Below, in pieces: positions 1 to 64,000 of a DNA stretch of 64,000 bases. Location of the stretch: NCBI GenBank assembly GCA_916610825.1, contig OU744451.1, positions 13,045,520 through 13,109,519 on the forward strand, in the 5' to 3' direction. Each line of letters opens with the position of its first letter. Position 1 is the first letter of the stretch. Made by a program: the position numbers and the translations under genes. Under the pieces are notes generated by a model. It saw only the letters and a list, made by a program, of their open reading frames with translations. It did no database searches and was not told the origin of the DNA. Source of the stretch: Haliclystus octoradiatus. Taxonomy: Eukaryota > Cnidaria > Staurozoa > Stauromedusae > Haliclystidae.

Positions 1-271
1 GAAGCAACTGCTTATAATTGCTGAGAAACTTATTAAATTTCTGCAATTAGCTCTTACATTGCATTGCACAAAAGTGTTGCTTAACCTTCGTAGGGGCTAC
101 CTATCAATGCTGGCAATAATTACAAATAATGTTATCCAAAAGTAATAATGTCATGCTGACTTAGTATAACATAACATGGAGGGTCAATTGTATTAGTCAT
201 TGATAAAGGTACTTAATTCCGTTCAGTGAAAATGTTACTCTTATCTGCTAATTACTTACTTACTTACGCAG

Positions 272-2531
272 ACGTCGTTGGCCGGCCATGAGGCTGAATG
301 GAGAAGAGTCAACACTGAAATTAATACACTGGCTGAGGATGGTAATGGTATTGCTGACAGACAAGCTGAAGCCCAACGCAGGTACAAGGAACAGAGACAA
401 AGTACCAAGACAAAGCAGGTAAAGTTTCATCTGTGTTAGATTATATTGTTATCTATTATCCCATTATTTTCGTGATGAAATTTTCACACCCATAGCAGAA
501 AATATTAATTATATCTACAGAGAAATGATTGTTTTGTGCAGGTTTGATGATTTCAGTATTTCTTCCAGGCTCAAATTACTTCTGATACACATTTGAGTCC
601 TAGACTAGAAATATCTATTTGGTATCTTTGCATGATAATTCAAAAAATTGGGATACATTTGGTTTCAATTATTATAATGCTGTGTCATCCCTGTATATCC
701 TTAATTAGGTTTGTTTATTAAACACCAATTAACGATATATAATTTTCTGTTTTTTTCTGTAGATTGTGGGTTAATATAAATAATGATGAATATTCACAGG
801 GATGTTAGTAACAATCACAAAAGTAAAGACGTTACTTGTAGCTGCTACTTTTTAGTAACTTCTACTTGTAACTGTTACTTTTTAGTAAATTCTACTTGTA
901 ACTGTTACTTTTTAATAACTTCTACTTGTAACTGTTACTTTAGTAACTTCTACTTGTAACTGTTACTTTTTAGTAACTTCTACTTGTAACTGTTACTTTT
1001 TAGTAACTTCTACTTGTAACTGTTACTTTAGTAACTTCTACTTGTAACTGTTACTTATTAGTAACTTCTACTTGTAACTAGTTACATTTAGGATTGAAAA
1101 TAAGGTAACGATTACTTGTTGCTTTTTCACAACATTTTTGCTTTTCTTCTGTTATTTTTTTCACAATAGAGTGCTGAAAGTTAGCAGCTGCTCGATCGCT
1201 ATTGTGTTTTGCTTAATCAAAATCGTTTGTTCTTATTGTTACCATCCAAGAACAATAAAAACACAAACAAAAAGTTTTCTACAACTGCAGGAAATCTAGT
1301 CATAAGTTTGGATATCAGAAATATTACATTCTGGATGTAACATTCTGTTTGCCAATCTGTTTTTCCGAGTTATAATATTCGAGTGATTCAACGAGCGTTT
1401 GATATGTCTGCTCGATCAATTAATTGTCATAGCATCCAAGTATAGAACTAATGGCGCGTAACTTGAGATTTTCTTTGTTATGATAATTAAGGGGATTGCC
1501 AAGACCATTCAAACATGCAAAAGACGTTGCTGTGAAAATCGTTGCGTGTTTGTTTTCGTAACTATATTGGCGAAAGGAGGAATTAAATTGACAACGCCAC
1601 AGAGCGCTCTGATTTTCATAACATTTCAAAATTTAAATAGAAGATGACATATAAAATCAAACAGAAGTGTTTTTTATTCTCTTTTATTCTATCTCATATG
1701 TTACACGGCTTTCCAAATTTGCAAACATAAAACAGCAATGTCTTATTGCTTCTGTTGGATATTTTTGGATTTAAAAAAAGTAACGGAAACTGTAACTGTA
1801 ACTAATTACTTTCGAGTTAAAAGTAACTTGTGACTAGTAATCGTTACTTTTTCTGAAACTCTTGTCTAAAAGTAACTAGTTACTTTCTCGGCCAAGTAAC
1901 GGTAGGCCTAACTGTAACTAGCTACTTTTCAAAAGTAACTTTAACATCCCTTAATATTCATGAAAGCGCCTTAACAAAAGATCATAATATAAATTCTCAC
2001 TTTGTTCGCCACACTCAAATAAAACATCAGGATTGTCATTGCGCCAGTAGAAAACCTACAATACTTTTAATTGAATTTTATTTGACCGATAAGCAATAAT
2101 GCAATTTAAACTTGAAAGGTTTAAGAGTTGAGTGTATGTTTTGTAATCATGATGAATTGTTTTACAGGAAGCAGCAAGGCGAATATCTAATCAACTCTAT
2201 AGCACTGAACAAGAACGATCCCTATTGAAAGATAGAATAGAGGAGATTCGAGCAAGGTAATAATCAATCTGAAATCGATCAGAAAGTTTCTGCCCAGTTC
2301 TGCAATCTATTTGTACTCAATTATATGATTAGGTAAATTGCATGAATTTTGAATTTTGTATAGCGCAAGTGCCACTGATTTACATGCAGAAAGACTTCAA
2401 CGGGAACAAGCACTTGAAACAGCAATGAGGGATCTGGATCGTTATAGTGCTCAGTTGTCAATTTCCACTCATCACCATGGGCAGATTGAGCTGGCTATGC
2501 AGAATGGGAAGGAGAAAGCCTACCAAGCAAG
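272..2531 (+). CDS. SMC6: SMC6 exons: N-side coiled coil
   Basis: Three exons (272-418, 2168-2256, 2364-2531) encode a Glu/Gln/Arg-rich stretch typical of the descending SMC coiled coil before the hinge, with segments such as DRQAEAQRRYKEQRQ and LQREQALETAMRDLDRY. Exon 1 starts after TACTTACGCAG in phase 0. Exons 2 and 3 end in phase 2 (AG|gt), and the next exon at 7334 supplies the missing G. The intron 419-2167 carries the hAT-like element. Confidence 0.9.
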
Positions 2532-5500
2532 GTATTGAATTGATTATTTTGCATTGCATTGATATCAGACATTAGACTGGAAGTCATAAGAGGATAGAAA
2601 AATCAGAAGAACAGGGAGAAAATAATTTTGTTCAAGATTCTAAAAGACAAAAATATTTAGTTCTATTCTTTGAAAGATTGTTTAAATGTGCAGTTTAATT
2701 GTAATTTAATATATTTTAAATGAGGTTAAAATCAGCCAAGGTATAAAACGCCTACGAGGAAGGGTATGGCTTAACACGCTGGTGGGTGTGGCCTCAAAAT
2801 TTTGTTTCACGTGTTCAACAGATTATCACCTGATTATTAGGCACTCAAAATTTATTAACCTAGGCTATCACAAATGCCAGAAAATATAATCAGTTCAACC
2901 CTGCTAGTTATTGATATTACTACTGCTATCACTATTGCTAAATTTATTAATCTTAAAAATGCCTTGCAGTATGCTAACCTATCAGCAGAATGATATCGAT
3001 TCAGTCATTCGATTACTTGCTATTTTTACAATTCAGTTTCATTACATCTCATGTCATTGCATTCAATGTATAGCAACGGTTCACTAAGTAATCCAATTAT
3101 ATGCTAATACTCCCTAGTGCGCTCAATGCATTGAAAAATTACAATCCAAGGTTGCAATGATTTATCTCCCACCCTCCACTCCACACATTTTATTGGTAAG
3201 TATGATTAGGAATTCCACTGAATCAGCAGTGTGACTAGGGCTTGCGGGTGAGGTGATGACAGGCGTCATTGCCTACTACATGCAACTTACACAGATCACC
3301 CCACTAGTAAGATAACGTCAATCAATTAGTATATAGCTGAGTTTATCATGTAAACTGCGAGATGCGAGTCCCCCGTACTGCTTCACAGTCAGCACCCTCT
3401 TTGTGTTGACCGGCTCCCCGGTGTTGATAGTGATGACGAAAAAATAGTAGTTAGCGTCCCTCCCTGCTGACCTCAGAGACTGGCCGGCAGTCTCTGCGGC
3501 GGCGATCAGGACGCTTTAAAATCACACTTTCTATACTCCCCTGCCCTCCTCGGTCTCTCGTAAGGAGTCGGGAGGGCCCCTAATACTTAGCAACATGTCT
3601 TGTTTGGCAACATGTCGACAGTGAGAATTGTGAAATTAAATGCTACTGTCCCTGATAAATTAATCAAAATCGATGGATATAGATGCCTACGCCGTGATAG
3701 ACCTGCAAGTACAGCTGGGGGTGGGTGCATGATATATGTAAAGAACAGTGTCAAGTGCAGACGGAGACATTCATTAGAGCTAGATGATATTGAAGCAATT
3801 GCTGCGGATATTAAAATTGGCATGAAATATGTCGGTATTGTTGTAACATACAGACCACCTAAGACTCCTTTACAAACGTACTTCGATAAATTGAGTGAAC
3901 TTTCTGAAAGTCTATTCAAATCCCGATCTGAAATCATCATTATGGGAGATATGAATTGTGACCTTTTACGAGCCACTTCAGCAATCTCAACTGGCAATAG
4001 TTTGAAAACATTTATGGACAACTTCGCATTTACAAATCAAGTTCTTTCATCGACACGACCAATCTCCGGAGCATTAATTGACGTAGTCCTCTCCTCTAAC
4101 CCGAAGCGATTCAAAGCGTGTGATGTAATATCGACTGGTGCATCTGACCACAGCCTATGTATATCGTCTCTGTTCAACAAAGCCCCAAAAACACCCCCCA
4201 AAGAAATTACATATAGACGTACGCGTAAAACGGACTTTGAGGCCCTGAATGATGATTTATGCATGACTCAATGGGAAGGAGCATATGTAGATAGCAAAGG
4301 AGAACTTTTGTCAGCGGATATAGTATGGAGCAAATGGATAAGGCTATTAACTGACGTGCTTGATCAGCATGCCCCTATAAAGAAACGATTAATCAAAAGT
4401 AGCAGACCTCCATGGATTAATTCAGAAATAGAAGAAGCAATTTGAAAAAGGGACCTGTCAAAAGACACTAAATCACCATCGAAGTTAATCACCTTTCGCA
4501 ATTATAGAAATTATGTCAATTCCATGAAAAGAAAGGCGATGCATGAATACCTCAAACAATCAGCCAAATCAAAACCAAAAAAATTTCATCATAATCTTCA
4601 ACAAATTACTGGGCTAGGCAAAGATAAAAAGCACAATATACCATCTCTTATGCATGAGAATAAACTCTATACTACACCATCTTCAAAGGCTGAACTCCTC
4701 AGAGAACACTTCATTTCTGTCCTACCTGCTCAGAAAACTCTTTCCGACATAGAACTCTGTCACCACTCGAGTGTGGAAAAGATCAAAGATAAGAAATTTG
4801 AAAAATTTACGTTTGTATATACTTCTGATAAAGAAATTTATAAAATTATCAGCAAATTGGAGAAAAAAAAAGCAACTGGACCAGATAACATATCTGCTAG
4901 TCTTATCAAGTCTATCTTACCTATCATGAATGCACCTTCATGATAGGTAAGGACACAGCTCTGAGACAGCATTATTGAAATTGACACAAGATTGCAGATA
5001 CAACCTCGATAAATGCTACAAGATTGCTGTCTTATCTTTAGATTTATCAAAAGCATTCGACTTAGTCAACCATAAACTATTGTTAAAAAAGCTTGAAGCC
5101 TACGGACTATGCCACGCTAGTATTCGTCTAATTGAAAGTTACTTGACAAATCGTTCCCAACAAGTAAGAGTTGACTCACATCTTTCAACCAACTTTACAA
5201 TGCCAACCGGAGTGCCGCAAGGTTTAATTCTGGGACCTATATTATTTAATATATTTTTCTCAGATTTATCCTACTTCCAAATCAATTCGTCAATGGTCAG
5301 ATACGCAGATGACATCACACTATACCACAGTACAACAAGTTGGCAAGAGACCATCCGTATCCTGAATCAAGATTTATCATCAGTCTCAGTGTGGTTGTCA
5401 TCAAACGACTTTTCATTAAATGTCTCTAAAACACAAGCTATCAAATTAAATAATTTAGGAAAAGAGAAAACACCAGATATCGTAATAAATGGAACGAAAA

Positions 5501-8500
5501 TAAAATACACCAATACAATAAATCTACTCGGTGTAATTGTTGATGGCAATCTGTCTTTCCGAGAGCAACTAAGAATTAGCCTAAGAAGAGCAAACATCTG
5601 TTTAAACTTATTAAGACACGTAAGAAGAGCATTATCACCTTCGCTCGCACTCCAGCTATATAAAACTTATGTACGCCCTCATGTCGAATATTGCAGCTCA
5701 TTATATCTTGCTCTACCTGAAACACACAAAGCCTAACTAGAACGCTTTCAGAGATCTGCTTTGCGACAACTTCGTATATTATACTACCAAACATCTAACA
5801 AATGCCAAAATCTACAAAATCTACAACATCGTCGTATTTCTCATAGCCTAAACATTGTTCATCGATGCCTCCATACTGATACTCCACAGTCGCTGAGATT
5901 CACTGAATCGCCTGGAAAATATAATTTGAAGTTTTATTATCGTTTGGAGCAGCCCTTCTGCAGAAAAAATTTCATGAATAATTCTTTCATATCAATTATA
6001 TCAAAGAAATGGAATTCATTAGAAGACGATATAAAGAAATTGCACTATACTAAATTTAAATACATTGTATTGCATAATGAGCCGAAAAGTTACCCCTCTG
6101 ATCTTAATTGATTTATTGTTAAATTTAATCTTATATCCACGAAACCTTAGTTAAAATCTAGTAAAAGAGTAAATAATAAATTAATAAACAATAGTAAGTT
6201 TCACTCAAAAAAAAAAAAAACATTTATAAAAACATTTATAACAGTTACATATTATATATTTATATATCGAGACAATTAATCTGTATATGTTAAATATATC
6301 TTTATTATTATTCTTTGCCCTATACCCTTAAGGTATATATTCGCAACAATGTAAACGAGCAATTGCTCATGTTGAATAGCGAATTCAAATAAAATTACAA
6401 CAACAACAACAACATCTCGACAGTGGTGTCAAGGTCCCGTTGCACCGTCCCTCCACTGGCCGGGTCTCTCCTCTGGCCCTGAGAACTGGGCCGAGCCTGT
6501 TTGCAGAGCGCGCCACTCCCCCTTTCCTACGAGAGCTGCCCGCGTGGCGGTTGCCATGACGATGAAAGGAGGTGATCAGTGGCTTCGCGGTCGACTGCTC
6601 TTGTGCGTAACAGACTATTGTTAACACTTTGAAAGGGCCCTTTGTTGTATTGATATTGGCAGCCGCGCGTATAGCTGTTGAAAAAGTTTGCAATTTTGAG
6701 AGTTTAAAAATATTAATTAAAAATCCATTTTACCAGGTAGGGATTTGAAAAAAAGTCCTGTAGATGTCCTCAACTTCTTCTACAGGATGGCGTATTCGGT
6801 TTCTTCGTGGGACGCGCGGATCGCTACATGTGTCTGGAGAGGGTATTTCGTTAGTAGGCTACAAACTTCTCGTTTCGTGGGATATAACAAAACTGTATCT
6901 GTTAGTGGCGCCTCGCTCGGCTCGACGCCGTTATCCCCCGCTCCGCGATTTTTCAAGCTTCGCTTAGTCCCTGGGGCCCCAGCCAAGCACCAAATGTCAA
7001 ATACTAGCAAACAGAGGCACCAATTTTAAAATTGACAATAGAACACAAAATAATCCCTGAAATACTTGTCACTATGTGAGAAATCTTGATAGAAAACTTC
7101 TGTGCAGGAAAATATATCAACCTCACATAAATAAATACTTCTCAACAACACATATTACTAACAATCTAAATACTACACTTCACCCAGATTTATAATCATT
7201 TTCATAGGCAATTATTAATTTTTTAGTACAACAAAACATTTTGTTAGCTCATTGTATTGTCCTGTTTGCATTTGTTTTAGTAAATGCTTTCAAAATAAAT
7301 CACTATAGTGTTTGTTGTATTAATAATATATAGGATGGAGAAGAACGGTGCAAAGCGTAGGCTTGATGATATGAATGGAAAACTTATTAACTTGAAAGAG
7401 AGTCAGCAAAATAGCATGAAACTGTTTGGCAGATGGACTCCAGACTTACAACGATTGATTGCAGCTGCAGCCAAGCAAAACAAATTTCACCGCACACCAA
7501 TTGGACCAATGGGTAATCTAATTAACTTATAATTCATCTTGTCAGTTTTGGATATTTCTATTGATTTTGTGTACTGTAAAACATTCAGGCAGCATAGAAG
7601 CTGCAATGTTTCCTATTTTATCGCATGCGTACAGAGATTTACACTAGAATTCAGTGAAGTAGAAATCGCATTTCACTCCTTTCGACAGTGAATAGCATTG
7701 TATGCGGCTTCTGATTGGACGTACAATGTTTTTTCACTAGTGAATAAATGCCCTATGGAGATTTACGAGTTCCTCCTCTTGCAGAACACGAAGAAAATAA
7801 AAATTTCTGAAATTACGTCAAGATTTGTAACAGTTAGTAGCGTTGATAAACAATCATGGTCTAAAAAACGGACTGAAAAACAGTCACCTAACAAATTTTA
7901 GTTGCAAGAAAACAATGATACAAACGTCAAGTGAAAGCAGCATCTCACAAAATCATATTGCCCAGCTATCTGGTCATAAACATTTAAAAAGTTTTGAAAA
8001 TTATAGCACGGTTTCAAATCATCAACAAATTAATATGTCCAATATACTGAGTAGACACGCAGCCGGTACAACTACTATACAGTTACTAATCATAAAAATA
8101 AGAACACAATACCAATTTTGCCATCGAAATCCACATCCATGACTACAGAATCACAACATCTCCAAATTAATATTGTAAATAATTCTCCAAAGCAAACACT
8201 TAGAAGAGTCAGACCTCTTAATTCAAATAATTGGTTTGATAATTAACATTTTAAATATTGCGTTAATCATTCTTTCAATTGTTTGTTCATTCAGTTATGT
8301 AAATGCTTTGAATTAATTATTTGAATTAATTAAATTAAAATCAATTAGTTAAATGTTTTGAATTAATTATTAATTACTGTTTCAATAAATTCTGATCATA
8401 AATATAAAAAAACATGAATATAATGTAATCTAATCATCATAATCAAATTTATCTTTTAGATGTGTAAATCTCTGTACAAATAAAATAAACATATTACTTC

Positions 8501-11500
8501 ATGGTTTGATTCGCTTGTACGATTTTATGCTCTCGTTGGGAGAGAATGTCAAACTCACTCGGCTCGCAGAGCCTCGCTCGTTGGCTGAACATTCTCTCCC
8601 AACTCATGCATAAAAATTGTGACCGCTCATCAACCATGAAGTAATCTCTATGTATTTTCTAATCAAACCATGATGGATAGAAATGCCTACTAGCCGGACC
8701 CTTCTTGCAAAAAATTAATGAGTCCATGATCATAAGGTTCATGAACAGTTCATGAAAATTGTGCAATTTCATGTTCATAAATTCATGAACTTTTTTACAT
8801 TGATTCTGGAATAAGGTTTTTCCTTTAGAATCATAATTTTCAGGTTCCATCAATGAAAGTAACTTGTATACCTTGTTTTTAATCAATGCAAGCTTGCCAA
8901 ATAAAATTGTGCACACACACACTACACACTCATCATGAAATGTTGGCTGGAGGAGATGAAGATAATATATTTTGTTTAATTAATGTTTTTCTATAAATCT
9001 GTAGTATTTTTATTAATTAGCGTAATTAGTTATTTACCTCTTTACTATGTAACCCCGTACTCGTTACATATAAATGGCTTTGTTAAACATAATTTAAACT
9101 GAGTATTATTCAAGCAGTCTTAAATGCTGCATCGTAATATTAGTTATATCCATTGAAAATTATATTTTGATTTCTTATTGTTGTTGCCATTCTCTGGCTA
9201 GAGTTAATTCAAAACTCTGCATATCTATTCTAGGTGCACACATCAAACTGAAGGATAATGGATGGGCCCTTGGAATAGAGGCAGGACTTAAGTCTGTTGG
9301 TTTAGCCTATTGTTGTCATGATAACCATGATAGGTTATTACTTAGAGGTCTCATGTCCCAAGTGTGTGGTCGTGAAAAACAGCCTGATGTTATCGTTACT
9401 CTTTTCACGGTAAGTTAGCAAGCAAGCATCTATCCCACCAGTCTCCCATATAAGGAAGGCCACTAGAAAGCTTTTTTCAACAAAAGCACATGTTTTAATC
9501 ATAGCAAGACAATGATTAACAGGCAAATGATTAATTTTTTTCCTGATTCTTGATTATAATTGAGATTCAAAAATATATTTTTTTGAACTTGTGAAATTAT
9601 TCATTATAAAACTTATTAAAAATTAAACATGCATTATTTAACTAAATTTAATTTATTTGAAACTTATCAGCCATTTGTATGCCACTTCATACCAAGATCG
9701 CAACTTTCACAGAAACTATAATAATTTGAGTAAACACTTACACCTAATATCTCTTTTCAAATCTGGTACATACTGCAAAGAATACTGATACTTGATAAAA
9801 TTTTATATTACACTTGAACTTGTTGAGCAGATAATTTATTTTGTGCCTCCAATGTGTGTCATATGATATCAAGTGGTTTTGAGATTGAATCAAACCTATA
9901 TTGTTGGAATGTTTGTTCTATACAGTACTGTATATAATATATTAATAATACTGTCTGTTTATATATCACAATATTTCTATATTTCTATATTTCTATATTT
10001 CGATATTTCGATATTTCGATATTTCTGTGTCTGTCCGCGACTTATGTACGTCTTACTGGCGATATAATACGGATAATCCGTTGTCGGGAAATTATGCAAA
10101 CATTTGTGTCGAGATAACCGTGTACAGTAACAAATTTGTTGTATGAAAAGTATGGGTCTATGACGTTGTTTTAAAATAATATACTTCATCTGATAATTTA
10201 TTTGATATCCTTGCATTAAAAAATTCAGAGATTTTGAAAAATTTCATAGGTCGATAATCTAGCGGGCAGCCAAATCGAATTCAAATTGAAATCCCCAGAA
10301 GAAAAATATTTTGCTTTGAATTTAAAAGCTGCGTGTAAATTGTTTGAGCAAGTGAAACTTGAAAATGAATCAGTTTTATGATAATTAAAACAATACGAAA
10401 TACTGAATTACATTGAATTACCAGTATAAATAGGCCAAACAAAATATGTTTTGAAATCAAAGAAACGTAGACTTATTTCATGTAGTGTTGATATCAGCAA
10501 TACATATAGCGCTGCACAAACGCTATGAAAATTAAAGAGACTTTAGGTCTTTAATTTATAAATGAAACAAAATGCCGTTCATTACTTTTCACAAAATCGA
10601 GATACAAAACATTTCACTTTTAAAAAGGCTATTTTGATATATAATTTGTGAGAACACTGAGCAAACAATCTGTTTTGAAATGAATAATCTATCGCGGGGC
10701 ATAAAAACAAATTAACTTTCAAGAATTTTCAAAATGACGTTGGCGTTCGATCAATTCGAAAAATATTCAAAGTTCGAATAGATTATCTGTCTACAGTATA
10801 AAATTATAGAGTTTAGAACTAATCAAGGCATTGCACAAAAGTATTTCTATAATTTATTAGTGAATATAAAAATATGAATCATTTGGTTATGAGCAGGCAG
10901 GCTTTTATTTTCAGATTTTGCTTCAATAATTAACGAAGGAATTATAGGCATCGATTAAAATTAAAATTTCATTTTGTTGACTTGCTATACGAATAACACA
11001 CAGTATGTTACTACAGTTTCGAGAATAAAAATAGCGATGTCTTGTTATTATCGTTGATCAACATTTAATAAAGTTAATTTTTTCAGGTATATCAAATTCA
11101 ACAAAGTTAAATTGAATTGAGCGTATGATTTGTGATAAATAATAATAATTATAATATTTTCAGCGTTCAAAAATTTTGCTTTGAATTTAAAAGCACAAAA
11201 ACATAATTTAAAAACATTTTTAAATAGTTAATACAGTTTGGATGAGTGTAACAAACCTTGTGTTACAAAAATAAAAAGCGAAAAGGTTGCATGAAATAAT
11301 CGATCATAGCAAACAATATTTATTAAAATACAACTTACCATTTTCCAAATGAGATCCAAATAAAAACTATACGAGCGGCATAATCTCCGAACAACATTTA
11401 AATACATAATAGCGGGTTCTCTGAGTTAATACACCAATCAATAATAAGTTAACAACCATATTTTATCGAAGGAGAATGTACGCCCGATAAGAATAAAATA

Positions 11501-14500
11501 AAGATTGTCTTTTATTCGAAATAATTCTGACAAAAATGATCATTTCATATCGTGATCAAATGCATGGTAAAGTAGATTCATTTTCTACATAGTAAATTAT
11601 CCTTTTCGTCAGACATCATAACATGAGCATTTAAATATTACCATCGGCTGTGGTATTTTATATCTTTGAAGCTGCACTAAACATTTCCACTCTATAAACC
11701 ATCGCGTCAGTTTCAATAAATTCTGAATAAATGCATATCACGAATCTGGCAAAATGAGTTGTTTTCGTTTTTCTATCAAAATAATTAATTTATTCATAAT
11801 CATCTTTTCTTTCATTCGACATCTGTAATGTATTATAAATAGCGCGTAGAAATATTGACAACAAGATGTAACATAATATCAATATCGAATTAGTATAGCG
11901 ATTTATTATAGAATTTTATTTCATTTTAAAAGAATGTTGATGCTATTATTCTGGAAAATTTGATAACAAGAAGCACTATGAGGTCAACTTTTCATATCTT
12001 TTGTTTACTTTTAAAATTTTATTTTCAACGAACTCTTAGTATTTTGATAGACTGCCATGAAAATCACAGGCCTGCTTGCTGAGATTGCAAAGATCAAAAA
12101 TATATAGGCTCATATACTATCATATCATAATATTTTCAGATTATATATAATTTGATTTTCAATACACGCGCGTGGGTCGGCTTTGTTCAATAATACGTTG
12201 TCGAAGCAGTAGGTTTGTTGACCACTTCAGTTAAAGCACCGATAACAAAAAGTAAGGTAGTGGCCGATTGGTTAATGCCCTGGTATTTCAATATCAGGGT
12301 CGTCAGTTCAAATCCGCCATATTGCAATTTTTATCAACGATTTTTCTGATTTTTTTTAATATGAAGCAGTAAATCATTTTTAATTAACAAAAGATATCGT
12401 TTGATCATGTTAATAACAGAAATCAGTGGACCATGTGTCTTGTTGAAGCTAAATTAATTTAATATTGAATCTATCGCATGCAATGCCACGAGTTTCACTG
12501 GCCACACTTTGACGGCGTTATTTTGTGAACACCACATTAGTGTTGTATATATTGCAATAAAGATTTATGAATTCGAACCGAACGCGATCCGATCGTATCG
12601 GGTCAGATTCGGGTTAATATTTTAGGTCTTCGGATCGGATCGGATTTGAACTTATTTTTTGTGGATAGTTTCAGATTTCGAAATTTGACTGAGTATTTGT
12701 AATTTATAATAATTGTGTTCTGGCTTCCTTTCAACACATAAAATAAAGTTTTTCTATGTAGACAAAGCTACGTTAAATTATACATTTCAATCGACTCAAT
12801 TGATGTGAAATAAATTAAATTTTTATTAAAGGAATGATTAAGATGTATTGATTAATGCTACATCGTTTCAATGCATATTGTGTCTCATGTTCTCCTCCAG
12901 AGTTCATACTCCGTATTATACAGCGATAGTCAGCTTAGTCAATTGTTTAATTATAAGTGATCTGAAAGTTTTATCATAGAAGGTCCATTATGGACTACAC
13001 TCATTGCTAGTATAATATAATTAATCAGTTTGATAAAATAGAAGTTGTCTTATTTTTACAATATCCGTTTTTATTCTCAGGATCATGTTCACAACACTCA
13101 ACAATATGTAAGTTTATTCAGTCATCTGATTTGAATGTGTTAAAACTATACTATTAGAATGTCAAAGGTCTTCCTATTCTATCATGTTTTCAGAAATGCT
13201 CCATCTAAATACTGCTCTTAGTAGCTGGAGCTCCTTGAATGATAAATTTTTCAATTTAACATTTTTAAAATACTTGACTAGACACAGCGTCCCACTTTGG
13301 TAGGTATTCTATTCCAAAGTGTTGGTTCCACATAGAAGAAGGATTTCTGGCTTATTGATTGCTGTGTTCTAGCTGGTAGCTTACGTTTAACAATTGGACA
13401 ACGAGGGCAGGTGTCTAATTGTTCTAGTAGAAACGAACTAGGGGTACAAAAATAATTTAATTCAATGGAACGTATCAATGTCAATCAAAGCCATCCATGA
13501 CAACTGCAGCATCGTGATTTGCAGGTTGACTTTAAATTCAAAGTGCCTCGGTTTTAACTTTGAAAACAAAACAGTTGGATATTATTATACAGAAGAACAA
13601 CTCCACAAATAAGCGAATTTATAAGAGATAACGTTAGTTGTTACAAACTTGAAATTACCAGCGAACTAATCTAAAATTTAGAATATGCAATATAGTAGGG
13701 AAGGAAATGGTGAAAGGTTGTACAATTAAAATTGTGCATGCAAATAGCCTATAGGTCTACCATTAAAATCTTTGTCTCATATTTTGTTCTTGTTTTCTTG
13801 GACAGGGAACTTACTAAGAGACTCTCGTATAAAATAGATGCAAAAAGATTTGCGAATTGCCTATTTACTATCTTCGCTGTTATTGTATATTTTTGAATTT
13901 TGGAGGGAAGTTGCCAATCATTCACTATCAGAAAATAATAACAAATCAGAATGAAGGTTATCGAATAGGAATAGCACCCTAGTTGGAATATACTAAAAAA
14001 GAATTGTATTATAACGAAAATGATTCAATCAATCTGATTGGCTTAGAGTATGATGCCAAATCATCATGTATCGAAAAATTCAAAAGCAAAAATCATCGCT
14101 GCGGCAGCTTGTGATTTTCTGATGTCTTATCGTGCTCCAATATTACTAGGTCATCAGAAACTGTGGGCCAATTGCTTATTATTATTGTTTTTCAGATATT
14201 TTTTCTGTTTAAGCATTAACCATAACTATAAACTTGTTATACTAGGCACCACGCTGTGAGCATCCAAGCATTCTAAATATGCTTGAAATTAGGAACCCAG
14301 TTGTTGCTAATTGTCTTATCGATCAGGTATTCACTACATTAATTTACATTCGTTTTGTTATAATTATATAGCATTTTTACTTTGAAGATCTATGACCTTA
14401 TAGTGATCATACTAAATAATTCAATATATTTCAGTCTCAAATTGAATCTGTTCTGTTGATTGAAAACCCTGCTACTGCAAGAAATGTCATGTGGAACAAG

Positions 14501-17500
14501 AAACCAACAAACGCAAACAAGGTATTGTATATACAGTAGTGCCACTATAGTTATATGCAGGATGTCACAAAGGTTTTGGTTTTCCGGGAACCACGCTGCG
14601 AAATTGAAAAATCTTCTGGATAAAATTTAAAATGCTTCCTAAATCTGAAGAAATGTTACTAAAATTTGACATACTTTTGAAGCATGATGATATAAATGTC
14701 AAAATATAGAAAATATGAAATCCAAAAATTATAATTTTAAATAAGGCAACACTTGGAAATGATTGAAAAATAATTTAAAACCTGATTTTGTGCTGGCCTT
14801 CCTGGAATCAGGATCCCGCATTTTGTAACAACCTGGTTGTATGCTATATCAATTGTGGACTGGTAGCTCAGTGAAGAGTGCATGCATCAAATGCGGGAGA
14901 CTGGTGTGGATGTCTCATACTAATGATGAATCCCCTGGTAACCTGGCTCAGAACATGGTTCATCCAGTGACGATATCCCAATTTTAGAAGTAAGGGAACA
15001 GTGTTTTTTACGTAAACAATTGTCGGTGACTTCATCAAACATGAGAAAGAGGCAACGAAAGAATAAGGCGTAATTTAAAAATAATTATGTCATGTTTATC
15101 TACTAATTTATAACTTCATCTGTCGTAGACCGTGGTGCAGTGGTTACGGCATATGCAAAATGAAAGTGGTAAATCGAATCCTTTTCAAATCATAAAATCC
15201 TAGAAGTGAGCCCAAGAATAGGCCCTGATGGGATCGATGTTGACTGTGAGTGAACTAATGCAGTCGACCATAAATAAGAGCAGGCATGAAAAATATCCTT
15301 GGAAAAGCTGATTTACTCATTTTCTATCATTTTTAAAAGATAAAAAATCCATAAAAAGTTCTGGTTTTGATTTCTGAACTTGATTCTGATGATTGTAAGA
15401 GTTATATTTTTTTAGTTGAAAATAATCTAAATTATGATATTGGTATAATAAAATATCCGAGTATAGTAAGAAGTAGGGGAACGCTGTCCCCCTGGCAAAA
15501 AGAGTAGGGGGATGCCATTCCTCCGCGTTCCCCCATCATGTCATCACTGGGTTCATCGTTAACATGTTATTTGAAGAGGATATTGCTAAGTGACATGTTC
15601 AAATGCTATGTTGTATCTTGAAGCAACAAGATATTCCAATATAAATGTGTTGAGACAATTTTTAATAACGATTCTGAAAGAAAAAGAAAACTGTTTTCTG
15701 ATCGGGTGGTGTTTAAACCTTTGAAAAATTAGAACTTGCTTAGATCTCTCTTGAGAGAGTTAGAGTTATCGTGTTGCATATATTTTCACAAGCTTATCAA
15801 TCTTCACATGGCAGCTAAATTGAAGGGAACTGTAAGCAATGTGTCTCAGATAATCTCCATTTTTAAATCAGGACATCAACAGTCCTCGGCACAATCATAA
15901 CGTTGTAGTCATTTGAACTTCTAAATACTAAACAATATATCATTTTTCCTCAAGGCCTATGCAATGAATGGTGATGAAATAATTGGTGGACAGTCAAAGA
16001 AATATTATTCCAATCGATTTAATCAACCTCGCTATTTACAGCAAAATGTTGCAGAAGCAATGAAGTATGTAGCACAGTCAAACTCTTTGCAAGCGTCCAC
16101 TCAAGGGACCCTGCGATTATGGTCGCTAACCATGAGTGGTCGCTGAATAAGAACAATAGAAATATAGAACAATAGGTGGAAACAATAGAAGGAAACAATC
16201 TCTGGCGACCGACTTATTTATTTGAAAATAGTTCATTTTAATAGCAAAAGTACACATCAGTGTGTTCTAAAATTGAATATATGATATTTTCTGGAAGCGA
16301 ATTGAATTACTAAATGCTGTTCAAATCTCATTCTAAAAGATGACATCATATTCTAACGTAATTCTACAATTTAATTGGTCTTGGAAATGGTAATCATTTT
16401 TTCTAAAATTCATGTCGAAATTTGTCGATAAAACTTTGTCAGATTCTCAAAGCTGAAGAATAATAGAAAACTGCAATGTATTACTAAAGAAATGATATCA
16501 ACAAGCTATCTCTATTTAAGGAAGACTAACGTTTTAAAGTTTGAATTTGATCCAAGGACATTTAAGTAAGTGAAAACATTGAATTTAAATTGAATCTTAA
16601 ATCATTAATTCAAGATTTGTGCGACCTTCCGCAATATAAACAAACTTGGTTCTGATATTTTGTTTTATTTTAGAAAAGGGTTACCACACACTTTTGCCGT
16701 GTTTGTATTCATAAGTACTACACTTGGAAATGGTGGAAGACACTCGGGAAGTGTTGAAAGTGTTTAAATGGTAACCCTTTACTTAAAACTTGATAATGAA
16801 ATGGTAAAACAAAATATTCGATTGTTTGAATAAAGTTGAATTATTATTTTTGTAAATAAACATCAATCAATAAAAGATTCCTTTCCATCATATTTTCTTC
16901 CCAGCAAAGTATTCATCCATGTATATCTATTTATTCAACATCTGTTAAATTGAGAATTGTTCTCAAACTACGTTCAAGCTGACAACACTATTTATATCAC
17001 TGTTCTTTTTTGATGTAAATGATGTATCAGCTGATACATGCCAGTCATATATTGTAATCCAGTTGACATCACAACATGCATGTGAATGTGGGTATTTAGA
17101 TTGGGATGCCATTCACTGGCGTAAAACAGCATCACTAATGAATACATGTTTAAACTCATCCGATGATGAGCTCTGGCTTAGGTGCTTGGTTGGTGGGATA
17201 TCTATTAATGCTTCTATTTAGATATATCTATATATGCACAACTACTAAGCTTTAACAACATCTATATGCTTGATGTTATATGCTTGCTATATCCATCACA
17301 TCTCTCGGTTTGCTTTATGCTTCCAACTTCTACATGCTTGCTGTATGCTGCTCTTTCTATGGGCGAACCTGTCACTCTCCATCCTAAGATCCCTATCCAA
17401 CCAAGCACCCGTCACACTGATAATCAGTGGAAATTACACATAATGAATACAAACCTGACGTTACTTACCAACTTGACAAGAAAAAACAAAAAACCTAAAT

Positions 17501-20500
17501 AAACCTAAATGAAAACAACACAAATTATGGGATGGGAGGGAGGGGATCAAAAACCAATAAAACCAATAAACTTATCAAACTTATAATAAATCACGTTTTT
17601 CTATAACACTCAAAGCTTTTAAAACACCAACACGTGCGAATACTAAAAACACAACTCAATGCGAATGCGTTTGACAGCTTTCAATCCCTTGAAGGAATGA
17701 CTCGAACACAGAAAACTAGGTGCGCCCTCGCAGCTGGCACCTTCCGCAAACAAACCTAGGACCTAGGACCTTCACAGTCTGATAAATTACTTATTACCTA
17801 ATCAGGCAAGAAACACGCTGAGACCTCGGCAATGCTCACCTCACAACTAGCACCATTGAAACAAGTTAACTTCCGCCTAAAATTATACATGTCCCCCACG
17901 AAGGGGAAAAATTAAAAAACTCACTCTCAAACAACACATCGGCTGATTTTAACTTTGCCTAAATTAAGAAATGTAAGCTTTATTAAAATGTGAGACCCAT
18001 TATACTATATAGGCATATTGATAAATTCAACTGATTTGAATTTTACTTAAATCCACTTGAGCTCTATTAATAAGTTCAACAATGCTTTGAAAATGGATAC
18101 AGCAGACACTTCTATATTATACCAATCTCAAATGTGTTATATTTTCAGGCAAGTAGCCATAGATATGGACCAGCAAAGAAAAAAGGTTTCAGAGATTGAA
18201 TCAGAAGCTAACCGAATAGATTCAGAATTGAAAATGCATCAGGTATAGTATTATTGACTGAGTTTAAGGAATACAGTCAATTAACAGTCACCTCTATACA
18301 CCGGACGCCTGTCTATAGTGGCCACTTTTGCAATGTCTAAAATCATATTTTCTATTAAATCGACGGTGCATATAAAGATCACCTGCAAATAGTGGACAAT
18401 TTATCTACCTCTGAAAGCCTGTTGCTATATAGAGGTTTATAAAATCATTGAATGTGATACTGATCACAGATTGATTGTTGTTGATGGTCGGGCTACTTAA
18501 AATCGTAAAATTACAGCTTTTTCGCTTGAAGCTGTATACGAATAGTTGAACAATACTCTATTTTTCACTAAATCTTCTGTATAAACACCGTATTCAGACT
18601 TAAATCAATGCTCTTCACGTTTATTATCAATCTATTTTGTTCCAATTTTATAACTTTTTGTATCTTTTCCCAAAAAGCGCAGCATGTTATATATCTCTGC
18701 GCTCATTCTAGTCTCTACAATAATGTCATTTTAGAAGAATTTACATGCGATCTTTATTTAGAGCTTTTTAATGTCAATAATAAACAGTTTATTTATTTTA
18801 CAAAACATATATAAACTGTTATTTGTGTTAAGTACTCTGATACAAACACTTTGGGTGCTATGAGACACTCACAAGAGGCCAAAATCACTCGCCTGTCGGC
18901 TCAGTACCGTTCTCCATTTGTTTACTATAAGCCTACCGTTTTTACGCAAACCCCAACTGGGGACGGCCACTTATCATTTTTCAACTTCTATGACTTGGTT
19001 CCATAGGTTACAAACACTATATTCAAGTTATATTTATTCAAATGGTAATTATATTTTACAATTTTTCAGACCGAGCTGAGGGAAGCCAAAAAGAAATGCC
19101 GTTATGAACAAGACACTATCAATAGACTTCAAGAGGTAATAATAATCATATTCAATATTCTGCATTGAACGAATAGACGATTAAAGCAAGGTCAAATAGT
19201 AATTAAAATATCTTATTTTAGTAAAATGATTGTTGCTGTTCACAATTCAAGGGCTAGTTACCCAGGTTAGGCATCATTGTATTTTTGGAAAATGAGATAA
19301 ACTTTTTTGCGAAAATTCCCGTCGAAATTTGTCGATAAAACTTTGTTAGATTCTCAAAGCTGAAGAAGAATGGGAAACTGCAATGTATTACTAAAGAAAT
19401 GATGTCAACAAAGCTATCTCTATTTAAGGAAGACTAACGTTTTGAGGTTTGAATTTGATGCAAGGACATTTTAGTAAGTGAAAACATTGAATTTAAATTG
19501 AATTTTAAATCATTAATTCAAGATTCGAGCGACACCTTCCGCAATATAAACAAACTTGATTATGAAATTTTTTTTATTTTAGAAATTTTAAATATGAATG
19601 CAAACACGTCAAAGTGTGTGGTAACCCTTTAATCACTTATAGGGTTTTTAATTACCACAGTCCCAAACTATTTCTAATGTAGCTTATCAGAATGATGGAA
19701 TAGATAAACAATCTAAGTAGTAGGCCAAATATTAATTAAATTGATATCAACAACAGGTTGCTCTTTTGATACTTAGAATATCCAAGAGTTACAATCTTAC
19801 GAAGAAGAGCTACCACCTGATGTCACTGCCTTGGTAAGCACATGATAGGTCTACAGTTATTTGTAATGATTCACAGTCTGTTGAATCCAATATGTTCACT
19901 GTTAATGATGATATTTCATTGGTTGATTGCAGGAAGAAGAAGTAGAGACTCTTGAATTAAAAATCAACGAACAGAAGTTACGGGTATGTGTTCCACCTTT
20001 TTAGATTTGACTCATTGACATGCACATGTGAGACAATCAACCTATGGATCAGTTTGGTGCCATCATCCCTGTCAATCAAACAAAGACACACTTATTTGAC
20101 ACTGTTAACTTGCTTGTTTACATCTATCATACCATGACACCTTTCTCTGTAAGTTTGTGAGCTTGCAAGGAATTAACTTCCAATGACGCTATATAAAAAC
20201 GTTATCTGAATGTTATGAAGAAGAAATCAATCTAATTGAAATTTACTATAAAAATATCAACCAAATCACACCATCAAAGTGAAACTTGAAATTGTAAGTT
20301 AAAACTAGTGACGGAAGTCAGTTTGCAGTTAAGTTTATTAAATGTGGCTTTTTCTTTTATCATTAGGCAGAAAGTTCAAAAACAGAGTTCGACGATGCTG
20401 CTACCATTCTTCAGGAGTGCACTGACGAAGCAAAATTATGTAGGCAAAAAGTTCATGACCTTATGGAAAAAATGGATCCTTTGAGGGTAATTTCGGACTT

Positions 20501-23500
20501 GTGTATTGCAGTTGTATGGCATTTACATGGTACTGTATCGACCGAAAAATATCTTTAAAATATATGAGACATTATTGCCCTACAGAAGGCACCCGTATCA
20601 CTCCTCTATTTATTGTCAATGCACAACAATGCGCTGCAACTACTCACAATGCAATTCCCTATTGACCGTTCCATCCGTCATCCTTAGATGGTACTCATTT
20701 TGATGTTTTTATATAAAGTTACGGCTGAGTTGACCTTCAGGGAATTTGAGCCACAGTCGATCAGATATGATCAGATCTGAAGTTCGGTTGCTCTGCCATC
20801 TGAGCCAATCCCCTGTATAGACCGGGCAAATATACTAATCTATTCACCACCATTTTTTAAGCACAATGTTGGAAATTGCATTCTATAATATCACGAAGGT
20901 TTCTGCGATCTGATTGGTCGAAAGAGCGTGCATGAAATCCTAGGGTAAAATATGGCTCCGAAAACCGGGAAAAACCGCAAGCTTCGAAAAGTTTGATCTG
21001 TGATAAAATGCAGGAGCTCGGGATTTTTAATAAAATATAATACAATAAAATACTCGCTCGGAGCTCGTGATTTTTTAGCGCTTCACTCGTGTCTCCCAAC
21101 ATTTTCTCGTTTAGTAAATATAAAAATGGCAAGTATGTGGTAACCCTTTAATCATGACTAACTATGTTGTATTTGCATACTTTACCCCGTATTTCAGTAG
21201 ACATTGTGTATTTTCTTGTGCGTTTAATGAGAAACTGATATTTTGAAGTCAACTAACATTTGTATTTTTGCTGGTAGAATGAGCTACACGAACTGGAGCA
21301 AAAGATTGCCACCACAAAAGGTCACAGAGTCCACTATGAAAAGAAGAAAGCAGATTTCTTGAAGAAAACGGAAGAGAAAAAAGAATTTAATGAAGGGTTG
21401 CGGAAAGAATATGAAGTAAGTTGAGTTACTCCTTTGCTCCTTAGGAGATTGACACCAAATTCCCCCCGTACGCAACTGTATGGTTCAAGATTACCCCCAT
21501 TCTGCAAACATACTGGCAGTTTTTACCCCCACACTTTTACAATTTTTTTGTCTATGACCCCCTCCCCCTCAACTAAAGTACATATTTAGTATTTTATGGA
21601 TGTCCCCTTATAGATTCGTTTATATTTACACTTTGAAATGTGTTGATTTTGACTATATTATTTTGTTATTGATAAATACAGAGGACTACTTGCCATATTA
21701 GACAGATGAAGTTTTCCATTCTGGATATATGGTAGTCAATGTAACCTTGAAGTGTAATCCCTATGAGGAATGAAGAAGGCCTAGTTAACATTAAAAGGAG
21801 GGTTAGCTCAGATGGCAGAGCAACCGAACTTCAGGTCAGATCATATCTGATTGACTGTGGTTGAAATCCCCCTAAGGTCAACTCAGCCTTGACTTTATCT
21901 AAAACATCAAATGAGTACCATCTTCTGATGACGGATGGAATTGTCCAGAGGAAACTGCATTGTGAGTAGCTGCGGCGCATCGTTGCGTATTGACAATCGA
22001 AACCTATCTGCCATGAAATCTGTTGAAATTGATCTGCAGTGTCGCGGCTGAGATCAACAAAGAGCGTTTAAAATCATTGCTCTTAGCGAAAAAGCCACTC
22101 CTCTAGAAATAGAGGAGTGGTACGGGTGCCTTCAGTAGGGCGACACCGTCTAAATTACTTTATTAGTTACCGTTTGCTGCTCGCAACAGTTAATGATTAA
22201 GACGCATGTTATCCTGTAATAAACTGGATAATTCAAGTATCCTCTCATTGGTCTCTCCCATAGGAAATGGTAGCAAAATCAAGTGAATTTTGTGAACAAG
22301 TTGATACAAGTAGAACACCTCAAAATCTGGAAAGTGAAATTGTTCAATCTGAAAGACGAATCACGCGTGAAGAGAGGGCAAGAGGAAACCCAGAAGAGGT
22401 TGCAACACAATATCATACAGCACTTAATCGCTACGAAACAGTCACTAGTCAGTTTGATTCTTTGAAAAGGTTTAATAAGGTAAAACAATATGCAACTGTC
22501 TACATATGTTTGCTTTATGTCTAACTGCATGTTTAACAATGTCAGAACTTATTCAACATTATGCAAGTTTAAATCCCATGAACTAAATTTAACCACAGAA
22601 ATTCATTGAACTGTATGAAAATAATCGAGCAAAGAGGCAAAGTGTCTGATTTAACGCAGCACGTTTGTTTTGGTATAGGGATAGTAAACTTGAAGGGCGC
22701 TACCACCAAACGTTATCCTATTGCAACAAAACTTTGATGAGGCTGGTCTGACAAGGAAATACCTGTGTCAAGGGACTCATCAGATACATTTCTGATGTTG
22801 TAGCTCGTCAGGCATCGCGTCTGAAGTCCCGCTAACGAATAGAATAGATGGTTACAACCTCGGTGCATATCGCGTGCGCAGTCATGGTTGAATAATGTGG
22901 CTGGGCTGACATTTGTTTCGTCCTTTCCAAGACTAAATAAAACTAAATAAAACTTGGTATGTAATGTTTTTAGACCAGTTGCCACCATTTGAGACTTGAA
23001 CATTTTTGATTTTCAAAAAAAAAATTATGAGCCATCCTAATGTACAACTGTGCAAATAGATTTAACCATCATGGTTGTCATTATCTTTTTATCTGAATAG
23101 TACCTGACGAAAGTCTTGGAACGTCGTGCTTCTCGATTCAAAGATTTCAGAAGCATGATAACATTACGAGCAAAACAATATTTCTTAATGATGTTATCAC
23201 AGCGAGGTTATTCTGGTAGAATCAGAATTGATCATAAAAAGGAAGAACTGTCTGTTCAGGTAAAAACTAAAAAAAATAGAGCAGCTGATATGTCCTTAAC
23301 ACCTATGGGTATCTACAAATGCCTGCTCTTGCAACTCTTTAGGAATTCACTTGTTCACTTATCGTTCACTTGTTGCTATATTTAATTGTGGGCTGTGTGG
23401 CACGTGATAATAAATCTGGTTGCCTCATATTGTTTACGTTATTTCTAATTGGTGCAATGTACGTGTTATATTGTAAAATAATATACTGCAACAAAATATG

Positions 23501-26500
23501 ATAAAGAATTTTGAAATGTACTTCTTTTTACCAACTTTGTGTGTTTATTTATCAATCTCTTACCAGGTCAACGTTGAACAAGCAAATGGCACTGCATCAA
23601 AAGATACACGGTCTCTATCTGGTGGGGAACGATCTTTCTCAACTATTTGTTTCATCACGGCATTGTGGGAAGCAATGGAATCGCCATTTCGTATTCTAGA
23701 TGAATTCGATGTATTCATGGTACGTTGTCATATTGAAAGGATTTGTATAATTGTTAAGTTTGCAAGCATTAATTACATTATGAAAAGACTAACAAATGTT
23801 TAGAAGTGAATGTTTAGAAATCCTGTGACCCACATAGGTCTAATTGTGCAGGTTCTCACACAGTTTTCTTGTAGGGGTTGAAACTGTCCTGTTATGTATC
23901 CTTAAACTTATCTGTTGTATGTTGTTTACTATCAAGGATATGGTGAATAGAAGAATCTCAATGAAATCTCTTCTGAAGATCGCTCGCCTTCACAGCAACA
24001 GACAGTTTGTTTTCTTAACACCACAAGACATGAGGTAAGTAATTATCCATAGGTATTCATTTACTAATAGCATTCAGTAATTGTAGATTATTCATTATTA
24101 CTGTGGCTGGATAGTTACTATTCTATTGCTTTTACAATAAATCTAATTTCTGGTCTATAAATGATCTTCTGATGAACAGTAGTGCATAAGTAGACTTGGC
24201 TAAGTTAAGAAATTAATACACCCCACTGATTATGTTTTTTTCTTCCTTGATTTCCAATGTCATGTTCTCCATATACAACAGACTTGCTCCCAGTGTTTAT
24301 TGGATATCCTGTAACTTTGTGTTATTTTTCTTCCTATGGACTTGTTGTTTTGAGTCAACCTTCGTCATTTAGATATTGTTAGTATTATATTATTATTGTC
24401 AAGCAATTTATGTTCCCTTAATACTACATTTTTACACAACGCTACGGCGATATTTCTGGCGCTAACTTTTCATACTCTTTTGTGGTTAGTCACCATTTAC
24501 TTATTATTATTTATTATCAGTAGATTTATTTTACACGTATTTAAATTGGTTTATCTGTTTTATTCAATTGAAAATTATGCTTTGATATCTAATCATCCTA
24601 AAATGGCCATTCCATACAGCCGAGATGAACTCCTCCGGCTACGTCCTTTTAGCAAACCACCAGCAAATGTTTTTGTGGATTACAATTATACTCTACCGTG
24701 GAAAAAAAAGAAGACGTAGAGGTAAAAGAGGAGGCCGAAAAATCAGAATTTTAACATTTTTCAAAAATATTAGGAACCTTGTGAAACGAATCAACCCTAC
24801 AATATCCATAGAAATGTTGAACAAATTAGTGATACGGATGACCTCAACCTAACAATGGTTTCTGATAATTCAAAAATTGACAGCATTCATCAAACTTCTG
24901 CAATACCAGTGATTGTTCCTATTCAAAGGGTCAGAAAATATACGCAGAAAGATCATTCTTGGCAAGGTAACAACAATAACAATAGTATTATTCATGTGCC
25001 GATCAGCACCAACCACATCACAACGGGTTCACCAAGATCACATGTTCCATCCATTTTACTATCGAATGTGATGACCCTGGCTCAAAAAATTGACGAACTA
25101 TGTCACCTAGTCAACACTACACCTATATACTGCATATGTATAACTGAATCTTGCCTTCAAAGTCATGTGGATAACAACGTAGAGATAGAACGAAAGCAGT
25201 ACATGGCGGTGTGTGTGTGCTTACATTTGAGAATCAATTACGGTAGAGATCATTCATGACTTACAACATCCTTCTTTTGAAGTATTATGGCTAAAAATTA
25301 ATCCCAACCGTCTCCCTAGAGGTTATAGCTCGATAATCTTAGGAATAATATACCACCCACCAAAAGCAAATAACAACGATGCAATAGATTACCTGAGTTC
25401 ATCCTTAACAAGCATCGAATCAAAACATTCCAACTATGGCATTATTATTTGCGGAGATTTAGATACAATGAATACAACAAAGTTGTGCAATAGTTTCACT
25501 TTGAAACAAGTTGTACGTTTTCCAACTCGAGGAAACAGAACACTAGATTTGATCCTTACAAACATGGCAGACACTTACGAGAAACCAACACAACGACCAC
25601 CTTTTGGTCTCTCCGACCATATGGCTGTTGAACTACAACCAAAGCTTAGGTCCCAACAGCCATGGCCAGCAATCACCAAAAGAACAAGAGACTTAAGAAA
25701 TATCATCACTATATGTCTCAATTGCATCATGCCTGTCCGATGTAGAAGAGTACATCCTTCAGACCCACCTTGGATTTCTTCCTCCCTAAAAAAGCTTATC
25801 AAACAAAGAAAGCAAGCTCTACATAATGGCAACAATACAGAATTCAGACTATTTTAAGGAGCAAAGTAAATCGTGAACGTAAAATTTGTCGTTCGAAGTA
25901 TTATAAAGCTGAAATAGAGCACCTAAAAACTGTCAATGCCTCTGCTTGGTGGTCTGAGGTGAAGAGATTAAGTGGCTTCTCGCCACCCCAAACAACAACA
26001 AACATCATTTCCAAACAACTTCAGGACCTCAAAGAATCTTCTGATCAAGAGTGCAAGTTAGCAGACATCATCAAGGAATCTTTCATCACACCAATGCGTT
26101 GTTTCACTTCATTTCCAACTGATTATCTCATCCAGCATCCTGAAGGGACATCAGAAACGCCAATGACCATGCTATCGACAGCTGAAGTTTTTAAAACTTT
26201 AGCTACTTTAAACAGCAGAAAAGCATGTGGCCCAGACGGCATCCCAGGCTCAAAGGAAAATGCTGATATCTTAGCGGAACCGATAGACATTCTAAATTCG
26301 TCATATCAAGAAAGCTGCCTACCTCTATCTTGGAAAGAGGCAGACGTTGTGCCTATCCCAAAACAACAGCCAATTGTAGATATCAACAAACACCTATGCC
26401 CCATTTCGTTGACACCGATTCTATCAAAGATAGCGGAGGAATACGTAGTGAAAGCTTTTGTAAAATCAGCTGTCTTGAAAAACATCGACCATCAGCAGTT

Positions 26501-28745
26501 TGGAACAATCCCTAAATCAAATTCAACACAGGCGCTCATCAGTATGATCCACTCTTGGTCAACAGCCACAGATGGCAACGGGACAACTGTGAGAGTCATG
26601 TTTTTTGATTTTAGAAAAGCCTTCGACCAACGCATATTGGCACTAAAACTTGACAATTACCTAATATCAACAAAAATGAAAAATTGGATCTTGGACTTTT
26701 TGAAAAATCGAAAACAAAGAGTAAAATTGGGAAATGATTGCATTTCTGAGTGGGGAGACGTGCCAGCAGGCGTTCCACAAGGGACCAAACTGGGGCCATG
26801 GCTATTCCTCATAATGATCAACGACCTTACAGTTAGCAATACATCCTTGTGGAAGTATGTGGACCACATCACATTATCAGAGTCAGTGAAGAGGAGCGAT
26901 CAAAGCCAGATGCAGCAGTTTGTGAATGAGCTTGTTCAAAAGGTGGACGCAAATGGTTTTCAGCTGAACGAGAAGAAATGTAGAGAAATGAAGATATCTC
27001 TTAGTAGAAACCAACAAGCTATACTACCTATCACCATCAATAATAAAGAGGTAGAAACTGTCTCTACATGTAAATTACTTGGAGTTACGGTATCACATGA
27101 CTTAACATGGAATGCTCATGTAGAAAATATCTGTAAGAAAGTAGCTAAACGCCTATATTTCCTAAGACAACTTAAAAGAGCTGGTCTATCGACCACTGAG
27201 TACGCATGTGCTCTTTTCCATAACGCTTTAACTAAATATCTGTCAAATGACATAGAAAAACTTCAAAAAAGAGCCATGAAGATTATAAGGCCAGATTTGA
27301 GATATAGCGAAGCACTCATTCGGTTATCCTTGGAAAACTTTCTGAGCGTAGAGGAACAATATGTGAGAAGCTCTTTCTTGACATCGTAGAAAACGAAAGC
27401 CATAAGCTACATAACTTATTACCACCTAGAAACAACAGCACGGTGAATACTCGTAATAAACAATACTTTAATTTGTTAAAATGTAACACCAAGAGACATT
27501 CACAGACTTTTATCATTCACCAGAGCTCCAATTTTAAAACAAAATGATTAATTGTATATATAAATATAAATCAGGAATAATTTTTAGCACATATATTTTA
27601 CTATTATTTTCAATTAAACCCTGTATCTCGAATCCTTAACATCACAATAAATTTGGCCTAGGTGCTTGGTTGGTGGGAGGTTGGCAGCAAAATACAATAG
27701 CTAGTTGAGCAATAGCAGACCTGACACCACCAACCAAGCTCCAGTCACACTGCTAAGTCAGTGGAATGCCTAGTTATACTTACCTTTATCAACCAACAAA
27801 GGGATGGGTAGGGAGGGGAAAGTAAACAATGAACAGCGTAAAATATCAGCAGCACATAAATCAACCGCTTCAACAAATACAATAGCAACAGCATAACAAT
27901 TGTGTTCATATACAACTTGACATCATTGTTTAGATGAAAGGCTTTTACATAACAGATCATAGGCATACATGCAGTCACAGATCAAACGAGCCATTCAATA
28001 AACATAAACCCTCATCAACTTTCCTCAACCATTCAGCGGTGCGTTGAAGCAAAGAAAGAACAGTATCGCCCTGAGTCGCACCGATAATTAGCTTAATCTA
28101 GGGTCCTAGGAATAAGGAACTGACAGGGTCATGCTGTTACATGTGCTCAATTCAACACTAAGGCAGATTGGTGTCTATAAGAAGACTTTGTGCCATTTAA
28201 CAGGAGAGCTTGCAGCGGGATTCAAAGATAGTGTTTAACCTCAGTAAAATTTCATTTAACTACAAGTATCAAATTTAAAGTCCTACAACTGAAATTGTAA
28301 TTTCAATCCTTATCTTGTCTAAAATGTAAATATTAAATAAATGTAAAGTAAATTGTAATTCAGCCTTATGCGGCTGCAAAAATTTGACTTAATAAACAAT
28401 CATCATCATCATAATTTGAACACCTAATTCCTTGCAATTCCCACAATTACTGTAGTTCCCAAACGTCATCAGGTGTTCATATAACCCATAATTGTTGAGG
28501 CAAACATGAATTATGAAATAGATTGAATGAGGACCGAACTCTTATAAAAAGCGCCACATCAAAATTAATTAAAATCTACTGTTGACTGCACAACCACCGA
28601 TTCGCACCCTTTTGATAATTATGTAATTCTTTTGTCTTGTATCAACAGTAACATTGATGCTGGTGGTAACGTACGCATCTTCAGACTACAAGACCCTGAA
28701 CGCAACCAAGCAACCATCAGCTTTCCACCTGCCACACCCTCTTAA
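272..28745 (+). CDS. SMC6: SMC6, structural maintenance of chromosomes protein 6 (C-terminal 770 residues; 5' end outside window)
   Basis: ATPase subunit of the nuclear SMC5/6 complex, which acts in recombination repair and chromosome maintenance. Twenty coding exons are placed: 272-418, 2168-2256, 2364-2531, 7334-7512, 9234-9409, 13081-13107, 14246-14326, 14435-14521, 15955-16064, 18149-18242, 19070-19135, 19777-19833, 19933-19983, 20367-20486, 21278-21415, 22264-22479, 23101-23259, 23567-23719, 23937-24034, 28649-28745. Phases agree at each junction and give 771 codons including TAA. Seen: hinge motif AYCCHD, long charged coiled coil, ABC signature LSGGERSFST, Walker B region FRILDEFDVFMDMVNRR and LTPQDMS. 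These match the SMC6 rather than the SMC5 pattern as I recall it. The Walker A half lies upstream of the window. The family is about 1,090 residues in vertebrates, so roughly the last 70% is here. Confidence 0.97.
797..1952. mobile_element. hAT-like non-autonomous DNA transposon with 8-bp target duplication
   Basis: The ends are CAGGGATGTTAGTAAC on the left and the complement of AAGGGATGTTAAAGTTAC on the right. Both sides are flanked by AATATTCA (789-796 and 953-960 of the 1.9-kb mark, i.e. 1953-1960). An 8-bp duplication is the hallmark of the hAT superfamily. The 1,156-bp interior has no transposase frame, only TAACTT/AGTTAC-rich repeats at both ends, so it is a non-autonomous copy. It lies in an SMC6 intron. 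Confidence 0.8.
836..1080 (+). repeat. Minisatellite inside the hAT-like element
   Basis: About eight imperfect tandem units of 26-30 bp with the core TTCTACTTGTAACTGTTACT, some lacking a TTTTA block. Diverged inverse-orientation relatives (AGTAACTAGTTACTTT) occur near the right end (1780-1945), so the whole element can fold back. Confidence 0.85.
3600..4943 (+). pseudogene. LINE endonuclease domain and start of reverse transcriptase (broken)
   Basis: The frame shows the endonuclease landmarks GGGCMIYVKN, IIIMGDMNCDLL (GDMN) and GASDHSLCI (SDH), then a linker RPPWINSEIEEAI. It stops at TGA (about 4443) and continues in the same frame as KRDLSKD. A second open stretch from about 4524 runs to KKKATGPDNISASLIKSIL, the usual entry into the reverse transcriptase. 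It ends at a hairpin (4916-4951). The N-terminal part of the endonuclease is missing. Confidence 0.85.
4916..4951. repeat. Perfect 15-bp hairpin at the LINE deletion junction
   Basis: Arms CTTACCTATCATGAA (4916-4930) and its exact complement (4937-4951) surround a 6-nt loop. The hairpin sits where reverse transcriptase sequence is missing. Confidence 0.95.
4975..6111 (+). pseudogene. LINE reverse transcriptase (broken)
   Basis: Reverse transcriptase motifs are LSLDLSKAFDLVNHKLL (motif A), TGVPQGLILGPILFN (motif B) and MVRYADDITLY, with the catalytic YADD intact (motif C). A TAA at about 5734 interrupts the C-terminal region, which continues in frame as LERFQRSALRQLR to a stop at 6111. About 100 residues that normally lie between the GPDNIS motif and motif A are missing. 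Confidence 0.9.
6405..7030. other. GC-rich block after the LINE; no gene recognised
   Basis: This stretch is clearly richer in G+C and CpG than its surroundings (for example around 6420-6560 and 6800-6980). Open frames of 60-100 codons exist on both strands but show no known motif and no matching splice phases for SMC6. It may be the 5' part of another mobile element. It lies in the SMC6 intron 2532-7333. Confidence 0.4.
7334..14521 (+). CDS. SMC6: SMC6 exons: hinge domain
   Basis: Five exons (7334-7512, 9234-9409, 13081-13107, 14246-14326, 14435-14521) encode the hinge used for dimerisation with SMC5. Landmarks are TPIGPMGAHIKLKD, GLAYCCHDNHDR and NPVVANCLIDQSQIESVLLI, which parallel vertebrate SMC6 (PVGPLGACIHL, AYCCHN, NAVVANSLID). 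The 27-nt exon 13081-13107 (DHVHNTQQY) is flanked by TTCTCAG and GTAAGT. It is needed to join VTLFT to APRCEHPSILNMLEI in frame. The 3.7-kb and 1.1-kb introns around it are AT-rich. Confidence 0.93.
8493..8645. mobile_element. Short fold-back MITE
   Basis: The left end ATTACTTCATGGTTTGAT is answered at the right by ATCAACCATGAAGTAAT. Similarity continues inward for about 60 bp (GTTGGGAGAGAATGT against ACATTCTCTCCCAAC) around a GC-rich centre. A further AATCAAACCATGATG at 8660-8675 resembles another copy of the end. No coding sequence. It is in the SMC6 intron 7513-9233. Confidence 0.7.
8695..8800. mobile_element. Degraded copy of the GTTCATGAAC palindromic element
   Basis: It contains GTTCATGAACAGTTCATGAA and its inverse-oriented partners (ATTTCATG, ATTCATGAAC), bounded by CCCTTCTTGCAAAAA. 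This resembles the CCCCTGCGAAAAACAG terminus seen in better copies. Confidence 0.6.
9971..10026 (+). repeat. 8-bp tandem repeat (ATATTTCT/ATATTTCG)
   Basis: Seven uninterrupted 8-bp units, the central three with CG in place of CT. Confidence 0.95.
12250..12325 (+). repeat. tRNA-like sequence, probably SINE-derived
   Basis: GTGGCCGATTGGTTAATG resembles a polymerase III A box, and CAGTTCAAATCC about 45 nt later resembles a B box. I could not fold a convincing acceptor stem, and sequence past the B box is AT-rich. A SINE head or tRNA pseudogene is more likely than a working tRNA gene. Confidence 0.45.
13278..13445 (-). pseudogene. LINE C-terminal scrap
   Basis: The minus-strand frame reads KLPARTQQSISQKSFFYVEP then TLWNRIPTKV. 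This is like the end of non-LTR retrotransposon polyproteins (SFFxxxPxLWNxLP). No other part of the element is nearby. Confidence 0.55.
14864..15300 (+). repeat. Two tRNA-like SINE heads
   Basis: TGGTAGCTCAGTGAAGAG at about 14865 is A-box-like. A second head starts at about 15126 with GTGGTGCAGTGGTTACGGC and a B-box-like TAAATCGAATCC near 15170. A degraded body follows. They lie in the SMC6 intron 14522-15954. Confidence 0.45.
15955..22479 (+). CDS. SMC6: SMC6 exons: C-side coiled coil
   Basis: Eight exons (15955-16064, 18149-18242, 19070-19135, 19777-19833, 19933-19983, 20367-20486, 21278-21415, 22264-22479) return from the hinge to the ATPase head. The protein begins with the conserved hinge exit (GDEIIGGQSKKYYSNRF). 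It then runs as heptad-like Lys/Glu-rich sequence, including LRNELHELEQKIATTKGH and HYEKKKADFLKKTEEKK. All junctions from 18242 to 22479 are phase 0. Several introns here carry MITE and SINE copies. Confidence 0.93.
16400..16790 (+). repeat. Dispersed repeat, copy 1, ending in the GGGTTACCACAC element
   Basis: About 270 bp (from GTCGAAATTTGTCGATAAAA to AATATAAACAAACTTG) is nearly identical to 19300-19590. It runs into a palindromic unit bounded by AGGGTTACCACACAC (about 16678) and GGTAACCCTTT (about 16783). Confidence 0.85.
17170..17500 (+). repeat. GGTGCTTGGTTGGTGGGA repeat family, partial copy
   Basis: It starts TTAGGTGCTTGGTTGGTGGG and includes AAGCACCCGTCACACTGAT, shared with the fuller copies at 27655 and 47945. 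The following 17500-17950 is GC-richer non-coding sequence that may belong to the same insertion. Confidence 0.65.
19300..19635 (+). repeat. Dispersed repeat, copy 2
   Basis: Same order as the copy at 16400. The left part of the GGGTTACC unit is lost and only GTGTGTGGTAACCCTTT (about 19615-19631) remains. It lies in the SMC6 intron 19136-19776. Confidence 0.85.
20577..20816 (-). mobile_element. tRNA-derived SINE family 1, copy in SMC6 intron (minus)
   Basis: Reads in reverse as TCAGATGGCAGAGCAACCGA (tRNA-like head), then CTCAGCC...AGATGGT and a tail ending GGTGCCTTCTGTAGGGC. The central part found in the 21797 copy is deleted. Matches copies at 21797, 39857 and 58822. Confidence 0.8.
20857..21152. 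mobile_element. GGGTTACCACAC-family DNA element (one-sided copy)
   Basis: The right end GTATGTGGTAACCCTTT joins a fold-back core (GAGCTCGTGATTTTTTAGCG, TGTCTCCCAAC). The left half (20878-21005, ATCCTAGGGTAAAATATGGC and so on) is the reverse complement of 51800-51910. No transposase frame; the open frame on the minus strand has no family motif. It lies about 125 bp upstream of the SMC6 exon at 21278. Confidence 0.7.
21797..22146 (+). mobile_element. tRNA-derived SINE family 1, best copy
   Basis: The head has an A box (TTAGCTCAGATGG, 803-815 of the 21-kb block) and a B box (GGTTGAAATCC, 21859-21869), so polymerase III origin is clear. A body of about 270 bp follows. A perfect 11-bp hairpin, CCACTCCTCTA/TAGAGGAGTGG (22095-22120), lies near the 3' end, before GGTGCCTTCAGTAGGGCGAC. 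Confidence 0.88.
22480..23100. other. SMC6 intron, no recognised element
   Basis: A 96-codon minus-strand frame (22713-23003) shows no domain or motif. GC content rises around 22690-22960, suggesting an unrecognised insertion. Confidence 0.4.
23101..24034 (+). CDS. SMC6: SMC6 exons: C-terminal ABC ATPase head
   Basis: Exons 23101-23259, 23567-23719 and 23937-24034 encode the signature motif LSGGERSFST, the Walker B/D-loop region RILDEFDVFMDMVNRR and the strand QFVFLTPQDM. These are the catalytic half-site elements that pair with the Walker A motif of the partner head. The signature and the DE dyad of Walker B are intact, so the head looks functional. The last exon of the group ends ATG AG|gtaagt in phase 2 and joins the terminal exon 4.6 kb downstream. 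Confidence 0.97.
24400..27548 (+). mobile_element. Second non-LTR retrotransposon, in the last intron of SMC6 (same strand)
   Basis: An N-terminal region with IPYSRDELLRLRPF and a basic patch RRRGKRGGRK is followed by an endonuclease (ICITESCL near 25135; SDHMAVE near 25612) and a reverse transcriptase. The frame is broken several times: stop at 24850, shift near 25200, stop near 25855, shift near 27350. The end reads KRHSQTFIIHQSSNFKTK and stops at about 27547. It is clearly different from the LINE at 3345. Confidence 0.88.
25959..27548 (+). pseudogene. LINE reverse transcriptase with altered catalytic motif
   Basis: The open frame contains NSRKACGPDGIPGS, VMFFDFRKAFD (motif A) and AGVPQGTKLGPWLF (motif B). 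Motif C reads YVDH where YADD or YVDD is expected, so the second catalytic Asp is replaced by His. A frameshift near 27350 separates the C-terminal part (CEKLFLDIVENESHKLHNL onward). It cannot be an active enzyme as written. Confidence 0.9.
27655..28400 (+). repeat. GGTGCTTGGTTGGTGGGA repeat family, full copy A
   Basis: Begins GGCCTAGGTGCTTGGTTGGT, contains CAGACCTGACACCACCAA and CAGTCACACTGCTAAGTCAG, then TTTAACCTCAGTAAAATTTC, and ends GCCTTATGCGGCTGCAAAAA followed by a CATCAT run. The shared order with 47945-48830 defines a family. The trinucleotide tail suggests retrotransposition by a LINE partner. No coding frame. Confidence 0.8.
28649..28745 (+). CDS. SMC6: SMC6 terminal coding exon
   Basis: After the acceptor TATCAACAG, the T completes codon AGT and the frame reads NIDAGGNVRIFRLQDPER followed by a short tail and TAA. 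The pattern matches the vertebrate SMC6 end (IRILRMSDPERGQTTLPF). A retrotransposon and a second repeat occupy the 4.6-kb intron before it. An ATTAAA occurs at 28752-28757, too close to the stop to be a confident poly(A) signal. Confidence 0.92.
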
Positions 28746-29904
28746 CAACCAATTAAATATTAATGCACACATAATTATACAGAGTTTACGTTCTCCCATA
28801 TAGTTGTTAGTTAGTTATCAAAACGAGTTCATGATAAATATGTACTACACTGCAACTACTATTTACTTATAACATCTTATCGTTGTAATATAATCCCAAA
28901 CTTTTGTTTCTGCTTCATTACTTAAGTCTCTGTCGTCTTGGTAGAGTTATGTCCTGTTATCAACTATCGAGTTAAATGATTTACCAAACCAATTGAACTT
29001 CTGTGATTATAGACATTTAAGACAGTGTGAAATTGAGAATGGCTATTACATCACTCTCATCAATCAATTAAAAAATTACAATTTGCTCAGCATATGTCAA
29101 TTACATATTACAGTACATAGTGATAGCAAGATTAAATATCAACTAAATTAGTGTAAATAGTAAAATTGAGAATTATGTTTTCACATATAATTAGATAAAT
29201 CAGTTGTTTCTTGAAGCTAAAACCTAGCCTGGCTGCCTGCGAAACTAATTTGTTGACCATAGCCTGAAGGAAGGGAACATAATCAATATTTAATGGACTG
29301 TATACTGTACATATATCCCGAAAGCACTCATTTGTCCTAGGAGCCACTCACAGAAATGTTCTTAAAATAAGAAAATATATTACTAGAACTAGCACATTTT
29401 CGCTTGAAACAAGAATAAACATTGTACACCGAAAGAAAGTACACAGCTAGAAGATAATATTATTTCAAGTCCTATTTTAGGTACACAATTTCTTTAACTC
29501 TTGTTATTTAATAAAAAAACATTTTGCTTAATAAGTTTGATAAGAAGAAAAACAGATAGAAATTTAAAATACATGACTATTTATATGTTTCAACTTAGCA
29601 CATTTTGTAAGTAAGACTAGTTAAAACTTGTAAATATTCATGTATTTTAAATTTCTATCCTTGTAATTCTATCCGCTTGGAAATATTATATCAGTATCTT
29701 CTCATAAATTCTCAAAGTAAGAAAATATGTCCAACTACACCAGGGATTTTGCTATGCAACATGCATCTGAGGTGTACAGAGTAAGAATTTTCAGACTCAG
29801 AATCTGAAAAAAGTCCTGCTGGTAGACTCCGAAAATATTACAAAATTTAACTCAGAAATAATTCCTAGCAACTCTTGTAAAATATCCTGTAATGCGGTTT
29901 GCAA

Positions 29905-29975
29905 ATTTGCGACTTCGCCTGCGAAAAGCAGTTCAAGAGTTCATGAACAGTTCATGAACATTTCATGAACGGTAG
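29905..29975. repeat. GTTCATGAAC element, single arm
   Basis: GCCTGCGAAAAGCAGTTCAA leads into tandem GTTCATGAACA units. The opposite arm is absent. Confidence 0.75.
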
Positions 29976-30439
29976 GTGGTTGACTAAGTTCAACATCTGT
30001 TGAATCAGCATTTGGTAATAATAAACGAGCTAGATCTAAAATCGGGTTCCTTTGAGTTTCAGTGAACATAATCAAAGATTTGAATTTTGGATGCAGAAAT
30101 AAAGGTAGTAAGTCATCAAGTTTGAATATACACTATCTCTGATAATTTTTGGAACGACCTTCAAGATAAAACAACTCACTATCATCATTTGACTATCCAT
30201 TTCTCTTGAAAAATTTTCACGTACAAGGTGTTACAGACATATTTATAAACTACTAGGTTTCTGAAATAGAACTAGGTGAATGTCACTGCATCAAGCCCAC
30301 CAAAAAGCTACAATAAAAAACTAATAGCTAACGACTACGACGTAATGCATAAATTATATCCCTAGTTCTTGGGAAATTGTTGGGCGGAAAATCACTGTTT
30401 AGTTCACAGACCTTATGGTTTCAGAAACAAACCTCGGGG

Positions 30440-30495
30440 CTGGTAACCAGGCTACTAGCTTACCTGGTTTGTGGAAAAATGACAAATCCCCAAAA
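30440..30495 (+). repeat. 3' fragment of SINE family 2
   Basis: AGCTTACCTGGTTTGTGGAAAAATGACAAAT matches, with few changes, the 3' end of the SINE at 43872-44115 (the match is stated by position; key words AGCTTACC and GTGGAAAAATGA). Confidence 0.7.
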
Positions 30496-31087
30496 ATTGG
30501 ATATTAATTACTGCAGCATAAATTTTTAATAGAGCGGTGATGTAATCACCAAGTGTTCTTACGTTTTTGATAGATTTAAATACCACTTACATAAATTTAG
30601 GCATAGTCAAATTCAACATTTACTCCCCCTTTTAGGAAATTTCACTCTTTTGTACCAGGGATATAACAAGGAAGAGCGATATGATATGCACAGTTAACAT
30701 TATAACGAGCCAAACATCAACGTAAAAAAATTATGCTCCCAGACACACAACTTAATTATGCAAATGATAATTTAAATATTGGAAAATATTTTGAAACAAT
30801 TGCCGTCTCCAGGTAGTTTATATCAATTATAATAATTTGTTCTGATATTATGATTATTTATGGTATTGTAAGAATTAATTTGTAATATGTTAATTAAATT
30901 TTCATTTTATTCCTTGCTTGCATATCCTATGTCTGCAAATGAATAAAATGCATCTCAATTCAGATTTTATTATTCATGGAAGTTAATTGAGTTCATTCCT
31001 TTCCTTGATCGAACTTCAAAATTAATCAGCCTCCACAAATGAAATCAATGGTTTGCCAATGCCATTGTTGATATATATGTAATATTT

Positions 31088-31093
31088 TTTATT
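31088..31093 (-). promoter_or_regulatory. Poly(A) signal AATAAA of DENND11
   Basis: AATAAA on the minus strand 76 nt past the DENND11 stop codon, in an A/T-rich context. Confidence 0.6.
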
Positions 31094-31168
31094 ATTGTTA
31101 TTATAGCCAAGAACCAGCTTGTTATATATATTTCCTTTATATTGTTACTAATATGAATTGATTTTTGC

Positions 31169-34100
31169 TTAACAGCATTCCGTTGGTAAATCAACATTAA
31201 AATTATAAAGTTCAATGAGGTCACTAATGAATAATCGATCTCCAGATGGATCTAATCCCATATCATCGACATCATTTAAAGTTAATAGTTTGTTTTCTCG
31301 GCTTGAAACTTCATACAGTGTCTTGAATATGCGATGATTCTGTTCAATGAAAAACCTGCAAACAAAATATCATCTGGCTCTAATTGTTTGTCAAATTCAG
31401 ATTATTTGGAACATGTTCATTGTATAAATATAAAAGCAGAACAAGCACTTAGTAGCCCGTTGTCAGTATATACATGTTTCAGTGCATCTTAGGATGAATA
31501 AAGAATGACTCACTCAGCACAATTGGGTAGTCTTGATAACAGTTAGCAATTATTAGGCCTACCCATTGGTCTGTCAGAAAGGGGCTAGGTTGACGTGGGG
31601 CTGCCACTTTCAGAAAATACTATAATGGCCTGAAAATGAAATAAAAAAACATCCAAAAAATGCTTAGTTATGGCTCAATATGAAGAACAAATCACCAGTT
31701 TTGATGTGCTTTTCTGCTTTCATTGTATCTTCTAGTAATATGCTGTGACAGGACCATTCTTCAATTTGATAACCATAAAGGTTTACAAATTTTAATATTT
31801 TAGCAGGAAAAGTGACACATCCAGGCTCCGTATGATTGTCATTGGAGTTTCCCCTTGGCCCAAAAGAAAGAACACAGTTAAAATGTATTACTTTACATTT
31901 ATTACTCACCGTGTTAATATTCTTTCATCATCAGTCACATCTTCACCTTTCAGCATCTGTTGGTCGCTGTATAATTTCAACGCCTTGTGTCTTTTACGAT
32001 CAGCACTGTTTGTATGTGTGATACTTGAGAGCCTTGGTGGACATTTTATGTTGAGATCATTGATATAAACATCATACACATTGTTGGTGTGTTCAAATAT
32101 GCTTTCTGTTGTATCTACACAATACCAAGCGTAATTCATGACTATCAACATACATGGATATACAGTAGTAGATACAAAGATCATGCTGCGTTCCATGAAA
32201 TTCAAACTGACTTACATGCAACAAACTCTTTTGTGTTCTGTAGACGAGGGATGTCTGATATGTTGATGTAGAACAAAGGAAGAGGCTTCAGGTTGCAGAC
32301 GACAGGAGCAGCATGACTTGCAAGTAGACATGTACAGTAAACTAATAGAATGAAAAATCAATAAACAGATAGATACTTTCCATTGTTCACAATGCTAACA
32401 ATGACATATAAATATATAGCATTTCTATAGTACTGTAACCCGCTCAAGTGCAATTCGGATAGATGAAATTCCTGCTTATCTGGAACCAGAATCTGAAAGC
32501 CTATAAACTGGTCAGATCCTGGATAAACAATTTCGCATAAGTGTAACTGATATAGTTGGCACTTTCGACTTGCATTTAAGGTTAAACTGTAATCAAATTT
32601 TCATGTTAATAAATGATGATGGTACAGCGATTAAATAAATGTTCAAAATCTAGGCTATTTTATCATAGAGCTGATTGATGCGAGATGTACTAGCCCCTGT
32701 ACCATCTATGACGCAATTGACACTGTCTAATTGTTGTCACTATAGTTCAATTTCTTTGGTAAGTCGTGCATTTGGTTTAGTTGATAGTTTATGTGGCATG
32801 GCAGCCTAGTCACGATTTAGCCTTGCGGAATCACAATAAAACATTTCTCAACATTTTCCTTGTTGAAGTTTGGCCTATAAATTTATACAAAGATCAATTT
32901 TCTTCTGAATTTGTTCTAGCCCCCTTCCACTTCCGGAATCTAGGATGGAAAGAATCCGGAATCTTTTTGTAGGACCAAATTAATCTTTTATGTGGTATCA
33001 TGTTAAATAAGAAATCAAAGTTGTAGATCCTATTCTATATATAATACTGTTAGAGAAAGATTGACGTATTTATTGCTATGAAGTAAAGTAATTTAGATGG
33101 GATCATTCTGAAATAGAAGCTTCCATAATACTCTATCAATTCTCTAAGAAAATCATTTCTGTTGATCATGATGGTAAACGCAAATAACGAGTGGAGGAAC
33201 AGAAAATTGATTTGAGTTCAGAATGCAAAGCAGAGAATCATTGATTTTTGTTGAGCAGATAGCATATTATCACAGTTGAATATACTCTTAATTGCTTTCT
33301 CTGCCATCAAAGCAATACTGCTAAACAGTTAGCAATTAGCACCCATAAATAGTATTTGAGACTACAGCAGTAGAAAACTTTGTTGCTTCATGATCAAGAT
33401 GACAAGATAGATATATTGCTGAAGCCCTGGTCAAACAGCGGCAGCATTTGCATGATTTTCAAATCCTTCAAAAATCCTTGTCGTTTAGCCACTCTTTCGA
33501 TTCTGCCTGATGTGTTGCATCGTGTATTTTCTTTTTCGCATTGTGTTTGAATGGCCATCAAACATTTTCCAAAGATTTTGTTATTGAACGTCTTCATTAT
33601 CCCTTTCAAACCATTTCAATTGAAATGTATCGGACTCTTTCAAGCTCAGTCTGAGTTGTTCTTGAAAAGTCTTGCTCTAGTTGGGTCTGTTTAGCCGCTC
33701 CTGAAAAGACTGCTTCAGACCACGAAAAACACACGTCAGACAAAACAGATTTGTTTTGCAAAATTGCAGCCATTTGCTCAAGGCTTAACGTGCCCTTCTT
33801 AGTAGGAGCAACTTAATTTTGCCATCTAATTTTAGAGTCAAAGATGATATCAGAAAAGAGCATCTAGTTCTTAAATAAGATTAATAATTAGTAGTTATGC
33901 TTGGCTTTTATAGTTATGTTACCTCTAAATCCAACAGCACCAGCAGGGGGACAAGCTTGGAACAGAATTGATTGTTTTAATAAAATCATTTTCCATAACA
34001 CAAAAACCTTTTCTGAAAAATGTTTCACAAATTGAGAGAAGCAACCAGATGGGTGTGTGATCTTAAAAAAGAGAAAAATTAAATTAATCAAATGGTTGAA

Positions 34101-37100
34101 AAAAGATATATCTTTCTCATATCAGCAAACCAAAAAGCAGCAATGCAGTGTGAAAGAAGTGACAGCAAAACGATGGAGTGGATTGGGTAAAATAATCTAA
34201 TAGCTTTTGTATAGTCAACTTTTGATTATGGCCTGTGTCACAGACCCAAATCAGTTCTTTTTATAATTAATTTGAATCAACATTGTAGGCCTAAGAATTT
34301 ACGAGCCGGCATACCTTAAGCATTTCCACAGTATCAATTGTAAAAAGTTGTGAAGGTTCAAGCGGTTGCTTTTCAGAAATACAATTATTACGTGTTGCAC
34401 ATCTTTTATAGGTTTCATAATATTTTTGCATTGCATGGTAACGAGACGGTCTATCCAATAAATGCCTAAGTAAGCAAACATGATACATGATAAAATGTTA
34501 AACAATTGATATCAGAATAGCTCTAGGTAAGATGGCACAATGAAGCCATGGGCATTAAATACTCCATTGTAAACACACCAGCGCTATAGGTGTATTCTGA
34601 ACAACAAGGTATTTAAGAAGTTTGGTCAGGACTTTGATTTATTAAAAAGAAAGCTGCCATTACTACTAACACCAAAACAATGAAAAAAGTGTGGAATTTC
34701 ATGGCGTTTCATGACACTTTCATGGCATTTTCATGGTTTTGATGTTGGCAGTGCATATCTCTAATAACTCTACTGAAGCACAGACTATGAGTGACATCGA
34801 AAGGATTGAATTGATGGTCAGACTGAACATCAATACCACCAAGACAAAGTATATCTCCATAGGTTCGGAACAGGCGCACTTATTTACCACTCATGGTCCT
34901 CTGCAGCGAGTTGACTCATTCAAATACCCTGCTGCAATGTTACCCTCTACCAGTGTTGATATTTTTATTCGTTGTGGCATCGCCTGGAGAGCACTCAAGC
35001 CTTTGAATGAGTTCTGGTCATCAAACTCCTCAGAGACCTTAAAATTATGCCTGTTCCAACATATCATCGAGCCAATATATATATATATATGGACCTGAAT
35101 CATGGACTTTGTATGAATCAGCCTAAAAACATCTAAACCAATCATACTTTGCTATGATTTGCCACGCCCTTGGTTGTCACTGGCCCAATAAATTGTCCAC
35201 AGATTCATTAAGAGCTATTACTCCATCAGCCACCACCACAGTGAAACACACACAAATGAAATTTATTGGACATTATATACGAGCAGAAGAGAGATGCCCT
35301 CAGCAGTTTACATGATGTTCTGCGCTACCCTCCAACTGGCAGCAGAAGAAGAGGCCACGGTTCAACGAGTGAGAACATTTTCAATGTTTTATGTAATGAG
35401 TTTGTTAATTGTGATCTTAATAGTGTTGTACATAATCGTAAAGTTTTTAAATCTATGTGCGTAAATGTATTAAATGTAAGAGGAACGGGTTGTTCAATTG
35501 AACAAAACGTCTAAAAATATATATATATAGTGCATATCACTCATTGCACTCCAATAGAAGCTGAATATATCAATGACAGTACAGATAAATGCCAATTCTA
35601 CTTACACAACTTCCTGTTCTAGGAATTCAATATGCTCATGCAGAGACGTGTACTTTCTACATATGATGCCAGTGGCTTTCATGCGGGCACCTCTTTCATC
35701 TGTATTCTCAACTGATTTCCAAGCGTAACAACTCAGACCATAGCAGTCTTGATGACTGAAATATCTAGAAGTATTCAAAAGACAAATTAGTTCAAAGACA
35801 ACAATAAGCACATCTATTATTTGAGGACAAAAGAATCAACCTAGTTGAAAAGGTATTGAAACATTCTTTATCCGCTCGCCATGCAATAATAAGGTAAAGC
35901 TTTGCTTTAGTAAAATCAACATCAGGGTTATTCCGCCCTAATATCTTTACTACCATTGAGGGGACCTGATCAAAAAATTTTAATTAACCAAGAACTACTT
36001 AGATAGTGTAACTCAAAAATGCAATTTTAACGAAATAAATAGTTGATAAAACCAATGTAAATCCGTTAAATTCATATTTTGACACAACATTTTCCATAAA
36101 TTGTCAATTTGGTGTAGGTTGAGGACAGTAAAGTTGCAAAGTAAATGTTTGATTTTTTTACTATTTTTAACTGAGCTTTTGAGTCCCCAAACATTCAAAA
36201 CAAGGGGAATATGCGAATATTTGTTCAAGTCTTTGTTCTAATTATAAGATCTTGATAATATCTTATAGGCATGAAATTGACCGGCGGCCTTTGCGCTTGG
36301 TCTTCGAAATGGTGTGTGATGAACTGATTCACAACATTATGCCTACTTGTGGCTTGAGAAATCGTATTCAATTTTCAACTTTGAGCCTGCAAGGCACAAT
36401 GGTCAATTTTGTGCATTTAATATATAAAAGAGTTTCGAAAATGTTGATTCATCCATCAGTTCGTCATTTTTAATGAATTTAAGCATTGTAATTATAGTAT
36501 CATCAGAACAACACTGCAACTCGGTTAATTGCTAGTTAGGTATAATTGTCTTACACAAAGTCTTGCTTAACAGTATGCGCCCCACTGGTGATTGCTTTGA
36601 ATTCAACGCCACCCAAGTCAACATCATCAGGGTACTGCCATTCAATTTTATTTCCTGTAAAATAGAAAATTACCTATATAGCAATTTGTGTTTTGTATGA
36701 CTTGATAATCATAAACCGCAATAAATGTCTAAATTTTTTAATTTTGAATGATAATTTTTTCAAAAATGGTTTAAAATGGTAACAACGGGATGATTAACAA
36801 AATATTTGAACTCTATAATCAAATTTATGCCTAGCCTAGACTAAAATGGCCTATGTATTTTACTTCGGTGGAAGCCAGAAGCAGGCATAAAAGAATCTAC
36901 GGTAAGGGTAAAATACCAAACTGCAAACTCTTGCAAAGTTACCAATCAAGCCCAAAATAACGAAATAGTCTTCTTGTCTAGACCATTGACTTGCCAATCT
37001 GAAAGAGTTCCGACCCCCGTCTCAATGATGATGCCTGCTCATTGTGTTATTATTTTCGATGAATCTCAGTGTGTTGGATTAATATGGTGAAGATTTCTTT

Positions 37101-40100
37101 TTAGTTGTGCTGAAACGAAATTGCATGACTCTGACTTTTTCTTTCGAAGGTAGTTTCTAAAACTACATGGTATAGTAAGACATGGCAATTCTGATTGTAC
37201 GGTATCAAAATCGTAGTTACGTTTTTGGAATTTTATTTGGTGTGAACAACCCCCCTACCCGAAAACACTGACTCGTTGGTAGACATCACATGTCTGTCAG
37301 CTATAGCCAATCTGATGCTAAAACTACCTCGTTTTCAAGCTCTGACGTCTTGCTTATTAGCCGTTCTCCGGTTATAGCTTGGAAAAAGCCGGTTTTTATG
37401 TGTTTTGACTTTGAATGTCTCTCACACTGAAACGAGCAATACAATTCACTATTTATCTTAGAATGTCATACTCAGACATGTATTGAAGTGATTTAAAAAA
37501 CTAGATGAAAAAATATAAAGTTTATAATTAGTAATAGCCATCTAGGTTGACCTAAGTGTGATTTCACCACTCTTCAGATTTTGAAAAAGCGGGTTTTTCA
37601 CTTTCTCGACTTTAAATGTCTCTCACACTAAATCGAGGGATACAATTCCCCATTTATCTGAGTATGTCATACTCAGATATGTATCGAAGTAGCTCAAATA
37701 AACTAAATGAAAAAATAAAATGTCTATCATTAGTAACAGTCATCTAGGTTTGTTTACCTAATCGTGACTTCAAAACTTTTCACATTTCGAAAAATGACTG
37801 TCATGTTTTTTTGATTTCAAATGTCTCTCACATTACATCGAGCGACACAACTCACCATTTATTTAAGTATGTCATACTCAGATATATATATCGAAAATTT
37901 TTAAAGAAATTTAAAAAACTAGATGGAAAATACAAAGTCTATCCTTAGTAACAGCCATCTAGGTTGACCTAATCAAGTGTGATTTCACCACTTTTCACAT
38001 TTTGAGAAAAGCCGGTTTTTCACTTTTTCCAACTTGGAGGTCTCTGAATTGAGAACGAGGCGTGTACACATTAGATAGCTCTAGATGTAGTTGTAAGATG
38101 TATATCGGATTTAATTAAAAACTTCCATAGTAATACATCTTGCCTATCTTTAGATAAAGCCATTGAAGTTGATTTAGGTAATATTTTATAGGGTTTTTCA
38201 AAATGCCCTAAGATACCCCCCATATCAATTTAAATGGCTGTATCTGCACAAATGCAGAGTATATTCTCATGAAAGAATTTTAATTATATCCAACATACAT
38301 CTAAGAACCACATATACAGTGATAACAAGTTGGAGAAAGTGAAAAACTGGTAATTTGAAAACCCCGAAATATATATTAATTTAAACGGCTTTATCTGAAC
38401 TTAGATGCACAATATATTCTTATAATTTTTTTTTTATTCACATGTTCCATATACATTTAAGAGCAATATACAGTGATATCAGGTCATCTACAAGCCACGT
38501 TCCCATTTGAGAGACCTACAAGTTGGAGAAAGTGAAAACGGTCATTTTGAAAAACACTAAAATACTACCTAGATTAACTTGAATGGCTTTGTCTAAAGAT
38601 AGATAAGATGTGTTACTATGGGACCTTTTTAATTAAATCCGATATACATCTAACAGCTAAATCTAGTGATATCTAATGATGTGCTGTGCACTCCTCGTTC
38701 TTACTCGAGAGAACTCCAAGTATAGAAAAAGTGAAACACCGGCTTTGTAGTGGTTTATATATATATTGTAACTTCCGTTTGTATCAGTCGATCTTTCTCT
38801 ACATGTAAATAATCACTGTAATATGTAATCGCCCTCTTTTCTATGTCAACCTTTGTAGAGTCAACATCTATTGAATAATCTCATACAAAACCCTACATTG
38901 GTGACAACGACGTGATTTTATTTTTTTTCAAGCCTTCTGGAGAGTAATAATTACTCGATTTTTGGAGATTTACACAATCGTTATCTCGTTCATATATAAA
39001 TATATTTAGCGATGTCTAAGGAACTGTAATTCGACAAATCAATTTGGTTATACCGGCGTTAATGGAAATCTTCATCATCGTTTATCACAAAGTAACAAGA
39101 ACATTATAATTATATCTCAAATGCCTCAAATGAGTGACACCTTACATTTCTTCTCAGTCGTTTCATTATGCACTCATTTGCTTGGTATTGGTAATATGCT
39201 GTACATATTTAATTAGATGCTCTACTGGCAAGTCCTTTTGAAGCCCCTTTTTTGTCCGCCAGTAGACATCATCATTACCTCAGATACATTACAACCATAT
39301 GGATGAGCAGACATCACTCTTCTTCACTACCGTAAGGAAATTATCCAAACAAAGATTTTAATGCCGATCGATAAATAACAATATCCGAAGAATTTAAAAC
39401 AAAATATCGTCAACTCAAAATCAGCATCGCTACAATTTACAACTGTAACACATAGTATCTGGACTGTCGTTTTTGATAAATGAACACATTTTTATCATAC
39501 TCATTATTTAATTCATGTTAAATTTAAAATTTCTTATAAAGTATTTGTTTTCGTTTATTGTGACTCTGTCTCCGTAGGGGGGGGGGGGGGACATCTGTAG
39601 TGGTTTACATATATTGTAACTTCCGTTTGTATCAGTCGATCTTTCTCTACGTGTAAATAATCACTGTAATATGTAATCACCCTCTTTCTATGTCAACCCA
39701 TAGATTATAGAATACTATATTATATTATTCTATAATCTATGGTCAACCTTTGTAGAGTCAACATCTATTGAATATAATCTCATACAAAACTCTACAGCTT
39801 TTTTCAAAATCTGAAAAGTTGTGAAATCATACTTGGGTCAACCTAGATGGATACGGTGTCGCCCTACCGAAGGCACCCGTACCACTCCTCTATTTACTAG
39901 ATGAGTGGCTTTTTTCGCTGAGAGCAATGATTTTAAATGCTCTTTGTTGATCTCAGCCGCGACACTGCAGATCAATTTCAACAGATTTCATGGCAGACAA
40001 GTCTTGATTGTCAATGCGCAACGATGCACTGCAGCTACTCACAATGCAATTCCCTCCGGATCATTCCATCCGCCATCCTCAGATGGTACTCATTTGCTGT

Positions 40101-43100
40101 TTCAGATAAAGTCAAGGCTGAGTTGACCTTAGGGGGATTTGAACCACAGTCGATCAGATATGATCCGATCTGAAGTTCGGTTGCTCTGCCATCTGAGCTA
40201 GGAGCTAATCCTCCTACTTCGTTAGTTTTAGTGTTACTTCGTTAGTTTTAGTGTGAGAGACATTTAAAATAGAGAAAGTAAAAAATCGGCTTTTTTCAAA
40301 ATCTGATAAATGGTGAAATCATACTTAGGTCAACGTAGATGGCTGTTACTAATTATAGACTTCATATTTTTTTATCTGGTCTTTTTAAATCACTTCGATA
40401 CATGTCTGAGTATGACGTACGAAGATAAGTAGTGAATTGTATCGCCCGTTTTAATGTGAGAGACATTTTTATTTTTAAAGTCTTCTATAATCTATGGTCA
40501 ACCTTTGTAGAGTAAACATCTATTGAATATAATCTCATACAAAACTCTACAGCTTTTTTCAAAATCTGAAAATGGTGAAATCACGGCATTCATGTGATGT
40601 CTACCAACGAAGTCAGTATTTTCGGAAAGGTGGGTTGTAATATATTTTAATTCACACCAATTAAAATTCCAAAACCTTGAACACGATTTTGATGCGGCAC
40701 AAGTCGCATATTCTTGGCACGATTTCCAACACAGTGAGATTCATCAAATATAATAACATTGTGAGCTAGCAGTATCACTGAGACGGGGTTGGAACTCTTT
40801 CAGATTGACAATTCAATGGTCCAGTAGACCATGGAGCAATAGTTATTTGATATAGAATTTGACGCTGAATGGATGATGTCGTTGTTTACTCATTATCATT
40901 ATCATGTCAGTGTCATTATCATAAGCCACCACGACACCAATTGGATACGACGTATACTTTTAAATGAGCAACGACGAAAACAACCAGGAACTTTTAAAAC
41001 GCAGCATTTGACATCGTCAACGATGCTACACCACCGTCTACACACCTGAACCGTCCTTCCCATTTAGCCAAAATGAAAAATTGGGTCAACAATCGTCCGA
41101 GACGGACACCGTCTCTGGCAGTCTCCCTTTACAGTCACAGTGTTTTTAACAAAGCGAAGGAAAACAACTGTCATACTATAGTTTGTAGACTTAAATTTTG
41201 TGTAGTCTAATTTATATCGATTATCAACAAAATACGCATGTACTGTATAATTTTTCAATGATAAGTGGAATTTTAAAACTTATTTTATTCATTTTGAAAG
41301 CATTAATACATCAGCACATGGACATGAGTCAATTGACATCTCATGACCCCTTGAGATTTATCAAACACCAAATAATGATTGCTTATCTGAAAAAGTCTTT
41401 ATAAGGCCTGCCTTAAAACATTAACTTCACTGTGCAACTGTCTATATTTGCGATAAGCACACCTAAAATCTTAGTTCAGGCAAGGTAGTAAAAGAGAGAG
41501 TAGTAACAAATTTACATTATTATCTATTTCAAAATATGATTTACTTGTGTCCTCGGACCAGTAATCAGACAGAAGAAGTAATTATGCCATTACAAAACCA
41601 AGAACAGTTTATCACTATGTATCAGCGGCAAATGATTCTCCGTATTAATTGTTCTTCCATCCTCTAAATTTCATTTATTCCATAATTGCTGTTCAATGCC
41701 GTTCAATGTTCATATGTTGTTCGTAACTTTATAAATTTAAATCCGAATGTAATATTATTACTGCAATCCCTGCAATACGGTTTCATACATATATCATAAG
41801 ATGAAAGTGATTATTCCTACTTACATCGCTCATCTAAGTACTAAGATCTCTATCTTTTATACAAAATTGTACATGGCATTACTGACGTTCCATTTTGCGA
41901 ACTTTTTAGAATTGAAAATTTAAAATATTTATTGAGGTCCCATACCTTAACATTGAAACCTCTGTGTAACCCAAAAAATGATTGAGTAAAATTTGAATTT
42001 TCCTCCAGAGTCATCCCTTGGTGGAGCTCTATAGCAGACGTCTTATTAAATCCTATTAGTTTTTATACTTTCAAAAGAGGGCTTGATGCGATCAGTATCT
42101 CACCCTTCTGTAAATTAATTTTTTTAGTTTCCAAGTACATTGTAATCAAGTACAATATTATACGCATGTACTAGACTGTGGACATATATATATATATAGA
42201 TATATTCGTATCCCGGAATTCGTATCATATCTAATTATATTTACCTATACTACACTTATTCTAACAACTTGCTTGTAAATTATATAGGCTGCATTTTAGG
42301 AAAATAATTTGATGTGACTCTACTTTGTTTTGCCTGTCAATTTTGACAAAATGAAATAAAAGACAAATTTGCCCAGTCTAATATCCCGCTAAGTATCTTA
42401 TTCGTGGACACTATTTGAGACTTCGTTCAAATATGAACTCAAAATATGATTGTTGCAAATATGCCTTCGCCAACAGAGTCATCAGTCAATGGAATAGCAT
42501 TTCGGAAGACTGAAGATGGGATTTCTTACAAATCTTTGGAAATATTCCAAACAAAACGTAACAAAGTTAATTTATGTAAATATTGTAGTTACTCTAGTTA
42601 AATCTCAGTTGCTTGGTTATGTATTTTCTATTTACCATATGATATATTTTAACTCTTTGTATGCACTGTATATTGATATTTCTCTGTACCTATGATAGTA
42701 ATGTTTTTTTTTTTTGGAATTTTGAAGGCCACATGTAAGTGAGGATACATTTAAAAATATCCTCCTTTGTTTCATTTGCATGTTAGCCATGTGCTACAAA
42801 TATATATACATATATACATACATACATACATACATACATACATACATACATACATACATACATACATACAACTTTAAATGGAACTTTGATATGTATATTT
42901 ATTGCAATGCAGTATTCTATATAATTATAAGCTAAAAATGATTATTTCTACTTATAAATATCTCCTATATTTATTTACTAAGATGATTAAGTTATATAAT
43001 TGTTAGTAGCTTGATAACTTTTATTCGAACTTTAATATATTAACTGTAATGCACATATTTACAAACAGAGTCCATCCACGATCTATCATACTCCATGGTC

Positions 43101-44081
43101 AACAGAATTGTGGCCGATCAAAAGCTTGTGCCAATCAGAGCGACATAAAAAAGGTCTCTCTATTCGGGCAAGTATGGAAGTAAAAGTTGCAAAACTGCCG
43201 AGCCTGTGCAGCTCACTACAGAACTCTGTTTCCTAGAAATACGTCAAGAAGGACGGTAGCAGCCGCTCGAGCATCAAATGAAATATTGAAATTAATTCGA
43301 AGTGCAACGTCCAATAGAGCAATTCATAAGAAACTCATAAAAAACTGATAAAAAGAAGCAATGCTTTTCGGTCATGCCATGCCTACTGCGGGCTGATATC
43401 ATAATACTGTCGTTGTGCGGGCGGCTCGACTGATGAGGCTGGAGTTCTCTGTCCGTTCGGCTACGACGTCCCAGCGTAATGACTCAAGGAACAGGCTGAA
43501 ATTTGATAAATTAATTCAAAATCAATGGATGCCTTCACAACGCTGAAAAAAAACTTTCTCTAATGATTTGGCCCTTTCTTCCAATTGCCGCTGCTTTCGT
43601 ATTGATCTGAACGGCCGTTGCCGAGATGTCGTAGGAGCTCTACCAACTTCAAGATTAATTCGGCCTGTAAAGACTGTCGTCCGTGGGTGGTCCTTGTGTT
43701 TCTGTTTTTTGTGGCGGCTTCGCGCGAGGACGCGGCTGGCACTATCTGACAAGAAGACCATTCGTCATTTTGGGCTTGGTTGGTAAGTTTGCAGTTTGGT
43801 ATTTTACCCTTACCGAAGAATCTAGATGCATGGAGCAATTACTTATTTGTGAAGGTAGGCCTGAACGGCCTTGGTGTTGCGGCCTTGGTGTAGTGGCTAG
43901 GGTGTTGGACCACGGCCCGCAGGGTCTCGGGTTCAATCCCTGTCCGAAGCACTATAGGTTGGCGTCAGGAAGGGCATCCGGCTATTAAACGCATACAAGC
44001 TTCAAAATACTAACAAATTAACCAACCACCCCGGTGAAAAAAAGCTGTGAGCTTACCCGGTTCGTGGAAAAATGATAAATA

Positions 44082-44116
<35 letters not shown>

Positions 44117-44557
44117 GGCCTAAACATTCGGGCCTGTTGTTTCTGTTTCAATGTTTGTCGAATATATGGTAATATGGAAGGCACGTTATGTTTCTCTATT
44201 CTATTGTAAAATGGCGACTGTCAAACAAAGGTTTGATGCATTGTATTGCCAAGGAAGTTCGAAGCATTGCGACAATGTGTCAGTTGGCACATAGCCGCAT
44301 GAGTGGTATTCGTGCTATTAGAAAAATACAACATATTAGGCAGAGGACTAATTGCAATGCATACCTTCCTTTGTGTGGAATTCAGCCACAAAAACACAAA
44401 TGATAAAGTCGTTAGTTGCTTCCTTGTTATCAACCACCACTTCATCAGTTACTAAATCTTCGCTAGGAGGCCTACTGGCATGTTTCTGTATCTCTTCGAC
44501 TTCATCGTCAAAGCCTTCGTTGGTAAGTGCTTCTACGTGAATGACTCTAGAAGCCAT
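31169..44557 (-). CDS. DENND11: DENND11 (LCHN/KIAA1147-like DENN domain protein), complete, 8 coding exons
   Basis: DENN-module proteins act mainly as exchange factors for Rab GTPases in membrane traffic; the substrate of this member is not established. Coding exons in gene order: 44557-44365, 36654-36555, 35764-35606, 34465-34315, 34061-33923, 32341-32216, 32114-31910, 31355-31169. They total 1,260 nt (419 aa), close to the vertebrate 455. Seen: ICVFVAEFHTKEG, EWQYPDDVDLGGVEFKA, SGAHTVKQDFVYF, ERGARMKATGI, ITHPSGCFSQFVKHF, VLWKMILLKQSILF, VYDVYINDLNI, FFIEQNHRIFKTL and GLDPSGDRLF. Each parallels LCHN in the same order. The start is the first ATG of exon 1 (44557-44555) and the stop is TAA. 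Intron 1 (7.7 kb) is full of nested repeats. It shares an upstream region with TSNAXIP1. Confidence 0.95.
34733..35385 (+). pseudogene. LINE reverse transcriptase C-terminal fragment in DENND11 intron
   Basis: The frame reads INTTKTKYISIG, then RVDSFKYPAAMLPSTSVDI, IAWRALKPLNEFW and LKLCLFQHIIEPI, the standard thumb region of RTE/Jockey-like polyproteins. Farther on in another frame comes MKFIGHYIRAEERCPQ, also typical. A TA run (35077-35092) interrupts it and a second TA run lies at 35516-35530. The element is antisense to DENND11. Confidence 0.8.
36000..36230 (+). repeat. Dispersed repeat shared with TSNAXIP1 intron (54590-54790)
   Basis: TTGATAAAACCAATGTAAA, GACACAACATTTTCCA and GGACAGTAAAGTTGCAAAGT occur in the same order and orientation in both places. 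No ends or coding capacity identified. Confidence 0.8.
37350..38050 (+). repeat. About 210-bp tandem repeat inside the fold-back arm
   Basis: Three and a partial copies, aligned by CTCTCACAC at 37417, 37619 and 37827 and by TTCACCACT-like words at 37561, 37770 and 37981. Shared words include ATGTCATACTCAGA and GCCATCTAGGTTGACC. Inverted relatives lie in the right arm. Confidence 0.85.
38746..39796 (+). mobile_element. Miniature LTR retrotransposon (TRIM-like), intact termini
   Basis: The 5' LTR (38746-38897, 152 bp, TGTAGTGG...CCCTACA) and 3' LTR (39596-39796, TGTAGTGG...CTCTACA) are nearly identical apart from a 50-bp insertion in the latter. A primer-binding-site-like TGGTGACAACGACGTGA (38899-38915) follows the 5' LTR after one base. 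A 14-G purine tract (39577-39590) precedes the 3' LTR. GCTT flanks both sides (38742-38745 and 39797-39800). The interior (about 700 bp) encodes no gag or pol, so it depends on a partner element. Confidence 0.88.
39698..39742. repeat. Hairpin insertion in the 3' LTR
   Basis: 16-bp perfect arms CCATAGATTATAGAAT/ATTCTATAATCTATGG with a 13-nt loop, absent from the 5' LTR. GTCAACC occurs on both sides (39692-39698 and 39742-39748), as expected for an insertion. Confidence 0.9.
39857..40214 (-). mobile_element. tRNA-derived SINE family 1, copy in DENND11 intron
   Basis: Reverse strand reads AGCTCAGATGGCAGAGCAAC, the B-box-like GGTTCAAATCC, a body as in 21797-22146 and the tail GGTGCCTTCGGTAGGGCGAC. 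It interrupts the inverted arm of the fold-back element. Confidence 0.85.
40487..40580 (+). repeat. Duplicated LTR/host junction
   Basis: TTCTATAATCTATGGTCAAC through ACAAAACTCTACAGC and onward TTTTTTCAAAATCTGAAAA repeats 39728-39815. The copy carries the end of the 3' LTR plus its flank. It is therefore a segment duplication made after the LTR element inserted, not a new transposition. Confidence 0.8.
42395..42515 (+). pseudogene. LINE C-terminal scrap
   Basis: One frame reads RGHYLRLRSNMNSKYDCCKY and continues AFANRVISQWNSISED, like the C-terminal end of CR1-type polyproteins (FANRVxxxWNSLPE). Confidence 0.7.
42800..42870 (+). repeat. TA/CATA microsatellite
   Basis: A short TATATA stretch followed by at least 13 uninterrupted CATA units. 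Confidence 0.98.
43872..44115 (+). mobile_element. tRNA-derived SINE family 2 with long poly(A)
   Basis: The head has GTGTAGTGGCTAGGGTG (A box) and GGTTCAATCCC (B box, 43930-43940). The body contains TCAGGAAGGGCATCCGGC, a word shared by several animal SINEs. The tail is 33 uninterrupted A (44083-44115). ACGGCCT flanks both sides (43865-43871, 44115-44121). The clean tail suggests recent insertion. It lies 250 bp downstream of DENND11 exon 1. Confidence 0.88.
44365..44557 (-). CDS. DENND11: DENND11 exon 1 (N-terminus)
   Basis: ATG at 44557 opens MASRVIHVEALTNEGFDDEV, an acidic low-complexity stretch, then ICVFVAEFHTKEG at the donor G|gtatgc. Phase 1 at the donor is completed by GA of the next exon, giving KEGNKIEW, the motif found in vertebrate LCHN (RSGNMVEW). 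This junction anchors an exon lying 7.7 kb from the rest of the gene. Confidence 0.92.
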
Positions 44558-44870
44558 CAAGGCTTATATAAAGCCAAACAACGCAAACCCAAGTCGTTCT
44601 AGTATTGCCAGTTTGCCACCATTAAACTCCACGGGCGATGCGTTGGGTAATCACATTGAGGGAATTGATCACCAGGCTTAACAAAAACAAAGTAAGGCAT
44701 CTGAGATACCTAGTCCCGGAAATCCCCATAATGGTCTAATAGCGTAACTGCTGGCGTAATTTAGGGCCCGAAGGCTAAATAGAGGAGTTAGTTTCCATGG
44801 CGACTAGCCCAAGCGAAAATAGGAAATGGCTTACATAAAAGATGAATAACTGTTATTATTATCGACGAAA
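44558..44870. promoter_or_regulatory. Bidirectional promoter region of DENND11 and TSNAXIP1
   Basis: Only 313 bp separate the two start codons, so both 5' untranslated regions and any core promoters must fit here or overlap. An X-box lies at 44791-44804. A TATATAAAG word at 44565 lies too close to the DENND11 start to serve it. No CpG cluster stands out. Confidence 0.7.
44791..44804 (+). promoter_or_regulatory. X-box (RFX transcription factor site)
   Basis: GTTTCCATGGCGAC fits the consensus RYYNYY N(1-3) RRNRAC at every position. It lies 67 bp before the TSNAXIP1 ATG, the usual distance for ciliary genes. RFX factors control motile-cilium and spermatid genes in animals. Confidence 0.75.
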
Positions 44871-47333
44871 ATGAAGCATTCTGGCCATACTCCGCTGCCA
44901 AAACTCCCATTGCCTGAGAGGTCAGTCCCAATGTTGTCATTAATGATCATCTTCTGAGGGTTTTATCGAATTTAATGACTGGAGGATGTTTGAAAATTAG
45001 ATTCCCAGGAGGACTAGAGATCAGATCATGGTTGCAAATTGCAGTTCATTTTCTGTTTCTGATTCATATTTTAGGGTTCGGAAATGACAGAGAGAGCAAA
45101 TTGATGCCCTAATGGTATCATTAGCTGCATGTCTGTCTTCGAATGATTTAATTTTATCTATGTGTGTTTTGCTATAGAACTACTTTTACTTGTAGAGACT
45201 TAAATTTTATAATAATAAGATTGTAAAATTGTATTCCTTGAACATAATAATTGGAGAGCTAGCTGGAGCTGCTAAGCAAACGGGTAATGGCAGTGAAATT
45301 ATTTATAGGGTCTTATGGGTAACATTGAAAAATATAGATGTTTTATTTTACTTAACCGTTTGTATAGGATACACTCTTTCAATGGCAAATTGTTTTGATG
45401 TGGTTGGTACATCTCAGCTTTTCCAACTAGCAAATGTAATTGATTAGTGATCATAACACTATGTATATAAAATTACCAGGACAATAAGAACATTGAATAG
45501 GTTTTCAATTTATAATAAAAAAATGTGCTTGATTATTCAAGACAGTGGAGAAGGAATCTTATTGCTATATTACCATTTTACAAACATTCATTTCAGTCTC
45601 TGGGTCTATCAATCTTCAAGTTTACTAATTGACAGTACATTTGTTAATTAATAGAACCCACAACTTTCATCAACCTTTATACAACAACTACAACAATTCC
45701 CGCAATATGATTGTTTGCCCTGCTTATAAAGACCACCTGTCTCTACCAGTCGGTTCATTCAATTCCAGAAACGGATTCCACATACATACATAAGAAAACC
45801 ATATTGATATTTGAGACATATAAACGTGTGGCTGTACAACTTTGAAAATTACATACAATAATTATATACATTAATTTACATAGACTGCGTACGTTTCTTG
45901 ATGTCCAAGGGTAATAATTATAAGTAGCTTATTAGCTATCAATTCTATTTTGGAATGAAATCAATGTTATAGTCTTACTTCAAATTGTTTTTGTTAAGGT
46001 TTGAAAGGTCAGTATTTTTATTAAGCAGCTTAGGGCCTTGATAATTAAAACGCCGCTTACTGCGATCAGTTACAATTGATGGTAATACAAATTTGTTGTC
46101 ACTTTCCAGACGGGTGTTATGTCCATGTACAGGTAGTTTGAAAAATGACTGCAACCCTTGAGAAAAACAGTTCAGGAGTTCATGAACAGCTCATGAACAG
46201 TTCATGAATGTTAAAGGGCCCCAAATTTTCATGAACTGTTCATGAACTGTTCATGAACTCCTGAACTGTTTTACCTGAACTGTGCTGCTGAAAATGATAA
46301 CATTCCATCGCATGTGAAACCAATTTCAAATGAGCATCATATGCAGTGCATGTAACACAGTGCTCCATCATTTCTTCCAGTGTCCTCCAGCCGAGATCTT
46401 CAAAACAATGGCTAACATGGTCATACTTTTTCAAGTTCAGGATTATTTTGGCAGAACGATTAAGGATACCACGATGAAGACGAGCTAGCTGTGTAGGATA
46501 ACAGGAGCCGAGAACTGGGAGTCCATACATCGCCGGGCTTATGATGGTCAACTCAACTACTTTCTTCAGCGTTTGGACAGGAATGTCATGTTTTATACGA
46601 TTAATGTTGCATAATCTTTGATTCGCTGTACGCAGGACGTTATCAATATGTTTTGTGAATGTGTGATTATTGTCAAATTCAATTCCAAGGTTTCGTGCAG
46701 AATTAACGTACTTCAAGGTTGTTAATCCGAGCTGAATATCTGGATAATTGTCCAAGCAAATCTTTTTAGTTTTTCCAATTAACATTGCTTGGGATTTATT
46801 GGGATTGATTTTCAAGCTGTTAGCTGAGCACCATTTATTCACATTTTCAAGGTCAGCATTCATTTTTGATGCGACAATTCCAATATCATCAATTTTTGGA
46901 TTAAAGTTACTCAGTAGTTGAGTATCATCAGCGAATTGATATGACTTTGAATGCGTCACAGATTGCGGGAGATCATTGACGTATAATAAAAACAATAGTA
47001 GGCCTAGTATAGATCCCTGCGGGACTCCGGATATCAAATTTACAGAATCAGAGTAAATATTGCCTACTTTCACGATTTGGTTTCGGAATGATAAGTATGA
47101 TTTGAACCATTGGATTGCATTAACAGATAGTCCCATTATTTCAAGTTTATGTAGTAAAATTGGATGTTGTATATTTCAAGTAAAATATATGGGTATATTT
47201 TATCAGGTGCCACGAAGTTGATATATTTCGTCCAATTTCAAGTTTTGCTCCTTTGGCAAAGAGTACACAGACAGAATACACCCTTAAATCAAACTCTATC
47301 AAGCACCAGCTTCCATCTCCAAATGCATTGAAA
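44871..47333 (+). CDS. TSNAXIP1: TSNAXIP1 exons 1-2 (N-terminus)
   Basis: Exon 1 reads MKHSGHTPLPKLPLPE and ends AG|gtcagt in phase 2. Exon 2 (after TTTTATCAG) continues CHEVDIFRPISSF and ends NALK|gtaagt in phase 0. This part is poorly conserved in the family, so the call rests on splice sites, phase, start codon and position below the X-box. A truncated LINE occupies the intron, ending about 40 bp before the exon 2 acceptor. Confidence 0.7.
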
Positions 47334-50300
47334 GTAAGTACCTACTATCTTATTAAATTATTCATCATCATCAATAAAGATGATTTGTTCTTCACACTTC
47401 CATTGATATAAATGGTACATCCAAGCAATTAATCATTATTATATTCTGTAATAGCCATACGCTGACCGTGTCCAAGGAAAGTATGAGACTTGGCCAGCCC
47501 ATGCTTCAAAGATTCGCAGCAGCGGTGAAGTGAAAAACGGCGGACACCAACAATCAATGTTACACGAGCCAGCGCCTGAGTTTGTTTCTCAGTTAGAAAG
47601 CTGGCTCTGTGTTGAGCTAAACAGCATAAAACAGAAGGCAGAATGTCAACAAGCAGACAGCAGACTATTGGTATATGTGAACATTTTTATTGATATAAAT
47701 AATAATATATATTTTACTTTACTTTGATGGAAATATCGCACATAGACACCATTAGTATCTGTTTTAAATTAAATCCAGTCACACACAAACAGCTAAACAT
47801 AGTAATGTAGGGTAGGTAAAGGGTTAATTAACTTATCTTTCTAAACTAAAGGCATTCTGAAATAAATCAATCCGTCCGGGCAAGTCATTTAAAATATTAT
47901 AGATAAACTATTAAACCATTCATCTTAATATTACTACAAGATTTTGGCCTAGCTGCTTGGTTGGTGGGAGGTGGCAGGCGGCAATAATTATAAAGGCTGG
48001 CAGAACAAAGGCAGACCTGACACCACCAATCAATCTCCAGTCACACTGCTAAGTCAGCGGAATTCCTAGTCATACCTACCAACCATAACTTTGAATGGGA
48101 GGAGGGTAGGAGAAAAAATGTTCCACATTTAACCGGCAATAAACAACAACCCAAACTCCGTCATCAATAGCATAGCCTAGCATAGCAACAACAACAACAC
48201 CAACGACATCAGCATGACCCAAAGCATTAATATATAGCATAGCATAGCAACAACAATAACATCAATTATAGCGGCATGACCCAAATCATTAATATAGCAT
48301 AGCTCAGCAACAACAACATCAATGGCAGCGGCACAACCCAAAGCATTAGCATAGCAACCACAACACCAACACAAACGATAGTGGAACGGCCCAGGCATTA
48401 GCATGTCATAGCAGCAACAACAACAAAAATCCTAATTCGCAGCAATCAACAAGCATATTTGACCAGCATCAAACAACGGCAGCCAACACCTCAATAATCA
48501 TTGGCATAGCATTATAACAGTAAATATGACCTCAATTAAAGCAGCATCAAAATAAATTTACACCTTGCGGAAGTTGGCTGAAATGAACTAAGCAGCAAGC
48601 TGGCAAAGCAAGGAATGAATAAAACGCGCAAGAAAACTGTAAAGTAGATTAGATGACCCACTGCGTAATACCTAACCCCTCCTGTGAACCCGAGCCTCAA
48701 TACCAGGCTTCTTCCTCTAACCTAAAAAGTAATAGCTCACAATATATGCAACTTGAAGATGACGGTTTAACCTCGGTAAAATTCCATTTAACCCCAATTA
48801 AAAATATTCAAAATGATAGAAAATGCCTAAGATTTTGAAACAAAATACATTCCGATCCTATGAGGTATGAACAATGCACAATGGTGTTGATAATACCGTG
48901 TCATTTTCATACAGCAAGTACAGTCTTGTAAGAGTCTTGCAAACACAAAATGCTTCAAATATATCTGAAGATTTTACAGATGATAACATCAAAATTACAT
49001 CAAGCGTTCGATTGATAGAAAGTTCTATTCCATTTTATCTGATACTTTCACTTCATCATTTGTTTGGTTGGTCCTTTCAATAGCTTATAGTGATGAAGCA
49101 TGCATACCTCAATGATAACCCCTCGCTTCTTTATTAACATTTATATTGCTTGTGCTGTAATTGACAATATGATTGTTTAAATGATCAACATTGTGTTAAA
49201 GGTATACAGCCAACTCTTTGATTGCATTATAAACAATTTCAAGACATATAAAAGACCACTTGCGTCAATTAAAGCTGAATATGAATCGACAATTGAAAGA
49301 TTGAGAGAGAAAATCAATACTCTTGAATCGCTTGAGGTAGGATAGATATGTAATGATAAGAAGAACCAATAGATAGATCGTTGTAATATTATACATAAAA
49401 ATAATCCATTGCTAATGGTATATTTAGGGAATGGCAGCAAACTTTGCAGAACAATGCCAACGGAAGGTATTAGACGCCAAACAAGATGAAAGAGGAAGTA
49501 TGTAATTTGATTGTGTTTATGTTGTTTAGAGTTGCAATGCTTCTAACGTGAAACAAATTTCACGAGTTAATGAGCGTGAAGTTGCCCAATTTTTAATGAA
49601 CTTAGCTTCAGTTCATGAACAGCAAATAAAATGTTTCTGAAATTTTGGGCAATTTCAAGTTCATGAAATGGTTCGTGAATTGTGCACGAACTGTTCATGA
49701 GCCCAAATAAAAAGTTTTAGGAACATTTCATGAAGTTCATTAATTGTTCATTGACTGTTAATGAAGTTCATGATCTGCCTTTGCAAGAAACAGTTCAGGA
49801 ACAGTTTATGAATGTTAAATGGCCCAAATATTCATGAACTGTTCATGAAATGTAAATGAAAGTTCATGAACTGTTCATGGAAATTGGGGACATTAAACGT
49901 TCATGAACTGTTCATGAACTCCTGAACTGTTTCTCGCAGAGGAAATTTCGAAAAAGTCAATGTATTGCTCTAATTTTGCTTTATTTCTTGCAAAATGCAA
50001 CAAACATCAACACAATTCTACTTAAGTACTTTTAAAGAATAGCCTATGGAATCTAAAGAAATGTTTATGATGTCACAAACTATCAATACGTCCATGAAGT
50101 GGCTATGTATTATGTAGAGTTATAATTACAGCACAAATTTGTTACCTGAGTGCATACGTTACAACTAACATGTTGATCCAAGTACTGATATAAAATTATT
50201 AGAGGGCAGCATAAACCTCATATCTATTTCCCGTACTCTTATAAAGTTATCCTTAATTTAGAAAATAATCAAAAATAGAAAGCACAGCCAGAACTGCATT

Positions 50301-53300
50301 GCATATAATAAAATTAGACTTGGCTGACTTCATTACTCACTACTCAAACTGCACATGCTGATGACTTTACTGGCCTTCAATATCTACCAAAGAAAGTCAG
50401 CATAACCTTTGCGGTATTATTTTGTATAATAAACATACTAATTTATGGGCAAAGGAGATATGGGATTTATTTTCCAAGCGTTCAGGTCAATATCTCATAA
50501 GTGAGGCTCTTTTGAGCGCCCATGAATTATTCTCTATGTATTAATGTGTTATATTTGAATATAATTGAACATCCTAAGATGCATTCATAACAATTTTATT
50601 TGAGAGAAATACATGCTTCTAATAATTACTTTGTTCCAGCCATTTCAAGTCTCGAAGGAAAAATTGAACAGATGTCACAGACCATAACAGATCTGAGGTT
50701 GGCCTATTGTAACACATGTATACTTGTTGAAGAAATGTTCTAGGATTCTAGAAAGCTAGAAGTTTTGTCAGATACTGTCATTAGTTATGATGCTGTGATT
50801 AAGTCTCCTGCATAAATACAGTTTATAAATACCAACTAGCCTCTTTTTATGAGCATGTTTGTTACAAAAAGATCAATGGGATTGAAAAGCAAAATACTAA
50901 TAACTATTTTCAAAATCAAACACTAAAACTAATTCTGCAAACTTTATATCTCTTTGAGACGAAAGTAAGTAGCGCATAGATTATCCAAAATGTTGTAATA
51001 TCTTCCTCAAGCATGACAATATCTTGTGAAGTTATTTCTAGTACCTTTAATCTGGTATAGCATATAACCAGTTTTCCCAGCTATATTTGTAATTTCCCCT
51101 GCGAAAAACAGTTCAGGAGTTCATGAACAGTTCATGAACAGTTCATAAATGTTAAATGGCTCCATTTTTTCTGAACAGTTCATGAACCTTCACTAAAGGG
51201 TTACCACACACTTGCCATGTTTGTATTCATATTTACTAAACGAGAAAATGTTGGGAGACACGAGTGAAGCGCTAAAAAATCACGAGCTCCGAGCGAGTGA
51301 TTTTTAGCTTCCTGAGTGTCTCCCAACTTTTTTGAGTTTAGTAAATATGAATACAAACATTTGCAAGCGTGTGGTAACCCTTTTCTAAAATAAAACAAAC
51401 GTCGGAATTTCATTCGAGGGCAGATTCTCAATTCACAAATTCACAATTTAAAATTCAATTTCAATTCATAAACCAAGCAAAGGAAATCCCACAACAAGAT
51501 ATATATTGTTGAATAAAGAAAGACACATCCAAGAACTTCTGTAATATAAATTGTACATAGTTCTCTAGAAATTGATGCACTAATTGTTATCTAAATTTAA
51601 GGTTTACCTTGAAACAGCGTAGCCTATAATTGTATCTCATTCTGTGTTTTTATTTTGCATGCTGCACGGCGAACAACTCATTTACCACGCTCTTCAATAA
51701 ATATAAAGATCTTCAGCTAAATGTCGTTTTGTAAATCGTAGCCATTATTGAGATATTTATTGGATTGTTATCAAAAAGTTATAAATTCTGTATTTTATCA
51801 CAGATCAAACTTTTTGAAACTTGCGGTTTTTCCCGGTTTTCGGAGCCATGTTTTACCCTAGGATTTCATGCACGCTCTTTCGACCAATCAGATCGCAGAA
51901 AACCTTCGTGATATTTTAGAAAGACAGTTCATGAACAGTTCATGAACAGTTTCATGAAAATTTGGGGCCATTTAACGTTCATGAACTGTTCATGAACTCC
52001 TGGACTGTTTCCGCAGGGGTTAATAAAACCGTAACTCCTATCCACCAGTTCGTAAATTTTGTAAATTTGATTACTTCTAGGGAAGACAAAAGGTCTATTC
52101 AATCACAAGTTGTCAAGGTAAATATAAAATACAAAATTCAAGAACAGATACTAGGCAATAGCCTGCAATAATGTATAAAGTTGTGAGCAGAAACTAAGTT
52201 CATGAATGTCAAGTGACTTCATTGCAATGGTTCACAAGCCGTCCATGAACCGAAAAAATGTATTAGTAGTAGCAGTTGTATAACAGCACACAGACGATAA
52301 AGAAACTAATAACAAAATAAATAATCAAAACATTGTATGTGAACTTTGCCCACACCCACAACAGCTGTACAATTCATATTTCGACATGAAGCCCATAAAT
52401 GGGGATGATGTCATGTTTTGCAAAATGCTGGAGCATTGTGATCGTAAATATTGCAGAAAATTGAGTTTGCAAGGTAGCCATATTTCAAATGTGAAATATT
52501 ACATTATCTTTATAGCTTCAATATCAAGTTGCTGAGGAATATCAAAAGTATCGACACGAAGGAGATGCAAGGCAAGTGATAAAAAAGAAATCCAAACATA
52601 CTTAGGGTGGTGCTTGCTACTTACAATTTATTCATATATTTCCAATCATAGAAAACTGCTAATACAAGATCTCAATGAGCTACGTGCTTATCATGAGCAT
52701 TCAAAGAAAGCTGCAAATGAGGGGGTAGAAGGGGATACACAGGGCGATGCTGTGATGCTGCAAATAGCACTGAGGTAATATTATGAAGATGATGATCATC
52801 AATATCTCAAACCTTGTAAAATACAGTTAACAAAATTAATATTTCCATTGAGATGTCGCCAAATAGGTAACAGTAGTATAGGCAATAATTACACACTGGA
52901 AAAACAGTCCACACACTATTCATAAACATCTATAATAATTTCACTAACACTTCATGAATAATTTTGACACAGAATCTTAACACAACTTACAACGTTTCAA
53001 CACATTTTCTTGTGCCATTCTTAAGTGAATATTTTATTAACTATAAAATTACAAATTTATAGTATAAATGTTGTCCCTTGTGGGTCGAATGTACATCAAA
53101 TAGTAAATAAAATACTGAATATTGAAGAAATGGTATATTAAAAAAAACTATTAAAAACATTGCTGCACAAAGCCCACTGAATATGCTCATCGGAAGATCA
53201 TTTTAAAACGTAATGCAAAGAACATTTTTATATTTTTAACAAACTTAAGTACCCGTCTCATCTTTTTAACTCTATTGTAAAAAAAATGATAAGTAATAAT

Positions 53301-56300
53301 TTTAGCGGTAGACCTTTGCCTGATGAAAACGTAAATATTGTAAATATAGTTCTACCTTGTAAGGACCAACGATGCAGCAATGAAGCTAGGAAAGAATTTA
53401 ATTGTCTTAACTGTAAATTTAGTGTAAATTTTAATCCAATGTTTAAAAGCAAGAAACTGCTTGATGATCTTCGTCATTGTGAAGAAAAGCCATGTTTACT
53501 TACTACACAATGCGTTGTATATCGTTTTAAATGTGGTCTGTGTGAAGCAGACTATGTCGGTTACACATGCCGTCATTTATACGAACGCATAGAAGATCAT
53601 TGTAAAAGCAACCTTGGCAAACATCTTCAGCAGGAACATCTTTCTTCACTTGAAGATTTTGAATAATTTTTACGGTTATAAGAAAGTGTAGAAACAAATT
53701 TGACTGTTTAGTTCATGAAATGTTGACCATTCATGAACTCAAGTCAAAATTAAATGTTCAAGGCGACTCAAATAGAGCTAGAGTATTTTAGATTTTCAAT
53801 ATTCATTGTTTTCGTAGTATTTTTAGATTTCCCCCTTTATATGGACTTTAAAATAGTTATTTGAAATTTAATTAGTTCAATTTCTAGGCTTTGTATGTAA
53901 TATACATTGGATTTTAATTTCTTCAATATTCAGTATGTTATTTACTATTTGATGTACATTTGACCCGCAAGGGGCAATTTTTTTTACAATAAATTTGTAA
54001 TTTTATAATTAATAAAATATTCATTTGAGAATGGCACAAGAAAATGTGTTGAAACGTTGCACTAATATTCTGTGTCAGAATTATCAAAACAAGACTCTTA
54101 GATAGTTCATGAATAGTGTATAAATGTTGACGATTCTATTTCCATAAGCTTCATGACACACATTCCACTTGGTTGAGATTTCCAATGGAGTCTGCTGAAG
54201 CCAAAACATGGATTTGCACATAATGTTTCTAAAACTATTGCAAAAGTATCCAAAGTTATGTGCATCATTTTCATAGAGCTGAAAATGATTGTCTACATTC
54301 CAAGTTTCAAACAATATTGCAATTGATTTTGAATAGATTTTATTATTAAAATTTGAATCACTGTAGGCAGGCAAGAAACGATTTATCAAAGAAGTCAAAA
54401 GAACTGAACACAATGACAGCAAATTATGGCGATGTTGTTCCGAGGAGTGATTATGAAAAATTGGCTGACGAGCACAAGGTACGCAGGATATTATACAGTA
54501 ATTAGAACTAAGATATTGCAACTCAAAACTGCAATTATACGGATTTTTAAAAGGGCAGAAGTTTATCTAAGTACCTTATGAAAATGAACCAAATAAAATA
54601 TATTTTCCATCTCCAAGTTATAAACAGCATATTTACGAAATAATTACTTGATAAAACCAATGTAAAGCCATTAAAATTCACATTTCTGACACAACATTTT
54701 CCACAAATCTTCAATGTCGCACAGGTTTGGGGACAGTAAAGTTGCAAAGTAAGCGTTCAATTGTTACTATTTTTAATTTAGCTTAATATGTAATACATGC
54801 ATGAGAGTAGAGTTCAGTCAAAAAGGAGGAAAACCCTTAAAACCCCCTTAAAACAATAACTAGATCTGTGCTTTCTTTGGTTTGGTGCTAACAGAAAAAA
54901 GGAAATCCGTTGATCAAAGAAACTCTCTCATGTCTGGCGATAGGACAATAAAGTGAAAAGGAATGTTGTTGATTTCCAGTAGGATGGCGGCAGTATAAGT
55001 TCTAGGATGATCTTTAAACTGTTGCGATATGATCACAACTCTAGCACATCGCCATTAATCATAATCTTGTGTAAGCAAATAATGTAAAAACCTTGATTGA
55101 AAAAGTTGTAATAAATTATACAATCTAATATACAAAATTACTCTTCTAAACTAATTGCTTACGAAATTGTACACATTTGTGATTTTCAGACTACAAAACA
55201 TAGATGCAAAGAACTTGATATTGAAAATGAAAAACTTGCAAAAGAAACTAGGTTTGAATCAGACCAAATGAAAATTAGTATAAACACTGTTGTGATTGAG
55301 AATCCAAAACAAATAACAATATACCCTTATAATGTATGAGTGGATTTCTTCAGGAGACTTCTTGAACTTCATTCATATACGCAGCAACAACTAAACGAAA
55401 ATCAAAAAGAGTATAAGATGATACAGCGCTGTGCAACTCCAAGGCAAGACTCTTAATAATTACATGCCCACTCTTAAAATCTATTTTACTGACATTAACC
55501 CTTCAACTATCTGTTGTAGGCCAGACTGGACTAGATGTGGTGCTCACATCGAAGGTGGTCATGAGAGATGGTCAAATATATCAAAGGGTCAAAGTAGTGA
55601 TTATAAAGTAGATCTACTGTTATGTGAAATCACTGGTCAAGATATTGCTGTTATACAAGCAAACAGAGAGAACGTCACCGATCATTTTGTTGGGCTAGTA
55701 AGTATGAAAAGTTCTTGCCTTGGAATATTATAGAATGGCTCTCATTTAGGGTTGGCCATTGCTACATGAAATTTAAGGCATTTTATACTGATGTTTGAAA
55801 TGTCAGTGGGGGAGGGGGGGTAAGTCTGCAGTCTGCCTTGATTAACTCTACAACGTCAAATTATCCAGAAGCAGTTTCTTCATCAAAAAATCAATAAACT
55901 ACTTTTTATTTGTTATCCTTCACAGGGATTTGGGGATGGAGTACCAACATATCTTCAAACAGAAGACAAGGTTATCAACCGACATATATCAAAAAATGAA
56001 GCTATCAAATTGATATCTGACATATGGAAATCAAGGAAAGAAAACAAGAAACAAGTGAGACAAATAAACTGATTCTTATCTACATAACACAATCATGAAC
56101 ATTTCCTATTGATATTGATTTCCATTTTTGCCTGTACAGAATGGAAATAATACAATTCGTCTCCCAGAATACTTAAGTTTTTACTTAAACGAAAAGCACA
56201 GTAATGATACCATTGCCTCATTTGAAGATGCATACAACCTTCACGATGCATGCACGCGTTATCTATATGACGTATATATTTCTACATTCAATAATATCTT

Positions 56301-58376
56301 GAATGAAATGGTAAGTAAGATGATTAATTTAGTTACCTACTGAGTGAGCCATGCTGAGTACTTCAATGTATTGTCTTTTGAATCTGTAATCGTAAAAAAT
56401 CAGACATAATGGTAATCGATTAGAATAATTTGCATTGCATGATATTCAAAACGTTAAACATTGTTTTCATTTTAATTGTGTAGTGAGTCACTACCAGATG
56501 ATGTAGTTTGTGCAAATTCACTAAATCATTAAATTTGTATAACCTATAACTACCTAATGTAGGAATGTTGAATAAATGCCCTCTATGTGTGTATTGGAGT
56601 CATGTATGTGTTATCCAGTGGCTGTCCAAAATATCCCCTGTGAAAATAAGCCATGAGTTCATGAACAGTCCATGAACTTCATAATCTTTCATGAACAGTT
56701 CATGAACTTTCGTTAACAGTTCATGAAAATTTCTTTATAGGTTCATGAACAGTCACAAAGACTTCATGAATGTGAAATTGTCTGAATGTTCATGAACAGT
56801 TCATAATCTTTTGGGCAATCTTTTTGAACTCATGAACTTTTTTCACAGGGGATGCTCAACTTAAAGTCATAATGTTTATAGGCAAATGCCCTTGAAAATT
56901 GAAACGCATACGGTATTTACAATTATCACAACAAATGTTGGGTTTGTTGCACTGATTCAAGCTCATACCACTGAGGCTATAAATTAACAATTCAATTTTG
57001 TCTTCAGATGGATGAGAGTGTTTTTGAAGAGCAAGAAAAGTTCATTAACAAATTGGAAAAGTTGGTATCAGAGAGATTTAGAGATTCAAAACCTGTGAGT
57101 TCAATTTGCCAACAAAGAAACTCTACTTTGAATTTCAGTTTATTGTTATAATAAATTTATCATTCATCCTGTTCAATTTTTATAACCCTAGGAAGATGCT
57201 AACAAAGAGACAATCAAGAGTATATTGCAGGACATTCTATCTTTAAAGTCCAATCACACCATAGATGAGCTTCTACAAGCTTTAGAAGAGGATGTTCAAC
57301 AAATCAATTCAGAAACAAAACTTGAAAATGCCTTTGAGAAGGTTAATATGTTTAAAAAATAATTTTCACAGTGGTTTGGAAATCAGTCTGATAAAAGTAT
57401 AACTTTCTTTGATACTATATTCAACAGGGCGGTAAAGGCCAAATGCCAAGTCAATTTGTTAGGACAATTTTAAATCAAGAGCAAGCTGAAAAAGAAGCAT
57501 TTCTCTCAAGTCTTGAAAAAGTGCTTATCAACCAAGGGTACGATATTCAATAATTCATTTCTTGACTGAGCTTTTTTCTTCTTACTCACAATTAGAGTCT
57601 TCTTAAATCAAAATTTCATAATGTTACTGTTAATTTGGAATATCACGGGCACAATAGCATGCCTATGTATAGGTCTGTGTTCATGAAATGCTTAGAATGT
57701 TGTATTCCACATAGTTCAATATTAGACCCTAGGTGAATTACTCAACCAATATATCACCATAGGTAATTTACTAACTTCTATAATAATAATCAGTTAGTGT
57801 TTAGCTCAGTACGTGGTTGGTTCTACTGTAGCGACCTTATTTATTGAGTGTTGTCTTTGTGTTGTCTTTACTAACGTTGTGCAACACTTCATACGCTCAC
57901 AACAAGTAGTAGTTTCCAAGTCAGAACTTTTTCCGCATCAACTCATGATAGCATCATTATTTTTTATCAAATTTGTTAAATTTGCGGTTCCAAAGTAAGA
58001 AGTTGGTTGCGTAGAGGCATTATGTTGTAAAATTGCATTAAGGGACCTAACTGTTTTGATAGTCACTGTACTAGTTATCACAACCAGTGATTGTGACATA
58101 TACTATATACAATTTAGAGATATATTATACAGTATCACTGTATTGATTTATATTGATTACAGGCAAATAACTGTGGCATCTGTGAAAGTAGCTTTGCAGC
58201 AAATTGATAAAGACATTTCTATGCAACAAACGGTTGAGTATCTTTGTCAAGGATTGCAAGTTGAAGCAAGCCAACTGATTGACAATGGACATGTAGACAT
58301 GCATGTTTTATTAAAAAATCTAAAGTATTCTAGAATTGGAATGACCAGAGGAATCACCTTGGTACACAATGACTGA
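44871..58376 (+). CDS. TSNAXIP1: TSNAXIP1 (translin-associated factor X-interacting protein 1), complete as modelled, 19 coding exons
   Basis: A coiled-coil protein of testis/ciliary expression in vertebrates that binds TRAX; molecular role unclear. Exons: 44871-44920, 47207-47333, 47455-47670, 49202-49336, 49428-49497, 50640-50697, 52081-52117, 52516-52571, 52652-52774, 54367-54478, 55190-55251, 55354-55443, 55520-55697, 55926-56054, 56140-56310, 57008-57094, 57192-57341, 57428-57537, 58163-58376. Sum 2,175 nt, 724 aa, near the vertebrate size. Landmarks: FVSQLESWL, NNFKTYKRPLASIKAEYE, AEEYQKYRHEGDARKLLIQD, KELNTMTANYGDVVPRSDYE, ATPRPDWTRC, GLGFGDGVPTYLQ. Two introns use GC-AG. Exons 1-2 are the least certain but fit phase and the X-box. 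Confidence 0.94.
45975..47168 (-). pseudogene. 5'-truncated LINE reverse transcriptase in TSNAXIP1 intron 1
   Basis: Antisense to TSNAXIP1. From HPILLHKLEIMGLSVNAI it runs through SGVPQGSILGLLLFLLYVND and SYQFADDTQLLSN (FADD catalytic motif intact) to MECYHFQQHSS, where a 116-bp GTTCATGAAC element is inserted (46158-46273). Past it the frame resumes: LQSFFKLPVHGHNTRLESDN, RRFNYQGPKLLNK, stop at 45977-45975. Everything before motif A is missing. Third LINE type of the window. Confidence 0.92.
46158..46273. mobile_element. GTTCATGAAC element inserted in a LINE reading frame
   Basis: GAGAAAAACAGTTCAGGAGT at the left and its inverse ACTCCTGAACTGTTTT at the right enclose three AGTTCATGAAC-type units per arm and a GGGCCCC centre. 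The LINE sequence on both sides is continuous, so this is an insertion. Confidence 0.88.
47455..49497 (+). CDS. TSNAXIP1: TSNAXIP1 conserved N-terminal domain exons
   Basis: Exons 47455-47670, 49202-49336 and 49428-49497 encode FVSQLESWLCVELNSI, VYSQLFDCIINNFKTYKRPL, IKAEYESTIERLREKINTLE and MAANFAEQCQRKVL. This is the most conserved stretch of the family (human YLEELE..., FEFFIEDFKTYKPLLSSIKN, IRALEPLKAKL). Confidence 0.95.
47945..48830 (+). repeat. GGTGCTTGGTTGGTGGGA repeat family, copy B
   Basis: Begins GGCCTAGCTGCTTGGTTGGT, has CAGACCTGACACCACCAA and CAGTCACACTGCTAAGTCAG as in copy A, and later TTTAACCTCGGTAAAATTCC. A local minisatellite at 48175-48420 makes it longer than copy A. Confidence 0.8.
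48175..48420 (+). repeat. About 60-bp minisatellite
   Basis: Four imperfect units with the words AGCATAGCAACAACAACA and GCATGACCCAAAGCATTA. It produces meaningless Cys/Leu-rich open frames. Confidence 0.9.
49555..49950. mobile_element. GTTCATGAAC elements, tandem or expanded copy
   Basis: Many GTTCATGAAC and CATGAACTGTTCATGAACTC words in both directions, with a right end CTCCTGAACTGTTTCTCGCAGAGG. It looks like two or more elements fused. It lies in the TSNAXIP1 intron 49498-50639. Confidence 0.8.
51096..52019. mobile_element. Composite GTTCATGAAC element carrying a nested GGGTTACC element
   Basis: Left end CCCCTGCGAAAAACAGTTCA; right end, inverted, CCCCTGCGGAAACAGTCCAG. Each arm has GTTCATGAAC tandem units. 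Between them lie the palindromic GGGTTACC element (51198-51380) and a block (51800-51910) that is the inverse of 20878-21005. The right end is only 61 bp before the TSNAXIP1 exon at 52081. Confidence 0.82.
51198..51380. mobile_element. GGGTTACCACAC-family palindromic MITE, complete
   Basis: Ends GGGTTACCACACACTTGC and, inverted, GGGTTACCACACGCTTGC. Similarity of the arms continues through ATTTACTAAACGAGAAAA and TGGGAGACAC to the centre CACGAGCTCCGAGCGAGTGA, so the whole 183 bp can fold. Confidence 0.88.
52572..52651 (+). other. TSNAXIP1: GC-AG intron in TSNAXIP1
   Basis: Exon end GATGCAAG|gcaagt and acceptor ATCATAG. Using GC restores DARKLLIQDLNELR, which matches vertebrate DARKLLIADLNDLR. 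The only nearby GT (52576) shifts the frame and hits a stop. AG|GCAAGT is the standard GC-donor consensus. Confidence 0.92.
52961..54084 (+). mobile_element. Penelope-like element remnant with inverted terminal arms
   Basis: About 165-bp arms in inverse orientation (52961-53130 and 53920-54084) share words such as CAACACATTTTCTTGTGCCA, GATGTACAT and TTCAATATTCAGTAT. They enclose a GIY-YIG endonuclease remnant. Penelope elements often carry such inverted LTR-like flanks. It lies in the TSNAXIP1 intron 52775-54366. Confidence 0.85.
53224..53790 (+). pseudogene. Penelope-like GIY-YIG endonuclease (broken)
   Basis: The frame reads NKLKYPSHLFNSIVKK, VLPCKDQRCSNEARK, CVVYRFKCGLCEADYVGYTC and RHLYERIEDH, then stops at 53664. 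After a short stretch with GTTCATGAA words the family end reappears in another frame: NVQGDSNRARVF and stop (about 53754-53792). YVG(Y)T stands for the GIY-YIG core. The reverse transcriptase part is absent. Confidence 0.85.
54590..54790 (+). repeat. Dispersed repeat shared with DENND11 intron (36000-36230)
   Basis: Same word order as the partner copy: TTGATAAAACCAATGTAAA, TGACACAACATTTTCCAC, GGACAGTAAAGTTGCAAAGT. Confidence 0.8.
55444..55519 (+). other. TSNAXIP1: Second GC-AG intron in TSNAXIP1 (76 bp)
   Basis: Exon end ACTCCAAG|gcaaga and acceptor CTGTTGTAG give ATPRPDWTRC, matching vertebrate STPRPDWTKC. No GT donor gives this join. Confidence 0.93.
56633..56853. mobile_element. GTTCATGAAC element, complete copy with terminal inverted repeats
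   Basis: ATCCCCTGTGAAAA at the left and its exact inverse at the right (TTTTCACAGGGGAT) bound 221 bp. The interior holds at least seven GTTCATGAAC-like units. Best single copy for defining the family ends. It lies in the TSNAXIP1 intron 56311-57007. Confidence 0.88.
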
Positions 58377-58442
58377 TACCAGAGGCTTTACTAATTATGT
58401 AAAATTTTGGCATATTAACATTGATTAACTTTTAAATTAATT

Positions 58443-58448
58443 TTTAAT
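58443..58448 (-). promoter_or_regulatory. Possible poly(A) signal ATTAAA of USB1
   Basis: ATTAAA on the minus strand about 48 nt past the USB1 stop, inside the 119-bp gap shared with TSNAXIP1. Confidence 0.45.
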
Positions 58449-58495
58449 TGTGAAATGAATGTCACCAAATGTAGTATAGTACTTACATTTTAAAC

Positions 58496-61400
58496 CTAAG
58501 GCGATTCATTCTGTAATTTGAACAAATGGTACTTATTTCCAGTCTTGAGATTAATTTCTGTGACAAGAGTACTTGGAAGCTCATTTTCATCAATATCAGC
58601 AATCATGTCCTGTAATATTTCAACGAAAACCAATCCAGCAGTTACATTTCAATTCCTTCTAAAAACACCATAATTTGATTCCTATAAAAAGTGTGTGTAA
58701 TTTTTTATTGAAATCCTATAGGGTTTCTATTTGTACATATGATAGGTAATTTTGAAACATTTCCTATCAGAATTTTATAGGATTTCAATAGAATTCTTAA
58801 AAGACATATATGAGTTAAAAGGAAGATAATAGCTCAGATGGCAGAACAACCAGACTTCGGATCTGATTATATCTGATCAACCGTGGTTCAAATCCACCAA
58901 AGGTCAACTCAGCATTGACTAAAAACATCAAATAAATACCATCTAAGGATGGAGGATGGAACGGTCTGGAGGGAATTGCATTGTGAGTAGTTGCGGTGCA
59001 TCACTGTGCAGTGTCACAACGGATATCAGCAAAGAGCATTTACAATCATTTATCTTAGCAAAGAGCCACTACGCTAAATAGAAGAGTGATACAGGCACCG
59101 TCTCAATTACCACACTTTATATGAATTATAATGACAAATCAACGCAAACAATCAGTATTTGCCTACTCGATATGAGTTACAGTGTATTACTACATTTTTT
59201 GGCTGCACCAGGACATTGATATCAACGAGGTTACATTGCATATAGATTATTATAACCCCATTGTATGCTGAATGATGACATGTATATAAAGCTATAAAGG
59301 CAAACATCTATTTATTGGTACCTGGTACTGTAATACAAACTAAAAATATCAACAGAAAATGTTTCCTTGAACATGACATACATAGAACAGTTCTCTCAAA
59401 AGATCTAACATTGATTGAGGATTGTATGAAGATAATAATAAGATGAAGATGAAAGAAGATACTGTTAATATAAAGCATACCAGTGTTCGTTACCATGAAT
59501 GGAGTCAGGGCAGTCCCTAGCATGGGAGTATTGGGGCGTGACACCCCCCTGGGGACTTGGTTAGTCGGCAAATCTGCCTCGAAATGTCTCCAGTAGGCAG
59601 AAGGGAGAAGAAATGGCAAAGGAATATGGTGATATTCGCTGTCTAAGAGTAGAAATAAGAGAGTAATTCTAATTCTTGTCCATTTATTCATGTCCACACA
59701 AATCATGAACGCTGTAGAGACAATTATCTTCAACTTTTGGCGTTTTATTAGGACAAACGAGAGAAATTTTGGGTCTGATGGGATTTCTTAAACACATGGC
59801 CTGAAAAGTTTTCATCGCTATGCTCGGCAAGGTTAACCACGAATGGGAAACCTTGGTGTGACGGATTCAACTCCGGATATCGCACCTTAAACTTTCTTCC
59901 AACTTACCGTTACATATCCGGATCGGATCCGACTCCGGTAAAGTTGGCAAATTTATTGCTCAACACCTCAAAAAATTTTCTCCACACGGCCATGAATGGA
60001 GTACATAATAGTAATGTATATAATAGCATACCTTTGCTTTCTGAAGGGTTGATCTATACCCTTGAGTAACATCACATAGATCCCAAGCAAAACTAACATG
60101 AAATGAAGGATCCTATAATATAATGCAAGCATGCTTGTAAGTCACCACATTACCCAGACATTGCACAATGAATAATTAACTTGAATATGTGACGGTGCGT
60201 GTCAGAATCAACAATCGGGGGAAATACAATCGTTCAGCATGGAGGAAAGAAGTGGGAAAATACTGAGAAATTATCAAATAAGGCATTTTCATTTTATAGC
60301 TTCATCTAGGCAATAAAAAACCTTTCTTGTGGAAGTGCTCTTTTTCAATATGTTAACAAATTAATGGCTTATTCTTGATTGAAAGTCGTTCCTAAAGAGG
60401 TTGATGAATTGCAATATACATTATTCGAAGTGAAATCAGGACTATTTTACAGAATAGCGTAAGTCATTCAAAATGTAAAACAAAACTCAAATCGTGAAAC
60501 TCAAATCGTAAATCTTGAGAAAATGTTTAATTGAAGTAGAAGAGAGCAAATACCTCATCGATGAATGTTTTCGTTTGAATGATAACATGAACACAATAGA
60601 AAATAAATGAATGAGAATAATGACTTTACCTTATCATAATAAAAGCGATATGGGAAAGTTAGAAAGCATTTTACTCACAATAGCAAACTATTATTCATGT
60701 CATTTGAAGTTAAAGAAGATTAACGTAACACTTCTAAATTTAAATTTATAACTATTAAATTAATTAAATATTAAGAATTTGTGTAAACGCATCATACAAA
60801 TCTGTTGTTGTTGTTTTGTGGTATCTCATCTTGAAAGCTGTGATAATTTGAGACAGAAGAAAATTAAATAGAAAAATCATTATTGTTTGATTTCTTAAGT
60901 ATCAACCTACTATAATTTTTAATTTCAACAAAATTGGCGCGTCTTGAAGTGGTGTTGTCAAGGAGTTACAAGTTTTGTACAATACATAAAATTTACGCTC
61001 CGTTTTCTACGTTGCGTACTTTTAAAACTCTTTGCTATGAGCTTACTGTATTTTAGTTTATGAAGTGAGTTATAGTCGTCTGATCAGAAAACAATTTCAA
61101 GATTTAAGAAAGCATATAATTCTACACAAGACTAGCAAATGTAACGAAATCCGATCAATGTTTGAAACGTTGCATTTGACACGAACCATTACATATATTG
61201 TTAATATTGACTTAAACAAATTATGCTGCGAGAAGGTACACTTATGCAATTCATTAACACAAGCAGTGCATAAAGAGCTAGTGATTGTTAGCTTTTTGAA
61301 TGACTGACAGCACCCAAGTATTAAAGTGCACATGACACCAACCAAATTTTAACACAGGTTTGGGTGGCTGAAGCTAAAGAGCCATTTACACTGCAGCAAA

Positions 61401-62894
61401 ATAGGCACGGTACTCGTCAATTAACACATAAAAGGTGTGGTGTCAAGTGCTTTTGAGCACATGCCAATCAAATGCACTGTCTAAACGGCTTTTTCAGACA
61501 TTGAAAGGCGGCACCGTGCCTATTATTTTGATCGGGCCGAGATCATTTCTCGAGGTGGTCTGGTCCCGCTCAAAAAGTGGGTACCGTGCCGTTTTGCAAT
61601 AATTATGACGTCATCGCAGAAGTTGCGTCTCTTTACAGTGGAAGTCAGAGGTTGTCTGATTAAATCAGTAACAGAATAAAGCTTTGCGATTTAGATAAGC
61701 ATAATAAGCATAATTTGTTTCGTATTTCTGTAGAAAACTAATGAAGTTTCTGTAGCATAACGTTTAAATATGCAAATTGTAACTAGGAATTGGGAGCGTA
61801 AAATTAGATGTGTATTTTGTTACAGAAATACACACTACTCTAGCGTGGTAGCATGTTCAGGATGTGAAAGACTAACCCAAATGTATTTGAACTTTGCTTA
61901 ATTGAGATGAGAATATAAATATTATAATTGAGGAAAACATAGTGATTTTCAGTTCAACGGAATCCTAACAAGTTATTTAACTTGATTGAATCTTAATTTA
62001 TCGAATTTTACCGATAAAACCATTAAATAATGAGAAACCTATAATTCAGTTTGCAAATTTTCAATCTCGGCCCACGTAAAAATAGGCACGGGTGAGCTTG
62101 AAAACAGTTCTCATAAGCTGCGTAAACCCTGAAAAAACCCAGCCGGGTCACATTCTTGGTGTTAATGACGAATATCATGCCTGTTTTTCTGCAGTGTAAA
62201 TGGCCCTTAAATGATGAAAAGTGGTTAAAACTTACACTTTTTTCCAAACTCAGAACGACAGTCGGAATGATAAGAAGGCTTACTATGGGAAAAAAATGAA
62301 GCCATAAGCAGGGTAAGACAAATGTAGGAATCCTGGAATCCTAGATTCCAGAAGGTTAGAGCAGGTTCAGAAGGAAATTGATATTTTAAATGATTTAGTG
62401 GTCAAAAATCAACAAAAATTCAGAAGAAAATGTTGAAATGCTTCTAGGATCCCAGAAGGCTGAACATTTTGTCGGAACCTGGCCATACGCAAAGCCAATA
62501 ATTTATGTGTCATGTGCACTTTAATAAGTGATACCGCCCATATTATCTAATAATACGTTCAATTATCATATTTATGAATTTAAATACCTCAATTATTTAC
62601 CCAAAGTAGTATAAATTCAAATGGCCATCGTATTGTCTTTGATTAAAAATTGAGCTATCTGTCAATAGCATGACTTCAACATTTCCGAAATAATTTCTAA
62701 TAATTGCTTTTGAATATTTTACTGTCATCATTATTACTTGTATTCATCAAATGAAGAGAAAACAAGTAAAACGTAAAAAATGTAACAGATAGTCTAACAG
62801 GGATGCATACTAGCTTTGCATGAGTTACCTTGTAGTAGCACTCTAAACCAAAAGAGGTGAATATGGAATCAATGTGCTTTACAAGGTCTAACAG
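58496..62894 (-). CDS. USB1: USB1, U6 snRNA phosphodiesterase 1 (last three exons; 5' part not found or outside window)
   Basis: USB1 is a 2H-family exonuclease that trims the oligo(U) 3' end of U6 snRNA in the nucleus and leaves a 2',3'-cyclic phosphate. Exons in gene order: 62894-62829, 60112-60032, 58609-58496; all junctions are phase 0 and the end is TAG. Encoded landmarks: LLDLVKHIDSIFTSF, DPSFHVSFAWDLCD with the second catalytic HxS motif (HVS), INLKTGNKYHLFKL. Human USB1 has FLDLVSEVDRVMEEF, DPSFHLSLAW and RCKSGNKFFSMPL in the same order. The first HxS exon was not recognised up to 64000. The gene converges on TSNAXIP1 with 119 bp between stop codons. Confidence 0.92.
58822..59102 (+). 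mobile_element. tRNA-derived SINE family 1, copy in USB1 intron
   Basis: AATAGCTCAGATGGCAGAAC head, B-box-like GTGGTTCAAATCC, body with ACCATCTAAGGATGGAGGAT and a tail AGAAGAGTGATACAGGCACCG. More diverged than the 21797 copy. Confidence 0.82.
59103..60031. other. USB1 intron remainder
   Basis: No coding exon of USB1 fits here. A GC-richer patch at 59500-59600 and one at 59880-59940 look like decayed repeats. The 141-codon minus-strand frame 59308-59733 has no motif and no useful splice phase. Confidence 0.4.
61378..62207. mobile_element. PIF/Harbinger-like non-autonomous element with TAA duplication
   Basis: Ends AGAGCCATTTACACTGCAG and, inverted, AGGGCCATTTACACTGCAG, differing at one base, flanked by TAA on both sides (61375-61377, 62208-62210). 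A 3-bp TAA/TTA duplication is typical of PIF/Harbinger. The interior has inner inverted words (GGCACGGTAC, GTACCGTGCC) and no transposase. It lies in the USB1 intron 60113-62828. Confidence 0.8.
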
Positions 62895-64000
62895 CTACAA
62901 TAAAAACAATGCTTGGTGCTTAATGTGGAGCAGTATAAACATAATGATAAAAAACAGTGCAAGTTGTATTGCACATCAATTGCACGTTATAACGCAAGCA
63001 ACTAAAATATCTGTTTCTTAATTTCTTAATGCGATGATGATTGAAAAGAAAATTGAAAATCATTAGCATCAGTTTAAAGACATCATCATTATAACATCAT
63101 AAAAATGCATGCTCTGATATGCAGAGTATTAAATCAAATCCAATCCCTGGTTCATGATCTAGTAATTTGCCCCTGCGAAAACAGCTCATGAATATTGAAT
63201 AGCTCCATTGTTATGACGACTTCATTAAATTAAATTACATTTACCAAGGCTGACGGTTGCAGCCAAGGGGATCTTACATACCGGTACACATAAAATGTAA
63301 ACTAACTGCAAACAGTAATATACAAATGCTGGGAGCTGTACAATATTACTTTAAGAGGGGTAAAATAAGAAAATAAGATAAATGTTACTTTATAGCATGC
63401 TCTAGCAGACCCTTTAGTGGAATTTAGTTTCTATTCTATACAAATGTAGAACAATAAATGATGTTATCCTCATTCTGTCTCAACTGTACAGTGTAAATAA
63501 ACATACCTTAAGCACCTCTGTGAAACAAATCATGAAATCAACATGAATAAAGTCCAGGAAAACAGACCATTTAACTCTTAGAAATGAGAGAATTTATGAA
63601 CTGTTTAGAAGATGTTCATTCTCTTGACACTTTCTATTATTTTACATCTATATAGCTTGGTCCTTCATCTAGCAAGGCCTGAACGGCCACAATGTCACAC
63701 TATTTTGGTCATGAAAACTTATATCATATAACGTCCACTTTTTATTTCAATGCATAATAACACTTTCAAATGAACAGTAGCAGAACAGCAGATCCAAGTC
63801 TGTTATCAGAGATGGATATGATGTCATATATAATATTACATTTTCAGTTAACTACAAATGATATAACTGAGAGTCAGCCCGTAAGCACAGAGTGCGCACA
63901 CTCTGCCACTGAGCTACCAGTGCACAATATTTAGATATTTAAATATATATTGTTCAATTGTTTAAAAATAGTGATGTCACACAACATATAACAGACACTC
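62895..64000. other. Window end: USB1 intron or upstream sequence, no exon recognised
   Basis: AT-rich. It holds a GTTCATGAAC-element end (about 63171-63195, GCCCCTGCGAAAACAGCTCA) and a minus-strand tRNA-like head at 63866-63925 (CTGGTAGCTCAGTGGCAGAG). The expected USB1 exon with the first HxS motif was not seen. Confidence 0.5.

Follow-up and report, generated by a model that had tools for sequence, protein, structure and literature searches.

Short MITE-like elements with 11-bp-phased palindromic units form a high-copy family in the staurozoan Haliclystus octoradiatus

The DNA analysed here (the window, 64,000 nucleotides) corresponds to C7:13045520-13109519 on chromosome 6 (C7, 26.96 Mb) of Haliclystus octoradiatus jrHalOcto1.1, an assembly described as comprising 33 scaffolds with a longest scaffold of 39,977,743 and an N50 of 28,991,210 (PMC9975415). 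The window contains 21 exact occurrences of the ten-letter palindrome GTTCATGAAC against 0.13 expected (maximum of 1 over 100 shuffles), and these belong to a family of short repeated elements. When 35 complete copies lying outside the window were used as BLAST queries, seven stretches of the window were matched (Table 1), compared with two of nine arbitrary 10-kb samples and none in the reversed window. An earlier note, made from the sequence of this DNA, had listed a similar set of copies; its entries covered by the seven BLAST stretches are retained, while the outer end at 63170 and the scraps at 53710 and 54095 found no match with the complete-copy queries. Its 221-bp copy at 56633-56853 resolves into a shorter element plus the target duplication on either side. 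The two stretches at 51096-51193 and 51919-52019 are read as halves of one copy split by nested sequence, within which lies an unrelated fold-back repeat with its arms at 51217-51270 and 51307-51360. Target duplications in the window were seen only at this split copy and at 56635-56851.

Table 1 Copies of the element family and associated sequence in the window.
Position	Strand	Feature	Details
8704..8796	.	Old, degraded copy	63.5 bits against complete copies (BLAST)
29918..29974	.	One-ended fragment	Three units spaced 11 bp, plus outer end
46155..46283	.	Copy within LINE reverse-transcriptase frame	Arms of 45 bp (98% complementary); right terminus degraded
49560..49942	.	One long degraded copy, or two copies side by side	
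51096..51193	+	Left half of split copy	TT ahead
51194..51918	.	Nested sequence splitting copy 51096-52019	
51919..52019	+	Right half of split copy	TT after
56635..56851	.	Complete copy (217 bp) from a diverged subfamily	CCCCTGTGAAAATAAG end; AT/AT target duplication
63170..63195	+	Outer end only, truncated copy	CCCCTGCGAAAACAG; also given as CCCCTGCGAAAACAGCTCATGAAT

The window also holds other repeats. Inverted repeats of 79 nt (94% complementary) and 66 nt (91%) lie within 52958-54084 and enclose a frame whose GIY-YIG match (53214-53663) falls short of the curated cut-off, an arrangement resembling a Penelope-type remnant, and tandem arrays occur at 833-1089 (30-bp unit) and 37403-37889 (201-bp unit). 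No Rfam family reached its gathering score in window positions 45000-64000. Elsewhere in the assembly, contig 33 is the mitochondrial genome, with cox1 opposite to cox2, and both this arrangement and its sequence are of cnidarian type.

The anatomy of the family was established from 36 distinct complete copies, defined by both ends with at most two mismatches, 60-450 bp apart, and at least two unit remnants. These copies are 74-410 bp long (median 183) and terminate in CCCCTGCGAAAAACAG...CTGTTTTTCGCAGGGG, with inverted ends CCCCTGCGAAAAACAGTTCAGGA of the CCCC...GGGG type. In the fullest order, the 23-bp end CCCCTGCGAAAAACAGTTCAGGA is followed by a unit array, the non-palindromic spacer GTTAAATGGCCCCAAATTTTC, a second array and the centre motif CCTCACAGACA, and then by the mirror image of these parts. 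Many complete copies are without some of these parts, and block lengths and module counts differ from copy to copy: spacers were recognised zero times in four copies, once in 16, twice in 13, three times in one and four times in two, and the centre motif was recognised in 21 of the 36. Units with up to two mismatches number 318 in the complete copies, 150 of them exact, and 111 of the 273 spacings between successive exact units no more than 60 bp apart equal 11 bp, and additional maxima fall at 21-22, 32, 37-38, 48 and 60 bp. Of 104 unit clusters in the DNA analysed, an end can be recognised on one or both sides in 77 (on both in 37) and on neither side in 27. One further copy, at L057:1-901, carries several tandem copies of its spacer-array module.

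The earlier note had described arms built throughout of palindromic units and had regarded such densely self-complementary units as unusual for a MITE. The 11-bp-phased GTTCATGAAC units are confirmed, but the end, the spacer and the centre motif are parts of a different kind, and the designation as a MITE with unusual units was right given the copy lengths, the inverted ends and the target duplications described below. Its suggestion that transcription could give very stable hairpin RNA holds as far as naked single strands go, which in DNA folding form long hairpins in all four copies folded (z -14.0 to -16.8).

Because the elements carry rows of units, the ten-letter word is hugely over-represented across the genome. 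In 262 Mb, GTTCATGAAC occurs 49,436 times compared with 364 times for the same palindrome reversed, a 136-fold ratio, and pairs of units separated by a 1-bp gap occur 6,438 times compared with none for the reversed control; together with the count in the window, these numbers leave the proposed family of GTTCATGAAC copies on firm ground. A 44-base string composed of the end and two units has 289 exact matches in the genome and a second end pattern has 594. Dividing the unit count by the mean of 4.2 exact units in a complete copy (150 in 36) or by three per window BLAST stretch (21 in 7) gives approximately 12,000-16,500 copies, an estimate that draws on samples partly picked for density. Among the first 100 of the 289 matches to the 44-base string, those on the two chromosomes assessed lay mostly within the outer 40% of their chromosome (C1, 37 of 50, or 26 of 39 when 50-kb bins are counted; C2, 22 of 31, or 19 of 28 bins).

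Several lines of evidence support the view that the family has moved. Of the 36 complete copies, 29 are flanked by an exact target duplication of 2 bp, whose sequence is free, and seven are not, whereas re-paired flanks gave a mean of 4.2 and a maximum of 14 in 2,000 trials. The duplicated dinucleotides are AT and TA (six each), TG, CT, TT and AA (three each), AG (two) and AC, GA and GT (one each). At 3 bp the flanks matched in one of the 36 copies and at 4 bp likewise in one (ATAT, the L006 copy), and no complete copy had an 8-bp match. The family was also said in the earlier note to have interrupted a LINE reading frame at 46158, and the reverse-transcriptase frame does stop within 46155-46283 and resume on the other side. 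With the joined flanks of this copy as query, 11 matches were obtained, two of which are the window's own flanks. Two others run uninterrupted across the junction (C4:21644409-21644714, query 1-326, 81%; C11:9579709-9579924, query 82-328, 80%), two match in two pieces (C6:27004377-27004660, 24 bases apart; C1:3620717-3620857, 30 bases apart) and a LINE place on C8 matches the left flank only. The places on C4, C11, C6 and C1 leave no room for an insert. Relative to the joined window flanks they are approximately 20-31 bases short around the junction, so the exact borders of 46155-46283, whose right terminus is degraded, are unsure and no target duplication was read there.

The differing flanks, the frequent 2-bp duplications and the LINE places without the insert support the mobility that the earlier note had proposed. 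Segmental duplication is rejected because flanking sequence varies from copy to copy and the 2-bp duplication is present in 29 of 36, and a simple satellite is rejected because the family consists of short copies, scattered through the genome, most of which share the same terminal sequences. MITE-like mobility is thus supported by inverted ends, a 2-bp duplication and many copies at differing sites, and the family holds both near-identical and badly degraded copies.

An 11-bp period, the best period in two copies of the family, was also found at the ends of CACTA transposons in the same genome. Lineage A (L035/L058) was read at both of its CACTATGAAT ends (CACTA and TAGTG; unit AGTTGTGAAAA), with the right border defined by two copies and the L058 element spanning 916-8255. 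Its copies L035:1-6695 and L058:1548-8241 lie on different chromosomes and are 98.3% identical over 6.7 kb, indicating that the lineage moved fairly recently. Lineage B (L059:231-470; unit AAACCGTGAAA) was read at its left end only, which starts with CACTA, and lineage C (L036/L060, L060:236-505; unit around TTTTCAGCA) at its right end only, which carries TAGTG, both with borders set by eye. One CACTA copy is flanked by ATTT on both sides (4 bp, against 2 bp in the family). The best period was 11 bp at all four of the ends examined, where it exceeded the mean by 0.121-0.209, and an excess of at least 0.12 occurred in none of 3,988 random windows and none of 692 interior windows, although the end stretches were picked after the repeats had been noticed and the threshold was set at the weakest end (0.121), making this support and not proof. 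A best period of 11 was found in 150 of the 3,988 random windows (three of these with a value of at least 0.39) and in 15 of the 692 interior windows. The CACTA units are directional and are not palindromes. Local alignment of four family copies with four CACTA ends gave no excess over shuffles in 16 comparisons, the best being equalled or exceeded by 32 of 300 shuffles, and direct sequence homology to the CACTA ends is rejected as not significant. Since the termini also differ (CACTA/TAGTG versus CCCC...GGGG), the family is not filed under CACTA. As a post hoc lead, ACGTTATTTGGGCCC at L059:308-322, between the opposed arrays of lineage B, agrees at 12 of 15 letters with the family spacer ACGTTAAATGGCCCC.

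A transposase-bearing partner with the ends of the family was not found among the DDE_Tnp_4, Transposase_21 and DUF1258 places examined. The genome has 36 matches to Transposase_21, the tnp2-type transposase expected of a CACTA partner, and one weak match to DUF1258. Distances were measured to 241 listed ends, which are a subset of those present and lie mostly on C1, so that the comparison is weak on C5 and later contigs, where few ends are listed. Among 34 Transposase_21 places, one lay 5.4 kb from a listed end and the next 28.9 kb, while 0.25 random places would be expected within 5.4 kb (442 of 2,000 trials; C1, C2 and C4). A changed centre motif led to 49 places, and the 20 that were fetched showed only array modules beside the motif and no transposase; 14 were complete two-ended short copies and six had one or no recognised end. 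A virus or phage origin is rejected, as viral contigs held no exact unit pair and no distant match was found in phages. Among the paper titles retrieved from the literature, none was seen to concern this family, and of the 19 papers containing the string GTTCATGAAC none deals with a transposon to judge by its title.

The anatomy of the family also suits fold-back elements, of which the sea-urchin TU is one example. Like Drosophila FB4, Tetris and Galileo, the copies have long modular inverted arms with variable internal repeats (PMC4079207, PMC2955051), but they are much shorter and their unit is itself palindromic. They also differ from Tetris, a Mutator-like element, in their 2-bp duplication, that of Tetris being 8-10 bp, and the same source discusses the view that extra repeats in Galileo add transposase sites (PMC4079207). 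Another parallel, in the arrays themselves, is provided by CACTA/En-Spm (CMC) elements and their MITEs, which are described as having short, lineage-specific subterminal repeat arrays in direct and inverted orientation; terminal and subterminal repeats of CACTA elements act in cis, and TNPA of En/Spm binds the subterminal ones (PMC2613891). Duplications of 2 bp are reported for some CACTA elements (PMC6004678) and a range of 2-4 bp for CMC (PMC4482050), and the 11-bp period is common to the family and the three CACTA lineages of this genome. In contrast, the family ends are CCCC...GGGG and not CAC...GTG, and only its unit is palindromic. PiggyBac shares 5'-CC...GG-3' ends (PMC10045372), but the family has a free 2-bp duplication and not TTAA, its sole 4-bp match being ATAT, and it is unlike Tc1/mariner in that TA makes up just six of the 29 duplications.

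The elements themselves are a real transposon family. We consider it probable that they are high-copy, non-autonomous cut-and-paste transposons (MITEs of fold-back build) whose palindromic units serve as docking sites for a symmetric dimeric protein of transposition. A transposase supplied in trans would cut at the CCCC/GGGG ends, staggered by 2 bp at the target, and the transposition machinery would include a dimeric DNA-binding protein that docks on the subterminal GTTCATGAAC units. As 11 bp approximates one helical turn, successive dimers would be aligned on one face of the DNA. The unit is its own reverse complement, so each site reads alike from both ends and on both strands; such palindromic units carry no direction and would suit a symmetric dimer, and their number could shift via slippage or unequal pairing. 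Binding of a dimeric protein in arrays, as the earlier note had suggested, is plausible, and gains from the 11-bp-period arrays at the ends of CACTA transposons in the same genome. A CACTA (CMC)-like transposon is the likeliest source of the machinery; the family itself is at most a candidate member of that superfamily.

Elements of this type might instead be moved by a PHIS-type transposase (DDE_Tnp_4; ISL2EU- or Harbinger-like) or another non-CACTA transposase, the 11-bp period then reflecting convergence on the helical turn, which we regard as unlikely but worth weighing. DDE_Tnp_4 genes are abundant, with 150 scored matches among 414 candidates, and 12 of these share 180 bits and 525-codon open frames, which suggests a young ISL2EU-like family. 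ISL2EU resembles the present family in its 2-bp duplications, and PHIS duplications span 0 to 4 bp (PMC10045372). However, the duplications of ISL2EU are described as AT and its ends as usually GG (PMC4482050), while AT accounts for only six of the 29 duplications here and the ends are CC...GG. One DDE_Tnp_4 place that was fetched encodes a THAP and DDE_Tnp_4 protein (L034:1404-2939) and has an old family copy nearby, but the locus shows only one CAGGGG and no CCCCTG. Moreover, four of the 40 DDE_Tnp_4 places assessed on C1 and C2 (of 150) had a listed end less than 15 kb away, at 6.9-9.4 kb and in no case closer than 6 kb, against 2.4 expected for random places. The L034 locus includes, by eye, two direct copies of a repeat of approximately 330 bp (L034:3150-3480 and 4055-4390), possibly the ends of a small LTR-like insert, and a minus-strand frame at L034:5100-5500 that by eye resembles an Ulp1-type protease, perhaps part of a neighbouring transposon.

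It is very unlikely that the units are sites of a host dimeric transcription factor, kept because they make copies useful or safe in transcription. The perfect palindrome, the very many sites and the 150 exact units among 318 would fit such a role; TTCnnGAA resembles part of a heat-shock element, and AGTTCATGAACT a gap-free inverted nuclear-receptor repeat. Nevertheless, the 11-bp subterminal design recurs in the CACTA elements, whose units differ in sequence, and this points to machinery of the elements themselves. The same recurrence counts against what we judge the least likely reading, in which the units have no binding role and palindromic 11-mers spread through the arms by slippage, pairing in any register, as in fold-back elements. 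Tandem amplification inside the L057 copy agrees with slippage, as do outer arrays that are equal in just 13 of 36 copies (four of these without a recognised spacer, where one array is counted for both sides). Yet the order of spacer and centre motif between the arrays tends to be kept across the 36 copies, and the diverged subfamily at 56635-56851 retains the GTTCATGAAC unit despite its other end.

Returning to transposons with docking sites for a symmetric dimer, the family may, more tentatively, represent an as yet unclassified lineage of animal DNA transposons, with a free 2-bp duplication, CCCC...GGGG ends and a palindromic docking site per helical turn, so that a symmetric dimer could coat the whole element from either end. 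If so, its spread would have planted approximately 49,000 identical, highly symmetric sites that the host could use or would need to silence, and these would lie mostly in chromosome arms should the young copies on two chromosomes be typical. With units palindromic here and directional in three CACTA lineages, all at 11 bp, the genome offers a test case for the evolution of transposon-end repeats, and the dense arrays of symmetric sites, so far in excess of their mirror control, amount to a natural experiment on the effects of such arrays on a genome.
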